Shown here: positions 1-64,000 of the stretch, piece after piece
Numbering within the stretch: position 1 is the stretch's first letter
How the letters are laid out: every line of letters begins with the position of its first letter
Assembly: GCA_030267565.1 (NCBI GenBank)
Contig: BRXU01000018.1
Location: forward strand, 806,001-870,000
Length of the DNA stretch: 64,000 bases
Direction: 5' to 3'
Origin: Pleodorina starrii
Taxonomy: Eukaryota > Chlorophyta > Chlorophyceae > Chlamydomonadales > Volvocaceae
The notes under the pieces: model-generated
Database searches by the model: none
What the model was told of the DNA's origin: nothing
Seen by the model: the letters and a program-made list of their open reading frames with translations, nothing else
Made by a program: the position numbers and the translations under genes

Positions 1-76
1 CCTCCCTCCCTCCCTCCCTCCCTCCCTCCCTCCCTCCCCCCCTCCCTCCCCCCCTCCCTCCCTCCCTCCCTCCCTC
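1..76. repeat. CCCT-type pyrimidine tract in a rotatin intron
   Basis: An almost pure run of CCCT units with a few C expansions. It lies directly downstream, on the minus strand, of the splice donor that ends the last visible rotatin exon at 79, so it is intron sequence. It has no coding value. Confidence 0.85.
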
Positions 77-78
77 AC

Positions 79-3000
79 CTGACCAGGTCCACTAGGGTGG
101 CCAGCACGGTGTGAGTGCACATCAGCTGGTGGTGCTGCGGGTGGAGGCGGGGGCAGGCGGGGGGGTGGGGCAGGTGCTGAGGCTCCGGCCCGCCGCCCAC
201 CGCGCTGCTGCCAGCCAGCCCCAGCGGCAGACTGGGGGGCTCCACCGCTGCGTCGGGCGCGGAGAGCACCTCCAGGGCACTGCGGGAAAAGTACTGCGCC
301 AGATGCTGGAGCTGGACCTGGGGGGGGGGAGTGAAGAAAGCGGGTGCGAGGTGATGAAGGGGGCGGCGGTGAGATGCGGTCACACCCGGGAATTGGGAGG
401 GCTCGGGGCGGTGTGGGGGGGAGGTTATCCATGTATAGGCCGGGGCCCATGACCGGGGTGGGTGGGTGGGCGAGACAGGCGTGTAACTAAGAGGAAGCTC
501 AGCGCAAGTAATCGGGGCGAAGGGAGCTTCCCGCTCGCGCACCCGCACCCCACCCCCGCCCACCTGGCTCACTGCCCCCGATGCGATTGCCCTCCTGATG
601 GGCTCCAATAGCTCCACCCACAGAGCCCGGTCCTCAGGACTGATGGGCCCCGCGGACAGAAGCGACTCAAAGTGAACCTGCGAACGAGAGACCGAGCGAG
701 AGAGAGCGAGAGAAGAGAGAGAGAGAGCGGGCCCAGGTGACGGGGAGGTTCAGGGTGAACAGGACAGGACAGGTATGCGGTGCAAACAGCGGAAGAATAT
801 CCCCGGCGAGGAATGATCATAAACGCGGGCGCTGTCTAACCGCGGGGCGCTGAGCTACGGCTGCCCGGGGGGGGGCTGGAGCCTGCGGTGCGCGTCCGCG
901 CCCCGGTGTTCAACGCCCCGTCGGGCATGCGAAGGGAAGGGATGGCGCTTTGGTGGGGAAGGAGCGGCACCCCAACCCACAGTCGAGACGAACTGCGGCG
1001 ACGGCCGCGAATGACAAAGGGCGGCTGGCTCAGGCTGCTATGGACCAAGGCGCGCGCGCACACGGCAAGCGAGGCGGCGGGATCCTGCGCCGCGCCGCGC
1101 CGTGCGCCCACCCGCTACGCCCACCGTGCGTTACGTTACCTGCCAGTCCGCCGCCGCCAGCGCCGCTGCTCCCTGCCTGCTGCTGGTGGCTGTCTGCAGC
1201 TGCCGCAGCGCCGCGGTACACTCCGAGTGGCAGGTGGCGGCGCGCACGGCGGCCAGGCTGCGGGTCACCAGGCCGCCAGGGGCCACGGAGCGCACGCTGG
1301 CGGCGAGGGTGTGCAGCGCCGCGGGGGGCAGGCCGCCCAGGCAGTCTGGGGTCAGGAGGAGGGGCAGGGGAAGGGAGGGGAGGGGCGGGGCCAGCGGCGC
1401 AGCGGCGCAGGGGCGCAGCGGTGCAGTGGTCAGGAATGCGAAGCGCGGCTGCGTCGGAGCGGAGGGAGGGCGGGACGTCGGAGGGCAAACCCACCTAATC
1501 TCCCTACACACCCACAGCCGGTCACCCCCAACCCCCTCCGTCCGTCCCACCCCTCCGGCCCGGTAGTCTGTTATTATCCATCTCGGAGGGAGGGGAGGCT
1601 GCAACCACCAGAACGCATCGCACTCTTAAACCCCCCAGTCGGCTCCCGCCCCGCCCCGCCCCGCCGCAGCTCCCGCCCACCGCATCCCCCGTGCCCCTCC
1701 GTCCGTACCTGGCCGTTCATTCATGAGGGCCATCAGGCGGGTCAGGTCGCCCCCCGCCGCCTGCAGCGCCCTCCGCTCCTGAATCAGCAGCACCACAAGC
1801 TGCCGCTGCTCAGCCACCAGGTCTGTGTGGGTGGGTGTGGGTGTGTATGGGGGGGGGCAGGCAGCGACGGAGGGGGAGATAAAGACAGACAGTCCGAATT
1901 GGCAATCAGCCGAATGAGGTCTGTGTGGGATGCGGGGTGGGCCGAGGAAAGGCGAGAGCACAGCGATGGGGACGCAGGCAGTTGGATACCGGTACGCTCA
2001 CCCCGCCCCGCCGGTGCCCGCCCCAACAACTGCACAGCAGCCAAATGCACAGACGAGCGGGGTACGGTAGCGGGGTACGGTAGCCACCGCAGCCAAGGCT
2101 CAAGCACCCCGAAAGTCAGGGCCCACCCAGACCCACCTTGCAGCCGGGGCTTCCCCTCCAGCGCTTCCGGCTCCGCCTCCGCCGACTGGCACGCTGGCGG
2201 CAGCCGCACCCACGTCACTCGGCAGGGGAAGCTGTAGCAGCGCTGGAAGGGGTACGGCAGCGCCAACACGTCGCCGGCGCTGACCGTCGCACCGCCGCCG
2301 CCGCTGCCCGCGTGTCTGCCGCCGGAAGGCTGCTGCTGTTGCTGCTGTCCCCATGGGCCCCGCAGCGCCGGCGCTGGCTCCGAGACCAAGCTCGAGTCCG
2401 CCTCCGCCAGGAGCTCCCGCCATCCCGACCAGCGGTCCGCCTCCGCTCCGAAACCCAGCGCCGCCAGCAGCCGCGCCACCGCCCTCCGCACCGTCACCAT
2501 GGGGTGGAACACCAGCGGCACCACACCGCGCACCAGCATCCCCACACCGCCCCCTCCCCCTCCTCCCCCTCCTCTCCCACCACCATCTACACCATCACCA
2601 TCACCATCACCGTCACCATCATCGGTGCTACGCGGCGCCGCTCCGCGGCGCCGCCGCAGCGCCTGCGTGGAGCCTGAGTTGGGGCTGGAGGGTGATGCGG
2701 AGGGCGATGCGGAGACCAGCCAGGCCCGCACGTGGGGGCTGCGGGCTGCCAGCACAAAGAGCAGGTTGACTGCTGCGAGCGGCAGCTGCACGTCCAGGGT
2801 GGAGAGGAGGTCGGGGGTGGGCGGGGCCAGGCGGCGCTGGGCCTGGGTGTGGGCCTGGTCTGAGAAGAGGGTGTCGCTGGTCTGGCTGGCGGAGAGGGAG
2901 GGCGGGAAGGAGGGGGCTCCGGTGGCGGGGTCGCACAGGGCGGCCACACAGGTGATGGTGCGTAAGCTGGCCTGGAGGGGGGGGTGAGGAGGAGGGGGGA

Positions 3001-6000
3001 GGGTTGAAAGGAAGAACGGAAGAAAGGAAGGGGGAGGGGGTTGAGGAGGGGGTGCTAAGGGGAGGAGGTGGGGGACAGAAGGGGGAGGGGGAGGGAGGCG
3101 ATACGGATGCACACGCACTTGTCTGGGGGGGAGTCGTGAGGGCATGACGTGACGTGGCATGATGTGACCTGCAGATTCGCCCTCCTCGTCTGTCGCGGGA
3201 GCGCGGGTGTTTAAGCAAACCCTGAAACCCTCCGCCAGCCCGTCCGCCCCGCATCACCGCCGCCCTCCTCCTCCTCCGCCTCCTCCTCCTCCAGCCCGCC
3301 CTTCCCCCACATCTTGGACTCCCTCCCTGGTCCCTGGCTTTCTCGAGGGAGGGGGCGGGTGGCTGCAACCGGTGGGTACCATCGACCGCACCGCACTCTC
3401 AACCCCAACACCTCCCCACCCCCCTTCCGCCCCGCTCCCCACCTCCCCCATGCCCCCATCCTCCACACCTTACCCTCCTCCCCCGCCCCCCCCTCTCCAC
3501 ACACACACCTTACGCTCCCCCCCGCCCCCCTCCCCTCCTCCCCCCCGCCCCCCTCCCCTCACCTCCTCCTCCATCACGTCCCTCAGCCGCTCCTCCCCCG
3601 CCAGTGCCAACATCTGCTCCGCCGCCGACCTCCTCAGCTCCATCGCCAACTCCCCATTGCCCAGGATGGACAACAAGTTGGACACGTCAGCGGGGCGGAA
3701 GCTGCGGGCCAGACGGGGGTTGGCGGAGGGGACCACCAGGTCGTCCCGCGCGCCGCCGTCAAGCACCAGCTGCGGGCGCGGACAATTGTGGGAGGACGAG
3801 TGTGGGAGGGAGAAAGCAAGGAGTGTGTGGAAGGGGCTAAGTAGGGGGTGGAGTGGTATCTTTTTTTCCCTCATCCCCCACGCCCCGCTCTGTGTGTGTG
3901 TGGTGACACGCCGGGGCAGCGGCATGCGCAGTATTGAGTTGCACGGGACTCATCATACCCCGCGCGCTACCCCCTCCCACACACGAAGCCACGATCCACG
4001 CGCGCGCATGCCCTGTCCCCCCCCCGCACCCGAACCTCACCCCCCCATGCGCCATGCCCAACCCCCCGGCCCCCACGCACCCGGAACGGGTCCGCCGCGT
4101 ATGGCTCCTGCTGTGAGCCCACCGCGCCGCCCACGGCCGCCTGCAGCCCCTCCGCCACCCGCACCGCCGCCACCCGGCGCCGCTCCTCCTCCCCACTGAA
4201 CAGCGCCAGCAGTGGACCCCGCAGCCGCCCCCAGACCTCCTCCGCCTCCTCCTCCGCCTCCTCGACCGCCCCTCCGGAGTTCGTGGATTTATTCCTTGCC
4301 TTCCCTCCGGGGCCCCTGGCCGACGGCGAGCAGAGGCCGGGCGGGTCTGCCGACTGGCGAGGGCGATGGGGGTGGTGATGGTGGTGGTGTGGCTCCAGGT
4401 GCAGGGGCAGGGGCAGGGTCTCCCGGTTGTTGTGTTGCTGCTCTGCTGCTGCCTCCAGGCTGGCGGCCAATGCGCCCAGCTGAGGGTCGGCGGCGTAGAG
4501 GCGGACCCAGAGGGACCATGGCTGGATGCCTGCGGGGGTGGGTGGGTGGGTGGGTGGAGGCGCGGGTGGGTGGGCGGGTGGGTGGGTGAGTGGGCGGGTG
4601 CGGACGCAGACGCGGAGCTCCAACCCGCGGGCAAGCGGAGGGTTTAGAGAGGGCAGCTTGGTTTTGGGAGACCAGACGGGCTGTAAGAAGGCGGGCTGCC
4701 CGTCCTGGAGCCCCGGAGCTGCCTCCCATCCTCAGCAGCTGAGGGGCGGTCCCAGCCGAGCCCCCCTGCCGGGCGGACCCGTGCCCCGCCGCCCCCCTCC
4801 GCCGGGTCATGCGGCCTGCCAGCCTGCCAGGCGTCAAGTGAGAAGTGACGACCCGACCCAGCGTCCCCGGAGGGCCCCCATCCACACACACCCCCAGAGC
4901 CCCCGACCCAGGACCGTCGCGGCTCGCCGCGGCTCCCCGCTGCCCGACCTCCGCATCCGCCCCCAGGTTAAAGGTTTTAAGCTATGTTCGATGTGTATTG
5001 CCGAGTCCGTTTGGCGATGTCTGGATGCGGGTTACTAACTGAGTATTGAGTAGCCGCAGGGGCCCCCAGGGCGGGACTCACATGCCTGGACGGCGGGGTC
5101 GGGCAGCAGGGCCATGAGGATGCGGGCCACCTGGCGCCGGGTGCGCTCGTCCCACAGCCCCAGAACCACGAGCCGCTCCAGAACCGCCTGAGAGTGGGGG
5201 GAAGGGGAGGTGGGAGGTGGGAGGGGGTGGCATGCGGTGCAGTGCGGGGTGAGGCGGTAAGGCGGTGAGGTGCGGGCGGCGAGAAGGGTCCCAGCTCCGA
5301 CCCAAAAGGTCTCAGCACGCAGGCAGGCAGCACACACACACTTTACTTACCGGGCGCGATAGCAGCCGCAGCAGCGGGCGGCGGGCCCCGCCGGGCGGTC
5401 CCTGCACCCCGCCTCCTCCTCCTCCTCCTCCACCCGCCCCCAGCAGCCCCTCCAACAGGCCGTAGCAGGCCATCGCCACCGCCGGGGACGAGTGCGACAG
5501 CAGCCCCAGGAACACGCCCTCCGCCTCCTCCACCCACGCCGCCTCCCTCCCCTCTCCCACTCCGCTTCCGCTTCCGCCGCTGCCGCCGCCGCGGCCATCC
5601 TCCGCCGCGCTGCCGCCGCTGCCACACACCAGCGCCAGACCCTGCAACATCGACTCCAGCAGCGGCTCTTGGCCCGGCAGGTGGAGAGCCGGCAGGGCGG
5701 CGCGGAGCGCCGCCAGCCATGCGCCCGGCGGCAGCTCGCCGGCGCGCAGCGCCGGCAGCTGCCGCGCCGCCGCCTCGCCCGCCGCCAGCGCCGCCTCGCC
5801 GGCGGCTGCGGCGTCCAGCGCCGCCGCCACGTCGGGACGCAGCGCCGCTAGCGGCGCCGCCAGCGCGCGCCGCGCGCTGGGCAGCAGCGCCGAGAGGACC
5901 TCGTCGCAGGCGACGGCGGCGGCGGCGTCCGCCAGGGCGGGGGGCACCAGCTCGGGCGTCCAGAGCTCGCGCGGCAGGGAGGCCAGCAGGCGGGCGGCCA

Positions 6001-6733
6001 GGGCGAGCAGCGCCGCGGCGGGGGCGTTGAGCACGGGCGGCAGCGGGCCGGCGGCGCCGTCGCGGGCAAAGGCCTGGACGATGGGGGGGCTCTCGGCACG
6101 CGCCATGGATAGGTTGGCGACGAGCGCGCGGGACAGGATCTGCGTTGCGGGTAGGTAGGGCACGGACGCGGATGGATTGTGTGTGTGCGTGCGTGTGTCG
6201 CTACCTGATGGGGTGCGGTGATGGGTGGCGGGTGCTGATAGGATGCGGATATGGTGCTTGTTTTGGAGGCGCCTGCCGCACCGCACCGCACCGCGCCGCC
6301 GCAGCCCCGCCGCGGCCCCGCCACGTTACGCGTCTCAGACTTTCAGTGGTGGTACCTGCAGCAGCTGCGCCCACTGCGCTCGGTCCTGCTCCCCCAGGGC
6401 GCCACCCGGCGGCGGCGGCGCGCCGTCGCGGCCCAGCAGCAGCAGCGGCAGCAGCTCCTCCACCAGCGGAGCCAGCGCAAAGAGACGCTGCGGGTCGCGC
6501 AGGGCGTGGAACACCTGCCAGGGCGGGCAGGGAGGGGGAGGGGGAGGGGGAGGAGGGGGAGGAGGAGGAGAGGGGGGTGGTACAGAGTAATGAGATGTAA
6601 GAACCGCGGCGAAGGAGGGGGGGGGCGACGTGGAGGCCACGGCCGTGCCCTTGTCGCCTCCGTCCCTGTCCCTCGACACAGCTTCCCGTCACCTGTCCCG
6701 AACCTGCACTGCCCCTCTAAACAGCCAGTTTGG

Positions 6734-6766
<33 letters not shown>

Positions 6767-9700
6767 CAGGAGGCCCCCGAATCCCCAAATGCGGCTCACC
6801 TGCGGCGCCATGGCGTGCGCCAGGCGCGTCACGTTGATCGGCGGCTCATCCGCCCGCCCCGCCCCTCCTCCTCCTCCTCCTCCGCAGCCGCCGTCCGCAG
6901 CGACCGGCGGCGGCAGCGGCAGCGGCAGCAGGCGCTGCGCATGCCGCTCCTCCGCCGCGACATCTGCTCCTGCTCCTGCCCCTGCGGCCGTCCTCCCTGC
7001 CTGATGGTGGCGCGACATGAAGTCACTGGCAGCCGCTGAGTCGGCGGCATAACCAGCACGACCGGGGGAGCGCGGAGGGCTGGCCCACGCCGCCACGCGC
7101 ACCGCCGGCGCCTTCTCGCCAGCCGCTGCTGATGCTGATGCTGCTGCGCCGGCGGCGGCGGTGGGGTGTGCGGCGGATGTGTACATGGGGTCGGTGGCCA
7201 GCAGCATCGCGCGCTTGATGAGGACCAGCATCCGCAGCAGGCACCTGGCCGCCAGCGCCACCAGCTCAGGAGGGGACTCGCCGGCGGAGAGCAGCGCCAG
7301 CAAGTGCTCCTGAGAGTGAGGGTGCGGGTGCGCGTGTAGGATCCGATCAAGGGATCATGGGTTTTCATTAAGGAGGGAGGGAGGGAGCGGGAGAAAGGAG
7401 GGGACGACGCAACGCAACGCAACGCAAGGCAGCGCAACGCAACTTACAGCCTGAAGGAAATAAACAGACAAGATCTCGCGCATGCATGCATGCGTGACGG
7501 AAACAGGGCCCGGGCCGGGGGCGGGGGGTGAGGGCGAATGCCACCGCCGCGGCTGTGCATCACCGACCCGCCGGCTCGGTCACTCCCGGTCCGGACCCCC
7601 AAGCAGCCGCGAATGCGGAACGCGGAAATGCGGAGCGCGGAGTGCGGAGTGACTCACAACGATGCCGTGCCGCGCCGCGACGGCCTCCACCGGCAGGTCC
7701 ACCAGGGCGGAGCCGTGGAGCTGCATGAGGGCCGGCACAACGACCCGCGGGTCGGTGGCGCACTTGAGCCGCAGCGACAGCTCAAACAGCTCCTGGTCGT
7801 CCGCCTGGCCCAGAGACACGGGCTGCAGCAGCCAGTCGCGAGGGCTGGAGGCGGCGGCAGCCGTCGACGAGGTGGAGGTGGAGGCGGCGGCGGCGTGGGG
7901 CTGTCGGGCCTCTGCGGGAGAGGGCAGCCGAGAGGGTAACCCGGAGGGCAGCCAACCATGGACAGGACGAGGAAGGAGGGAGGAGTCGTGGAGGTAGGGC
8001 GGCGGTGGGCGCTAGGTTGGCAAGCAGATGGATGGTGGGTGGAGGAGATGGTGGGTGAAAGCCGCTTGGCCACGGGAGTGCGCGGATGGGGGTTTTGAGG
8101 GGCGGGGCGCGGGTTCCGGGGGCAACGCACCGAGGGAGGCGTGTTGCTGCCGGCGCCAGCCGGCGGTCACGCGCGGGGACGCGGCCCCAGTCCCGGCCCC
8201 GGCCGCTACCAGTCCAGGTCCAGACCGTGAGGCCCCCTGCCCTGCTCCGCCAAACGCGCCGTCGCGGGCCGCGGACCAGGACGCTGAGCTGGCACCGCCT
8301 GCAGCGCAACACATCCATTGCAGCACAATCAGTCGGAGAGCGGAATGTCGGAGAGCAACGTTAGGTCTCCGAAGGAAGCCCCAGCAGCAGCAGGATGGCC
8401 CAACACGCAGGCGGGCGCACGCGTCCGGGCACCCGCCGGGGCACTCCGCTGCAGCCGTCATGCCCCCACCACAAGATCCTGACCCCCCGGCATGAACCCA
8501 CCTCCCGGCGAACCCCACCGCCGCGGCTCCGCCCCCCGGGGCGGCGAGTAGGTGAACGACGGACTGGGCGCGTGTGCGGACAGCGGCTGGTACCCCGCCC
8601 GGGGGCCGCCAACCGGGATAGGGACCGTGCGCGCCCCCGTGCTGGCCGCAGGAGCGGCAGAGGTAATGCGTAACGGCGAAGCGCCAGGCTGCGAGCCTGG
8701 GGCGTGGTGGTGGTGGTGGTGCTGCTGATGGGCCCATGAGCCGGCGGAGGAGGCCACGGCCGCGACCGCCACGGGCGTGCCTGAGGCCGGTGTTAGCAGG
8801 TGGTGGAAACAAGGGGGAGGGACAGGCAGGGACGGGCAGGTTGATGAGGGGCCGCCGTGCCGAAGCGTGCTACCATATGTGCGCGTGCTCGGGGTAAGCG
8901 GGGACTTGCGTGTGCCGTACCCCAAGTTCGACAGCAGCAGCAGCAGCCACGAGCCATGAGGTAAATGAGCGCCCCTGGAGCGCATTCGCACCACCCGTAT
9001 ATATAGCACCCGCGCGCCGCGAGGAGCGGCATGCGGCAGGGAAGGCCTGCCCTGAACGTTTTGGCCGGCAAATCCGTCGTCGCCGCAGGGTAGCAACAAG
9101 GCAAGGCACCCGTTCGGGGCGGACCTGTTCGGAGCTGCGCCAGGGCTCTCGTAGGCAGCCCCACCTACACGCTACACGCTACACCTACACGCTACACCTA
9201 GTCACCTACCCATGGTGGACATCGGCATCAATGACGCGGGCGTCGGCGGAACGGAGCCCTGCGCAGCAGAGCGCGTCATGACGGGCCCAGTCACTTCGGT
9301 TATCGGAAGCGCGTCGGGGGCTCTCATCGGAAGCATCCGGGCATAGGCACACCGGGCCTGCCCTGCTGCAAGGCCGCAGTGGATGATGCTACACGCCGCT
9401 TTAACCCCCCAGGTCCCGCGCCTCCCCGTCCCCGCGCCCCTTCGTCATCGCCATCACCGCGAACACCCACCGCCATCCTTGGCGCCGCCATCCCCAGAAT
9501 GGCAGCGAAGGCGTGGCCCGCGGCCACCTGCACCTCCCCCTCCCGGCTCTGCTGCAGCTGCGCCAGAAGCGGCTCCGCCCCCAGGTGCAGCAGCTGCCGC
9601 GCGACGCCGGGCGCGGCGGCGGCGGCCTGGGCCAGCAGCATGAGCAGGGCCACGTCCGAGGGGCTGCCATTGTCCGGATACTGCAGGCAGCCTTTTGGTG

Positions 9701-10591
9701 GGAGGAGAAAGGGTTGCAGAGAGGAGCATGGAGTGGGAGGGACAAATACGAAGCGCCCCCGTGAAAATTAAATCAGAATTAATAATGTATATGTATTCTG
9801 TAATGAGGAGAATGGGGGCGGAAGGGGGGCCGTTATGGATGGGTTTTGCCCTGTCATGTTTCCCAGTTAAGCGCTCGTTTAGAGCAGGACAGGGGGGAGG
9901 GGCCCTGCGGGAGAGGAGCGCGGGTGTCGCGTGCAGAGGCCTTGCGGCACCGGCAAAGGCTTGAGCTGGACTTACCCAACAGGCCTTTCAGGGCGGTCCG
10001 GTCCTGTAGGCGTGGGGGGTAGGGCGGCATGGCGACAGAGGGCCGAGCACATGCGTGGGGGAGAGGTGGTCAGGCAGAGATCGGGCAAGAGACGGTCAGT
10101 CCATGAGGAGATTGAGCCTGAACAGAGAGCATAATGTGGAAGGCGAGGCGACGACAGCGAGTCTTCCTGCTGGCACCCGGAAACGGAGCGCGGCCCGCTG
10201 TGCAGTTGTCGAGAGCGCTTATCGCGCCGCAAGGCTGGGCCGCAGGGCGAGGGAGCCATGTCCGCCGCCCCACAGCATGTGCGCCATTGATCCTCCCCCA
10301 GGCGGTACATGCGCGTGACGTACACACACGAAGTCCTCCTCACACGCGTCGGCTCAATACCTGGGCTACGTCCTCCAACGCCAGTAAGCGATGCTTTAGC
10401 TTGAAGTCCAAGCTCTGCACGGCCCTTCGGCGGACCTCCGCTAGTGGATGGACTGCACGAGAGTCAGGAGACAGGCTGTCGCTGTCGCTCGAATTTTATG
10501 GCAATTGGTTATCACATAATGGTATTGTTTAGCGCGCACCTAGTTTCTCTGTCGTGGCAAGGAGGAACCCTTGCTTTTCTTGCGAAGCCAT
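79..10591 (-). CDS. RTTN: Rotatin orthologue, N-terminal part, 19 exons, 3' end beyond the window
   Basis: Centriole/basal-body protein made of armadillo/HEAT-like helices; in animals (rotatin, fly Ana3) it is needed for centriole assembly and cilia. ATG at 10591. Exons on the minus strand: 10591-10540, 10452-10361, 10003-9976, 9691-9471, 9357-9210, 8780-8502, 8298-8131, 7911-7658, 7309-6800, 6514-6356, 6139-5351, 5187-5082, 4529-4081, 3769-3563, 2971-2137, 1822-1709, 1345-1140, 677-564, 317-79. All have GT-AG borders and the phases chain without a break, giving about 1656 codons; human rotatin is about 2200 aa. The N-terminus (HPLAEVRRRAVQSL then LKHRLLALEDVAQ) matches the rotatin N-terminal domain. 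Exon 14 holds RRSAAEQMLALAGEE, like the RKSAAEQ segment of the animal protein, and exon 18 holds FESLLSAGPISPEDRALW. Exons 5 and 6 are low-complexity and least certain. The window cuts the gene after residue ~1656. Confidence 0.88.
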
Positions 10592-11039
10592 GTTCGCCTC
10601 TGAACACCGAAGACCGTCAAAGACAACATGTATTCCTCCAAGATTACAAATGTGTATACAGCGCTTTCGCTCCTCTAGCGTGTATTGCGCTCGGCTGCGT
10701 CAGCTGTCGCGCGGTTGAAATCGTACACTATTTGGAGCGATGAAGCCGCATTGTCATGACTGTACAAGGATCAAGGAAAGGGTATGCGCATGCACTCTTA
10801 GTTATCGACTTTGACTACTGTCGCCCGTGGCGCCAGCTGTTGGGGTCAACGTGCGGGTCACGGTTCCCGAAGTCAGGAGCCCGGGGTGCCGTCTCGTGCT
10901 CTCGGCCTCTCCCATCCGCTGAGAACCTGGCTGGAGTAAATCATCTGAAAACGCTCGCGATATTTCCTGCCGTCCCTGCGTCGGCTGGCGTGGAAAGCGG
11001 TGCTGCAGGCTCCCACGGCGATGCCGACACGCTCGGTGA
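10592..11039. promoter_or_regulatory. Region upstream of rotatin
   Basis: About 450 bases between the rotatin ATG (read leftward) and the first open frame of the Penelope-like element (read rightward). It is visibly less GC-rich than the flanking exons. It must contain the rotatin 5' leader and promoter, and possibly the 5' end of the retroelement. I see no TATA box that I would trust, and no hammerhead ribozyme core (CTGATGA...GAAA), which many Penelope-like elements carry. Confidence 0.4.
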
Positions 11040-11234
11040 ACACAAGCTTACGGCGGGCCGCCTGACCACACGCATTGTGGCATCTTACACGCGGCGAGAC
11101 GGCCTCCGCCCGCTCCTGGAGGCAGACCCAGCCCCAGAACAACGGCCCGCAGCTTCCACTACTCGGTCGCGTTCCCTCCTGTCCAAACCAAGCGCCGCAT
11201 CGCCCCGCGCCCGGATCCGTCGCATGTCCGTCCG

Positions 11235-13457
11235 ATGGATCACCCGATCGACCACATCGCCGCCCTGGCGGTACAATGCCGTCATCTCTTCCCCTCCCCC
11301 TCCCCCCGCCCGGGAGTCGCGGACTTCTTACGTAAGGTCCGCGATGCCCATGTCCCCATATCGCAACGAGACCGGCTCGATCAGCACCCCTACGACACTG
11401 AAGGGGTCGTCTATGCCGCGTTCCACTTGGATCTATGGCAATCCGGCATATACGTCGGACATACTACGGACACCCTACAAAACCGTATTGCCGGCCACGT
11501 GGATGCCACGGCTACCGCACATGCCCACCCCGGGCAGTCCATATGTCACTTCCACACCCTACTTTGGGCCGGCGGTGCTAGCCGTATGGTCTTCTTCCCC
11601 TTGGAGCAACTTCCACCCCGCCCTCCCCGCCAATTTCGGGAGGAGTTCCACCGTCAACTGCACGACCGCAAGCCGGACCTGGTCTACCTTGACCTCGTCA
11701 AAGCCCGGGAAATGCAGTGGGTACAACGCTTGCGTACTTTCCCCCCTCTCCACGGACGCGGCCTCAACGCCCAATATGAGGTTCGATACATCCCCGCGGA
11801 CCCCCGTAGCACCGCTAACCCAGCCGTACCGGATGTTCCCGAACCTAACGCCACTCGTAAGCGTGAATTCGCATACCGTGACGTTCGGCGCCGCTTGCAA
11901 GCACTTCAGCGCCGACGCGCTAACGCCCCCCTTCATTTTGACGTATTGCAACCTTACAACATACGCAACGTCCAACGCATGCACGCTCACGCTGTCTTCT
12001 ATCCTCCCGCACGACTGGGTCTCACGTCGGAATTCGTTACGTGGTTCCTGGATATCTCAGAACCACGTCTCCAGGTGCAGCACCCCCTGGGACCCCCTGA
12101 CTTTAACCAACGCATCTGGCTGCCCTCCGGCTTGCGCCAACATATCCCATCAGCGCACCTGGGCTCCATACTTCGCTCACGATCCCTGCATGAAACAGTG
12201 CCAGCAGGCCTTGCGCTACAGCCTGCCGTTCACTGGATCAAATCCGCACCTCTCCATGCGCATTTCTGCAACTATCAACACATCGCACAGCATACCACCG
12301 CTGAGCAATTACACGCTATACTCAACTCCCCCTGTGTTTGTGATTCCCTACCTCCCACCCAACGCCACCCCAGCACAGGTCACGTCATGTCCACTTCCCC
12401 TTTCGAGCTACTTCCCCGCACCTTGCATGGCTTTTGGATGGCCGGCTCACATTACCGTTGCCATCTTCCATCCCCTCCCATGCAGCAGTTGCTCGACGAA
12501 GTCACTATCCAAGCCAAGCGGTACGCTGAGTACCAAGCTAAACGCACGGGAGCCCCACCGGGGGCTTGTGACGCATGGGCACAACACTTCGTACAACTGC
12601 TGCGGGATTACCTTTATGCCCATCCGCATCCCACACATTTTGCATGGCCCATATTACATCGCTCCGATGTGCGGCTCTTTCGCCAACATACGCATGGATA
12701 CGTCATTACCCTTACTGACAAAAGCGCTGCTACCCTGCAATTGGTCTGCGCCAAGCACTACCTGCAAGCATGTTGCGCAGATCTCCTCGATCATCCCTAT
12801 TACTACCGACCCATTGACGAACCCCAACGCGCAACACTATTGCACAGCCTCAACGCCCAACTGCACCATTATGGCCTGGCCTTTGACGCCGGCCTTCTTG
12901 ATGCCTATTACGCCGGCACAACCAAACTTCATAAAGACCCCCCTTCCATGCGTTATCTGGCATGCTCCCAGAACTGCCCCACCACCTATGTCTCGGGAGT
13001 CCTCACTGCCATTCTCCGGGTCACGGCCGATTTATTCCGGTCCGTCTGGAAACTTAACCTGCCTGACTTCCCCATGTGGTGGTGTGATAACTCAGCCGAG
13101 GTTATTGGAATGCTGCATCGCTTTAACGCACAACAATACCCAGTCTCGGTTCCCCCTCCTAACGCAGACACCCCTCGCCTACCACACCCGGATTTTGCTC
13201 ACGCAGAAGCACGGGACTTCACACGTCTTTACACTAACATTCCGCATGCACTCATTGACGACACAATGCAGAACATCCTTGATTTGGTCTTCAGGGCCAA
13301 TCGCTCTACACATTTCATCGTTACTGTCACAGATGCCGACCCCAACAAACCCGCCTCCAAACCTTCCTTCCTTCCGGGCACAGCTCTCCCAGGGACGGAT
13401 CCCTATCCGGAAGCACCAACGCAACACCGACTCCCGTACTACTACACACTACCTTAA
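11235..13457 (+). pseudogene. GIY-YIG plus RT fingers of the Penelope-like element, ends at a frameshift stop
   Basis: Starts at an ATG, although the frame is open from 11040. Residues about 58-90 form the GIY-YIG core: VVY, then GIYVGHT, then the LQNRIAGH helix with its arginine and histidine. The middle part holds an HGYVITLTDKSAA stretch, similar to the DKG region of Penelope-like elements, and TKLHKDPPSMRYLA, the Penelope/telomerase-like motif. RT motif A is DFTRLYTNIP, with the catalytic Asp at codon 13215 (residue 661). After about residue 715 the frame turns to nonsense and stops at 13457, while the coherent RT sequence continues in the +1 frame. No restored protein is given. Confidence 0.8.
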
Positions 13458-14289
13458 CCTGCAAGACACACTGCTGGTACTTCGGTGCCTCCTCCAAGCC
13501 ATATGCATTGTTCTGGGTCCCCACCGAGTGCAGCAAATTTGTGGCATTCCCATGGGCATTTCCCCTGCACCCTTCATTGCTAACCTCTTCCTCGCCTGGT
13601 ACGAGTATTCCTTTCTTATGCAGTACCACACCGCCTCAGCCATGGGTAAGTTGGTACTGGAAGCCTTCAAGTGGACCAAACGCTACCTCGACGATCTATG
13701 CTCCCTGCGGAACCGCTTCCTTGCGTCCCTGCTCTTTCGCTGGAACGGCCCTCACGTCCACCACGAGCACGGACTGCACGGCATATATCCCCCGGAGCTC
13801 GACATCCCCACTCAGCACCATCCCCACTTACCAGACGGCCAACTCCCTTTCCTCGACATCCTTTTGGTGCATCAGGAGCACGACCACTGCAGTCGCTATA
13901 GCACATACCTGTATGATAAACGAGTCCAACCCGCATTTGCCGCAGTTCGCCTGTCGCGCTTTGTGCATGCCTCTTCGTGTGTCAACGAGGGCGCCAAACG
14001 CAACATTTTTGTTAGCCAATTCCGGCGCCTACAACGCATCATTCTTGACGCCGAAGCATTCATCACAGAAGTTGCCATGCTCATGTTTTGCCTCTTTCAA
14101 CAAGATTACCCACGTTTACGCCTCGAGGCCCAGTGTGCGCAGCAGGTCATCCTATGGCCGGACCTCTTCCATGTCCAACGCAAAAACGGTCTCAAGCTCA
14201 CCGACCGCATTCTTGCCGCATTTGGCGCCCTCCGGACACGCCAACCCCCACCCCCACCGCACCCCTTCTCGCAGCGCGTCCCCCGTTAA
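13431..14289 (+). pseudogene. RT palm and thumb of the Penelope-like element, second frame
   Basis: Continues the reverse transcriptase after the frameshift. It contains CGIPMGISPAPFIANLF (RT motif B region) and KRYLDDLC (motif C, with the two catalytic aspartates at codons 13690 and 13693). A Penelope-type C-terminal extension follows (PFLDILL, then FVHASSCVNEGAKRNIF). The stop at 14287-14289 is the natural end. This frame is formally open upstream to 10756, but that part is a proline/serine/threonine-rich shadow of the true frame and is not counted. The break could be a mutation, an assembly error or, less likely, programmed. Confidence 0.78.
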
Positions 14290-14406
14290 CCTCCCCTAAC
14301 CATCCCACACCGCAGGGGTCAGCATGCATCGGCCCCTCCGGTGCGCGGTATGGCGGGAACCTCCTCAGGCCCCGTGCCGCACCGTGTTTTGTGCGTATGC
14401 ACGTCG

Positions 14407-14452
14407 CCCAACTGTAAGGCGCCGTACTTCGGTACGGCTCGTTACAGCTGGG
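14407..14452 (+). other. Strong hairpin at the 3' end of the Penelope-like element
   Basis: Perfect outer arms CCCA/TGGG and CTGTAA/TTACAG enclose a GGC/TCG internal loop and a GCCGTAC/GTACGGC stem closed by a TTCG tetraloop, about 17 base pairs in all. The left arm contains TGTAA (14413-14417), the usual polyadenylation signal of volvocalean algae. The structure lies about 120 bases after the RT stop. It may be the 3' RNA structure recognised by the element's own reverse transcriptase, a 3'-end processing signal, or both. The structure is read directly; the role is inferred. Confidence 0.7.
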
Positions 14453-15389
14453 TGCTCAAATACTCAGCTTAGTTTATGCATCTTTCTTTCTTTTAGTCAT
14501 TCCCGTAGGCACTTTGTGTAGGATCGCACCGCATATCATACCATGCTCCCCCAGCAAATGCTTCAACGATGCTCACAAAGCCGCCACGTTGCCCTTGCCC
14601 CTTACGCATCGACGAATCGCAACGCTACCGCGCTGGTCTGCCGCTCAGGTAAGCATCCTCAGTTCCGATAGATGTTGCTGTTGCCAGTTCTGACAGCTTA
14701 GAGGGTGGGATTTTCGGGTTTTTTAGAGCAAGCACGCGCATACCAGCTTTTCAGCTTTTGGACACTTCTACAGCGCTAATTTTACGATTGGTACACATGT
14801 CTACAACATCGCACCGCACAAAATGCGGTGCGGCTTCGTCCGAGGCGGCTTGCAACACTTCCGACACCGACAAGATGCTGGGTCAAGCAGCAATGTCGGT
14901 AAAGTTTGGGAATGGGTGGGATAACATTAACAGTTCCGGAGGTTCAGCGGCTGTCGCAGCTTGATCATCAACGTCCGCAGTGACTCATTATTTTATAAAG
15001 GAGCATATCACTCCCTGAACCCCCCGCCCCCACCCCATCCCGGCATCACGACCTGTTCCTCCCCTCTCCGGGTACCAGCCAGTCACACCCCTCTTCACAG
15101 GACGCGCGGCCAGCGCCCCCCCCCCCGCAAAGACGCCGTCTTCCCTTCCCCCGAAATGCCGTCACACATTCTCCTGGAACCCTCACCCTCACGCTCACGC
15201 TCACTCCCCTCATCTTCCTCTCCAGGGTGACGGATACTGCGCGCGACGGCTGGCACCCGCGAGTCACCGCCGCTGCCCCACCCACCCACCCACCGAACCA
15301 TCGAACCGACGTCTCGGCGGGAACCAAGTTTCCACCCACCGACCCACCACGCCCCCCCCCAGTGCCGGCGCCGGTGCCGCCACTACTGG
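14453..15389. other. Intergenic, no gene seen
   Basis: Separates the Penelope-like element from the LRRC9 stop codon. The left part (to about 15.0 kb) is less GC-rich, unlike the adjacent exons; the right part is C-rich and presumably holds the LRRC9 3' untranslated region. No open frame with recognisable content was found. Confidence 0.5.
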
Positions 15390-18300
15390 CTATTTGTAGC
15401 CGGCTTGCGGCCGGCCGGGCGACGCCCCCGGGCCCTTGCGCAGCGTGCCGGTGCCCCCCAGCGTCGGCGCCCCCGTGCCGCGCCCTGCCAGCGACAGCCC
15501 CGCCGCGCCGCCGCCCGCGTTGCCGCCGCCCAACACCACCGCCGCGCCGCGGCCCGCCACGCCGCGGCTGCCAACCTGCAGGGGTGCATACGTGCGGGGT
15601 GGAGTTGGGGGCTTTGGGGGGAGGTCGGAGTGGGGGGGGGGGAGGGCAGCTCAAGACCACACACGCGCGGCGCGGCGCATGGATTCGGTTGCGCCAGTTT
15701 TGGGTTGAAACAAGGTGGTTTCGACCCGGCGGCGAGTCACCCCTAGAACTTCCCTTCCCAGTGTCTCAAGCCCCACGGCAATACCAACGGCCTCTCTCGG
15801 CAAGAAGCAGCCCCTGGCCCTGGCCTACCCGGGGATACAGTAACCCAACGCCCCTCAACCCCGTCCCCCGCCCCCCCCCGCCCCGGCCACCCTCCCCCCC
15901 GCCACCTCGCCTGCTGCACTCCGTTGGCCATGCCCGGCCACACGCTGGCTCCTCCGCCGCCGCCGCCCTGCCCGCCCGCTGCCGCTGCGATGCCCACCCC
16001 CTCCAGCCCGAATGACGCCGGCCCCGTCAGCACAAGCGTGTTGGACTGGATGGAGGGCACCGAGCCGGCGCCACCCGACTGGGCAGAGGAGCCGTAGCCG
16101 GGCGCCGGGGAGTTGGTCACACCTGCTGAGGGAGAAGGGAGGGGAGGGGTGGGGGAAGGGAGGGAGGGGGTTAAAAAGTATGACAATCCAACCAGGCAAC
16201 AGGCTGGCAAACGCAGTAAAGTTGTAGGAGTCAGCCGCCGAGGGGGGAGGGGAGGAGGGGTTGAGGCAACAGCAGCGGCGGTAGGCCGTGGAGCGGGAGG
16301 GGGTGTGAGGGGGCGAGGTGGGGGCGTGGGACACGGAAGGAGGGAATGGGTGCTACATGGAATGGGTGCGTGCGACACAGCACAACACAGCACGACACAG
16401 CCGCGGGGGGCGGGGGCCGGGGCCCGGGGGCGCACCTGAGAAGTCGATATTGGTCATCTTGATGGGCTGCTTGCCGCCCGGCCCCAGGGAACCCAGCCCC
16501 GAGCCAGACACCTGCCCCCCACCGCCACCGCCGCCTCCAGCTCCTGCTCCTCCTCCGCCGCCTCCCGCGCCTCCTCCCGCCGTCATCGCCGCCAGCATCG
16601 CCTCCGTGGGGCCGCCGGGGCCAATGGACCCCCCAGGCATCAGCGGTATGAAGGAGGGCACGGCGCTGGGCGGCACCATCCCCATTCCCATCCCCATCCC
16701 CATAGCCATCCCCATGGCCATGCCCGGCTGGCCCTGCGGCGCAAAGGCCTGTTCCGCGTAATCGCGCTCCTCCACCGTCACCGGCTTTGGGAGGGGGCGG
16801 TGGGGTGGGGTGGGGGGGTGGCAAGGCGAAGCGGAGAGGGGGTTGGGGTGTTAGGGTTACGAGTGCGATGCGTGTCGTTGGCACGGGTGGTTGCAGCAAC
16901 CAACCGACCGACCGGCCGGGCCCTCCTCCCTCCCGAGATGGATGGATGATAACGATATACTCCAGGATTGGGGTGTGGGCGGGGGCGCAGGGCGGGGGTG
17001 CAGGGCCCCGGCGCGGTCGATCGATCACAGATTGGGTGGCGCGGGTGGCTCATGGCGGGGGACATGGACCGGTTGGGAGGTGGAGCGCAGGTACACACAA
17101 AGGACAATCGGACAATCGGACATAGGATCTGTCCACAGCTCCGCACACGTAGCGCAGAGCAGCGCACCGGCCTCTGCAGGCTTCGCATGGGCCGCAGCCC
17201 GACCCGACCCGGCAAGGCAACAGAGCACGCAAGCTGCGAAGGCGGCGCGCACCCCGCCTCAAATCCCACGAACCTCGCCCCCCCTCCCCCGCCCTGACCC
17301 CCAAACGAACCACCACACGCGCCCCCAGCCCTCCCCCACCATCCCTCCCTCCCGCCCCCCACCCCCTCCCCCCCGCCTCCCCACCTCACCTGCTGGTCCA
17401 GCACCTGCAGTCTCGGGCACCTGGCCACCACCATGGGCCTGTATGAGTTCTTCCTGCTGAGGGGGTTCCCCGCCAGGGTCAGCTCCATGCGGCCACTGAG
17501 GGCGGACAGGCGCTCCAGGTCGGCGGGCTCGGAGATGCGGTTGGAGCCGACGTGGAGGGCCTGGGGGGAGGGGGAGGGGGAGGGGGAGGGGGAGGGAGGG
17601 GGGGCGGGGGTGGGGGGTGTTTTGGGGGAGGGGGAAAGGGAGTGGGGGGAAGTGGGTGGGTGGGTGGGTGGGTGGGGGTGGGGGGTCCAGTGTAAAACGG
17701 TTCGTTCAACACCAACGACCGACAACGACCGACAACGCTCACACCTAACCCTTCCCCCCCCACACACACATATACCCCCCACACCTTTCCCCCCTCCCCA
17801 CCTCCCACACACGCACCTGCAGCGTCCTGCACACGGGGTGGAATCCGTGCAGGCTCCGCAGTCCGTTCTCCTCCAGTCTCAGCTCCCTCAGTCGGGGCAG
17901 CCCCTGCAACGCGTCCATGTCGATGTAGCGGATGCGGTTGCGGTCCAGAACCAGCTCCTGAAGGGGGGAGGGAGGAGGGGAAGGGGGGAAGACACGAGGG
18001 GCGGCATGACGCGCCGGGTTCGGGTGGGGGTGGGGGTTCGGGTTCGGGTGGGGGTGCGTGGCTCCCCGACTGTTCTGCCATCACTTACCCCTGGCCCCTC
18101 CCTGCCTTCTCTCAACATGAACCGGCACCAGCCAGCAAGCGTGTGCGCTTTGAGGCGCTGTGTTTTTCCATGCCCCGCTTCCCCCGCCCCCCCCAACCCC
18201 CTAAAAACCCATTTTCCTTCCCTACTGTCCTGCCTCCCCTACTGTCCTCCCACCCGCCCCCATGCCACACGTCTGTCGGCCTGTCAGGGTACCGGTCATG

Positions 18301-21300
18301 CCTCTTTTGGACTTTCATACAGCAAACCTCCCAATCCGCCTGCCCTCCCCCTCCCCTCATCCCCCATCCCCCCATTCCCCACTCCCCATCCCCTCATCCC
18401 CCCTCCCCCCAATGTCACCCCCACCTGCAGGTTCACCAGCCCATCCAGCCCCTCTATCCGGGTGATTGTCCGTTTGGCCTGCCGGAGAACAGACCTGCGC
18501 GGTTTCGAGTCCCGTCAGTTGCCCCCAGCAGCAGACTGGCGATGGAGGACGGACCTGGTTAACCACCCAGCGGTGAGGAGACCTGAAGCGGGGATGGGGG
18601 CGGGAGGGTAGGCGGCGGAGGTGGGTGCGGGGGGAGGGGGGAGGGGGCAGGGGGGGGAGGGGGGAGGCGAGAGGGGGGGACGGAGGGGGGGAGGGGGGTA
18701 GGGGGAGGGGGGAGGGGGGTAGGGGGTGGAGGGAGGGGGGGTGAGGGGAGGAGAGGGGGGGAGGGGGGGGGGGAGGGGGAGGGGGAGGGGGGGGGGGAGG
18801 GTGGGAGGGGGGAGGGGGTCGAGGGGGAGGGGGGAGGGGGGGGGGAAGGGTGGGAGGGTGTGGAGGGGGAGGGGGAGGGGGGGAGGGGGGGGGGGGAGGG
18901 GGAGGGGGGGAGGGGGGGGGAGGGGGGGGGGAGGGGGGAGGGGGGGAGGGGAGGAGGGGGGGGGAGGGGGGAGGGGGGGGGGGGGGAGGGGGGGGGGGGG
19001 AGGGGAGGAGGGGGGAGGGGGGAGGGGGGGGGGGGGGGGGGGGAGGGGGGGGGGAGGGGGGGGGAGGGGGGGGGGAGGGGAGGGGGGGAGGGGGGGGGAG
19101 GGGGGGGGGGGAGGGGGGGGGAGGGGGGAGGGGGGGGGGAGGGGGGAGGGGGGGAGGGGAGGGGGGGGGGGGGGGGGGGGGAGGGGAGGGGGGGGGGGGA
19201 GGGGGAGGAGGGGGGGGAGGGGGAGGGGGGGGGGGGAGGGGGGAGGGGGGGGGGGAGGGGGGAGGGAGGGGAGGGGGGGGGGGGGGGGAGGGGGGGGGGG
19301 AGGGAGGGGAGGGGGGGGGGGGGAGGGGGGAGGGGGGGGGGGGGAGGGGGGGGAGGGGAGGGGGAGGGTGGAGGGGGGGGGAGGGGGGGAGGGGGGAGGG
19401 GGGGAGGGGGGGAGGGGGGAGGGGGCTGGGGGGCGGGGAGTCCGTGCGCCCAAGGGGGTACGGAGGGGGGGGGGGAGGGGGGAGGGCGGGGAGGGGGGAG
19501 GGGGCGGGGGGAGGGGGGATGGGGGGGCGGGGGAGGGGGGATGGGGGGGAGGGGGTAGGGAGTGGGGGGAGGGGGAGGGGGGAGGGGGGAGGGGGGAGGG
19601 GGTGCAGGGTGGAGGGGGAGAGGGGAGGGGGAAGGGGGGAGTGGGGAGGGCGGGGGCGGGGGGATGGGGGAGGGGTTGGGAGGGGGGAGGGGGGAGGGGG
19701 AGAGGGGGGGGGGGAGGGGGATGGGGGGGAGGGGTGAGGGTGGGGGAGGGGGAGGGGGGAGGGGGGGGGGGAGGGGGAGGGGGGAGGGGAGAGGGGGTGG
19801 AGCGAATAGGGAGGTGAAATGGGGGGTGCTCAGGGTGGTAAGGATTACCAAACAACCGGCAACAGGCGACATGAAACAGAGGAACTGAAAGAGATGAAAG
19901 CGCTGCGCTCCATCTTCTTCCTCCCAACCTCTCACCCAGCACTACAGCACCACAGCACCACAGCACCTCCCGCCCCCCGCCCTCCCTTACCCCACCCATC
20001 GCCTTGCGCTCTTTCTCTCTCCCACAAGAGAGCAATTGATTACGGTACCTCAGTACTCAGCACTGGCAGCTAGCCCACCCACTCCGCTGCGATACCGGTA
20101 TTTTCTTTTTACCCACCTGCAGGCTGGGAAATGCGTCCAGCGGCAGGTAGCCCCCCAGCGGCTGCCCCGCCGCCTGCTGCCTCGCCGCCAGCGCCCGCAC
20201 CAGCTCGGGGTTGCGCTCCAGCATGCGGCCCGAGGCGAAGCTGCAATCCTCACCCAGCCGGTTGTTGTTGAGGCGGAGGACAATCAGGTGGCGAAGCAGC
20301 GCGAGGGCTGGGGGGGGGAGGGAGGAGGGGGCAGGGGGAGGGGGCAGGGGGCAGGGGAAGGGGGGAGGAGGGATTACCGGCAGGGGGGAGGGGGGGAGAT
20401 TGTTTGTGGGGAGTGAATTGCGAGGGGGAAAGGAGGAGGGGCGGAGGGGGGACAAAGGGGTTGAGGAAGGGAGCCCAGGGCGTGATGGAGGGAGGAGAAG
20501 GGCGGTGGAGGGCGGCGGAGGGAAGGGGGAAGGGTTTCCGCCCTCCCAACCCCGCCACAGCCCCCACCCACCCCGCCCCGCCCACCCCTGCTGCCCACTC
20601 ACCCGACACGTCAGTCAGCAGGTTGTTGTCCAGATTGAGCTCCTGCGGGGTGGGGGTGGGGGTGGGGGCAGCGGGTGCGGGAGCGGGGGCGGGATGGCGT
20701 TGCGTGACGAGGTTACCGGTCAGGGGGGTGTTCCTGAGGCGCCGGGGAAAGCCCGGCGGTGCGCCTCGTGGGGGGGGGGGGAGGGGTAAGAAAAAGGATA
20801 CCGCAGCGAAGGGGGTCCAAAGAAGAAAACCAGACCGCGCCCTGAACTCCACTCAGCCCCCGGCAGGCAGGCAGGCAGGCAGAAAAGCACACGCGCAGGA
20901 AAGCTGGAAAGCAGTCAAGCGGCGCGGTTGCTCTCGCCAAGTCCACACCCCAGCCAGTCCACGCGGCCTACGGTAGCCCCACAACCACCACCACCAGCAC
21001 CATCACACGAGACACGCCCGCAACCCCTCCCCCCCTCCCCCATTCGCCCCCACTCCCACGCGCCCGCCGACCCATGGGTCATCCACTCGCCCCTCCTCCC
21101 CGTCCCCAGAACGCCCCCCCAACCCACCCCAACCCACCCATTGCCAGGTTCTGGGTCACGCCCCCGCTCCCCCCCGCTGCGACATCTCCCCTATTATTAA
21201 CCCTCCCCCTCCCCCCCAACCCCCTTCCCCCCGTCCCCACCCCTTCCACTCCCCGCCCCCGCCCTAACCTGCAGCCCCTCCCCCCTCCCACCCCTCCCCC

Positions 21301-24300
21301 CGTCCCCCCCTCCCCCCCCCCGCCCCCCCTTACCTGCAGCCCCTCCAGATCCTCCATCAGAAACACCACCCCCACGTCCCGTATGCGCAGTCCGGAGCAG
21401 TCCAGGTCGCGGATGCGGTCAAACAGCCGGTGCCCCAGCCGCTCCTCCAGAAAGTCCGCTGTCAGTCGCCCCGCGTACTTGTTCTTGGCGGCTGCCACCT
21501 CGCTGGGGCTCACCGCCACACCGTCGAGCACCTGACAGTCACGGGAAGAGGGGGTGGGGGGGGGTTGAAGAGTGAATTTGCAAGGAGTAAGATACCGCAG
21601 CGAAGGGACGGAGACCGGGGAGGGGGGGCGGGGGGCATGGAAGTGAAGCCAGGACGCCCGGCACGAGGCGCACGGGGAGGGGGTATAATGGTCCAAAGGG
21701 GATGAGCGGGGGGTTGGGGTGGGGAAGAAGAGGAAAGGGGGTACGAAGGACGAAACGGCAGACGGAGGGAGGAGCCGAGGCGACGTTGGCGTGCGGGAGG
21801 GGGTGGGTAGAGGTGGGGGGGGGGGAGGCGAGACGCACCCCTCGGGGCGGGACGGGGCGGGGTGTGTGACACGCACGCGAAGCGAAGGTTAACAACGGCG
21901 GTGGCGGCGTGTTGCCCCGCCCCCCACGGCGGGTGATGGTGGTGATGGTGATGGTGAGGATGATCAGAGGTGCACCTACCCTAGGTGCTGTGTGTGAACC
22001 GCCATCAGTACCTACTTCAGTGGCAATATTGGACACCACTCGAATACACCACCCGAAGACACCACCTGACATCATCCGACATCCGACACCACCCGACACC
22101 CGACATCCCACAGGGGGTGCGGCTACCAGCTGGCATCAACAGCATCGTCGCCAACCGCCAACTGCCAACCGCCAACTGCCCCTACCTTGAGTTTCCGTAC
22201 ATGGAAGATGACGTACAGCCGGTAATCGTCCGACACCGCCGCGGCGGCGGCCGCCGCTGCCACCGACGCGCCCGCGCCGGCCTGAGCGCCCGAGGGCCCC
22301 ACGCCGCCGCCGCCGCCGCCCGAGGGCCCCAGGGCAACCCCACCGGGATACACCCCCCCGCCGCCACCGCCGTTGGCGGCGGCGGCGGCCGCCGCCGCCG
22401 TCACGGTGTTGCTGGCTGCGGCCGCCGCCGCCGCCGCTGCCGCCGCCGACGCCAGGCTGCCCGCCAGTGGGTTCCCCGCCAGGTCCAGGATGATGAGCTT
22501 GGGCATGTCTCGCAGCCGCTGGACCTCCCGAAGCTCCGAGATGCGGTTGTTGCCTGAGGGGGGGTGGAGGGGGGTGGGGCGGGAGCGGGGGCGGGACAAA
22601 TGGGAAGAGGGGAGGGCTGAAAGAGGAAGGGCAGGAGGGGGGCCGGGATGGGGTAGGAAGGAAGGGAGGGGAGGGGAGAGGCGGGGTTAAGTGGCTCCGG
22701 GCCGGCAGGCCGGCAGGCCGACAACCCGGCGGGGGGGGGGGCGCAGTTCTCCCCCACCACCCACCCCACCGTCCCCCCTCTCACACACCTCCAAACACCC
22801 CCCTTCCTCCTTTGAACCCCTTTTCTCCCGCATCATCCAGCATCATCTTTATTACCCCTCCCCCCCTCTCCCCCCCCCTCCCTGGCGCCCACCCGCGTAC
22901 AGCTCCAGCAGGTTCGTGAGCCTCTCCGCCCCCGCCAGACTGGCCAGCTCGTTGTCCTCCACACTCAGCTGGACAAGGCCCGTCAGGCCGGTCAGTGCGT
23001 CCAGGGAGGCCAGCCTGGGGGCAAGGGGGGGCGGTGGAGTGGCGGGGGGAGGAGGGGCGGAGGAAAAGAGATAATAAAGGTGATGCGGGATGAGGCCTTC
23101 ACATCAGGTTAAACCCTCCCCACCACCACACACGCAATTAAGCACCGACTCCACCGCCTCAGCCCCAGACCAACCCCAACCCATACTCTACACCACTCAG
23201 CCCACCCTCTCTCCCCCTCCTCCCTTCCCGCCCCCGCCCCCCCCCCACCCCCAAACGCCCCTCGCAGGCCGCTCACCTGTTCTGCCCCAGCTGCAGCTTG
23301 CGCACCCGCGTCAGTCCCCCCAGCCCCACCAGGCTGCTCACTCGGTTGGCCTCCAGACTCAGCTCCTCCAGGGACCGACACCCCTCAATGCCCTCCAGAC
23401 TGCTGATCTCGTTGTCGGCCAGGCTGACGAGATTGGGGGGTGGGGTGGTGGTGGGTGGCGGTGGTGGGGGCGGGGAGGGAGGGAGGGGAAGGGGGGAGAG
23501 GAAGAGGGGGTTAACATGGACGGGCAGGGTGACGGGCGGGGGGAAGTAGACCCGAGGGGGTACTGAAGACGAACAGCGGGGGGAGTAAGCGAGGGGGAAG
23601 GGGGAAGGGAGAGGGGGAGGAGGGGGAATGATGAGGGGGCCTGCCCCCGGGGGGAGAGGCTGTCAGGGTTGGGCGGCACGGGGCTGAGAGGCTTGGGCTC
23701 GTGCCGTAGTCAGGTGCCGTACCCAAAGGGGGCGGGGGTTCCGGCGTCACTCAGGGGGCCTGGGAGAGACTCGCATCCAGGCGCCACACACACACACACA
23801 CACGTACACACGTGCATGCACAACCGCACTCCCACGCACGCACGCACGCACGCACGCACCATCGCTGCGGTTTCGTCTTTCTTAGGATATTAACCCCCCC
23901 ACCCCCACCCGCACCCCCCCTCCAATACCCCCTAAATGCATGCATGCATATCATGTGCCGCAATCACGTCGCGCCCGCACCTGGCCCTCTTGAGTGAGGT
24001 GAGGGATACAAGCTGCTGCAGCCGCCTGATGTGCATTCGCTCCAGGGATAGGTCCGTGATGGAGCCGGGGTCGGTGGGGGCGGCGGCGTCTGTGTGTTTT
24101 GTTTGGGGGGGGGGGGGTAATGGGGCACGGGAGGGGGAAGAGGGCGGGAGGCGGAGGTGGAGGCTGGCATGGGGCGGACATGGGTTCACAGCCGCAGGCG
24201 CCGCGAGGATAACGAGCCCCTCACCCTGCCCTCACCCCCAGGATACATACACACACCCCACCGCCCAACACCCTACCCCTGCTGGCCGCCCCCTCCCCCT

Positions 24301-24554
24301 TCCCCCCTCCCCCCTGCCCCTTTCCCCCTCCCCCCTGCCCCCTCCCCCCTCACCCGCCAGGCTGCCGTTGCCCCTGGACGCCACCGAGCCATGCTCCAGA
24401 ACCATACCCAGCGTCACCGCACCCGCGTGCTCGCCGAACCGCTCCTTCTCCTCTGCGCTCACCGCCCGACCGTCGAACCTGCAGGCAGGCAGGCAGGCAA
24501 GGGGTTGGGTGTAGCGGGTGGGCACCCAGGGTTCAAGGCAGGCAGCCAGGCAGC

Positions 24555-24591
<37 letters not shown>

Positions 24592-27500
24592 GGACAGGTG
24601 GAGACGTGGTGACTATTCACCTCCCCACCCCCCCGCTTCCCCGCCCCCCCCCCGCCCCCCCCCCCGCCCCGCCCCTCTCCTCTCACCTCTCCAGTCGCTT
24701 TAGTTTCCTCAGCGTGGTCGACCTGTACGCCTTGTCGTGACAGATGGGGTTGTCCCGCAGGTCCAGCACCACCAGCTGCGGACTGTACTTCTTCATGTTG
24801 TACAGCTCCTGAAGTACCGCATGTACGACAGACAGTACAACACGGTAAACGACCAGAGTGATTGCGGTAGGTACGGTAGGTAGGTTGGGGGGCGCAGCAA
24901 GCGCAGCGGCACCGCGGCGATGCCAGAGGGGGGGGGGGCAGAGGAGCGACGGCGGGCGACGGCGGCAGCAGGCGTGGAGACAGGCAGGCAGGCAGGTTGT
25001 GCCAGTTACCGGTACCTGAATGAATGACGGAACCGTTTCTTGTTACAGTGCAGGGACCCAACAGGACCACCGCTGCTCGCGCAGTCTCCGCACCTGCTGC
25101 TGCTGACACTGCTGACACCGCTGCTTGAAACATCCCCCTCCCCCTGCCTCTCCTCCTACCCGCAACCGCCCCCCTCCCCCGTGGATAACCCCCCATCTCG
25201 GCCTCACCTCTCAACTCTCGCTGCTACCACAACCCCCACCCCCAACACCGTGCTGCTGGCCCTCTGAACCCTCCTCGGCCGCATTCACCCCCCTCCCCTC
25301 CCCTCCCCCACCTCCAGTTTGAGGACTTGGTTGCTGGACAGATCGAGGTGGGTCAGGTTGTAGAGGCCCTTCAGGGAGGCCTCGACCTGGGGGGGGTTGG
25401 GGTTGGGGTTGGGGTTGGGGTTGGGGTTGGGGTTGGGGTTGGGGTTGGGGTTGGGGTTGGGGTTGGGGTTGGGGTTGGGGTTGGGGTTGGGGTTGGGGTT
25501 GGGGTTGAGGGTGGGATTGGGGTTGGCGTTGGGGTTGGGGTTGGGGGTGGGATTGGGATTGGGGTTGGGGCGGGGTAAGAAAAGAGATAGCAGCGAAAGG
25601 GGGGGGGGGGCGTTAGCGGGTGGTAAGGAGGGGCCGGGGAAAGGGTCGAAGGGGGGGGGGGAAGGCGTAGTCGGTTCTGGTTTCCTTTAGTGGGAAATGA
25701 CGTGCATTACTACCGTAATGCAGGAGCATTAGCCACGATTGACACCAGCAATGCGACAATTATGGAGACAACAACTAACCCTGTCCTCCCAGGCGTCCGG
25801 GGGAGGGGGGCCGGGGGGAAGAATGAAAGAGGGGAGGGGTGGCCAGGGAATGAAAGAGGGGAGGGGGGGCCAGGGAATGAACGAGGGGAGGGGGGGCCAG
25901 GGAATGAACGAGGGGAGGGGGGGCCAGGGAATGAACGAGGGGAGGGGGGGCCAGGGAATGAACGAGGGGAGGGGGCTGCAAAGGTTGAGCTAAGACGGTA
26001 AGGGGGGTATGAGTGAGGGGAGGTGTCATGCCGCGAGGGCAAAAGCAGGGGTTGTTAGCAAGGTGCGCCCCTCCAGGGTGTGTCGCACCCCCCCCCTCGC
26101 TGGAGAGCTGGGCGCGAGGAGTGCCGCATCCCAACCCCGAAAAACCCTCCCTACGCCTTTGCCCTTTGCAGACCCGGAAACCTCCCTTGCGCCTTCGCCC
26201 TGCGCCAACCCCTCCCTCCCCCCTCCCTTCCCCCTCCCCTCCCCTCCCCTCCCCCCCCCCCCTCCCCCTCCCCTCCCCTCCCCTCCCCTCCCCTCCCCTC
26301 CCCCTCCCCTCCCCTCCCCCTCCCCTCCCCTCCCCCTCCCCCCTCCCCTCCCCTCCCCTCCCCTCCCCTCCCCTCCCCTCCCCTCCCCTCCCCTCCCCTC
26401 CCCTCCCCTCCCCTCCCCTCCCCTCCCCTCCCCTCCCCTCCCCTCCCCTCCCCTCCCCCTCCCCTCCCCCCCCTCCCCTCCCCTCCCCTCCCCTCCCCTC
26501 CCCTCCCCTCCCCTCCCTCCCCTCCCCTCCCCCTCCCCTCCCCTCCCCTCCCTCCCCTCCCCTCCACTCCCCTCCCCTCCCCTCCCTCCCCTCCCCTCCC
26601 CTCCCCCTCCCCTCCCCTCCCCTCCCCTCCCCTCCCCTCCCTCCCCTCCCCTCCCCCTCCCCTCCCCTCCCCTCCCCTCCCCTCCCCTCCCCCCTCCTGC
26701 CTTGCGTATGCTGTTGTGCCCCAGGTCCAGTGTCCTCAGCTGCGCCAGACCCTCCAGACCCTCCAGACGGGACAGCTCGTTGTAGCACAACACAAGGACC
26801 TGAACGGAGGGAGGGGTGTGTGTATGTGTTGGCGGGGGGAAGGGACGGGGGGGAGGGGGATTTGAAGAGTGAATTTGGAGGGGGAGGGGGAGGGACGGGC
26901 AGAGCTAACCAGCTAAGCCGTCCAGTAGGTGGGGATGGGGATGAGGGAGAGGAGGGGCCGGCGGGGACAGGGAGGGCGGCGGCGTTGGGAGCCCGGGGCT
27001 GGAGGCTCGGGCTGGGGGCTGGTCGGCGAGGGGTTTGGAGTCGCCGGGTCATCGATGGAGAGCTGGGGGGCGGCGCGGCGCGGCACGGTCGCGAGCAGCA
27101 GGCCGTATACAAACGTATCGTCGCACAGCCGCAAAGGGGGTGCCGTACGTATGCCGTACACATGCCGTACACCCCGGTCGGTCGTACCTGCAGGTGCCGT
27201 AGCCCCGCCAGCGCCTCCATCTTCCTCAGTCCCGAGTTGTGCAGATCCAGGCGCACCACAGTGGCTAGCGGGATGCCGCCAACAGCCCTGAGAGGGGGGG
27301 GGAGTGGGAGCGGGGGCGGAGGGGTGTGCGTGTGTGTGCGTGTATGTGTGTGTGTGTGTGGTTGCCTTTGCTCCCCTCCCGCTCCCTCCCTCCCTTCCCT
27401 CTCCCCTTCGCTCTCCCCCCGATGGACCTTTTCCACTGGCCCGCCGTCAGCTCTTTGCCAAGCACAGCCTCATTCGACTGCCCCACTCTGCCCCTCCCTC

Positions 27501-30500
27501 CCCTGCCCCCCCCCGTCCTCCTCCCTATACGTGGATACCCTACTCCTCCTCCTCCCAGCCTCACTTGCTGATCGCCTCCTCCGTCAGTCGGTAGGTCTTG
27601 GTGGCGGGCTGCAGGGAGGGCGGGGCCGCCACCAGCCGCTGCGCCTCCTCCTCCTCGGCTGCCAGGCCGCAACGCAGCAGGGAGGGGTCGGCCTGCAGGG
27701 CCAGCCAGCCCAGCATGGGCCGAGCGAGCGGTCTGGAGGGGAGGGGGCGGGCACGCGGGCGGGGGTGGTGGTGGTGGTGGTGAAGAAGATACCGCAGCTG
27801 GGGCACAGAGGCGGCGTTGGTTGGCAAACGGACCCAGAACTCTGAGCATTACTTAACCCAACGTACGTACCTTTCCCTCGCCCCCCTTCCCCCCTCCCCC
27901 TCTCCCCCTCCCCTCCTCCCCCTTCCCGCTTTCCTTCTCTCTCTCCCGCTCCCTCCTCCTTCCTTCTCCCCCTTCCCACTCCCACTCCCGCTCCCACCGT
28001 ATATCCGCATCCAATGAGTCCAGAATGGCCTGGTGGGTGGCGCTGCTCTGAGCCATCAGCCCACCACCCACTCCTCCTGCTCCGAAACCGAAACCGAAAC
28101 CACTACCGCCAAGGCCGATGCCGGGACCTCCCAGTCCGGCGCACATCTGGAGGTCCAGAGCCAACAGAGAGGAGGCGCCGGCGGCGGAGGCGACGCTAGC
28201 GGCCGGCGGCGGCGGCGGCGCCAGTGGGCTTGAGCTCAGCACCTCGTACGTGAAGTCGACCAGGTACTCGGGCAGCACCAGCACGTTGTTGAATATGTAC
28301 CTGTTTGTTTGTTGGTTGGCGGTTAGTTTGTTTGTTGGTTGGCGGTTAGGTGGTTGGTTGCGGACTGTTGGAATCAGCAGCAGCTGTTGCGGCTGCCAGC
28401 CAACAGCCCCTCCCAGTCGCCAGCGCCCACCCACACACACCCCTCATCTGCCTCCTCCCCCGTTCGGGGCCGCCTCCGCGGCCCTCCAAACCCTTCCTCT
28501 CCCGCTCGGGGTCGCCCCTTCCCTCCCCTCCCTTGCCTTCCCCCCTCCTCGACGCGGCTACCGGTGGTGCTCCCTCAGGACTGTACTGTACTGTACTGTG
28601 CTGGACTGCTTTCGCCTTCGTACGGTATGTCCTCATCACACGCAGCATGCCAGCCTTGGTGCAATCAGCCTGTCAGCTCGCCCACCGCCTTCGGACAGTT
28701 GTTCTAGTCCTCCTCGTCCTGCCCTCCCTGGACCCTCCCTGGACCCTCCCTGGCCCCTCCCTGGCCCCTTTCTGGCCCCTCCCTGGCCCATCCCTGGCCC
28801 ATCCCCACTCCTCCCCACTCCCGGCTACCTCCTCCCCACCCCTCCCCAGTCCTGCTCAGCCCCGCACCCCTGCACCCCCACCCCCTCATCCCCCACCCCC
28901 CACCCCCGCACCCCCCCTCCCCCCACTCACCACAGCTTCTGGCGCATGTCCCCCGGCCGCACCCTGTACACCGCATCCACGTCGGGCCAGGAGGAGGGCA
29001 TGACCCGGCAGCCGCCCTCAACCATAGCATTGTACGACAACTTGCCGTCCTTGCCGTACAGCTTCGTGGGCAGCCCCGTTGACACGTTCGCCGACAGGTC
29101 CTACACGGGGCGGAGGTCGAGGTGTGTGTGTATATGTGTGGAGGGGAGGGGAGGGTTTTGTCGTACAATAAAAGGATGGGAAGGGCGGGAAAAGGGTCTT
29201 CGGCCGGCCCCCAGCCCCGCCCCACTCCCCAGCCCCGCGGGACGCGGGAATCGGTCGCTGCGTTTTTCGTCTTGGTAAGGCTACAGGTATCTTCGGTAAG
29301 CCTTGCTGGGTTCCGGGGCCGCTCGCTAACGTCGTCTCCCTCCCCTCCCCGCTGCGGTACCTTCTTTTTTACTCTCCCCCTCCCTCCCCCAGCCCCGCAC
29401 CACCATCTCCCCCTTCCCCCCCGCCCACTCACGTGCGCCGTACGACCAAGGTACGCCCGCACCACCATCACCCGCCCACGCGCCCGGCCGCCGTCGGGCC
29501 CGGGGCCGCCCCATCCGCCCCCGCTCCCGCCGCCGCCGCCGCCGCGGCCGCCGATGGCTCCCGCCACCGCCGCCGATCCGGAGGCGGCCTGGCCCCCCGC
29601 CGCCCCCGCCGCCGCGGGTGCCGCCGGGTCCAGCGCCGCCGCCAGCCGGTTTCGTTCCGCCAGGAATATCGTATTGGAAACCACCACGGCGCCGTCCAGG
29701 CCCTGGGGTGGCGGGGGGGGGGCGAGGGGAGGGGAGGGGTGGGGAGGGGTGGGTTTGCACGGATAAAGAAAGGGGGTAGATGGTTTAAGAGGTGGGGGTG
29801 GGGGGGGGGCGGGGGATTGATCCCCGTCTTTGATTAAAGACGACACCGGAGCGCAGCGGGGGTGGGATGGGACCAACCCAACCCCTTCCCCTTCCTGGGC
29901 CCTCTGCAACCAGAACCAATTCCGCCCCACCCTATCCGTGGATAATCCCCCTCCCTCTCTCACACGCATCCACGCACACATGCACACACACATCCACACA
30001 CACACAAATAAATTGCCCGACCCCCCCCCCCACCTGCGCCGCCAGCTGCTCCCCCTCCGGCAGCCCCTCCTCCACCGCCATCTCCAGCAGCCCCGGCAGC
30101 CCCGGGTGCTCCCCCAGGAACAGGTACTCCATGTTGCGCTTGTGGGCGGGGTCGGACGTGTCGACACACAGGGAGGACAGGGCGGAGTCGAAGCGGGCGC
30201 GGAGCCAGCGGTTGTGGATGCTTCGGGCAGGGGGAGGGGAGGAGGGCAAGAGGGGTGGCGAGGGGAGGAGCGGCAAAAGGGAGGGGTGGGGGAGCGGGAA
30301 AGGGAGGGAGGCGGGGGGAGTTGGGGGGGGGGGCTGGCTGGAGGGGAGGAGGAGGTGGGCGAAGGGGGAAAGGGAGCGGAGTGGCAGAGGGTCTGTGGGG
30401 CGAGGGAGGTTGCCTGGCGAGCAACAACCGCCCTCCCCCTCGTAAGCGCATGGAGGGAGCTGCTGCTGCTGACGCTGATGCTGCTGTTGCTGATGGTACC

Positions 30501-33500
30501 GTAACTGATACCCTTGATCGCTTGCTGTTACTGATTCGGTTAAGACAGTTGCCGTTGCAGCCGCACGGCGGCGCGCCGTGCCTTGTTGCCTGGCTGCCAA
30601 CGAGACCCGGGGAAAGGGGGGACGGGGTTGGGGGGTTGGGCGCACTCACCGCGTGACCCCGGTGACCTGCATCCCGGTGATCCCCAACTGGGCGGGAAAG
30701 TCCGCGGCGTTGAAGCGAGTGGCCACCAGGTCTGAAAACAGCGGCGGCGGAGGAGGAGCAGGGAGGGGCGGGGGGAACGGAGGGATAAAGGACGAAGACA
30801 TTCCCAATGGGGGATAAGGGAAGAGATCGGGACGGTCCAAAACGGAGCAGGAGTGGGCGCGGGTGTGAGTGTGGGAGGAGGGGGAAGAGGTGCGGGCGCG
30901 GGTGTGGGAAGGGGAGGTGGAGGGGCAGGCTGCCGTGGGAGGGCAAGGCGGGGAGACACGGGGCGAGGGGAGGGGAACAAGCTGGCGACCGTAACCAGCT
31001 GCGGCATGACAGCACCGCGACCGCAACCCTTCCAGTGCTGCCTTTTAGCCGCATTCGCCATCGCCAGCCCGCCTGCCAGCCCGCCTGCCAGCCTCCCTGC
31101 CAGCCCGCTCCAACGCTTCCCTTTTACCCCACCCACCCCACGCCCCCCCACCCACCCCGCCATCCCGTGGGTCCGTTCGCCAACCTCGCCTCCGTCCCTC
31201 CGCTGCGATACCTCCATTACTACTCCTCACCCCCCCTCCCCTCCCCCACCCACCCAGGCACCCCCCCCACCCACCCAGGCACGACGGGTACCACATGTCG
31301 CTGGGCCGCCCCTCCTCCAGCCGAATGTTCCCCGCCGTATCCAGCTCCAACATCATGCGCCCCACCAGCCCCCCCAGCAGTCCGTACACCCGCTCCGAAG
31401 CCGCCTCGAACGCGCCATCCAGCTCCGCCTCCGCCGCCGAGTAGCGAGCCAGCTGGCCCGAGATGCCCGCCAGCTTGGACTCCAATGCGGATACAAGCTG
31501 CTGCTGATGCTGGGAGGGGGTGTCGGAGCCTCCGGCGTCGGCGTCGCCGGCTTCGCCGCCGCCGCCTTCGGCGGAGGCGGCTGCCGCCGCCTCCGCGGCT
31601 TCGCCTGCTCCTCCTGCCCCCGTCGTTCCGAGCAGCTGTTGTTTGAGGTCGTGTATCTCTCGCTCGAGGTCCTTGGCGGCGAGCACCAGCGTGTTCTTGA
31701 GGGGCTGCCGAAGCGCCTGGCGGGCCTGTTGGGGGGGGGGGGAGAGGGGGAGCGCGAGGGGGATGGGACATGGGAGGTATCTTGAGGTGTTTTCAGGTTT
31801 TTTTTGAGGGGAGGGAGGGGCGCTTCAAAAACCCCTCGTGCCGGGTTTCCGCCTGCCCCGTCAACCCCATCATGCACCCACACGCACGCACCACTCTCAC
31901 GCACGCACACATCGCATGCACCCACACAAACACCCACACAAACACACGCACACGCACACCCTCTCACACATACTCCCCCCTCTCACACACACACGCACAC
32001 ACGCCCAGCGCTACGCGCCTGTCGGCCCTCCGCCGCCAGCTTGACTATCTGTCGGGCGTTTCTTCTCAGCGTCTTGACCCGCATGTTGTAGTACATTTGC
32101 TTCTTGAGGAAGGTGGCCTCTGCAAGCGCCTTGGCCTCGTCAGCCAGCAGCAGCGTGTCTAGGCTGGTCAGGCTGGGGGAGGGGGGGGAAGAGTGGGGTG
32201 GAAAGAGGCAGGGGGGAGGGGTGTGTGTGTGTGGGAGGGGGGGGAGAGGGGGATTGGAGGGGGGTGGGAGGGGGGAGGGAGAGGGGTTGGGAGGTTAATG
32301 ATTGCCCCTCCCCCTCGACGGTCGCAAGAGAGATATCGGTCTATCGCCCGTCGGCGCGGGCTGGGCTGCCCCTCCCCCTTCCTCCCCCACCCTCCCTCCC
32401 TCCCCGCAATGCTTCTGGACAACTGGAGGTGCCGCAAGCACATCAGTACCTTCGCAGTACCTCACTCTCAACCCCGTCCCCACCCCCCACCCCACCACCG
32501 CTTCAGCCTGCCTGCTCCTCTGCACTTGTTTGTCTACACAACTCCCACTCCATACTCTTCCATAACCCACTCCCGCTCGGCCCCCATCCCAAGCCCCAGA
32601 GCCCCACCGCCCCCCACTCTGCTCCCCAGCCCCAGCCCCCCCTCAAACTGGACCAGAGATACACAGCCCCACAGCCGCATATCTCACTGCGGCATGACGA
32701 ACAGCACAAATGTCTGGTAGTTGCAGAGCTGGGCCAGAGGGCACTCGCCCCACATGGGGTCCGCGAAGCACAGGTCCATCAGGCGGGGCAGGCAGCCCAG
32801 AGAGCGGAGCTCCTGATGAGTAGGGAGGGGGGTATCCACGTATAAGGGGGGGGGGGAGGGCGGAGGGGTAGAAAATGATACCGCAGCGGAGGGGCGGAGG
32901 GGCGGGAGGGCGGGACAGGGGGGGAGTTGTAGCCAGCAGTGCACCGCGAGCTTGGTACTGGTTGCAGCCCAGCCTGCGGCAGAGCGGTGTGGCGGGAAGG
33001 GGACAATGCGGCGGCCGCATCGCACCGCTGATCGCTTGCCACCCGCCGCGCCCCGCGCCCCCCCTCTCTCCCTGCTCCCTGTTCTCTTACCCTCCCCTCC
33101 CCTTACGCCCTCCCCTGCCGCTACCTTGAATGACCCGATCTTGTTATCCGCCAGGTTGAGATGGGTGATGGAGGTGCATGCGGTGAGGCCGTCCCCCAGG
33201 AAGGCGATGTCGTTGCGGGCCAGGTGCAGCTCCCGCAGCAGCGGCAGGTGGTCCAGACCCGAGATGCGGGAGATGTAGTTGTCGGAGAGCCACAGGACCT
33301 GAGGGTGGGGGTGGGGTGGGGGTGGGGGGGGGGAGCCTGATGCATGTGCGTGTGTGTTTGTGTGTGCGTGTTTGTGTGTGTAATATTGGGTGCGTGGTGC
33401 GGGGGTAAGGAAGGAGACCCGAAGCGAAGTGCAACCGGCAAGCGGTGCCACGCCCCCGGCCGTGTGTGTATATGTGTGCGTGTATGTGTGTGTGTGGGGG

Positions 33501-35308
33501 GGTCCGAGGCTGCGTATGGCTGGGTTGGCGCCGATGCCGGCGGTCCGACGCGGCTCCGCCCCGGTCTCCTCCCCTTCACCGCTGTCGCTGCTGCTGCCGC
33601 CGCCGTTGCTGCCGCCTCCGCAGCCGAGCGCTGACAGGCTGGGGACTGCGGCGCCGGCGCGCCCGCAGCAGCACACCGGCAGTCCCCCGGGAGGCCGGTC
33701 CGTGGGGAGCCAACCAGCCAGCCATGGAGAGCCCAGCGGCTGCCAAGTAGCCGCCTGCCCAAGTAGCAGTTTCCTCACCACCCCACCTCAGCCACGCCGG
33801 CGGTTGGCGGCTGCGCCTGCCTGCGTGATCCGCGCCTTCCCTGCCGTGCACCGCCGGCCCGGGGCCAGCCAGCCAGCCAGCCAACCACCCCGGATCCCAT
33901 TTCCTCCCGGGGAACAAGGCACGTGCGCGCCGGATGCCGGCCAATCACCGAACCGCCTAGCCACGCCGCCCGCCAAGAGGGGCACCGCCTAGCCTCTCCG
34001 CCTCCGCCCCTCCGCCTGCTGCTGTGCCCCTCCACCTGCTGCTCCAGGCCGCGCCGCCATACCCGCGCCTCCATCCCCGCACACCCAACTTCTCCCCCCC
34101 TTCCTCCCCCCCTCCCCCTCTCCCTCCCCCCCTCCCCCCCTCCGCACCTCCCTCCCTCTCTCCCTCCCTCCCTGCCTCCCTCCCTCCGCACCTCCAGCTG
34201 CGTGAGTTTGCTCAGTCCCCGTATTTCGCTGATGTGGTTTGAGTACATGTACAGCTCCTTGAGGCGGTGCAGGCAGTCCAGTCCGTGTATGGAGGTGATC
34301 TCGTTCTCCTGCAGCCACAGCTTCTCGAGCAGCGGACAGCCCTCCAGGCCCCGGATTTCCTTGAGCTCCTGAGGGGGAGCGGGCAGGGGGGCAGGGGGGT
34401 AGGGAGGGGGAGGGAGGGAGGGAGGGAGGGAGGGAGGAGGGGGAAGGGGTCTGGGGATGGGGGAGCGCCCAGCAGGGGCACAGGACGAGCGAGCGCCCGG
34501 GAGGGGGGGGGCGGGAGGGGGTAAGGGGGTGGCGAGGTACAGGCGGCGGGAGGCGTGCGGCAACCGGTGATGCGGGTTGCCGGGCGGTGCGGACCTGGAG
34601 CAGCAGGGGGACAGGCGCCGTCAGCAGGTGGAGGTGAAGGTGGAGGGGGTTTGGGGAGGGTGGGTGGGTGGGAGCTTGTTTAGTGGTTGAGAGTAAGGCG
34701 ATGTGGGCGCGGGTGCGCTGCTCCCGGGGGAAGCAGTGGGGGGTGGGCCGGGGTGGGGGGCGAGTGTGCTGCACCCCTGCCGTGAGCTGTTCGGTTCCGT
34801 GGGGAGCAATCTGACCGCGGCGGGAAGCTGGCGGGTGGTTGTAAACGAATAGGGGAGATGGCTGGGCTGGTGGTTTGTCTTTGGGTCGGTGGGGTTGGTG
34901 GACGGGTGGGAGGAGGGGTGTGCATTCGTGCCCCGGTGGTGTCTGATGGGGGCGGAGGGGGCCTCCCCGCACCTGGTGTATAAGCGCCAGGGTCTTTAGC
35001 GCCGGGAAGTGATGAAGCGCTTCCATCTGCACCCCACAGATGGAAGCGTTAGCTGGGCCTTGCATCTAGCGGGCTTTGGGCGGGCCCTACGCTGACACCT
35101 CCCCCCCCCCTGCCCCACCCGCGGGTAATGGTGCAAGAACATTTCCAGGTGCGTGACCGTGCTGGCCACAGCTGGAAATTGCTCCGGCGGGATCCCATTT
35201 GCCTCCAAGAGCTCCTCCAGCGCTGTGATTTCCAAGGCGGAGTGGGTTTCAAGATGTTGCTAGCATGGCGTTGACCCTAAGCTGTTTCTTACCGTGCGAC
35301 TCAGACAT
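15390..35308 (-). CDS. LRRC9: LRRC9 orthologue, 32 exons, about 1753 aa
   Basis: Large leucine-rich-repeat protein whose distribution tracks cilia. Exons: 35308-35293, 35222-35119, 35026-34973, 34368-34192, 33298-33125, 32812-32688, 32172-32001, 31725-31275, 30731-30650, 30220-30034, 29702-29433, 29100-28931, 28300-27998, 27732-27565, 27287-27188, 26799-26701, 25386-25312, 24808-24687, 24478-24354, 24089-23981, 23423-23277, 23014-22893, 22553-22186, 21531-21334, 20642-20603, 20307-20117, 18478-18425, 17957-17817, 17560-17390, 16784-16436, 16122-15911, 15575-15390. Phases chain throughout. Family landmarks: [10 protein letters not shown]; an N-terminal LRR block; [22 protein letters not shown] before a coiled coil; [31 protein letters not shown]; more LRRs; a glycine-rich tail. 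Human LRRC9 is about 1450 aa; the excess is Ala/Gly inserts. The 16-base first exon with a 70-base intron is inferred. Least certain are the donors of exons 7 and 31, the GC donor of exon 16, and a possibly missing exon between 26 and 27. Confidence 0.93.
18604..19800. repeat. 1.2-kb (G3-8A)n purine tract in an LRRC9 intron
   Basis: Almost only G with single A interruptions on the plus strand; short non-repeat islands occur near 19430-19460. It occupies most of the intron between LRRC9 exons 26 and 27 (18479-20116). Read as protein it gives endless poly-Gly/Arg/Glu on one strand and poly-Pro/Ser/Leu on the other; these are not genes. It has strong potential for G-quadruplex or triplex structures, and assembly of such a tract is unreliable. 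Confidence 0.9.
24539..24592. repeat. (CAGG)n microsatellite in an LRRC9 intron
   Basis: Tandem CAGG/AGGC units with one variant block, in the intron between LRRC9 exons 18 and 19. A shorter CAGG run sits just left of it, at the acceptor of exon 19 (24479-24500). No coding value. Confidence 0.8.
25394..25507. repeat. GGGGTT hexamer array in an LRRC9 intron
   Basis: About nineteen uninterrupted GGGGTT units, followed to 25577 by decayed versions (GGGTTGA, GGATTG, GGCGTT). The unit equals the Tetrahymena-type telomere repeat, whereas volvocalean telomeres are TTTTAGGG or TTTAGGG. It is therefore more likely an expanded simple repeat with G-quadruplex potential than a telomere relic. It begins a few bases from the acceptor of exon 17, so the pre-mRNA carries CCCCAA as its polypyrimidine-like tract. 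Confidence 0.88.
25836..25975. repeat. 27-bp minisatellite in an LRRC9 intron
   Basis: About five head-to-tail copies of a 27-bp unit of the form GGCCAGGGAATGAACGAGGG followed by GAGGGGG. The first copies read GAAAGA instead of GAACGA. There are no spacers, so it is not a CRISPR array. It lies in the same intron as the GGGGTT array and the CCCCT tract. Confidence 0.85.
26216..26697. repeat. (CCCCT)n pyrimidine tract in an LRRC9 intron
   Basis: About 480 bases built only of C and T apart from one A near 26564. It abuts the end of LRRC9 exon 16, so that on the transcribed strand the exon runs straight into a GGGGA purine tract. The long Pro/Leu/Ser open frames across it are artefacts of composition. 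Confidence 0.9.
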
Positions 35309-35899
35309 CATGTTCACAACATATATGTTGATATACTAATAGGAATATAACGGTTATCGAAGCAAAACAGCTGAAGCCGCGGCGTCACATGGCCCAACGT
35401 CGACACGAAATCCTTGGTGGCATTTGTAAGGACAGCACAGATATATATGAGGATCAACAATAAAATGTGTAGGCAAACTGGCACCATGTTCCACTGCCGA
35501 TGAGCCAAAAACAGCATTACAGTACGCGGGACGAGACCGTGCATCCCTTACACCAATAGCAGCCGACACTCCAAAGTTGTTTACTCATTCGAGTGCTTCA
35601 ATTATGCGCCTTCGCTTTGCCGTCAGGTCTCAATGACGGTCCCACGGGACGTAGCTTAGGCCTAGCCAGATAGATACATTCCAAACACCGCTGACCTGCA
35701 ACGCCGCTGCCACCGGAACATGCAACATGGCCGTCGACGTTCCACAACAACGCAGTCCACCACGCACCGTCCCCTGCCACCCGCCACGCAAAGGCCGCAA
35801 ACACGCAGCACCGCAAATTCAGCGCATCGATCGCTCCCCGAACAACCACGCCTGTCGCCCAATCGCACATACATGGCCAACGCCCGCATGCTCCAAACC
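35309..35899. other. Intergenic between LRRC9 start and reductase copy A end
   Basis: Contains the LRRC9 upstream region and the 3' untranslated region of the reductase read on the minus strand. Two TGTAA signals (minus strand) at 35517-35521 and 35548-35552 are plausible polyadenylation signals for the reductase, about 350-380 bases after its stop. The sequence is clearly more AT-rich than the genes. No other gene was seen. Confidence 0.5.
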
Positions 35900-38800
35900 T
35901 CAACGTGCTAACACTGCCGCCGCCAAAACCCAAATGAACACCGTCAGGACCGCCATCAGCGCCATCAGCACCATCGCCACCACCACCCACGTCACCCACC
36001 GCCGCCGCCCAAACCCCGTCCCCTTCTCCGCTGCCGCTGGCGCCAGCGGGTGCCGCAGCAGCCCCTTGTCCGCCAGGTCCTCCACCATGTCGTACAGCGA
36101 AGCCTCCAGGGGCACCCAGCTCCTCAGCCCCAGCTCCTCCGCCGCCTTGGCCGTGGAGAAGTTGGGCGGGGGTCCCCAGTTCGCCTCGATGAAGTCCCGC
36201 CCCACGCCCGCCAGCACTGGTGCCAGTCTCGCGGCGATCCAGCGGGGGGCCACCAGGGGCGAGGCCCGTATGCTGCCACCCGGGTAGAGCCGCTCCAGAA
36301 CCTGGGTCAGCCGCCGCATCCGCACACCGCCGCCAACGACCAGGTACCTGCATGGGCCAACAGGAGGGACAGGTGGTGGTGGTGGATGTGGAGGGCTTGG
36401 GTGAAGAAGGAGCGGACAGCTGACAGGCAAAGAGAAGCGCGCCGGCGACCCCGTGCTCCGAAACCCAAAGCGCGGCAGAACCAGCGGCAGCGCCTTTCAC
36501 CCTCCTCCTTCCTCCTTGGCCCCCCTTCCCTTGAGCCCCCTCCCCCGCCAATACCCGCCGGCTCCCTTCCCCCCACACCTTCCCGCTGCTCCCTCCGTCA
36601 CCATCGCCAGGCAGTGCGCCGCCGCCACGTCCCGAATGTCCACGTGTGCAATCCCGATGTTTGGCGCCCAGGGATACATAAGGCCCCGGCAGATGCGCCG
36701 CAGCAGCGCCACGCTCTCATTGGCGGCGCAGGTGGCGCCCACCGGGGGGCCGAACACCAGGCCGGGGTTGATGACGACCAGGCGCCACCTGGGCAGGATA
36801 GAGCAGGGCTGTGTCAGATGCGGTATGATGAAGGTAGGAAGCAAGCGGGAGCAGGGGCACTGGGGCAGGGGGGAGGAGCGGGTGAGGAAGACGCTTTCCT
36901 GCCCCGGCCCCCTTCCCATTTGGTTCCGTTTCTGCCCCGGGTAGTTTGGAGCAGACTGCCCCGGGTCCCCCTCCTCAGGTCCTCAAGCGCACACCCACCC
37001 GCCCTCACCTGCTCTGCTGCCCCGCCAGCTCCCAGGCGCGCCTCTCCGCCTGCGTCTTGGAGTAGCTGTACGGCAGGAAGCTGGGGCTGGCGGTGGTGTT
37101 CCAGCACTGCTCGTCCATGGCTCGGTCGGGTCCCCCGTGGTCCCGGGGGGTGGAGTAGGTGGCGGCGATGGATGACGTCATCACCACCCGCCGTACGGTC
37201 TCGGACTTGTTGACGGCGGCTGCGGCGAAAAGGGGGGGTCGAAACGGTCGAAACGCAGCGAGCGACTTCATGGGTCTGCGATCTCTTGATTCGCGGGTCA
37301 GGCGACCCACCGACCCACGGGTCACTCTTTCCTCCGACGACCCCCCGACCCACCTATCACGTTCTCCACGCCCCTCACTGCGGGCTCCACCAGCTCCTCC
37401 GCCACCCTCTTGGGGTCCACCTGAACACAAGGTGTGGAGGAGTAGGGGTGGGGGGGTACCGGTAATGAAGCAAAGGTGTTTGCGCAGCGAAGAGGGAGAG
37501 GGAGAGGGAGAGAGGGGGGAGCGCAAGAGATGCATGCAGCCATCAGCAACGTCAGCATATGAATGCTGGCAGTCGACGATTCGCATAAGCGGTTGTGTGC
37601 ACACCCGCCCACGGGGGTGCGCGTACCCCGCGCGCTTGGGCGCAGACGTACGGCAACACGACGTCATGCTCCGAGACCGCCACTGACACCGCCACCACCC
37701 ACATCGCGACTGGTTCCGACCCAACCAAGCTTGTCTCTCCCCCAGGATGCTCATGCGTGTTGCAATGAGGGGCCCAAAACGCGGGTCTTGCGGCGAGGCG
37801 GGCGCAAAGGGCCTCGCGGCCCAACCCCCCCCCCCCCCAACAGGGCCTGCCGCCTGCAGACCTTCAGCCCCCCAATCGCCGTTCCCCTTGGGCAATAGCT
37901 TCGGTCCCAAGTGACCCGCGTATCTCATACGTCCGCCGGTCCGGTCAAACACTACCAGGTCTCAACGGTGGGATCTGAGATGTGGGAGATTGTCGATTCG
38001 GTGACCGGCGGGGTCAAAGGGGATCAAAGGCCGAGCGGTGCGGCGCGCGGCTGCCGGGCCACTCACGAGCAGTGCGAAGGGCGAGGCAGTGTGGATGACG
38101 TAATCGCAGCCGGCTGCGGTGCAGGGAGGGACAGGGGCGGTCAGCAGCAGGGCAGGAGGGCCGGGTGTGTGTGGGGTGTTCTGAAGGCGGGCGGACAACA
38201 CCATTGCCCAACTCGTGCGACTCGTACGACACGTACCCACTGCCTCATCGTAGCTTCCTGGTTTCATCAGGTCGGCCTGGAACAGCCGGAGGCGCTTGGG
38301 GGCTCCAGGGAGGGAGCGCAGGGCGGACACGGACTTGACTGAGGAGGGGTCCCTGGGGGGGGGGAGCGGGTGGGGCGGGGCGGGGCGGGGCGGGGCGGGG
38401 CGGAGCGGGGTTAAGCAGTCGGTGGTGGTCGTATGCAACACGGGGCCCGTCAACACGTACACACACGCGCACACACACGCACACATACAGGCACACGGGC
38501 CCTAGGGAGCAGGGACCTCTGCGCTCGTATGACAGGGCGGCCGTCGGCCCCATTAGCCTGACACCCCTCCCGCCCCCCCGCCCCCTGCCCCCCTCCCACC
38601 TGCATGTTGCGTGCACTGTGTGTCCCGCCGCCAGCAACCTCGCCACGATGGGGCCCGCCACGTAACCAGTGGCACCTGCGGAGGGACAGACGGAAACAAT
38701 GCATCCAGCAGTATGCAGAGCCAGGACGAAACAGGACAGGGCAGGAGACACGCACCGACCCACGGGTCAGCTCCGCACCCACCGGTCACACACACGCGAC

Positions 38801-38918
38801 ACGGCTGCGCCTCCAGCTCAGCGGGAAACAGCGGAACGCGATCAGCATCGCTTCCCCAACTCCAAGTCTGGGGCAAGAGGACGTCGTCATCAGCCCGCGC
38901 ACCGCCGCTGTTGCCCAT
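35900..38918 (-). CDS. Extended SDR reductase (DFR/CCR-like), tandem copy A, membrane-anchored
   Basis: NAD(P)-dependent oxidoreductase of the extended short-chain dehydrogenase family, closest in style to dihydroflavonol-4-reductase, cinnamoyl-CoA reductase and 3-beta-HSD-like proteins; the substrate cannot be told. Exons: 38918-38783, 38675-38600, 38352-38237, 38113-38067, 37420-37354, 37219-37009, 36788-36579, 36347-35900, with consistent phases, giving 436 aa. Features in order: Rossmann motif VTGATGYVAGP at residues 44-54, split by intron 1; GCDYVIHTASPF, the usual beta-4 region; VVMTSS with the catalytic-type serine; YSYSK with the Tyr and Lys of the YxxxK pair; NPGLVFGPP; HVDIRDVAAAHC. 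The last ~25 residues (WVTWVVVAMVLMALMAVL onwards) form one hydrophobic helix, a likely C-terminal tail anchor facing the catalytic domain to the cytosol. A near-identical copy lies 6 kb to the right. Confidence 0.9.
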
Positions 38919-41900
38919 ATGGCCTACGTCCCGCTGATGAGCTCTGCAGTGGGGGCTGCTGGCCGGCGGGGTCGGGGTTCTGCGATGCGGGGCGCTGCGA
39001 TGACGTTGACGCTGACGTTGACCTGGTGAGATTACGGTAAGCCCAGTACAGTACAATAACCAGTAAATGGCGTAGGGACTAGGGAGGCCGCTGGGCGATG
39101 GTGATAACAGGAGCGAACCCAGTCGAATTCAATCGAGGAGTGTGTGTGTGTCCCCAGATACGATAAACGATATGCGGGCAGTCGTTTGAAAGAGGAAGTT
39201 TTTGCGACGACTGAATGTCGTTCCTACTGGGTGAAGGGGCTCACGAGCACCCCGATCCGCGCGGCGTGCTAGTTGCGCCGTCCGCTCGGCAAAGTTGTCG
39301 TTCTTGTGCCTTTGCGTGCACAGACACACACGTATCCGACTCTTTATTGGTAAGCTGAGGCAACGACACTCGCAACGAAGTTGACCGGTTTGCGAAAACA
39401 ACAACCCTAGCTATCCGAGGTTCGTTCACTTGGCGGCTCTCAATCGCTCTGAGGAGCTTTACGGTCCAAGGCCGCGCAAGCGTGCGCGACAGCCTCACCA
39501 ACCTCTAAAACTGGGAAAACGTACTGTTGCCGACGGCTCGGTTCAAATTTGGAGATGCTTGCAGTGGTGGGTATCGACTGCTGTCCGTCTAGCAATCGAC
39601 GCCGAGGGACGCGGGAGCGCTGGCTCGCTGGCTCTTGCCTTAGTGTGCTCGTGAGGTGGATGGATCGTTCGGGTTGCTCGATCGGCACGCGAAAAAACGC
39701 ATTCGCGCCTAATCTCGGACGGCTAACAGTCCAACCGCCATTTCTTTTTGCGCCTCGACAAAAAAGAAGAAGACCGTGTGGAGACCAAAGCGCACCCGCA
39801 ACCGTCGCGCGGGAGAGTGGCTGCTGCTGCTGCTGCTTAGCGGCAGACGAGATGCCTGTCAAACTTGGCGACCCATTATCGGCGTTCGGTTGCGGATTTG
39901 TCTGTCTGCGTGTGAAGGACGCTAGCTGCTGCTGCTGCTGCTGCTGTTGTTGTCAAGGGTTTTGGATGACGAGGCGCTTGGCGACGGCGAGGGGACAGAA
40001 CGCGCGTTGCGTCATCCGGAATGCATGCGGCGACCGTTTTATTCTACGGTATCACCTTGAGTGGTCTCGTGATGAGGGACATACGCCCCTCCCGCCTGGA
40101 CAGCTGGATATGCCCCATATGTGTGCGTGGGCACCCGCAGAGGCGTGTGATATCGTCAGCTGCTGGTAGCTAGCTAGCTAGCTAGCTAGCTAGCTAGCTT
40201 TGGGGGGGGGGAGGGTGTGTGGACCTGCTCCAGCGCCCGGGAGCACACCGGCGGTCCAGCGACCCGCGGCACCGGTCAAGGTCGGTCGGTCGTGGTCACT
40301 TACGATGTCAGAAGCCACATACGACATACCCATAACGACATCACCCTCAAAAGAGTCGGGCCAAGACAATAAAATCGTGGCGCGAAGGGTTCAGGACCGA
40401 GTTTCCCAGGTGCGGCTGCTGACTTCTGGAGGGGGCGCGAGAAGGGAGGGGCGGGGGGCAGAAGGATTCTCGTCTCTCGTCGCTGTTTCCACTTGTTCCC
40501 TCCTCCTCTCTCTCTGCGGTGTTACGGAGCTCCGTGCGTGTGTGCGTGCATCAGGGGACCACGTTGCAACGTAGTCGCGCTTCATTTGGCTCGATGCGCG
40601 CGGTGGTCTCTAGGCCAAGACAAGGCCGCTACTGTACACGTAGTTACAGGCGTTCGTCCAATGTGGACGAGCATGGAGGGAGGGCGCACCAACGCGCCGC
40701 CGGCCCCGGCGGTGTGTCAACGGTGCGGTGCGGGGGATGGCAACACGACAATAAATGGCAACACGCAAACGACAGGGGAACCCCCCCCTGTGTGTGCATC
40801 TGTCAATATCGCACCCAAATGTCGTACCCACGGTTGCGGCTCTGGCGCCACGGCTGCAGTTCTGGTGACTCGTGCACTCTGCTCAACTCCACAACTCTCA
40901 CAGAAAAAGAGCCCCCCCTTCTCCCGCCTCAACCTCAGGCCTCAGAAACGGAAAACCCAAAACGCAGTAGCCCAAGACAGACCAAGTGACTAATCCTTCT
41001 TTCTGCACCGAGCGTGCCGTAGCTGCACTATTACGCGAAAGAGAGATACCTGCCTGCGGGCGCTGATGCTAATGACTGCTGCTAGCAGATAATGCGATCA
41101 ACACTTCGACCGCCATGCCCTAAGGCCGCGCCACGACGGTGCTCATTTGACGCCAAACGCAAGAGGGCGTGTTTCAGCCCTTGGGAGACAACGATCCCAC
41201 GACTATGTTCCGTGCGTGGATCGTGTCCTGCTGGGCTCGCCTGGCGGCTCGCCCGGATTATTGACGAAGCCACAACCGTTGGTACCGGTAGAAGGCAAGC
41301 AACGAAGCAAATCAAACAATATGCACGACAGTAAAAGCCGCCGCCGCGGAAAGAGGCGGAATGCATCGTGCGCGAAGGAGCTGACGCACAAGTAGTTTTT
41401 TTATTATGATGCCAAACGCGCGGCTTGAAGCCATTATTGCTGCGACCGGATCGGTCTTTGCTTGCGAAGGCCGTTTCGCGCTGCCGATGTGGACGTCGAC
41501 GCAAGAAAACCGCTCCCTCGACCCCTCAGCCTTCAGCACTACGCAGCTGCACCAACCCCGCCTCGGCCCCGACGGCGCGGCGGCTCGTACTGTCGTACAT
41601 ACAGCACGCGGACTCGGCAGGCAGGCGTGCCATCATATCCCTGGCGACGGCGCGCCGGGATTCCCTCCCCGTCCGCTATTAGCCATCTGGATGCCGAAAA
41701 CGGGTACGGCACCTGTCGTACTCCAGACAACCAAGGGCGCGGCGTCCCTGGAGCGCGATATCCCTCCGTCCCTTCGAACTGCGGCGCCTTCTTTATTACT
41801 CAACCCGAAGCCTAGACGTTGAACGGGGGCTGCCGCACAAGAGCGGTCCCGCATACCGGGGCAGCAAAACACACACGTACACCCTCAAAACCCGCGAAGA

Positions 41901-41971
41901 CAAGTTCACATTTCCCGCCCCGTTCCTGCCTTAGGCTTCTTTCTCCCTTCTTGAGAGCAGCTTTTGCTCTC
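38919..41971. other. Spacer between the two reductase copies, no gene seen
   Basis: Three kilobases of mixed composition, with several short open frames on both strands. None shows a recognisable domain, splice structure or conserved motif. It must contain the promoter of copy A and the 3' region of copy B. Simple repeats include a CTG run near 39926-39950 and the TAGC array listed separately. Confidence 0.5.
40167..40198. repeat. (TAGC)8 microsatellite
   Basis: Eight perfect TAGC units in the spacer between the reductase copies. Each unit pair is self-complementary (GCTAGC), so the whole array can fold back on itself. Confidence 0.9.
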
Positions 41972-44900
41972 TCAAATCGAGGGGGACCTCACGGCCGCGT
42001 TCAGGAGCACGCCCACATTCACCCGCGGGGTAGCGCCAGCCGACTGTGACGTCGACAGCTTCCGCGCACCGCGGCCGCCTCCCGCTGCCCCCCACACCGG
42101 CATGCAGCGATCGTCCGTCGCCAGCGGGTGCCGTAGCAGCCCCTTGTCCGCCAGTCCCTCCACCATGTCGTACAGCGAAGCCTCCAGGGGCACCCAGTTC
42201 CTCAGCCCCAGCTCCTCCGCCGCCTTGGTCGTGGAGAAGTTGGGCGGGGGTCCCCAGTTCGCCTCGATGAAGTCCCGCCCCACGCCCGCCAGCACTGGCG
42301 CCAGTCTCGCCGCGATCCAGCGGGGGGCCACCAGGGGCGAGGCGCGCATGCTGCCACCCGGGTAGAGCCGCTCCAGAACCTGGGTCAGCCGCAGCATGCG
42401 CACACCGCCGCCAACGACCAGGTACCTGAAAAAAGCAGGTGGAGGAGGGCGGCCGGGAGGCGATGAGGACGCAGACGTGAAGGGTTGGAACGAAGTAGAA
42501 GTAAACAAAAAACATTAGAACAATGATCCAGACCTGAGAAGCTTGAGGGTCGATTTTGAACAGATTTTAAAAGTTTTCCATGGGAAGGTCTGCGTGTAGG
42601 ACACTTCGCCGCTCCTAAAAATCGACGACTTATCACAGTAATCTCTACGGAAGCTGTTAACAACATATTCCAGGTCAGTCCATGCCATTTGCGTGTAGAC
42701 ACAGCTGTATCATTATTGTCGGGGATCTGAACCCTCTAACCAGATCTCATCATACTTCTAACTTCTTATACAGAATTTAATTCTCCTTTACAAAAAATAC
42801 AAAAGCTTGCGGGCGTATGGGCTGTGAACACGATGTGTCCAATTAAGAAGCAGTTTGCGGTTGTTATAGTGGATTCCGAACGGGTCGAGGGCTCCAGCAA
42901 AACATTGTGGGCCCCCATAACCAAGAAGCAGCCCTCAACCCAGACGCGCCGCTGACACCTTGCTCCGAAACCCAAAGCGCGGCAGTATCAGCGGCAGCGC
43001 CCTTCACCCTCCTCCATTCACCTTGTTCATCCTCCTTGGACCCCCTTCTCTTGAGCCCCCTCTCCCGCCAATACCCGCCGGCTTCCCCTCACCTTCCCGC
43101 TGCTCCCTCCGTCACCATCGCCAGGCAGTGCGCCGCCGCCACGTCCCGAATGTCCACGTGCGCAATCCCGATGTTTGGCGCCCAGGGATACATAAGGCCC
43201 CGGCAGATGCGCCGCAGCAGCGCCACACTCTCATTGGCGGCGCAGGTGGCGCCCACCGGGGGGCCGAACACCAGGCCGGGGTTGATGACGACCAGGCGCC
43301 ACCTAGGCAGGACAAGAGCAGGGCGGTGTCAGATGCGGTATGATGAAGGTAGGAAGCAAACGGGAGCAGGGGCACTGGGGCAGGGGGGAGGAGCGGGTGA
43401 GGAAGACGCTTTCCTGCCCCGGCCCCCTTCCCATTTGGTTCCGTTTCTGCCCCGGGTAGTTTGGAGCAGACTGCCCCGGGTCCCCCTCCTCAGGTCCTCA
43501 AGCGCACACCCACCCGCCCTCACCTGCTCTGCTGCCCCGCCAGCTCCCAGGCGTGCCTCTCCGCCTGCGTCTTGGAGTAGCTGTACGGCAGGAAGCTGGG
43601 GCTGGCGGTGGTGTTCCAGCACTGCTCGTCCATGGCTCGGTCGGGTCCCCCGTGGTCCCGGGGGGTGGAGTAGGTGGCGGCGATGGATGACGTCATCACC
43701 ACCCGCCGTACGGTCTCGGACTTGTTGACGGAGGCTGCGAGTGGCGAGGGGGGGGGGACCGCAACGGTCGAGGGGGCCGCAACGGGCCGTGCATGGACGC
43801 TAATTAAGAATGGCTCTGGAGTGGTGCAGACCCCCAAAACCACTCTAGCACAGGGAAAAGGCTGTTGTGCTGAAAACAAAGGCTGTTGTGCTGAAAACGA
43901 CTGCGTAAGTGTCAGCTGCAAGCTAGGACGAGCGTGCAATTCCTTATTGTGTTTGCGGCCCTGAGTACGACGCAATGAAGCTGTGGGAAGCTGGTTGCAT
44001 GAAGACAGTCCTGCTGAGTCATCTGCTGAGGGCCTCGCTGTCCTGCTCGTCCTGGGGTTCGTCCTGGATTCCCTGACCAACCGACCCACGGGTCTACCAC
44101 AATCTACCGACCCACCGACCCACGGGTCACTCTTGTTGCCGACGACCCCCCGACCCACCTATCACGTTCTCCACGCCCCTCACTGCGGGCTCCACCAGCT
44201 CCTCCGCCACCCTCTTGGGGTCCACCTGAACAAAGTGTGTGCGCGTGTTTTGGGGGATTAAAAAGAGGAGCTGGACGACATACAGGTGTGTGCAGCCTTG
44301 CGTTTCATTCAAAATAGAGCTGCTGCCGCTTGCCCAGTAACACATCCTTGGCATGGCCACTGAGCAGTGAGCACTTTGCACTTGGTTGGGTCGTCTGGCT
44401 CGCTCCGGGGTGTGCGCTTCGAAACCGGCCCTGGTGTTCACTCCCCAGCTAACGGCCACTCACCAGCAGTAGGAAGGGCGAGGCGGTGTGGATGACGTAA
44501 TCGCAGCCGGCTGCGGTTCAGGGAGAGACAGGGGCGGTCAGCAGGGCAGGAGGGCCGGGTGCGTGTGGGTTTCTGAAGGAGGACGGACAACACGATTGCC
44601 CTACTTGTGCACGTACGACACGTACCCACGGCCTCGTCGTAGCTTCCTGGTTTCATCAGGTCAGCCTGGAACAGTCGGAGGCGCTTGGGGGCTCCAGGGA
44701 GGGAGCGCAGGGCGGACACGGACTTGACAGAGGAGGGGTCCCTGGGGGGGGGGGAAAGGAGGGCGGGGCGGGGCGGGGCGGGGCGGGGTTAAGCAGTCGG
44801 TGGGTGCCGTATGCAACACGGGGCCCGTCAACACCTAACACATACACACAATCGCGCGCACACGCATATACGCGCACACACACAAGCACCAGGGCCTAGG

Positions 44901-45319
44901 GAGCAGGGAGCCGCTGCACACGTATGACAGGGCGGCCGTGGGCCCCACTAGCCTGACCAACACCCCTGCGCACACCCACACACACCCCACCTGCATGTTG
45001 CGTGCACTGTGTGTCCCGCCGCCAGCAACCTCGCCACGATGGGGCCCGCCACGTAACCAGTGGCACCTGCGGAGGGACAGACAGAGCGGGGACCATCCAG
45101 CAGTATGTAGAGCCAGGACGAAACAGGACAGGGCAGGAGACACGCACCGACCCACGGGTCAGCCCCGCACCCACCGGTCACACACACGCGACACGGCTGC
45201 GCCTCCAGCTCCGCGGGAAACAGCGGAACGCGATCACCATCCGAACCGCCACTCCAAGTCTGGGGCAAGATGACGTCGTCATCAGCCCGCGAGCCGACCG
45301 GTATCAGCCAGGAGGGCAT
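41972..45319 (-). CDS. Extended SDR reductase (DFR/CCR-like), tandem copy B, soluble C-terminus
   Basis: Duplicate of the reductase at 35900-38918, with the same eight-exon layout. Exons: 45319-45175, 45066-44991, 44741-44626, 44510-44464, 44225-44159, 43734-43524, 43302-43093, 42425-41972, giving 441 aa. Exons 2 to 7 have exactly the same lengths as in copy A. The Rossmann motif, YSYSK and downstream motifs are all kept, so the gene looks functional. Differences: a new N-terminus (MPSWLIPVGS versus MGNSGGA), and after GLLRHPLA the C-terminus reads TDDRCMPVWG onward for about 48 residues to a new stop, with no membrane anchor. Intron 6 is almost identical to that of copy A, whereas introns 5 and 7 are much longer. 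The protein may therefore be cytosolic; whether the new tail folds is unknown. Confidence 0.88.
42480..42945. other. AT-rich insertion in intron 7 of reductase copy B
   Basis: Copy A has a 231-base intron here and copy B a 667-base one. The flanks align (for example GCTCCGAAACCCAAAGCG in both), but the middle of copy B is an unrelated, clearly AT-richer block. It has no open frame of note and no clear terminal repeats. It is probably an inserted or captured fragment postdating the duplication, or lost from copy A. Confidence 0.6.
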
Positions 45320-47309
45320 CTCTCAACACCGACGGATTAGCAACTGGTGGCCAAGTCAGTAGGCAGCGTTCGAGCCAACGGATACCTAAAGTTGAAGGCA
45401 GGCGGAAGGTGTCAACAATCTATGAAAGCGGCTTAAACATGCGCCAATGACGCCGTGCCGGCTTGGAGAGAGGCAGCGCGTCCAGGCCGGAAGCGTCGTT
45501 AGGTTATTACCTACAAAGTTGCAATGCGCGCTGTGAAGGCTTACGTAGATTATGTATCGGTTTCCGAGCGCATGATTCGACCGCGACTGATTGCGGATCT
45601 CCTTTCGGGAGTGTTTGTCCAGCCCAAGCTGAAAGCGGCACACGTTTATTATCAGTCACAATCTAGGTGTCGTATGCTGCGAGATTAAGCGAAAGGTTCC
45701 GGATTTTGGAAGCGACAGGCTCGCCTCTTCGTCATGGCAAGGAAGTGGATGGCAACGGCCCCCGGCGGCCAAGGGCGGCTCGCCTGCTTGCTCGCGGCTG
45801 TCTCGTCGATCTCGCGCCAATCGAAAATGTGGCGAAAAACCTCAGCGATTGCACAAAACAGTAGGAAGAAGAGCAGGTTTTGTTTGTGAAGGCGCAGAAT
45901 GGTGGGTTAGGCGTGCGAAAATATATGCGTAACATTTGTTCGCATGTCAAACCAGGCCAAACGATTCGAACGGTCCAGCCAACGAACGAGCGAGCAAGCG
46001 CACGAGGTCCCATGTTACTAACCACCCGGACAATATAGACTGTTGCTTTAGGTTACGCATTGTGTAACCGACATCACTGCTGGCATTCATTTCCCAGCAT
46101 GGGATCCCTATCCAAGCAATGAGGCGATTTCGCCGGTGATTTGGTTAGTGGCCTGGTCTGTTCTATTGAACATTAAACCCACAGAATCGTGCGATCGCAC
46201 TATGTAGCTGTTATCCAGCTCCTCTGTAATTAAGTGGCATGGACAATTGCCGTGACAGCTAAGCTAAGATGTGACAAGCGATTAAAGGGCAAGGTCCCCG
46301 GTGGCGTCATGAAAGTGCAAAAGGCCAACTAACGCTGAAACATGAAATTTTATGGGTGAAGCTCCGTCGCTGTTATGAGTGAGCAACACTCATATACGAA
46401 GAGAAGTCGTAGCAGTTGTTACGGCCCACAGAGGGTCGGATCCCGGTCGCGAAGCGGCTTCGGGATCCGCCCCCTGGCGTTGTGTCTGCGTCGGCGTCGT
46501 CGACGTTGGGTCCGAATCGCCGAAACTTTCAAACCCTCGGTCCCATAATAAGTTTGAAGCAGTAATATGAAGATTGGTTTTTTATTTAATCTTTGCGCCT
46601 GGCTGTTTCGGGGCAAACGCTGCTTCGACCGCCAGTCATCGCTGTCCTGTCCATTTTTTAGTGCAATTCGGCAGCTCTTCGTCCAGTCGCTCTCGGCACC
46701 CATCCAATATCTTTCTAACATTCAGTATTATGTATAAAATCTATTGGCCTCGTATAGGCCGGCATTGGCGAGCATACTTGCGGGCCAACCTGCCCGGCCC
46801 TGTCCAGAGGTCTCCGCGTATCGCGTCGGCCGTTTGCGTAACCGTCACAGCTCGCCATCTGGTCTTTAAGGCGTGTTGCATTCCCTCGCTTTCATTTGTT
46901 GATACTCCTTCGTGCTGCTTTTGCATTGTCCGCTTTCGTCTTTGCAAATGCCCGCTTCCCGGTTTCGGCCTTCTCCTTCCCGCTGTTCGCGCTCCCGTGC
47001 TTTGCCTCGCACAAATGGATTCCATTAATTATGCCATTCTTACATGTGTTTATACGCAACGTTTGCGTCCTCCGGGCGCTTGGTTCTCCTTCTTGCGCAT
47101 TCCGCATGCGTCACCGCCTTTCCTATTGTGGTCCGTTCTGAAAAACCATGGGCGATTACAATTGAAAAGCGTGTCGCCTTCAACATGCGCCTCGCAGGCA
47201 CACAGCGCAGTGCGCCCTGCACTGGCGTCCTCATGGCGCTTTCCATTATAGGACCCCGTTTCGCCTCGCCGCCCCTCGGTTGCGACTGGTTGCGACTCCA
47301 ATACTTCCG
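45320..47309. other. Intergenic, no gene seen
   Basis: Two kilobases between reductase copy B and the repeat upstream of the pherophorin. Composition is moderate. A perfect 9-bp inverted repeat, CGGATCCCG/CGGGATCCG (46437-46445 and 46461-46469), could form a hairpin. The longest open frame (about 225 codons, plus strand, 46574-47251) begins at TTG and shows nothing recognisable. Confidence 0.45.
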
Positions 47310-47558
47310 CCCTTGCGCTTCTCAGTATTTGACCCGGCTTCAGGCGTGCAACGGCGTCGCTGACAATGCGACTGTACTGCCCCGTTACCGCCAACTTGTG
47401 TACTGCGGGATAACATATTGAGATCACAACTCCTCTGGTGCTTAACCCTTCATTCACATTGTCTCAGGACAGGACCAATTCCGGGTATGAGCGTGTTGGG
47501 TCACACGACTCAGCATCTGGGTACCAAGTAGTTTGACGCTCGCCTGACATAAGTTCGG
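47310..47558. repeat. 250-bp direct repeat, copy 1, just upstream of the pherophorin
   Basis: About 249 bases that recur at 52937-53188 in the same orientation, with few differences, from CCCTTGCGCTTCTCAG to CATAAGTTCGG. This copy ends 62 bases before the pherophorin ATG, so it probably includes that gene's promoter or leader. The second copy sits next to a retroelement scrap, so the unit may be a terminal repeat of an element or a duplicated promoter. Confidence 0.85.
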
Positions 47559-47620
47559 CATAGCAAACATCAGGCAGCAGAGCAAAAATACTCAGTTGCT
47601 TGGCGACGCGGCGTACAAAA

Positions 47621-50600
47621 ATGTTTGCCAAGGGCGGCAACCCGCCCGCCACTGTATTGCTGATGATGCTGACAACCCTGGCGCTCCTGGAATCATTTTC
47701 TCTGGCCGCACCCTGCCAGTACCGTCTCTACGACTCGAGTGGAGTACGTGTGTCGGAGCTTGTCTTGGATGGGTCGAACGAGTACACTGGCAGTGTCCGC
47801 GCCGCCATGTCAAAGCTTCTGGTGGACGTGCCTAACGCCGATGGCACCTTCACAAATACAGAACCATCCTGGTATTGGCAAGCAGGAACCGCCGGATATA
47901 CGGCCGCTTTGCGATTTCTTACCGAGGATGAGTTTGCCCTCAACTATCCTGGAAATACATGCCCTTCCCCTTACGAGGTTGTGTATACGGCCAGTTCCTT
48001 CACAGTGGGCAGCAATCAAGTCTCCGTCAGCGCGATGTCTAACTGGATCAGTACGATGCCGACCATCGACTGCTCCTCGGTGACACGGCTAGTCCTCATG
48101 GGCTACACATATGACGTGAGTGCCTTTGCGCCCTTTTGGGCAATTGGTCAGATTGGTTGCTCTCCTAAGAGGGGCTTTGTCAGGTTCGGGGTCGACTGCT
48201 GCCCTTATCAACCGCCACCCAGCCCACCCAGCCCTCCACCACCCCTGCCACCATCACCACAGCCACCCTCCCCATTGCCACCCAGCCCACCCAGCCCTCC
48301 ACCACCCCTGCCACCATCACCACAGCCACCCTCCCCAGTGCCACCCAGCCCGCCATCTCCCCTCCCACCTTCACCGCCACCACCTAGCCCACCGACGCCA
48401 CCTTCACCGCTACCACCTAGTCCACCGACGCCACCTTCACCGCCACCACCTAGTCCACCGACGCCACCGTCCCCACCTCCACCTAGCCCACCGACGCCAC
48501 CTTCACCGCCACCACCCAGGCCACCATTACCTCCACCTCCACCCCCACCCCCACCACCATCTCTTACGACCATCCCATTATCCCCTCTGCCTAAGCTATC
48601 TTCCAGTCCCTCGCCCTCTCCCCCCTTTGTCACAGCACTTCCACCTTCTCCTCAACCCCCACTACCGCAACCTTCATCCCCACTTCATCCTTCCCCATTT
48701 CCTCCTACGCCTCCCCCACCACAGCCTCCACCGGTTCTTCCAGTGCCTCCACCTCCTTCCCCTTCTCCACCTTCACCAAACCCACCTTTCCCATTGCCGT
48801 CACCATCGCCGCCGCCACGTCCTCCATCTCCATCCCCACCTTCACCACCATCCCCTCCATCCCCAACCCCACCGCCACCGCCACGCCCTCCATCCCCATC
48901 TCATCCGCCGCCGCCGCGCCCTCCGTCCCCATCCCCACCGCCACCACCACGCCCATCGTCCCCATCTCCACCACCGCCACCGCATCCTTCGCCCCCCCCA
49001 CCTTCCTCACCCCCCACACCACCACCCCCAAGACCCTTCCGTCCACCACCCAAGTCCCCCCGGGTACCCAGCAATGATGCGCTGGTCACGAGCTTCCCCT
49101 TCTCCTCCTGTGACACGCGAGATGTCGCTCTGACCCCGTACCGTATGTCCTCACCGGTCGGCCCCTTCAACTCGACTTCCTCCAAAGCCACGTACTGCTT
49201 TCGGATCGCTGCTGTGGAGGCGGCAGACAGTGCCAGCCCGTGTTCATCCATCAAAGTAAACAAGATAGAGCTTATCGTCAGTAAGTGATGACATGAGCGG
49301 GTCGTCCATATAAGGAGCTGCCGGCTGAGGAATATTCGCAGGGTGATACCCATAATCCCTACCAACGGATTGGCCCAGGATTGGCCTGTTAGTCTTAAGT
49401 CAATGTCAGGCAAAATGGCTGCTCTGCAAAATGTTAGTTGACGTAAAAGTGACTTATTAGACTTAAAACTAAGCCAAAGGGTGCTTAGTAACTAACCCGC
49501 GGAGGTGCAGACATACGCACGCACGTAATGTGAAGTCATGTATTATCCCTAAATGTTTGAGGTACCTCGGCGTGTTGCCCTTGTTACCTTAACTTTTGCC
49601 CGTCCGATTATTCATTATTAATAAAAACAGTTCTCGTCATGAATAAATGGTTAGATAGACATAAATTTGAGTTGCGGTGCGGAAAAGCAAGAAGCGCCAC
49701 ACCCGTTTACAAACCCTGGGCATGCACCCCGCCAACTGTCGTCCCCCGTTGGGAAGGTGCAAGGGGATAAGAAAACCGCCGCTAAAGCACTCGTGCCGGC
49801 CGATGCGCGGCTAACCGCGACGCCGTTAGCTACTCTATCTCCGTGCCGGCCAGCTGCCACCAGCGGCACCCTGCCCAGCTGCCATCTAACCACAAAAAAC
49901 AAAGCGGCCGCAACGCAACCGGACGGCAACGAATACACCTACCAACCGACACGTGCGCCACCCCTGATTCCCTCGAGCGAAATAAAATGGGGCCCAGGCT
50001 AGCGATGGGGGAGGCAAAAGGGAACCAGAGTCAAGGCAAAACCTCCCCCGTCTTGGGACCGGCCTAAACCCGAAGGCACACGAACCCAAGGACAGACACA
50101 CACGGCACATACACGCAGAAACACGCGAGCGCGTGTATGGGAGACGACCCCTTCCTTCATTGAGGTCTAAACCTTATTCGTTGCGTGCGGCATGGGCAGG
50201 TGGTCGCCGACCAGCCATTTGCAGTTTGGTGCAACGTTTGGATCGATGTGTGCCCGCTTCACTTGCAGCAGGCGCATACACAGATGCAACGACTTGGGGC
50301 AGGTCTGACTGCACGGCCGCTGTGGCGGTATGGCACCGAGCCCATAACATGCACCAAACACTGCCACGTGTGCAGTCCCGCACTCGAGCTAGCTAGCTAG
50401 ACGCCTACACACCAAAGGATCACCATTATATATCACTGTCCCTGCAATAATCCCCAGCAACCGTAAGTAATGATTATCACTTTACAGACTAATGCCACAT
50501 GGGCATGCATGGGTCATGCATGGGTCCCAGCCAGCCTATTTCAGCACGCAGGCCCCCTTGGCCAACCAACGTCTCGGGCCTCTTCTCCCACTCCCTAGGG

Positions 50601-50994
50601 GCCCGCTCGTTCATTTTTATTTTTTTGGAAACACGGCATCACACTCGCTCTCCCCGACCCCTTTGCTCTGTTGTACATGATTACAGACCGCGCCTGTGTG
50701 GAGGAGAGTCCCAAGGCTGCTCATCTGGTCACCATCAACGGGGTGACCGTGTACCCCATTTACAGCCTCAAGACATGGCGTGGCGAGACGTATGGACTCA
50801 TGGGGATTAGCAAACTGGCCGACACGTTTCCGCTCACCCCCGCCGGCCGTCTGACAATGTGCATGGAAATGGCCCGCCAGAGCGCGTGTGCAGCACCGGA
50901 GCGGCTGTGCTACGGCAATAGCTGCGTTTACTCGCTGATTAACTCGGACTTCAGCTGCTGCCCAGTCAGTCAGGTGCCGGATGCTACTGCTTGA
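47621..50994 (+). CDS. Pherophorin-type extracellular matrix glycoprotein, two exons
   Basis: Secreted hydroxyproline-rich cell-wall/extracellular matrix protein of volvocalean algae. Exon 1 is 47621-49280 and exon 2 is 50687-50994, joined by GTAAGT and TTACAG borders in phase 1, giving 655 aa. The start is the ATG at 47621; the frame also opens at an upstream TTG, which I reject. Residues 1 to about 27 are a signal peptide (hydrophobic core VLLMMLTTLALL). An N-terminal Cys-containing globular domain follows to about residue 195. Residues ~196 to ~480 are a Pro/Ser rod of SPP, PPSP and PPPP units. The C-terminal pherophorin domain begins FPFSSC and contains TPYR, YCF, KIELIV and spaced cysteines (CAAPERLCYGNSC, then SCCP). 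The exon 2 frame fits exactly, which supports the intron although it is 1.4 kb long. TGTAA at 51684-51688 is a weak candidate polyadenylation signal. Confidence 0.92.
49281..50686 (+). other. 1.4-kb intron of the pherophorin gene
   Basis: Lies between exons 1 and 2 inside the C-terminal pherophorin domain. The donor is CA|GTAAGTG and the acceptor GATTACAG|AC. It contains no coherent coding sequence; a short GCTAGCTAG run occurs near 50390-50400. The sequence is distinctly more AT-rich than the exons. Confidence 0.8.
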
Positions 50995-51261
50995 TGCATG
51001 GAGTAACGCATGCATGCAGATGCTGTTGATGTGTTCGGTGCAGGGGGCGGCATGTTAGTTGAACGAATCCCGCCCCACCCCAGCGATCGATCAATTCTGC
51101 CTCGGGGTTTTGCGCACTTGCGACACAGCAACCGGGCTGCTGGTGAGCTCACCGTGGATCCGCGCCACGGCAGGCGCACAGCAATGAGCTGGAGTTGTTG
51201 GTGCGGGCTGTGGATTTCGGGTTGTGTGCGGGAGTGTCAGTAAGCGCGTGCACCGTAACTA

Positions 51262-51291
51262 CGGTCATGACCGTGCTCGAGCACGGTCCCC
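51262..51291. repeat. Overlapping perfect palindromes
   Basis: ACGGTCATGACCGT (14 bp) overlaps ACCGTGCTCGAGCACGGT (18 bp); both are perfect palindromes sharing ACCGT. A decayed second copy of the whole unit follows about 48 bases later (near 51300-51346). Possible roles are a cruciform, a transposase site or an RNA hairpin; none can be shown from the sequence. Confidence 0.7.
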
Positions 51292-51518
51292 AATAAATAC
51301 CGCAACTACGGTCAAGACCGTGCTCAGCATGCTCGAGCGTGCTCAGCCACGCCAGTGCAGATTAAGCCTGCCGAAATGCAGTGATAAAGCGTCTTAAGCT
51401 TGTGCAACCATATATTCCGACAGAAAATGGGGATTTGCCCATCCCTTGATTGCTTGCTGGTGTTGTTTTTATCACGCTATCTCGTGCGACTGCCACGGAG
51501 CGTAGCAAGTACTACGAA

Positions 51519-51588
51519 CTGTTCACTTTCCGTTGGGAACCGTTGGGAACCGTTGGGAACTGTTCACTTTCCGTTGGGAACCGTTGGG
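51519..51588. repeat. CGTTGGGAAC decamer repeats in a 41-bp duplication
   Basis: CTGTTCACTTTCCGTTGGGA followed by ACCGTTGGG occurs twice, 41 bases apart, and contains five CGTTGGG units in all. It lies inside the possible inverted-repeat element. No coding role. Confidence 0.8.
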
Positions 51589-52201
51589 CTCGTCGTCACT
51601 TGTTATTAATACATTTATTAGTTGCATATGTTCGGGACCCTTGCCGAGAAGGTTTCATTCGGTGCGGGTTCTCCTGGAGTTAGTGTAACTGAATCGCTCG
51701 GGCTATCCAGTGATAAAGCCCGGCGGCTGTGCGAGACAACTTATCTGTGTCTCGCATTTTGCAGCGTATTAAGCCTCGAAGTAGTAAATATTCACAAATC
51801 CGCGAACAGACAAACCGCGCTAAGCAGTCCTTTGTAACTTCGTTTGGTACGGTAATCCGTTCTCCGAGGAGGACATCCGTGCCCAGGTCGCCCTAGGAGG
51901 GAGCAGCGTAGCTCGCCTCCCGAAGGCGCGTGCTTAGCCACATCAGCTGGTCAGCGGAACCCTAGCTGGCGTGACATTTTGCTTTAGTGCACTTCATCCC
52001 AGCCATGCTATGTGAGACCTTGTGAGATGGCCGCCCTAGCTAGGCCTGTACGCCGGCAATTCTGGCTTGTAAAGATCATGTGCAAGGCATAGACCGCGCG
52101 AGCATGGCGGTTGTGGGTGTCTAGCAACGCAGAGCACGTTGTCAAAGCGGGCGCTTCCCTGGCGGCAGCCGCCTGAGCACGGTTCATGCCGTAATGACGG
52201 T

Positions 52202-52936
52202 TGCCACCGTGCTCAGAGTATTGCAGCCGTGCTCACGTGCTAAGTGTTGGTTCAATACATGGGCAGGCAAAGGGACGGTGGTTCGGGCTTTTCAGCAGAA
52301 CGGGTGTTTTGCAACGATCCGTTCAATGGCCATGTCGCCGACAGGCATGGGGATCCTCTACAGCCGGGGTCTTACCGTCAGGTTCAGGATATCTGGTCTT
52401 TCGACGCGGTAGATAGATAGTGTCGTCACCATGGGTGGCAGCGCGCGGTCGATCCACCGGTAGCCTTGCCGCCGTTGGCTGCCGTGTTCGCGCCCATAGC
52501 TAGTCGCCATGCATGCGGCGGCACACTACGCCATCGACGCGCACGATGTATGCACGCCGCCGTTACGTATCTGCGGGGCCTGTCGGAATTAGGCAGGTTC
52601 GTTGGCGCTGATTCTGGGCTTGCCGAAGGGGGTTCGGAGCCGCCGGTGTGTGTGGTTTGTTGTTTTGGCGAGCCGGGGGCTTAGGGATCAGCTGCTTCGG
52701 GCCAAGGGCCAGGCTCACAGCCCGTGGGTGATGGTGTAGTGTTGTCCTATCTAGGGGTTGCGAGCTGGTCAGCTAGGGTAGGTGAAGGGCAGAGTTTTTT
52801 GGGCAGGGCCCCAGCGCGAAGCGCCCAGGGGGGCCCCGCCCTGCTGTGGGATTGCCCATCGCTGTAGCGCCCTAGCTTTGCTACAGAAGCGGAGGCCTTA
52901 CCCCGACTGCAATGCCCGTCGCCGTAGCGCCTCTAG
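52202..52936. other. Intergenic, no gene seen
   Basis: About 0.7 kb with short open frames only. A GC-rich inverted repeat around CAGGGCCCC and GGGGCCCCGCCCTG occurs at about 52804-52843. Nothing else was recognised. Confidence 0.45.
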
Positions 52937-53188
52937 CCCTTGCGCTTCTCAGTATTTTACCCGGCATCAGGCGTGCAACGGCGCCGGTGACAATGCGACT
53001 GTACTGCCCCGTTACCGCCCACTTGTGTACTGCGAGATAACATATTGAGATCGCAACTCCTCTGGTGCTTAACCCTTCATTCATCACATTGTCTCAGGAC
53101 AGGACCAATTCCGGGTATGAGCGTGTTGGGTCACACGACTCAGCATCTGGGTACCAAGTAGTTTGACGCTCGCCTGACATAAGTTCGG
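52937..53188. repeat. 250-bp direct repeat, copy 2
   Basis: Same sequence and orientation as 47310-47558, about 5.6 kb away. It is followed by unrelated sequence and then by a reverse-transcriptase scrap rather than by a pherophorin start. The two copies differ by scattered substitutions and a 3-base insertion. Confidence 0.85.
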
Positions 53189-53460
53189 TAATAGCACAAG
53201 TAAGGGCCTCCGGCAGTCCCGCTTTTGGTGTAAGCAGGCCGTGTGTAGCGGACCAGCGTACATTCCGCCGTAGAGTTGTGGAACGCGTGGGTTGATAGAA
53301 AGACGAAGGACAGTCAGTGTGCTGCTGCCAGCGGTACGCAGCAGTAACAGGTCGGCTTGGAAAATTGGATTGCAGGTTCCGTCTCGCACGGGGTCGCAAA
53401 ATCGGGCCGCCGCGGCAGCCGCCGCCTCGGGCGCGTCAGGCCCGAGGCAGAGCGATGTAG

Positions 53461-53823
53461 GCTGCGTGGAAGGCGATTGGATCGGATGCACGCACGCTGC
53501 ACGTGTTCAAGCATGGCGTTCCCGTCGAGTTCTTCGGGGGTCGCTCACCGCCAGCGTTTGAGCCTCCCAGTTTTCCTGTCGATGCTGCGCAGCGTCGTTG
53601 GTGGTTGCTGGTTGGAGACGGAATAACCGCGTCTGGTTGCGTTGGGCGCCATGTATGCCCCGGGTGGACCCCGCCCGGTCTATCTGTTGCTCACGTGGTG
53701 AAAGCGTTCTGTGTGCCCAAGCTGGGCAGCGTGTCCTGGCGGTTGGTAGTTAACCTGAAGCGCATGCATGAATATCGCTCTCATTGGCCCTCTGCCCCTT
53801 GGACTTCAGACCGTGGGAGATAA
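53461..53823 (+). pseudogene. Fragment of a DIRS/Gypsy-like reverse transcriptase
   Basis: This frame is open from the stop at 53458-53460 and has no ATG start. It reads WKAIGSDARTLHVFKHGVP, then FEPPSFP, then CVPKLGSVSWRLVVNLKRM. This is the typical lead-in of DIRS and Ty3/Gypsy reverse transcriptases: a tryptophan region, then PK.GS..WR.VVNL. The catalytic motifs that should follow are missing, because the similarity ends where the LINE coding frame begins. It is therefore an old element cut by the LINE insertion or deleted earlier. Confidence 0.6.
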
Positions 53824-56800
53824 AGCAGAGCTACGACCGGTCTGCCTTGAAAAATGGCTAAATGAACAGGGAGACGCCCTACGCCGGGTCAATGGACGAA
53901 CCAAACTGACGCCCGCTGGAAGCTGGACGAACGTATTGTGCTGTAATGAAACGCATCTCAGCAGACTAACAGCTACGACCACAGAGCCAATCCAACCAGC
54001 ACACTCCCAAGTAATGGAAGAGCGCAATCATGGCCCGAGACGCTGGCCTCCGAAGCCTGCGCGCAACGAGACGGACAACATTAAGTGCAAATGGAATAGT
54101 CCGCACCCATTGCAGCCCCGAAAACCCATCCGACAGAAGCCCGCACTAGCGAAACATACGCAACGTGCTGGCACACTTAGTCGTGCTACCAAAACAGCAT
54201 CCTTTGAATCTACAAATAATGAAGCCCTACAAAACAACAGTGCCCCACTGAGAAGAGCTGCAACACTCGGTGAACGACCTGAATGGGACTGGAACGCGGA
54301 CGGATCGCCCTCGCCACGAACCTACCGGCTATGTGGAAGCTCCTGGAATGTTATACAGCACGAAGAATGCAGCAGCTGCCAATGGAGGAAGCCGAACCTA
54401 ATAGTCCGCCCGCCATGGGCCTCTGGGTCCCGCAAGCCACCATGGTCACCGGATAAAGCACAGCCTAATATGTGTGAGCCTCGACAAGATTCGATAATGC
54501 CAATGCAATGGCAAAACCCCCGCAATGCGAGGAAACTCCGGGAAAAGCAGTACATCAGTGAGCGGACGCCAGCAACTACCCACAGCAGACTATGCGAAAC
54601 CTCTGTCTCAATATGCGACGCATTTTCCACAAAGCAACGGCAAGCAAGAATGCTAAAACCTGCCTGGGAGCACCTGTACGGAACCCAGCCCGGACAGGCT
54701 TATAAACCGGCCGAGAACACAACACACCCTCTCCCATCGCCGCACCACGAGGCACTCAGCACCATGGCTCACTTTGTGCCCCCGCACCTGGTCGGTCGCT
54801 GCACCATCGGTGATGAATACGGCGTCGTGGCGGTTCAGTCGCGCGCTCTCCCACAAAACCGACTTGAAGGGCTGAAGAGGCACGGCACCCTCTCAACAGG
54901 GGCTGCGAACGCCATTGAGTCGAGCGCCTTGAGGACCAACCGAGGCACATGCGCCGCGAGCGACGCACAGCCCTACGGCAGCCGCGAACCCACCCCACAC
55001 AGCGTGAGAGGCCGGGAGCGACGGAACCTGAACGCCGTAGTCAGGACCAGCCTCTGGCTGCTGCGCCAGACGGGCATGACCCTGCTCCACTGGCTTCAGT
55101 TTGCAATGATGGCATACATACAGTTTCATATCCTGCTGTATCGTTACATGGTACTGGCGCCCCTGGCCGTCGCCCTTGCCCTTTACTGTGCACGCACCGC
55201 CGCTCTGATCACCAAACACCTCGCACACAGACTTTTGGCGGCGACACGACTAACCATGCAAGCCAACAGAACGCGACGAATACATGCCGAATGGACTCGA
55301 GTCGCCCATACAATACTACTCATGCCCCTCGCATTCACCCCAACCGCCCTAACCCTCGCCCTACAACCCCTGAACGACGTCGTCCACTATCTGATCTCTG
55401 CATTCCTCCTGATCTGGGCGGGACGCCTGATCCTCGTAACACTCGCCCTACCCCGAGGTGCCGCCCTGCTCCGCACCGTACGACATGCCATACACACCTT
55501 ACACGTCGGCGCCCGCCAAATATGGAACGCACCCGGACGCCTTGCACATCAGCTGGCATTCCTCACCATGCTCACCCTGATCTGCTGGCAACTGATCACA
55601 GGGGACATCATTGCACTATACCTCGCAGCCGGCATCCTCCTCATCTCAAGAATTATGCAGGCCACACCACCATTAGCACGCCTCGTGCACGGTCATGTTT
55701 GTGCCTGTGCTCTCGCCGGTCTGCTCACACACGTCCCAAACACGAGCCAAGGCACGGTTGCGCCCCTCGCAACGGCGCTCGCTCTGCTAGTCTTGGACAT
55801 CCCGGAAGCGACCCGCCGCAACCGACAACAACATGAGCCCCAATACGGAGGGCCCGACGAGATCACGACCCGACACGCTGCAACACCTGCCCACACGACC
55901 GGCACAAACAACGCGCCGCGACGCCCCGAGGACATCCCCTGGCCGCCACCGGGACACCCGCCCGAACAGGAAACCCCCACCTACCACGAAAGGCAACGAG
56001 CGCAGATGTGCATGATTCACGCCATTAACAACCTGCTCGGGGGCCCGTACATCGACCCACCCCACGTACTAAGCTACTGCCGTACCATGACAACACACAT
56101 GCAGCAGCAAGGCCTCCATGCAGCGGCCGCCATCTGGAAGCACGCGCACAACCCCATCACGGGCCACTTCTCCACCATAGTGCTGAACCACTACCTGCGC
56201 CACAACGTACGGATCCGCGACGCCAGCGGCAACACACTCCACGGCACACACATCGCATCAGTGAGCACCGAGCTCCCGATCCGCAAAGGGGACCCGCTCG
56301 ACACCCTCTGGGCACAACTCCCCCCCCACGCCCAAAGCTGGGGTTTCATAGTGCATCTCGAAGGCCATGCCGTCGCGGTCCGAAGGCAACACACGCATTG
56401 GTTCATCATCGACTCGCAATCGCCGCGCCCTTCACGGCTGACAACCAATTGGCCCCTCGCTCACGGCACTATCTACTGCCTCCAGCACCGGCGCAACAGC
56501 GCCCCATGTCAAACACATGTCGACCTCCGGAATGTCACGCCACCTGAGCAATGGACCGCAACCCTGACGACCAACACACAGAACGGACCCGCCGCCACCA
56601 CCACGGACACGACGGAACAGCACCAGACTGGCCACGACGACACACGCACACCACCGGAACCCACCCCCACCGAAGCGCTCCCCTCGCCCTCCCACGAGGG
56701 GAGAGCGACTGCAGAGCACGAGGCACCCCGGTACACCGCCGCCAGCCCAAACCCCACCCCGATGGAGGTAGATGACGCGGGCTCCCCCGAAATCGAAGCA

Positions 56801-58717
56801 CACATGCAACCGACGGAACCCGGAAGCCCCGAGGGCCCCCCGGCACATACCCCTGCCGACCCCAGCCCCATGGACACTGACGACGCAGAACTGGATGCGG
56901 AAATCCCGCAGCCTCCGCCGGATGCCAGCGACGCCGCGGGCGCCCCGCGGCCCGCGCAGCAAGACGTCCCTAGGCCCCGTAGAGCAACCGCGAATGCTCC
57001 TGAAGCGCGCCACGCCGACACGGGACGGGCCACCAGGCGCGCCCCCACTCCAGAGGCCGCGGCACCTGCACGCACCAGCAGAAAGCGGACCAGAAGGCAA
57101 GTAGGGCCCGCGCCCGCAACCCACACCATCACATATCACCTGCTCCGCATGCAAGGACTCCCCATCCGACAGGGCCATAACCGCACGGCCGCCGACGCAC
57201 CGGACGGAGCCGAGACAACCGAGACACCGCAACACAACCCACCGAACCCGGCCCCCGACCCGGTACGGCTGGCGGCGCACGGCACGACGCGCCCCACTCC
57301 GGAACGGGATGCAGCACGTCCACGCCCACGCAAGCGCCCAGCGGAAAGCTCCCCCCCTCCGCAGTCCCGCCCTAAACCAAAAACAGGACCTCAGCAACAA
57401 CACATGACGAAATACGCCCACCCCAAAAAGCCAAAGACGGACACCCCCGCCGCACCTGCCAAGGCGCCAGCGCAGACCGCCAGCGAGCCACCCCCGGCCG
57501 CACCCGGAGCACCACCGACCGGCTATCTCAAACTCGTTACGATGAACACGCGAGGCCTGCAAGGGCACCGCGAGGGTATTTTGCGCCTAGTCGACGACCA
57601 CAAGCCAGATGTGCTGGTGCTCACCGAAACCAAGCTAAGCGCTCATCATCGGCGCGCTATTGCAAGCATGAAGCAAAGCATGCAGCCCTATCAGACCTAC
57701 CTGAGCAACCGCCCGCATGTCGCCGACCGCGCCAATCGGGAAGCAGGCGTCCTGATCGGAGTGGCGGAGCGCTTCAGTAGACAGGGCAGCGCCACCGCAG
57801 AACCTATACCCACTGAACTGGAAGGGTACATAGGGCATGTGCGTATAGCCCCCCCAGCCAGCTCCGCCCTCCACATCATAGGGGTGTACTGCCCATCCGA
57901 CTCCACCGCACGGCAGAGAATATACGAATATGGTCGAGCGGCCTCGGCGCACGCCAAAGCGAAGGGTGAACACCTGGTCATGGCGGGCGACTGGAACGCC
58001 GTGCTCAAAGCGAGTGACCGGTCGACAGGCATCTGCAACTCGGACGACAGGGCACACAGATGCTTCTCAACGGACAGCGACCTACGACCAGTAGACACCA
58101 GGCGACGAGAATACACCTACACGCAGACGCAACTCGGACTCGACACCCACCTGAGCCGCATCGACGACGTCCTCCTTGCTCCCCAAACCACCGCCGCTGT
58201 GGCCAAGGAGGGCAATGCATACGAACAAGTGTACGATTGTGGAGGCAACTTCGACCACCGACCGCTGTGTACCCTCCTCCCCCTAGCGGGACTCCGCCTC
58301 CTCCCTGCCCCCGCTGCCCAGCCCCCCACAGACCTGAACCCCAGCTCATGGAGCCGCATCCAGCTGCCCATCCTCAAAGAAAGCAAAGGCAAAGCACGCA
58401 TGGAAATGGAGGCGACACTCACGGGCGCAATTACCCACCTGTTGGACGCTCTCCGCCCCGCGCACGAGACCATAACAGCCGCCTCCACCCAAATGGAGCG
58501 CGCCGCGGGCAAGGACCAGGCGCGGACGATCCTTGGCCACCTGCGCAATCACGAGGCCGTGCAAGCCACGAATGTCACTTCCCTAAGCCAAGAGCTTGGG
58601 ACGCTCATGCTGCAATGCCTCGGCATCCTCGAAAGTCACTGCCAACAAAACCCCCCCCCGCTCAGGGAGACTGCACGCGCGACGGGGCATTGGCAGGCGC
58701 CTGACCCGTTTACATGA
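53768..58717 (+). CDS. LINE polyprotein, first frame: membrane segments, Josephin-like protease, APE
   Basis: 1649 codons from ATG 53768 to TGA 58715-58717. Residues 1-425 are basic and unrecognised. Residues ~426-680 hold about six to eight hydrophobic stretches (FHILLYRYMVLAPLAVALAL; YLISAFLLIWAGRLILVTLA; LAFLTMLTLICWQLI; ALYLAAGILLI). Residues ~738-905 are Josephin-like: YHERQRAQMCMIHAINNLLG with Cys748, then GHFSTIVLNHYL, EGHAVAV with His867 and WFIID with Asp882, in the order of the ataxin-3 catalytic triad. A disordered acidic and basic region follows. Residues ~1255-1505 are an APE-type endonuclease with MNTRG (Asn1260), TETK (Glu1287), GDWNA (Asp1408/Asn1410), RIDD (Asp1466) and DHRPL (His1497), all catalytic positions kept. 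Coherent sequence leaves this frame at the C run at 58651-58659, about 20 codons before the stop. Confidence 0.85.
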   Translation: MNIALIGPLPLGLQTVGDKAELRPVCLEKWLNEQGDALRRVNGRTKLTPAGSWTNVLCCNETHLSRLTATTTEPIQPAHSQVMEERNHGPRRWPPKPARNETDNIKCKWNSPHPLQPRKPIRQKPALAKHTQRAGTLSRATKTASFESTNNEALQNNSAPLRRAATLGERPEWDWNADGSPSPRTYRLCGSSWNVIQHEECSSCQWRKPNLIVRPPWASGSRKPPWSPDKAQPNMCEPRQDSIMPMQWQNPRNARKLREKQYISERTPATTHSRLCETSVSICDAFSTKQRQARMLKPAWEHLYGTQPGQAYKPAENTTHPLPSPHHEALSTMAHFVPPHLVGRCTIGDEYGVVAVQSRALPQNRLEGLKRHGTLSTGAANAIESSALRTNRGTCAASDAQPYGSREPTPHSVRGRERRNLNAVVRTSLWLLRQTGMTLLHWLQFAMMAYIQFHILLYRYMVLAPLAVALALYCARTAALITKHLAHRLLAATRLTMQANRTRRIHAEWTRVAHTILLMPLAFTPTALTLALQPLNDVVHYLISAFLLIWAGRLILVTLALPRGAALLRTVRHAIHTLHVGARQIWNAPGRLAHQLAFLTMLTLICWQLITGDIIALYLAAGILLISRIMQATPPLARLVHGHVCACALAGLLTHVPNTSQGTVAPLATALALLVLDIPEATRRNRQQHEPQYGGPDEITTRHAATPAHTTGTNNAPRRPEDIPWPPPGHPPEQETPTYHERQRAQMCMIHAINNLLGGPYIDPPHVLSYCRTMTTHMQQQGLHAAAAIWKHAHNPITGHFSTIVLNHYLRHNVRIRDASGNTLHGTHIASVSTELPIRKGDPLDTLWAQLPPHAQSWGFIVHLEGHAVAVRRQHTHWFIIDSQSPRPSRLTTNWPLAHGTIYCLQHRRNSAPCQTHVDLRNVTPPEQWTATLTTNTQNGPAATTTDTTEQHQTGHDDTRTPPEPTPTEALPSPSHEGRATAEHEAPRYTAASPNPTPMEVDDAGSPEIEAHMQPTEPGSPEGPPAHTPADPSPMDTDDAELDAEIPQPPPDASDAAGAPRPAQQDVPRPRRATANAPEARHADTGRATRRAPTPEAAAPARTSRKRTRRQVGPAPATHTITYHLLRMQGLPIRQGHNRTAADAPDGAETTETPQHNPPNPAPDPVRLAAHGTTRPTPERDAARPRPRKRPAESSPPPQSRPKPKTGPQQQHMTKYAHPKKPKTDTPAAPAKAPAQTASEPPPAAPGAPPTGYLKLVTMNTRGLQGHREGILRLVDDHKPDVLVLTETKLSAHHRRAIASMKQSMQPYQTYLSNRPHVADRANREAGVLIGVAERFSRQGSATAEPIPTELEGYIGHVRIAPPASSALHIIGVYCPSDSTARQRIYEYGRAASAHAKAKGEHLVMAGDWNAVLKASDRSTGICNSDDRAHRCFSTDSDLRPVDTRRREYTYTQTQLGLDTHLSRIDDVLLAPQTTAAVAKEGNAYEQVYDCGGNFDHRPLCTLLPLAGLRLLPAPAAQPPTDLNPSSWSRIQLPILKESKGKARMEMEATLTGAITHLLDALRPAHETITAASTQMERAAGKDQARTILGHLRNHEAVQATNVTSLSQELGTLMLQCLGILESHCQQNPPPLRETARATGHWQAPDPFT

Positions 58718-61700
58718 TGAACACAAAGCACTGAAACGCGACCTCACGCAAGCACTGCACCCGCCGGGGGCCCCCCCCAACCCGACGAAAGCGACCCAAC
58801 AACCCCCATCACGGCACCCCCAGGAGGCAACGCCGGTCCCGAAAGCCACAGATCAGACCCCCGACCCACCTGAAACTGGTACCACCCGCCAAACACAAGG
58901 CCAGGGGGACCCATGGGACAACCTTGAAACCCGCGACCTGCGCACCGCGATCCGGAGCAAGGGGGACGAAATCAGGAAGGTGGTTAATGAGACGCGCAAA
59001 CTGCACATGCGCAGAGCAAGCAGGCGGCTCCAACGCCTTCTCACAAAGAAGCCAAAGCAGGCGCACAGGCAAATCCTGGAGCCTGACGATCAACCGCGAG
59101 GTATCGCGGCTATACGCCACCCCGAGGACGGGCACCTGTGCACGGACTCAGAAGGCATTCTCGACGCGCTACACACACACTTCGCCCTCCTAGCCAAGCC
59201 AGTCTCCGGTCCCCGCACAGGCAAATACCTCCCAGGCGAGGCCCCACGCAATTACCCCTGGGAAGTGGCTGGGGCCCCTGACCCACTCAGACAAGGCCTT
59301 GCACGCTGGGACGGTGCGCCCCCGTCCCTCCTCCCCGGAATCCTCGACCCATGCAACTTTCGCACCTGCCTAGGCCACCTCGCCCGCAACAAAGCCCCCG
59401 GGCCGGACGGCCTGCCCAATGAACTCCTCCAAACCCTTCCAGACGACCTCCAGACCGCAATACACCACCTGATCACCATAATGTGGGTCAAAGCCGAAAT
59501 CCCCCCCCACTGGACACAATCCGACACAGTCCTCATCCCCAAGAAAGGAGACCCACTTCTTATTAAGAACAAACGCCCGATCGCCCTGGCCAACACCCTC
59601 TACAAGCTGTACACCAGCCACATCACGCTAAACATCGTAACTTACAGCGAGCAAGCACACATCTTTACCGAGGCCCAGGAAGGGTACCTCCGGCAGCGCA
59701 ACACAGAACGGCAAATCCAGAACGTGCTGCACGCTATCGAAGACGCGGGCCTTACCGGGCGCGACCTGTTCCTCCTTTATATCGATTTCACATCCGCGTT
59801 CAACACCATCGATCATGATAAACTGCTTATGATCATGTACGACCTGGGCTACCCAGATGACCTCATCGAGGTGGTTTCGAACCTGTACTCGCACGCCGCG
59901 ACACGCATACGAACCGAGCACGGATGCACTGCGAACATTGCGATCGAGCGCGGAACGATCCAGGGAGACACGCTGTCACCCGTCCTGTTCATTATCTACA
60001 TGGAACCCCTCCTACGATGGCTGCACAGCGGCGGCAGGGGGTACCGATATGGCTGCCTCCGGGCGGAAGAAAACGATCGCCATCACTTCAGCTCGGGTGC
60101 ATTCGCTGACGACCTAGTTATCCTTACGAACGCGGTATCGGATCTGCGGCTCCAATGCTCAAAAATTGAACGGTATGCGAGGTGGGGGGCCCTCAAGGTC
60201 AACGTGAGCAAGTGCCAGATACAAGGCATACTCCATGGTCGCGCGCGCTCGGACAAGGATCTGAGTAGAGGCCCCGGCACACAAAAATACCAGACCGCCC
60301 TGGAACGCCTTCTGAAAAACCAAATTCGAATAGACGACACGCCTATCCCGTACGCACCCCCCACGCAGCCGTACAAGTATCTGGGAGTACACATTACCCC
60401 CACGCTAGACTGGGCAGAAGAAGTGGCCTATGTGCGAGCCGAGGTTGACAGACGAGGACGGGGCATTCAGAGCTCCCTCGCGACCCCCGACCAACGCATC
60501 AACATGATCAGAACCCTCATACACCCCTTCGTGGCGTACAGCCTGCCCACCATGGCGTACACCCCACAAGACATTGCCAGTTTCGATGCGCAAATCGCGG
60601 GCATAGCCAAACGCAGCTACGGACTCAAGATGGGCTTCCCCACCCGCGCCATTCTCAACCCGACCGCGAGGCTCGGCCTGGGGGTTGGCACCGTACGCAC
60701 CTTATACGCCGTCCGGGCGGCAAAGACCCTCGTCCTCTCCCTCAATGATGACGGCCGTCTCGGAGCGGTGACCAGAGCTCTCCTCCACCTGCAAAGTCGA
60801 TACATGGGCACCGTACCGGCACATGAACTCAAACGGGAATGCAAATTCTACACCACACTGAAACAGCTCGCTCTCGTGAGGGAGGCGGGGATTGAACTCA
60901 CGGACAAAGGGACAGCATACGAAACGACAATGAGCAGCCTCGCCCACCTGATCGGATCTCTCAACCCAGCGGCCGAACCCAAGGCGCTTGCGCTCCTCTT
61001 CCGATGCGTACAACCTCTGCTTGAGCTGGGTCTCGACCTCCGGGCCCTGAGGGATCAGAACACGGGCACGCACATCATCACCACCGATCAGCTGCAACTA
61101 ATCGGAGGCCGGAACGTGGGATCGCGCCATAGGATAGCCCTGAACCAGCTCAGCCTCGCCATGAATGCCGACCCCAGCGTGCGGGCTCGGGCACCCAGAT
61201 ACCGCGGATCCACATCTCTACCCCCCGAGCTGCGGCTCATTCCAGACAACCCCGGCCTGACCGGCCTAACCGACGAAACGGCTGGACCCAAACCCATACC
61301 GTACGGACGCATAACAAAGTACCTCGCCCCAAAGCCCCGTGACCCGGTCGAAGCCATGCAAACCGCACACGCCGACACAGCCCCCACACCCCCAGGCGTG
61401 ACAATCGCCGACGAGGCGACCCAACCGACGCCGCCCGGGGGCGCGACGGCAGATCCCACCACACGACGCTCGACGCCTAGATGTCACGCCCGGCAACACC
61501 AGCCACGGCGGCTAACCGACCGTGACCGCCTCAAAGCATACCTTTTGCGTCAAAACCTCAAGCCGGTAACGGGCATCGTGGACACCGACGCCATCGGCTG
61601 GAACCCCCGACACACCCCACTCACCATCCAACATTGCGAAGAGCTCCTACGCCACCCGCACCACAAGGGCCTGCTAACCAGGGTCGGCTCCGCCAAACGG

Positions 61701-64000
61701 CTCCTCCAGATGCTGCTGGGCGAGGAACCATGGCCTGCGGAGGTCCCGGCGCGGTATGGAATCAGTATCACGCAATTCCTCTTCGGAGACCAGGAAAGGG
61801 TGGCGTGCATCAACGCAGAAATACGTAAACGGGTCGCCGTCGACAAACCGACCCCAAAGAAGCAGCGCACAATCCACCCACCGAACCAAGGCACCCACCG
61901 CACCTACTACCTGGTCGACTGGGAACGCACGGCAGTATCCAAAGGAGCCCTCGCCCTCTACGCTGCCAACGGATACCACCCCCAGGCGGTACACCCCCAT
62001 GCGCCTCCCAACGGCACACCACCGCAGGTGGGCCTAGTCGAAGTAGACTGGGCGCCCACTCAAGACGAGGGCACGCGTCTGGCCCAACAAGATAACTGGA
62101 TCGAACTGCTCAATGCATTCCGGGATCGACGCGCTCAGGAAGCCGGACATGACCCGGGGCGCGCGGCGGAGACACGCGACAAGCACCTGACGGAAAGGCA
62201 ACAACAAGGTCGATGGGAAACCGAATGCCTAAACACGACCCGAGGGCAGCGCCTTCTCAGACAGTTTGTCGAAATCAACGTCCAACCGGGAAACCCGGAC
62301 AAGGACATCTACCCCACAGGGCGTTACACTATCCAGATCGGCAAACACAACGGCCCCCTCTGCGGAACACCCTGGGAGGGTGACGGGGACATACCTGAAG
62401 GACTGCAGACCATCGGACTGGCCCTCGTCTACGGCCCCCAAGGTAACTGTGTAGGCCAAATCGCCGTCTGTCGTCTCCGCAGCCTGTGGTACAGGTACCA
62501 AGACGCGCAGCAGAACCGCCCGGAAGACCATGCCCGACTCGCCGCCAGGGGCGGCTTTGCGGAAGACGTCGCACGCCTCCTCCTGCGGTACCGGAACGGC
62601 GGGGGCACCAAACTGCAACCCGTCAAAGCGGCAAACGAGCGCCGGCTGCCCGAAGCACTTATGAAGCGCCTCACGACCGCGCTCGGCGCCACAACCGAAC
62701 GCTTTGCATCCCCCCTCAATGTAGCCGACTGCGTAGATACATACTATTCACGCTTTTCAGAGGACCAGCTCTTTGGGGCGAACCACGATGCATATACGCA
62801 GCCATTCACAGGCCTCTCCATCGCCCACCCCGAGCCTACGCCGGAGGAGGGGCATCACGCCCTAAGATGGGCCTTGGGATGGGCCGAGACAGTACGGTCT
62901 GAGAGCACACCCACCGCCACCCTCCTCCTGCTGCCCACGGCTCGAACGGCGCCATATACCCGTTACCTCACCCACCCGCTGGTCACTATGATCGGCAGAA
63001 TCGACGCGTTCACGGGCACAGCCAGTCTGTACAGCGAAACCCTTGAAGATACCCCCCAACCCTACCCGATGGGCCTCACTCTTCTCTTAGTCAGCAACGC
63101 AACTGGTCGAACCCACGCCGAACGCCTCCGTCGGACTCTTGGCATGCCGGCTGCAACCGCCACCCCCATGGAGCCCTCCCACCCCTGGAACCCGCCCCAG
63201 TGGGTGCGGAAACGGGTGCGCAGTATGAGCGACCGGCCACCCGCCGCGGCGGTACTCTCCCGTCCGTGCGACAACCTCACCTCTGCTGAGCGAAAGGCCG
63301 TCTTCCGGACATTCCACGCCAAACAGTCGCTGCGATACGACTCCCAGAACGCAATCTACACGGACGGATCTGTTCAAAAGGTAAAGGATGGCGACGAGGA
63401 CCGACAAATACTGGGAGCCGCGGCCGTCGACGCACTCACCAATAAGACGCTCCACATTGATGTAAATGCTGGACATCACGGCTGCCAAACCATCACGAGA
63501 TGTGAACTAAGTGCCATCCACCAAGCACTCTACATGCGCAGAGGCACGCCTGAGGACAACACCCACTTATCCATCTGGACGGACTCAGCCGCAGCCCTTT
63601 ACCTAATAAAAAAGATGATCAATAACCCACAGAAACTCCGGCTCAGCAAACATAAGGCCCTGCTTGAGCAGATAGTCACTACTCTTAAAAAGAGAGCAGC
63701 ATGCAATTTAACAACTTCCCTACTTAAAGTAAAAGCCCACAATGGCGTGAAATATAACGAAGAAGCAGATAAAGCAGCCGTACGGGCCGCGCGAGGCCTT
63801 GCAAAGCTCGACCCCGACGCACTGAGCACAACCGAAACATCTGACAATAACCCACGTAACCAATACTGGTGGCTACGGAAGATGCATGGGCCTGAGAAGA
63901 ATGCTGGGCACTTTGCCAACGACCTCAACCGGGGCATCGAAGCCCTAGTGCGTCCGGAAACGCACTCGGGCTACACAAATGAGACAGATTACATGAAGTT
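58651..64000 (+). CDS. LINE polyprotein, second frame: RT, PCIF1-like domain, RNase H (open at window end)
   Basis: Open without a stop from the C run to base 64000, about 1783 codons; codon starts are divisible by 3. It begins with a charged helix (RRLTRLHDEHKALKRDL) and has no ATG of its own nearby, so it needs the upstream frame. RT: NKAPGPDGLPNELLQ, VLIPKKGD, YIDFTSAFNTIDH with the motif A Asp, GTIQGDTLSPVLF, and FADDLVIL at 60102-60125, all intact. At 62697-62720 ERFASPLN starts a segment like PCIF1/CAPAM cap methyltransferases; the position of their NPPF motif reads HPEP at 62826-62837. RNase H: YTDGS (Asp codon 63363), Glu 63504, Asp 63582 (WTDSAAAL) and Asp 63768 (KAHNGVKYNEEAD), the full set of four acidic residues. 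About 1.5 kb between RT and the PCIF1-like part is unrecognised. Confidence 0.85.

Follow-up and report, generated by a model that had tools for sequence, protein, structure and literature searches.

The right end of the stretch analysed here, 64,000 nucleotides of the 136-Mb Pleodorina starrii genome (the window; C18:806001-870000), carries a coding region with an unusual series of domains. The first-pass annotation had described it as one giant LINE. The locus raises the question of whether these domains belong to a single retrotransposon, and what kind of LINE would carry them. The features were as follows (positions in the window).

53779..64000, + strand, LINE copy, running on past the window to about 64,986
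53773..53778, no strand, TATCGC, 5' copy of the target-site duplication (flank match; empty site in 4/4 paralogous repeat copies)
53768..58717, + strand, ORF A, 1649 aa, first codons target DNA
55130-55186, 55391-55447 and 55592-55648 (span 55130..55648), + strand, three membrane-type hydrophobic segments (hydropathy; BLASTP alignment with P0022)
55994..56443, + strand, Josephin-type cysteine protease/deubiquitinase domain (PF02099, E 4.4e-10; dN/dS 0.14)
57539..58207, + strand, APE-type endonuclease, Exo_endo_phos (PF03372, E 3.3e-10; dN/dS 0.13)
58596..63998, + strand, window part of ORF B, which closes at 64,865
58651..58659, + strand, C run, site of the frame slip, absent as such from the eight other family-1 copies compared
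59535..60395, + strand, reverse transcriptase (PF00078, E 8.5e-27; nearest solved relatives R2 proteins)
61899..62291, + strand, chromo-like region, without the PHD finger that some relatives have inserted at this place
62292..63155, + strand, PCIF1/CAPAM-like methyltransferase-fold domain (PCIF1_WW, E 1.3e-7)
62826..62837, + strand, HPEP at the site of the catalytic NPPF of PCIF1 (alignment)
63345..63791, + strand, RNase H (PF00075, E 5.9e-13)
64,056-64,865, beyond the window, + strand, CCHC finger and R2-type restriction-like endonuclease (RLE), within 865 bp of the edge

Boundaries and reading frame of the window copy

The 5' end of the LINE was placed at 53,779 by comparison with other copies. 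Four of these (C17, C47, C45 and C8) share about 219 bp more 5' sequence, holding a short 5' leader and the first methionine. The window copy lacks this stretch and the start codon with it and is thus truncated at its 5' end; ORF A opens with an ATG at 53768 and a few codons that are target DNA outside the element. The first-pass annotation had let the element begin at this ATG, which is too far left, and had called it open at the window edge. The frame is indeed open there; its stop is reached at 64,865. The element ends at about 64,986, and an (ATT)n tail of 390 bp follows it as far as about 65,376.

ORF A and ORF B overlap in different frames, and the frame changes at the C run, so the single slip noticed earlier is real. 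The run has an identical length in all eight other family-1 copies compared and differs in the window copy only. The slip is therefore private to this copy, and a shared or programmed frameshift was rejected. The idea of a programmed frameshift had come from copies C45, C37 and C8, three of these eight, whose matches likewise began at query residue 1 and contained internal stops.

A 9-bp match flanks the window copy (TATCGC, with up to 9 bp common to the 3' side), and C17 has a target-site duplication of 13 bp. These were the only two of six copies tested with a duplication at both ends; C47 and C32 had matches of 12-13 bp, but set back from the 5' end, C13 had a 6-bp flank match only and C3 had none. 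The six insertion sites compared were unlike one another. When the window flanks were joined, the resulting empty site aligned without the LINE to all four paralogous host-repeat copies that were fetched (84-90%). Together, the (ATT)n tail, the target-site duplication and the 5' truncation form the pattern expected from target-primed reverse transcription. Comparison with C17 revealed a continuous match of 11,235 bp at 99.84% identity, with a single gap at the run at about 58651-58659.

Elsewhere in the window, a pherophorin domain, indicative of a chlamydomonadalean green alga, was observed in the ORF at 47600-49288, and Rfam and tRNA scans of the window gave no matches.

Domains of the polyprotein

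Pfam profiles for Josephin and Exo_endo_phos in ORF A, and for RVT_1, PCIF1_WW and RNase H in ORF B, each scored above the family cut-off, in the case of PCIF1_WW with 31.8 bits against 31.1. Together with the hydropathy analysis, this recovered every part that had been named at first: membrane segments, deubiquitinase-like protease, APE, reverse transcriptase (RT), cap-methyltransferase-like domain and RNase H. Extending the sequence rightward for a CCHC finger and an RLE, as had been proposed, revealed both just past the edge, downstream of the RT, one of the matches being weak (E 0.14). The RLE region has the fold of the R2-type enzyme, and R2 proteins are its nearest solved relatives. Within the Josephin domain, the stretches CMIHAINNL and GHA.AVR are common to the window element and the relative P0022; we take them to carry the active-site cysteine and histidine. 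Chromo profiles gave weak matches only, in two of the 12 aligned members and with E 0.33 at best, and the region is therefore named chromo-like; a PHD finger lies at this place in 5 of the 12.

Apart from the slip, the visible catalytic residues of nuclease, RT and RNase H had been thought intact. This holds for the RT, APE and RNase H motifs; the copy is in addition 5'-truncated, and its methyltransferase motif is not intact. Frame-intact copies are predicted to encode one polyprotein in the order hydrophobic leader/membrane-type segments, Josephin-type protease, APE, RT, chromo-like region, PCIF1-like domain, RNase H, CCHC finger and R2-type RLE.

Copies, relatives and selection

The number of related copies in the genome was determined with two queries, and both counts are lower bounds. 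With the RT, 66 matches were scored among 2,519 candidates: 40, counting the window copy, had an identity of at least 91%, and 26 lay at 80-85%. With 701 bp of the 3' end, 40 matches were scored among 230 candidates, all at 98-100% and again including the window copy. Recent activity of the family, as first assumed, is supported by the sequences because of the 40 close RT matches, in 14 of which the frame stays open for at least 3,764 aa between stops. Counted from the first methionine, one ORF spans 3,730 aa in C47, 3,731 aa in C17 and 3,774 aa in C13, C3 and C32. These products are large, but the ranking among the largest LINE products was overstated: relatives reach 4,675 aa among the 120 listed.

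The same domains were found joined in relatives. P0006 has Josephin, APE, RT, PHD, PCIF1 and RNase H in one ORF (Josephin and PCIF1 below the Pfam cut-off), P0010 has Josephin-APE-RT-RNase H, P0022 Josephin-APE-RT and P0003 APE-RT-PCIF1. Among the 120 relatives listed, those whose names include an organism came from Haematococcus lacustris and Parachlorella kessleri. Transcription is suggested for P0011 and P0096 by their EukProt names, which are of the transcriptome type. Searches of viral contigs and of a prokaryote genome collection found no relatives.

Selection was analysed against the family-2 copy on C5, a comparison in which dS is about 1 or above and thus near saturation. Besides the values listed above for Josephin and APE, dN/dS was 0.04 for the RT, 0.19 for the part after the RT, 0.14 for the chromo-like region, 0.18 for PCIF1, 0.03 for RNase H, 0.16 for CCHC plus RLE and 0.43 for the linker before the APE. 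No alignment was obtained for the N-terminus in this comparison, and no more than 29 codons of the membrane region aligned. The family-2 copy on C13 gave values in agreement from APE to RNase H. It did not align in the Josephin (25% identity) and CCHC plus RLE (26%) regions, so that the estimates for these two come from one pair. The enzymatic domains are thus under purifying selection between families 1 and 2.

The PCIF1-like domain

The PCIF1 methyltransferase domain was matched by both sequence and fold (mean pLDDT of the model 69.5). In the window element the catalytic NPPF is replaced by HPEP, whereby both the asparagine and the aromatic residue are lost. Tetrads of the relatives were read from hmmalign alignments, in which weakly aligned relatives may be misread, and NPPF was then sought directly in the domain. 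It was found there in none of the 116 matching relatives; four carry these letters elsewhere. Where both motifs were readable (107 relatives), FASPLN was exact in 37, the tetrad was NPEY in 27, and four fitted [DNSH]PP[FYW]. No WW family matched at E up to 10 in the region or at E up to 1 in the ORFs. Of the 150 PF12237 matches scored in the genome, nearly all end by profile position 98, by estimate before the motif. In contrast to PCIF1/CAPAM, the cap-specific adenosine N6-methyltransferase, the element's domain has lost NPPF, showed no WW domain and sits between the RT and RNase H of a retrotransposon.

These data bear on whether the domain could be an active methyltransferase for the cap, or for another adenosine, that marks the RNA of the element with an altered catalytic loop. 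Such activity would agree with the purifying selection on the domain and with the FASPLN, NPEY and [DNSH]PP[FYW] counts. We nevertheless consider it unlikely, given HPEP in the present element, the lack of NPPF in the domain of all matching relatives and the early end of the PF12237 matches. Moreover, disruption of NPPF reduced PCIF1 activity, according to the accessible part of PMC6318281. The domain is thus best described as a putative PCIF1-derived pseudo-methyltransferase that has been conserved.

The N-terminal region

In subfamily A of family 1 (C17, C47, C6 and C22) the protein starts with MLCLLMLTVFLLGAEA, in subfamily B (C13, C3 and C32) with MQMLGLLVLTVFILGAYG, C32 having valine for phenylalanine. 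The frame is open across the N-terminal hydrophobic stretch in seven copies. Upstream of Josephin, hydropathy analysis of the window copy revealed three membrane-type segments. P0022 has five at the equivalent place, and its BLASTP alignment (31% identity overall) spans the region. More than 100 aa precede a Josephin-like match in 35 relatives; one or more segments occur in 25 of these and none in the other 10. In total, 53 segments were observed in these relatives against 14.4 expected from shuffles, and in six relatives a segment begins within the first 15 residues. Among four family-2 copies examined, C5 and C26 have one segment each, C10 and C2 none.

The hydrophobic stretch might not be a membrane domain at all, either with translation starting further down or with the runs being incidental. 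The relatives devoid of segments would fit this, as would the membrane region of subfamilies A and B, where a dN/dS of 0.76 indicates weak constraint (the part before it is only 31% identical). On the other hand, the leader is similar in both subfamilies, unlike the remaining N-terminus, and the open frame, the P0022 alignment, the excess of segments over shuffles and the early segment in six of the 35 relatives also speak against it. We regard this explanation as improbable; a membrane-type N-terminus seems to be a recurring feature of the group.

A Josephin-like match was present in 41 of 131 relatives, twice in 12 of them, with some matches weak. P0034 carries an OTU protease, and P0028 and P0050 a Ulp1-type C48 protease (Peptidase_C48). 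The protease type therefore seems to be exchangeable among relatives.

Affiliation of the element

Several traits of Dualen/RandI elements were found: APE upstream of the RT, RLE and CCHC downstream of it, RNase H, a cysteine protease and an (ATT)n tail. Kojima and Fujiwara reportedly described a cysteine protease in Dualen in 2005, to which the Josephin domain may correspond. The nearest solved RTs are those of R2, ahead of L1, from a set without any Dualen protein. R2 is not known to carry an APE, an RNase H, a protease or a PCIF1-like domain. Its insertion is rDNA-specific, in contrast to the six unlike sites of the present element.

As far as the accessible parts of these papers go, Dualen/RandI carry APE and RLE (PMC4640811, PMC3636483) as well as RNase H (PMC4640811), (ATT)n tails are given for green-algal RandI (PMC3747384), and Dualen occurs in Chlamydomonas and relatives (PMC8226300) and in cryptophytes (PMC12747079). 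The present element, with both endonucleases, RNase H, the tail and a green-algal host, resembles the RandI/Dualen of Chlamydomonas on these points. The accessible descriptions make no mention of a PCIF1-type domain, membrane segments or chromo/PHD, a silence that is not absence in the elements. LINEs with a Ulp1 protease, NeSL and Utopia of nematodes, likewise have an N-terminal cysteine protease of the ubiquitin-like-protease type before RT and RLE (accessible part of PMC4640811); the fold is Ulp1 there and Josephin here, with OTU or Ulp1-type C48 in some relatives. Among the papers listed in our literature search, thin on subscription journals, none reported a PCIF1 domain, a Josephin protease or membrane segments for a LINE, nor do the accessible parts of PMC6431247, PMC2861651 and PMC8868631 mention them.

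A divergent LINE of the R2 group that gained its APE independently of Dualen would have R2 proteins as nearest solved relatives of both RT and RLE. Since the solved set holds no Dualen protein, this proximity cannot favour such an origin, and a green-algal element that combines APE, RLE, RNase H and an (ATT)n tail agrees with the Dualen/RandI description cited above; we judge this origin very unlikely. The element is probably a LINE of the Dualen/RandI type, from whose described members it would differ by the conserved PCIF1-derived pseudo-methyltransferase and the recurring membrane-type N-terminus.

To judge from the copies compared, the LINE in the window is a single element, as first proposed, because of the unbroken match to C17, the empty site in 4/4 repeat copies and the purifying selection on the enzymatic domains. 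The alternative, that elements are nested or fused here and that another element or a host gene supplied the methyltransferase, protease or membrane part, is refuted by this multi-copy comparison, empty site and selection and by the relatives with the same joined domains, and retains next to no probability, even though subfamilies A and B differ over about the first 400-460 codons and the 5' part has thus been exchanged at least once.

Discussion

We are confident in reading the window element as a recent insertion, 5'-truncated and frameshifted, of an active non-LTR retrotransposon of the Dualen/RandI type from a green alga. For its mechanism we propose the following. One endonuclease would nick the target, the other may cut the second strand, and RNase H would clear the RNA. 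The PCIF1-like domain would have lost its methylation chemistry and still grip capped RNA, which could help the protein to select its own full-length transcript. The N-terminal part may serve as a membrane tether for the polyprotein, and the nuclear enzymes would be either freed by the protease or stripped of ubiquitin by it.

A further reading, which we offer tentatively and with some doubt, is a membrane-based LINE lineage. Here, the giant protein would be held by leader and segments, the nuclear enzymes would be freed by an exchangeable protease of the ubiquitin type (Josephin, OTU or Ulp1-like), and a captured, non-catalytic PCIF1 would serve as cap reader and restrict copying to element RNA that is capped and full-length; chromo/PHD would steer insertion.

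The domain combination points to a way in which such elements might deal with their own RNA. It bears on the choice of its own full-length RNA by a LINE protein and on why a few LINEs keep two endonucleases. With a PCIF1-fold domain kept by selection without its catalytic motif, and near-identical full-length copies in one alga, cap reading in retrotransposition is open to direct test. A membrane leader on a LINE polyprotein, if true, would be an unexpected way of life for a LINE.

Sequence surroundings of the LINE

The LINE, a truncated copy probably of the Dualen/RandI type, lies in a decayed repeat, its insertion site, which spans 53300-53778 and continues in the flank beyond the element. 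This host repeat matches 57 stretches of the genome. An RT-like reading was found in it (WRLVVNLKRMHEYRSEG; in another frame, VKVDLADRMP*FYNIPIRP). The 106-aa ORF upstream of the LINE gave no Pfam match. The following features were also recorded in the window:

18500-19500 and 26100-26700: long arms with 72-77% complementarity, formed by simple repeats rich in G and in C
36041-38904 and 42119-45296: diverged duplication in direct orientation, piecewise 77-99% identity
47309-47558 and 52936-53188: direct repeat of ~250 bp, copies 95-100% identical and 5.6 kb apart
47600-49288: repetitive ORF with a pherophorin domain at its end (DUF3707, E 5.9e-8), which hints at the lineage of the host

The copies of the diverged duplication are spaced by about 6.1-6.8 kb, and the LINE begins ~590 bp beyond the end of the right copy of the ~250-bp direct repeat.

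N-terminal organization of related LINE copies

Among 131 relatives, two tandem Josephin-like matches, some of them weak, were detected in 12; P0014, P0071, P0088, P0092 and P0111 are among the relatives carrying such a pair. In the second, related family, the copy on contig C13 has an open frame of 4,472 aa. The first part of this frame is a head-to-tail repeat with a unit of ~63 codons (MDPSIWRAREKG...), which continues in frame into the LINE.

Within the window LINE's own family, the subfamily of the copy on C17 and that of the copies on C13, C3 and C32 were compared. Downstream, the two are 97.4% identical. In contrast, their first ~400-460 codons are dissimilar, with the exception of the hydrophobic leader. 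Judged from these sequences, the 5' part looks as if it had been exchanged.
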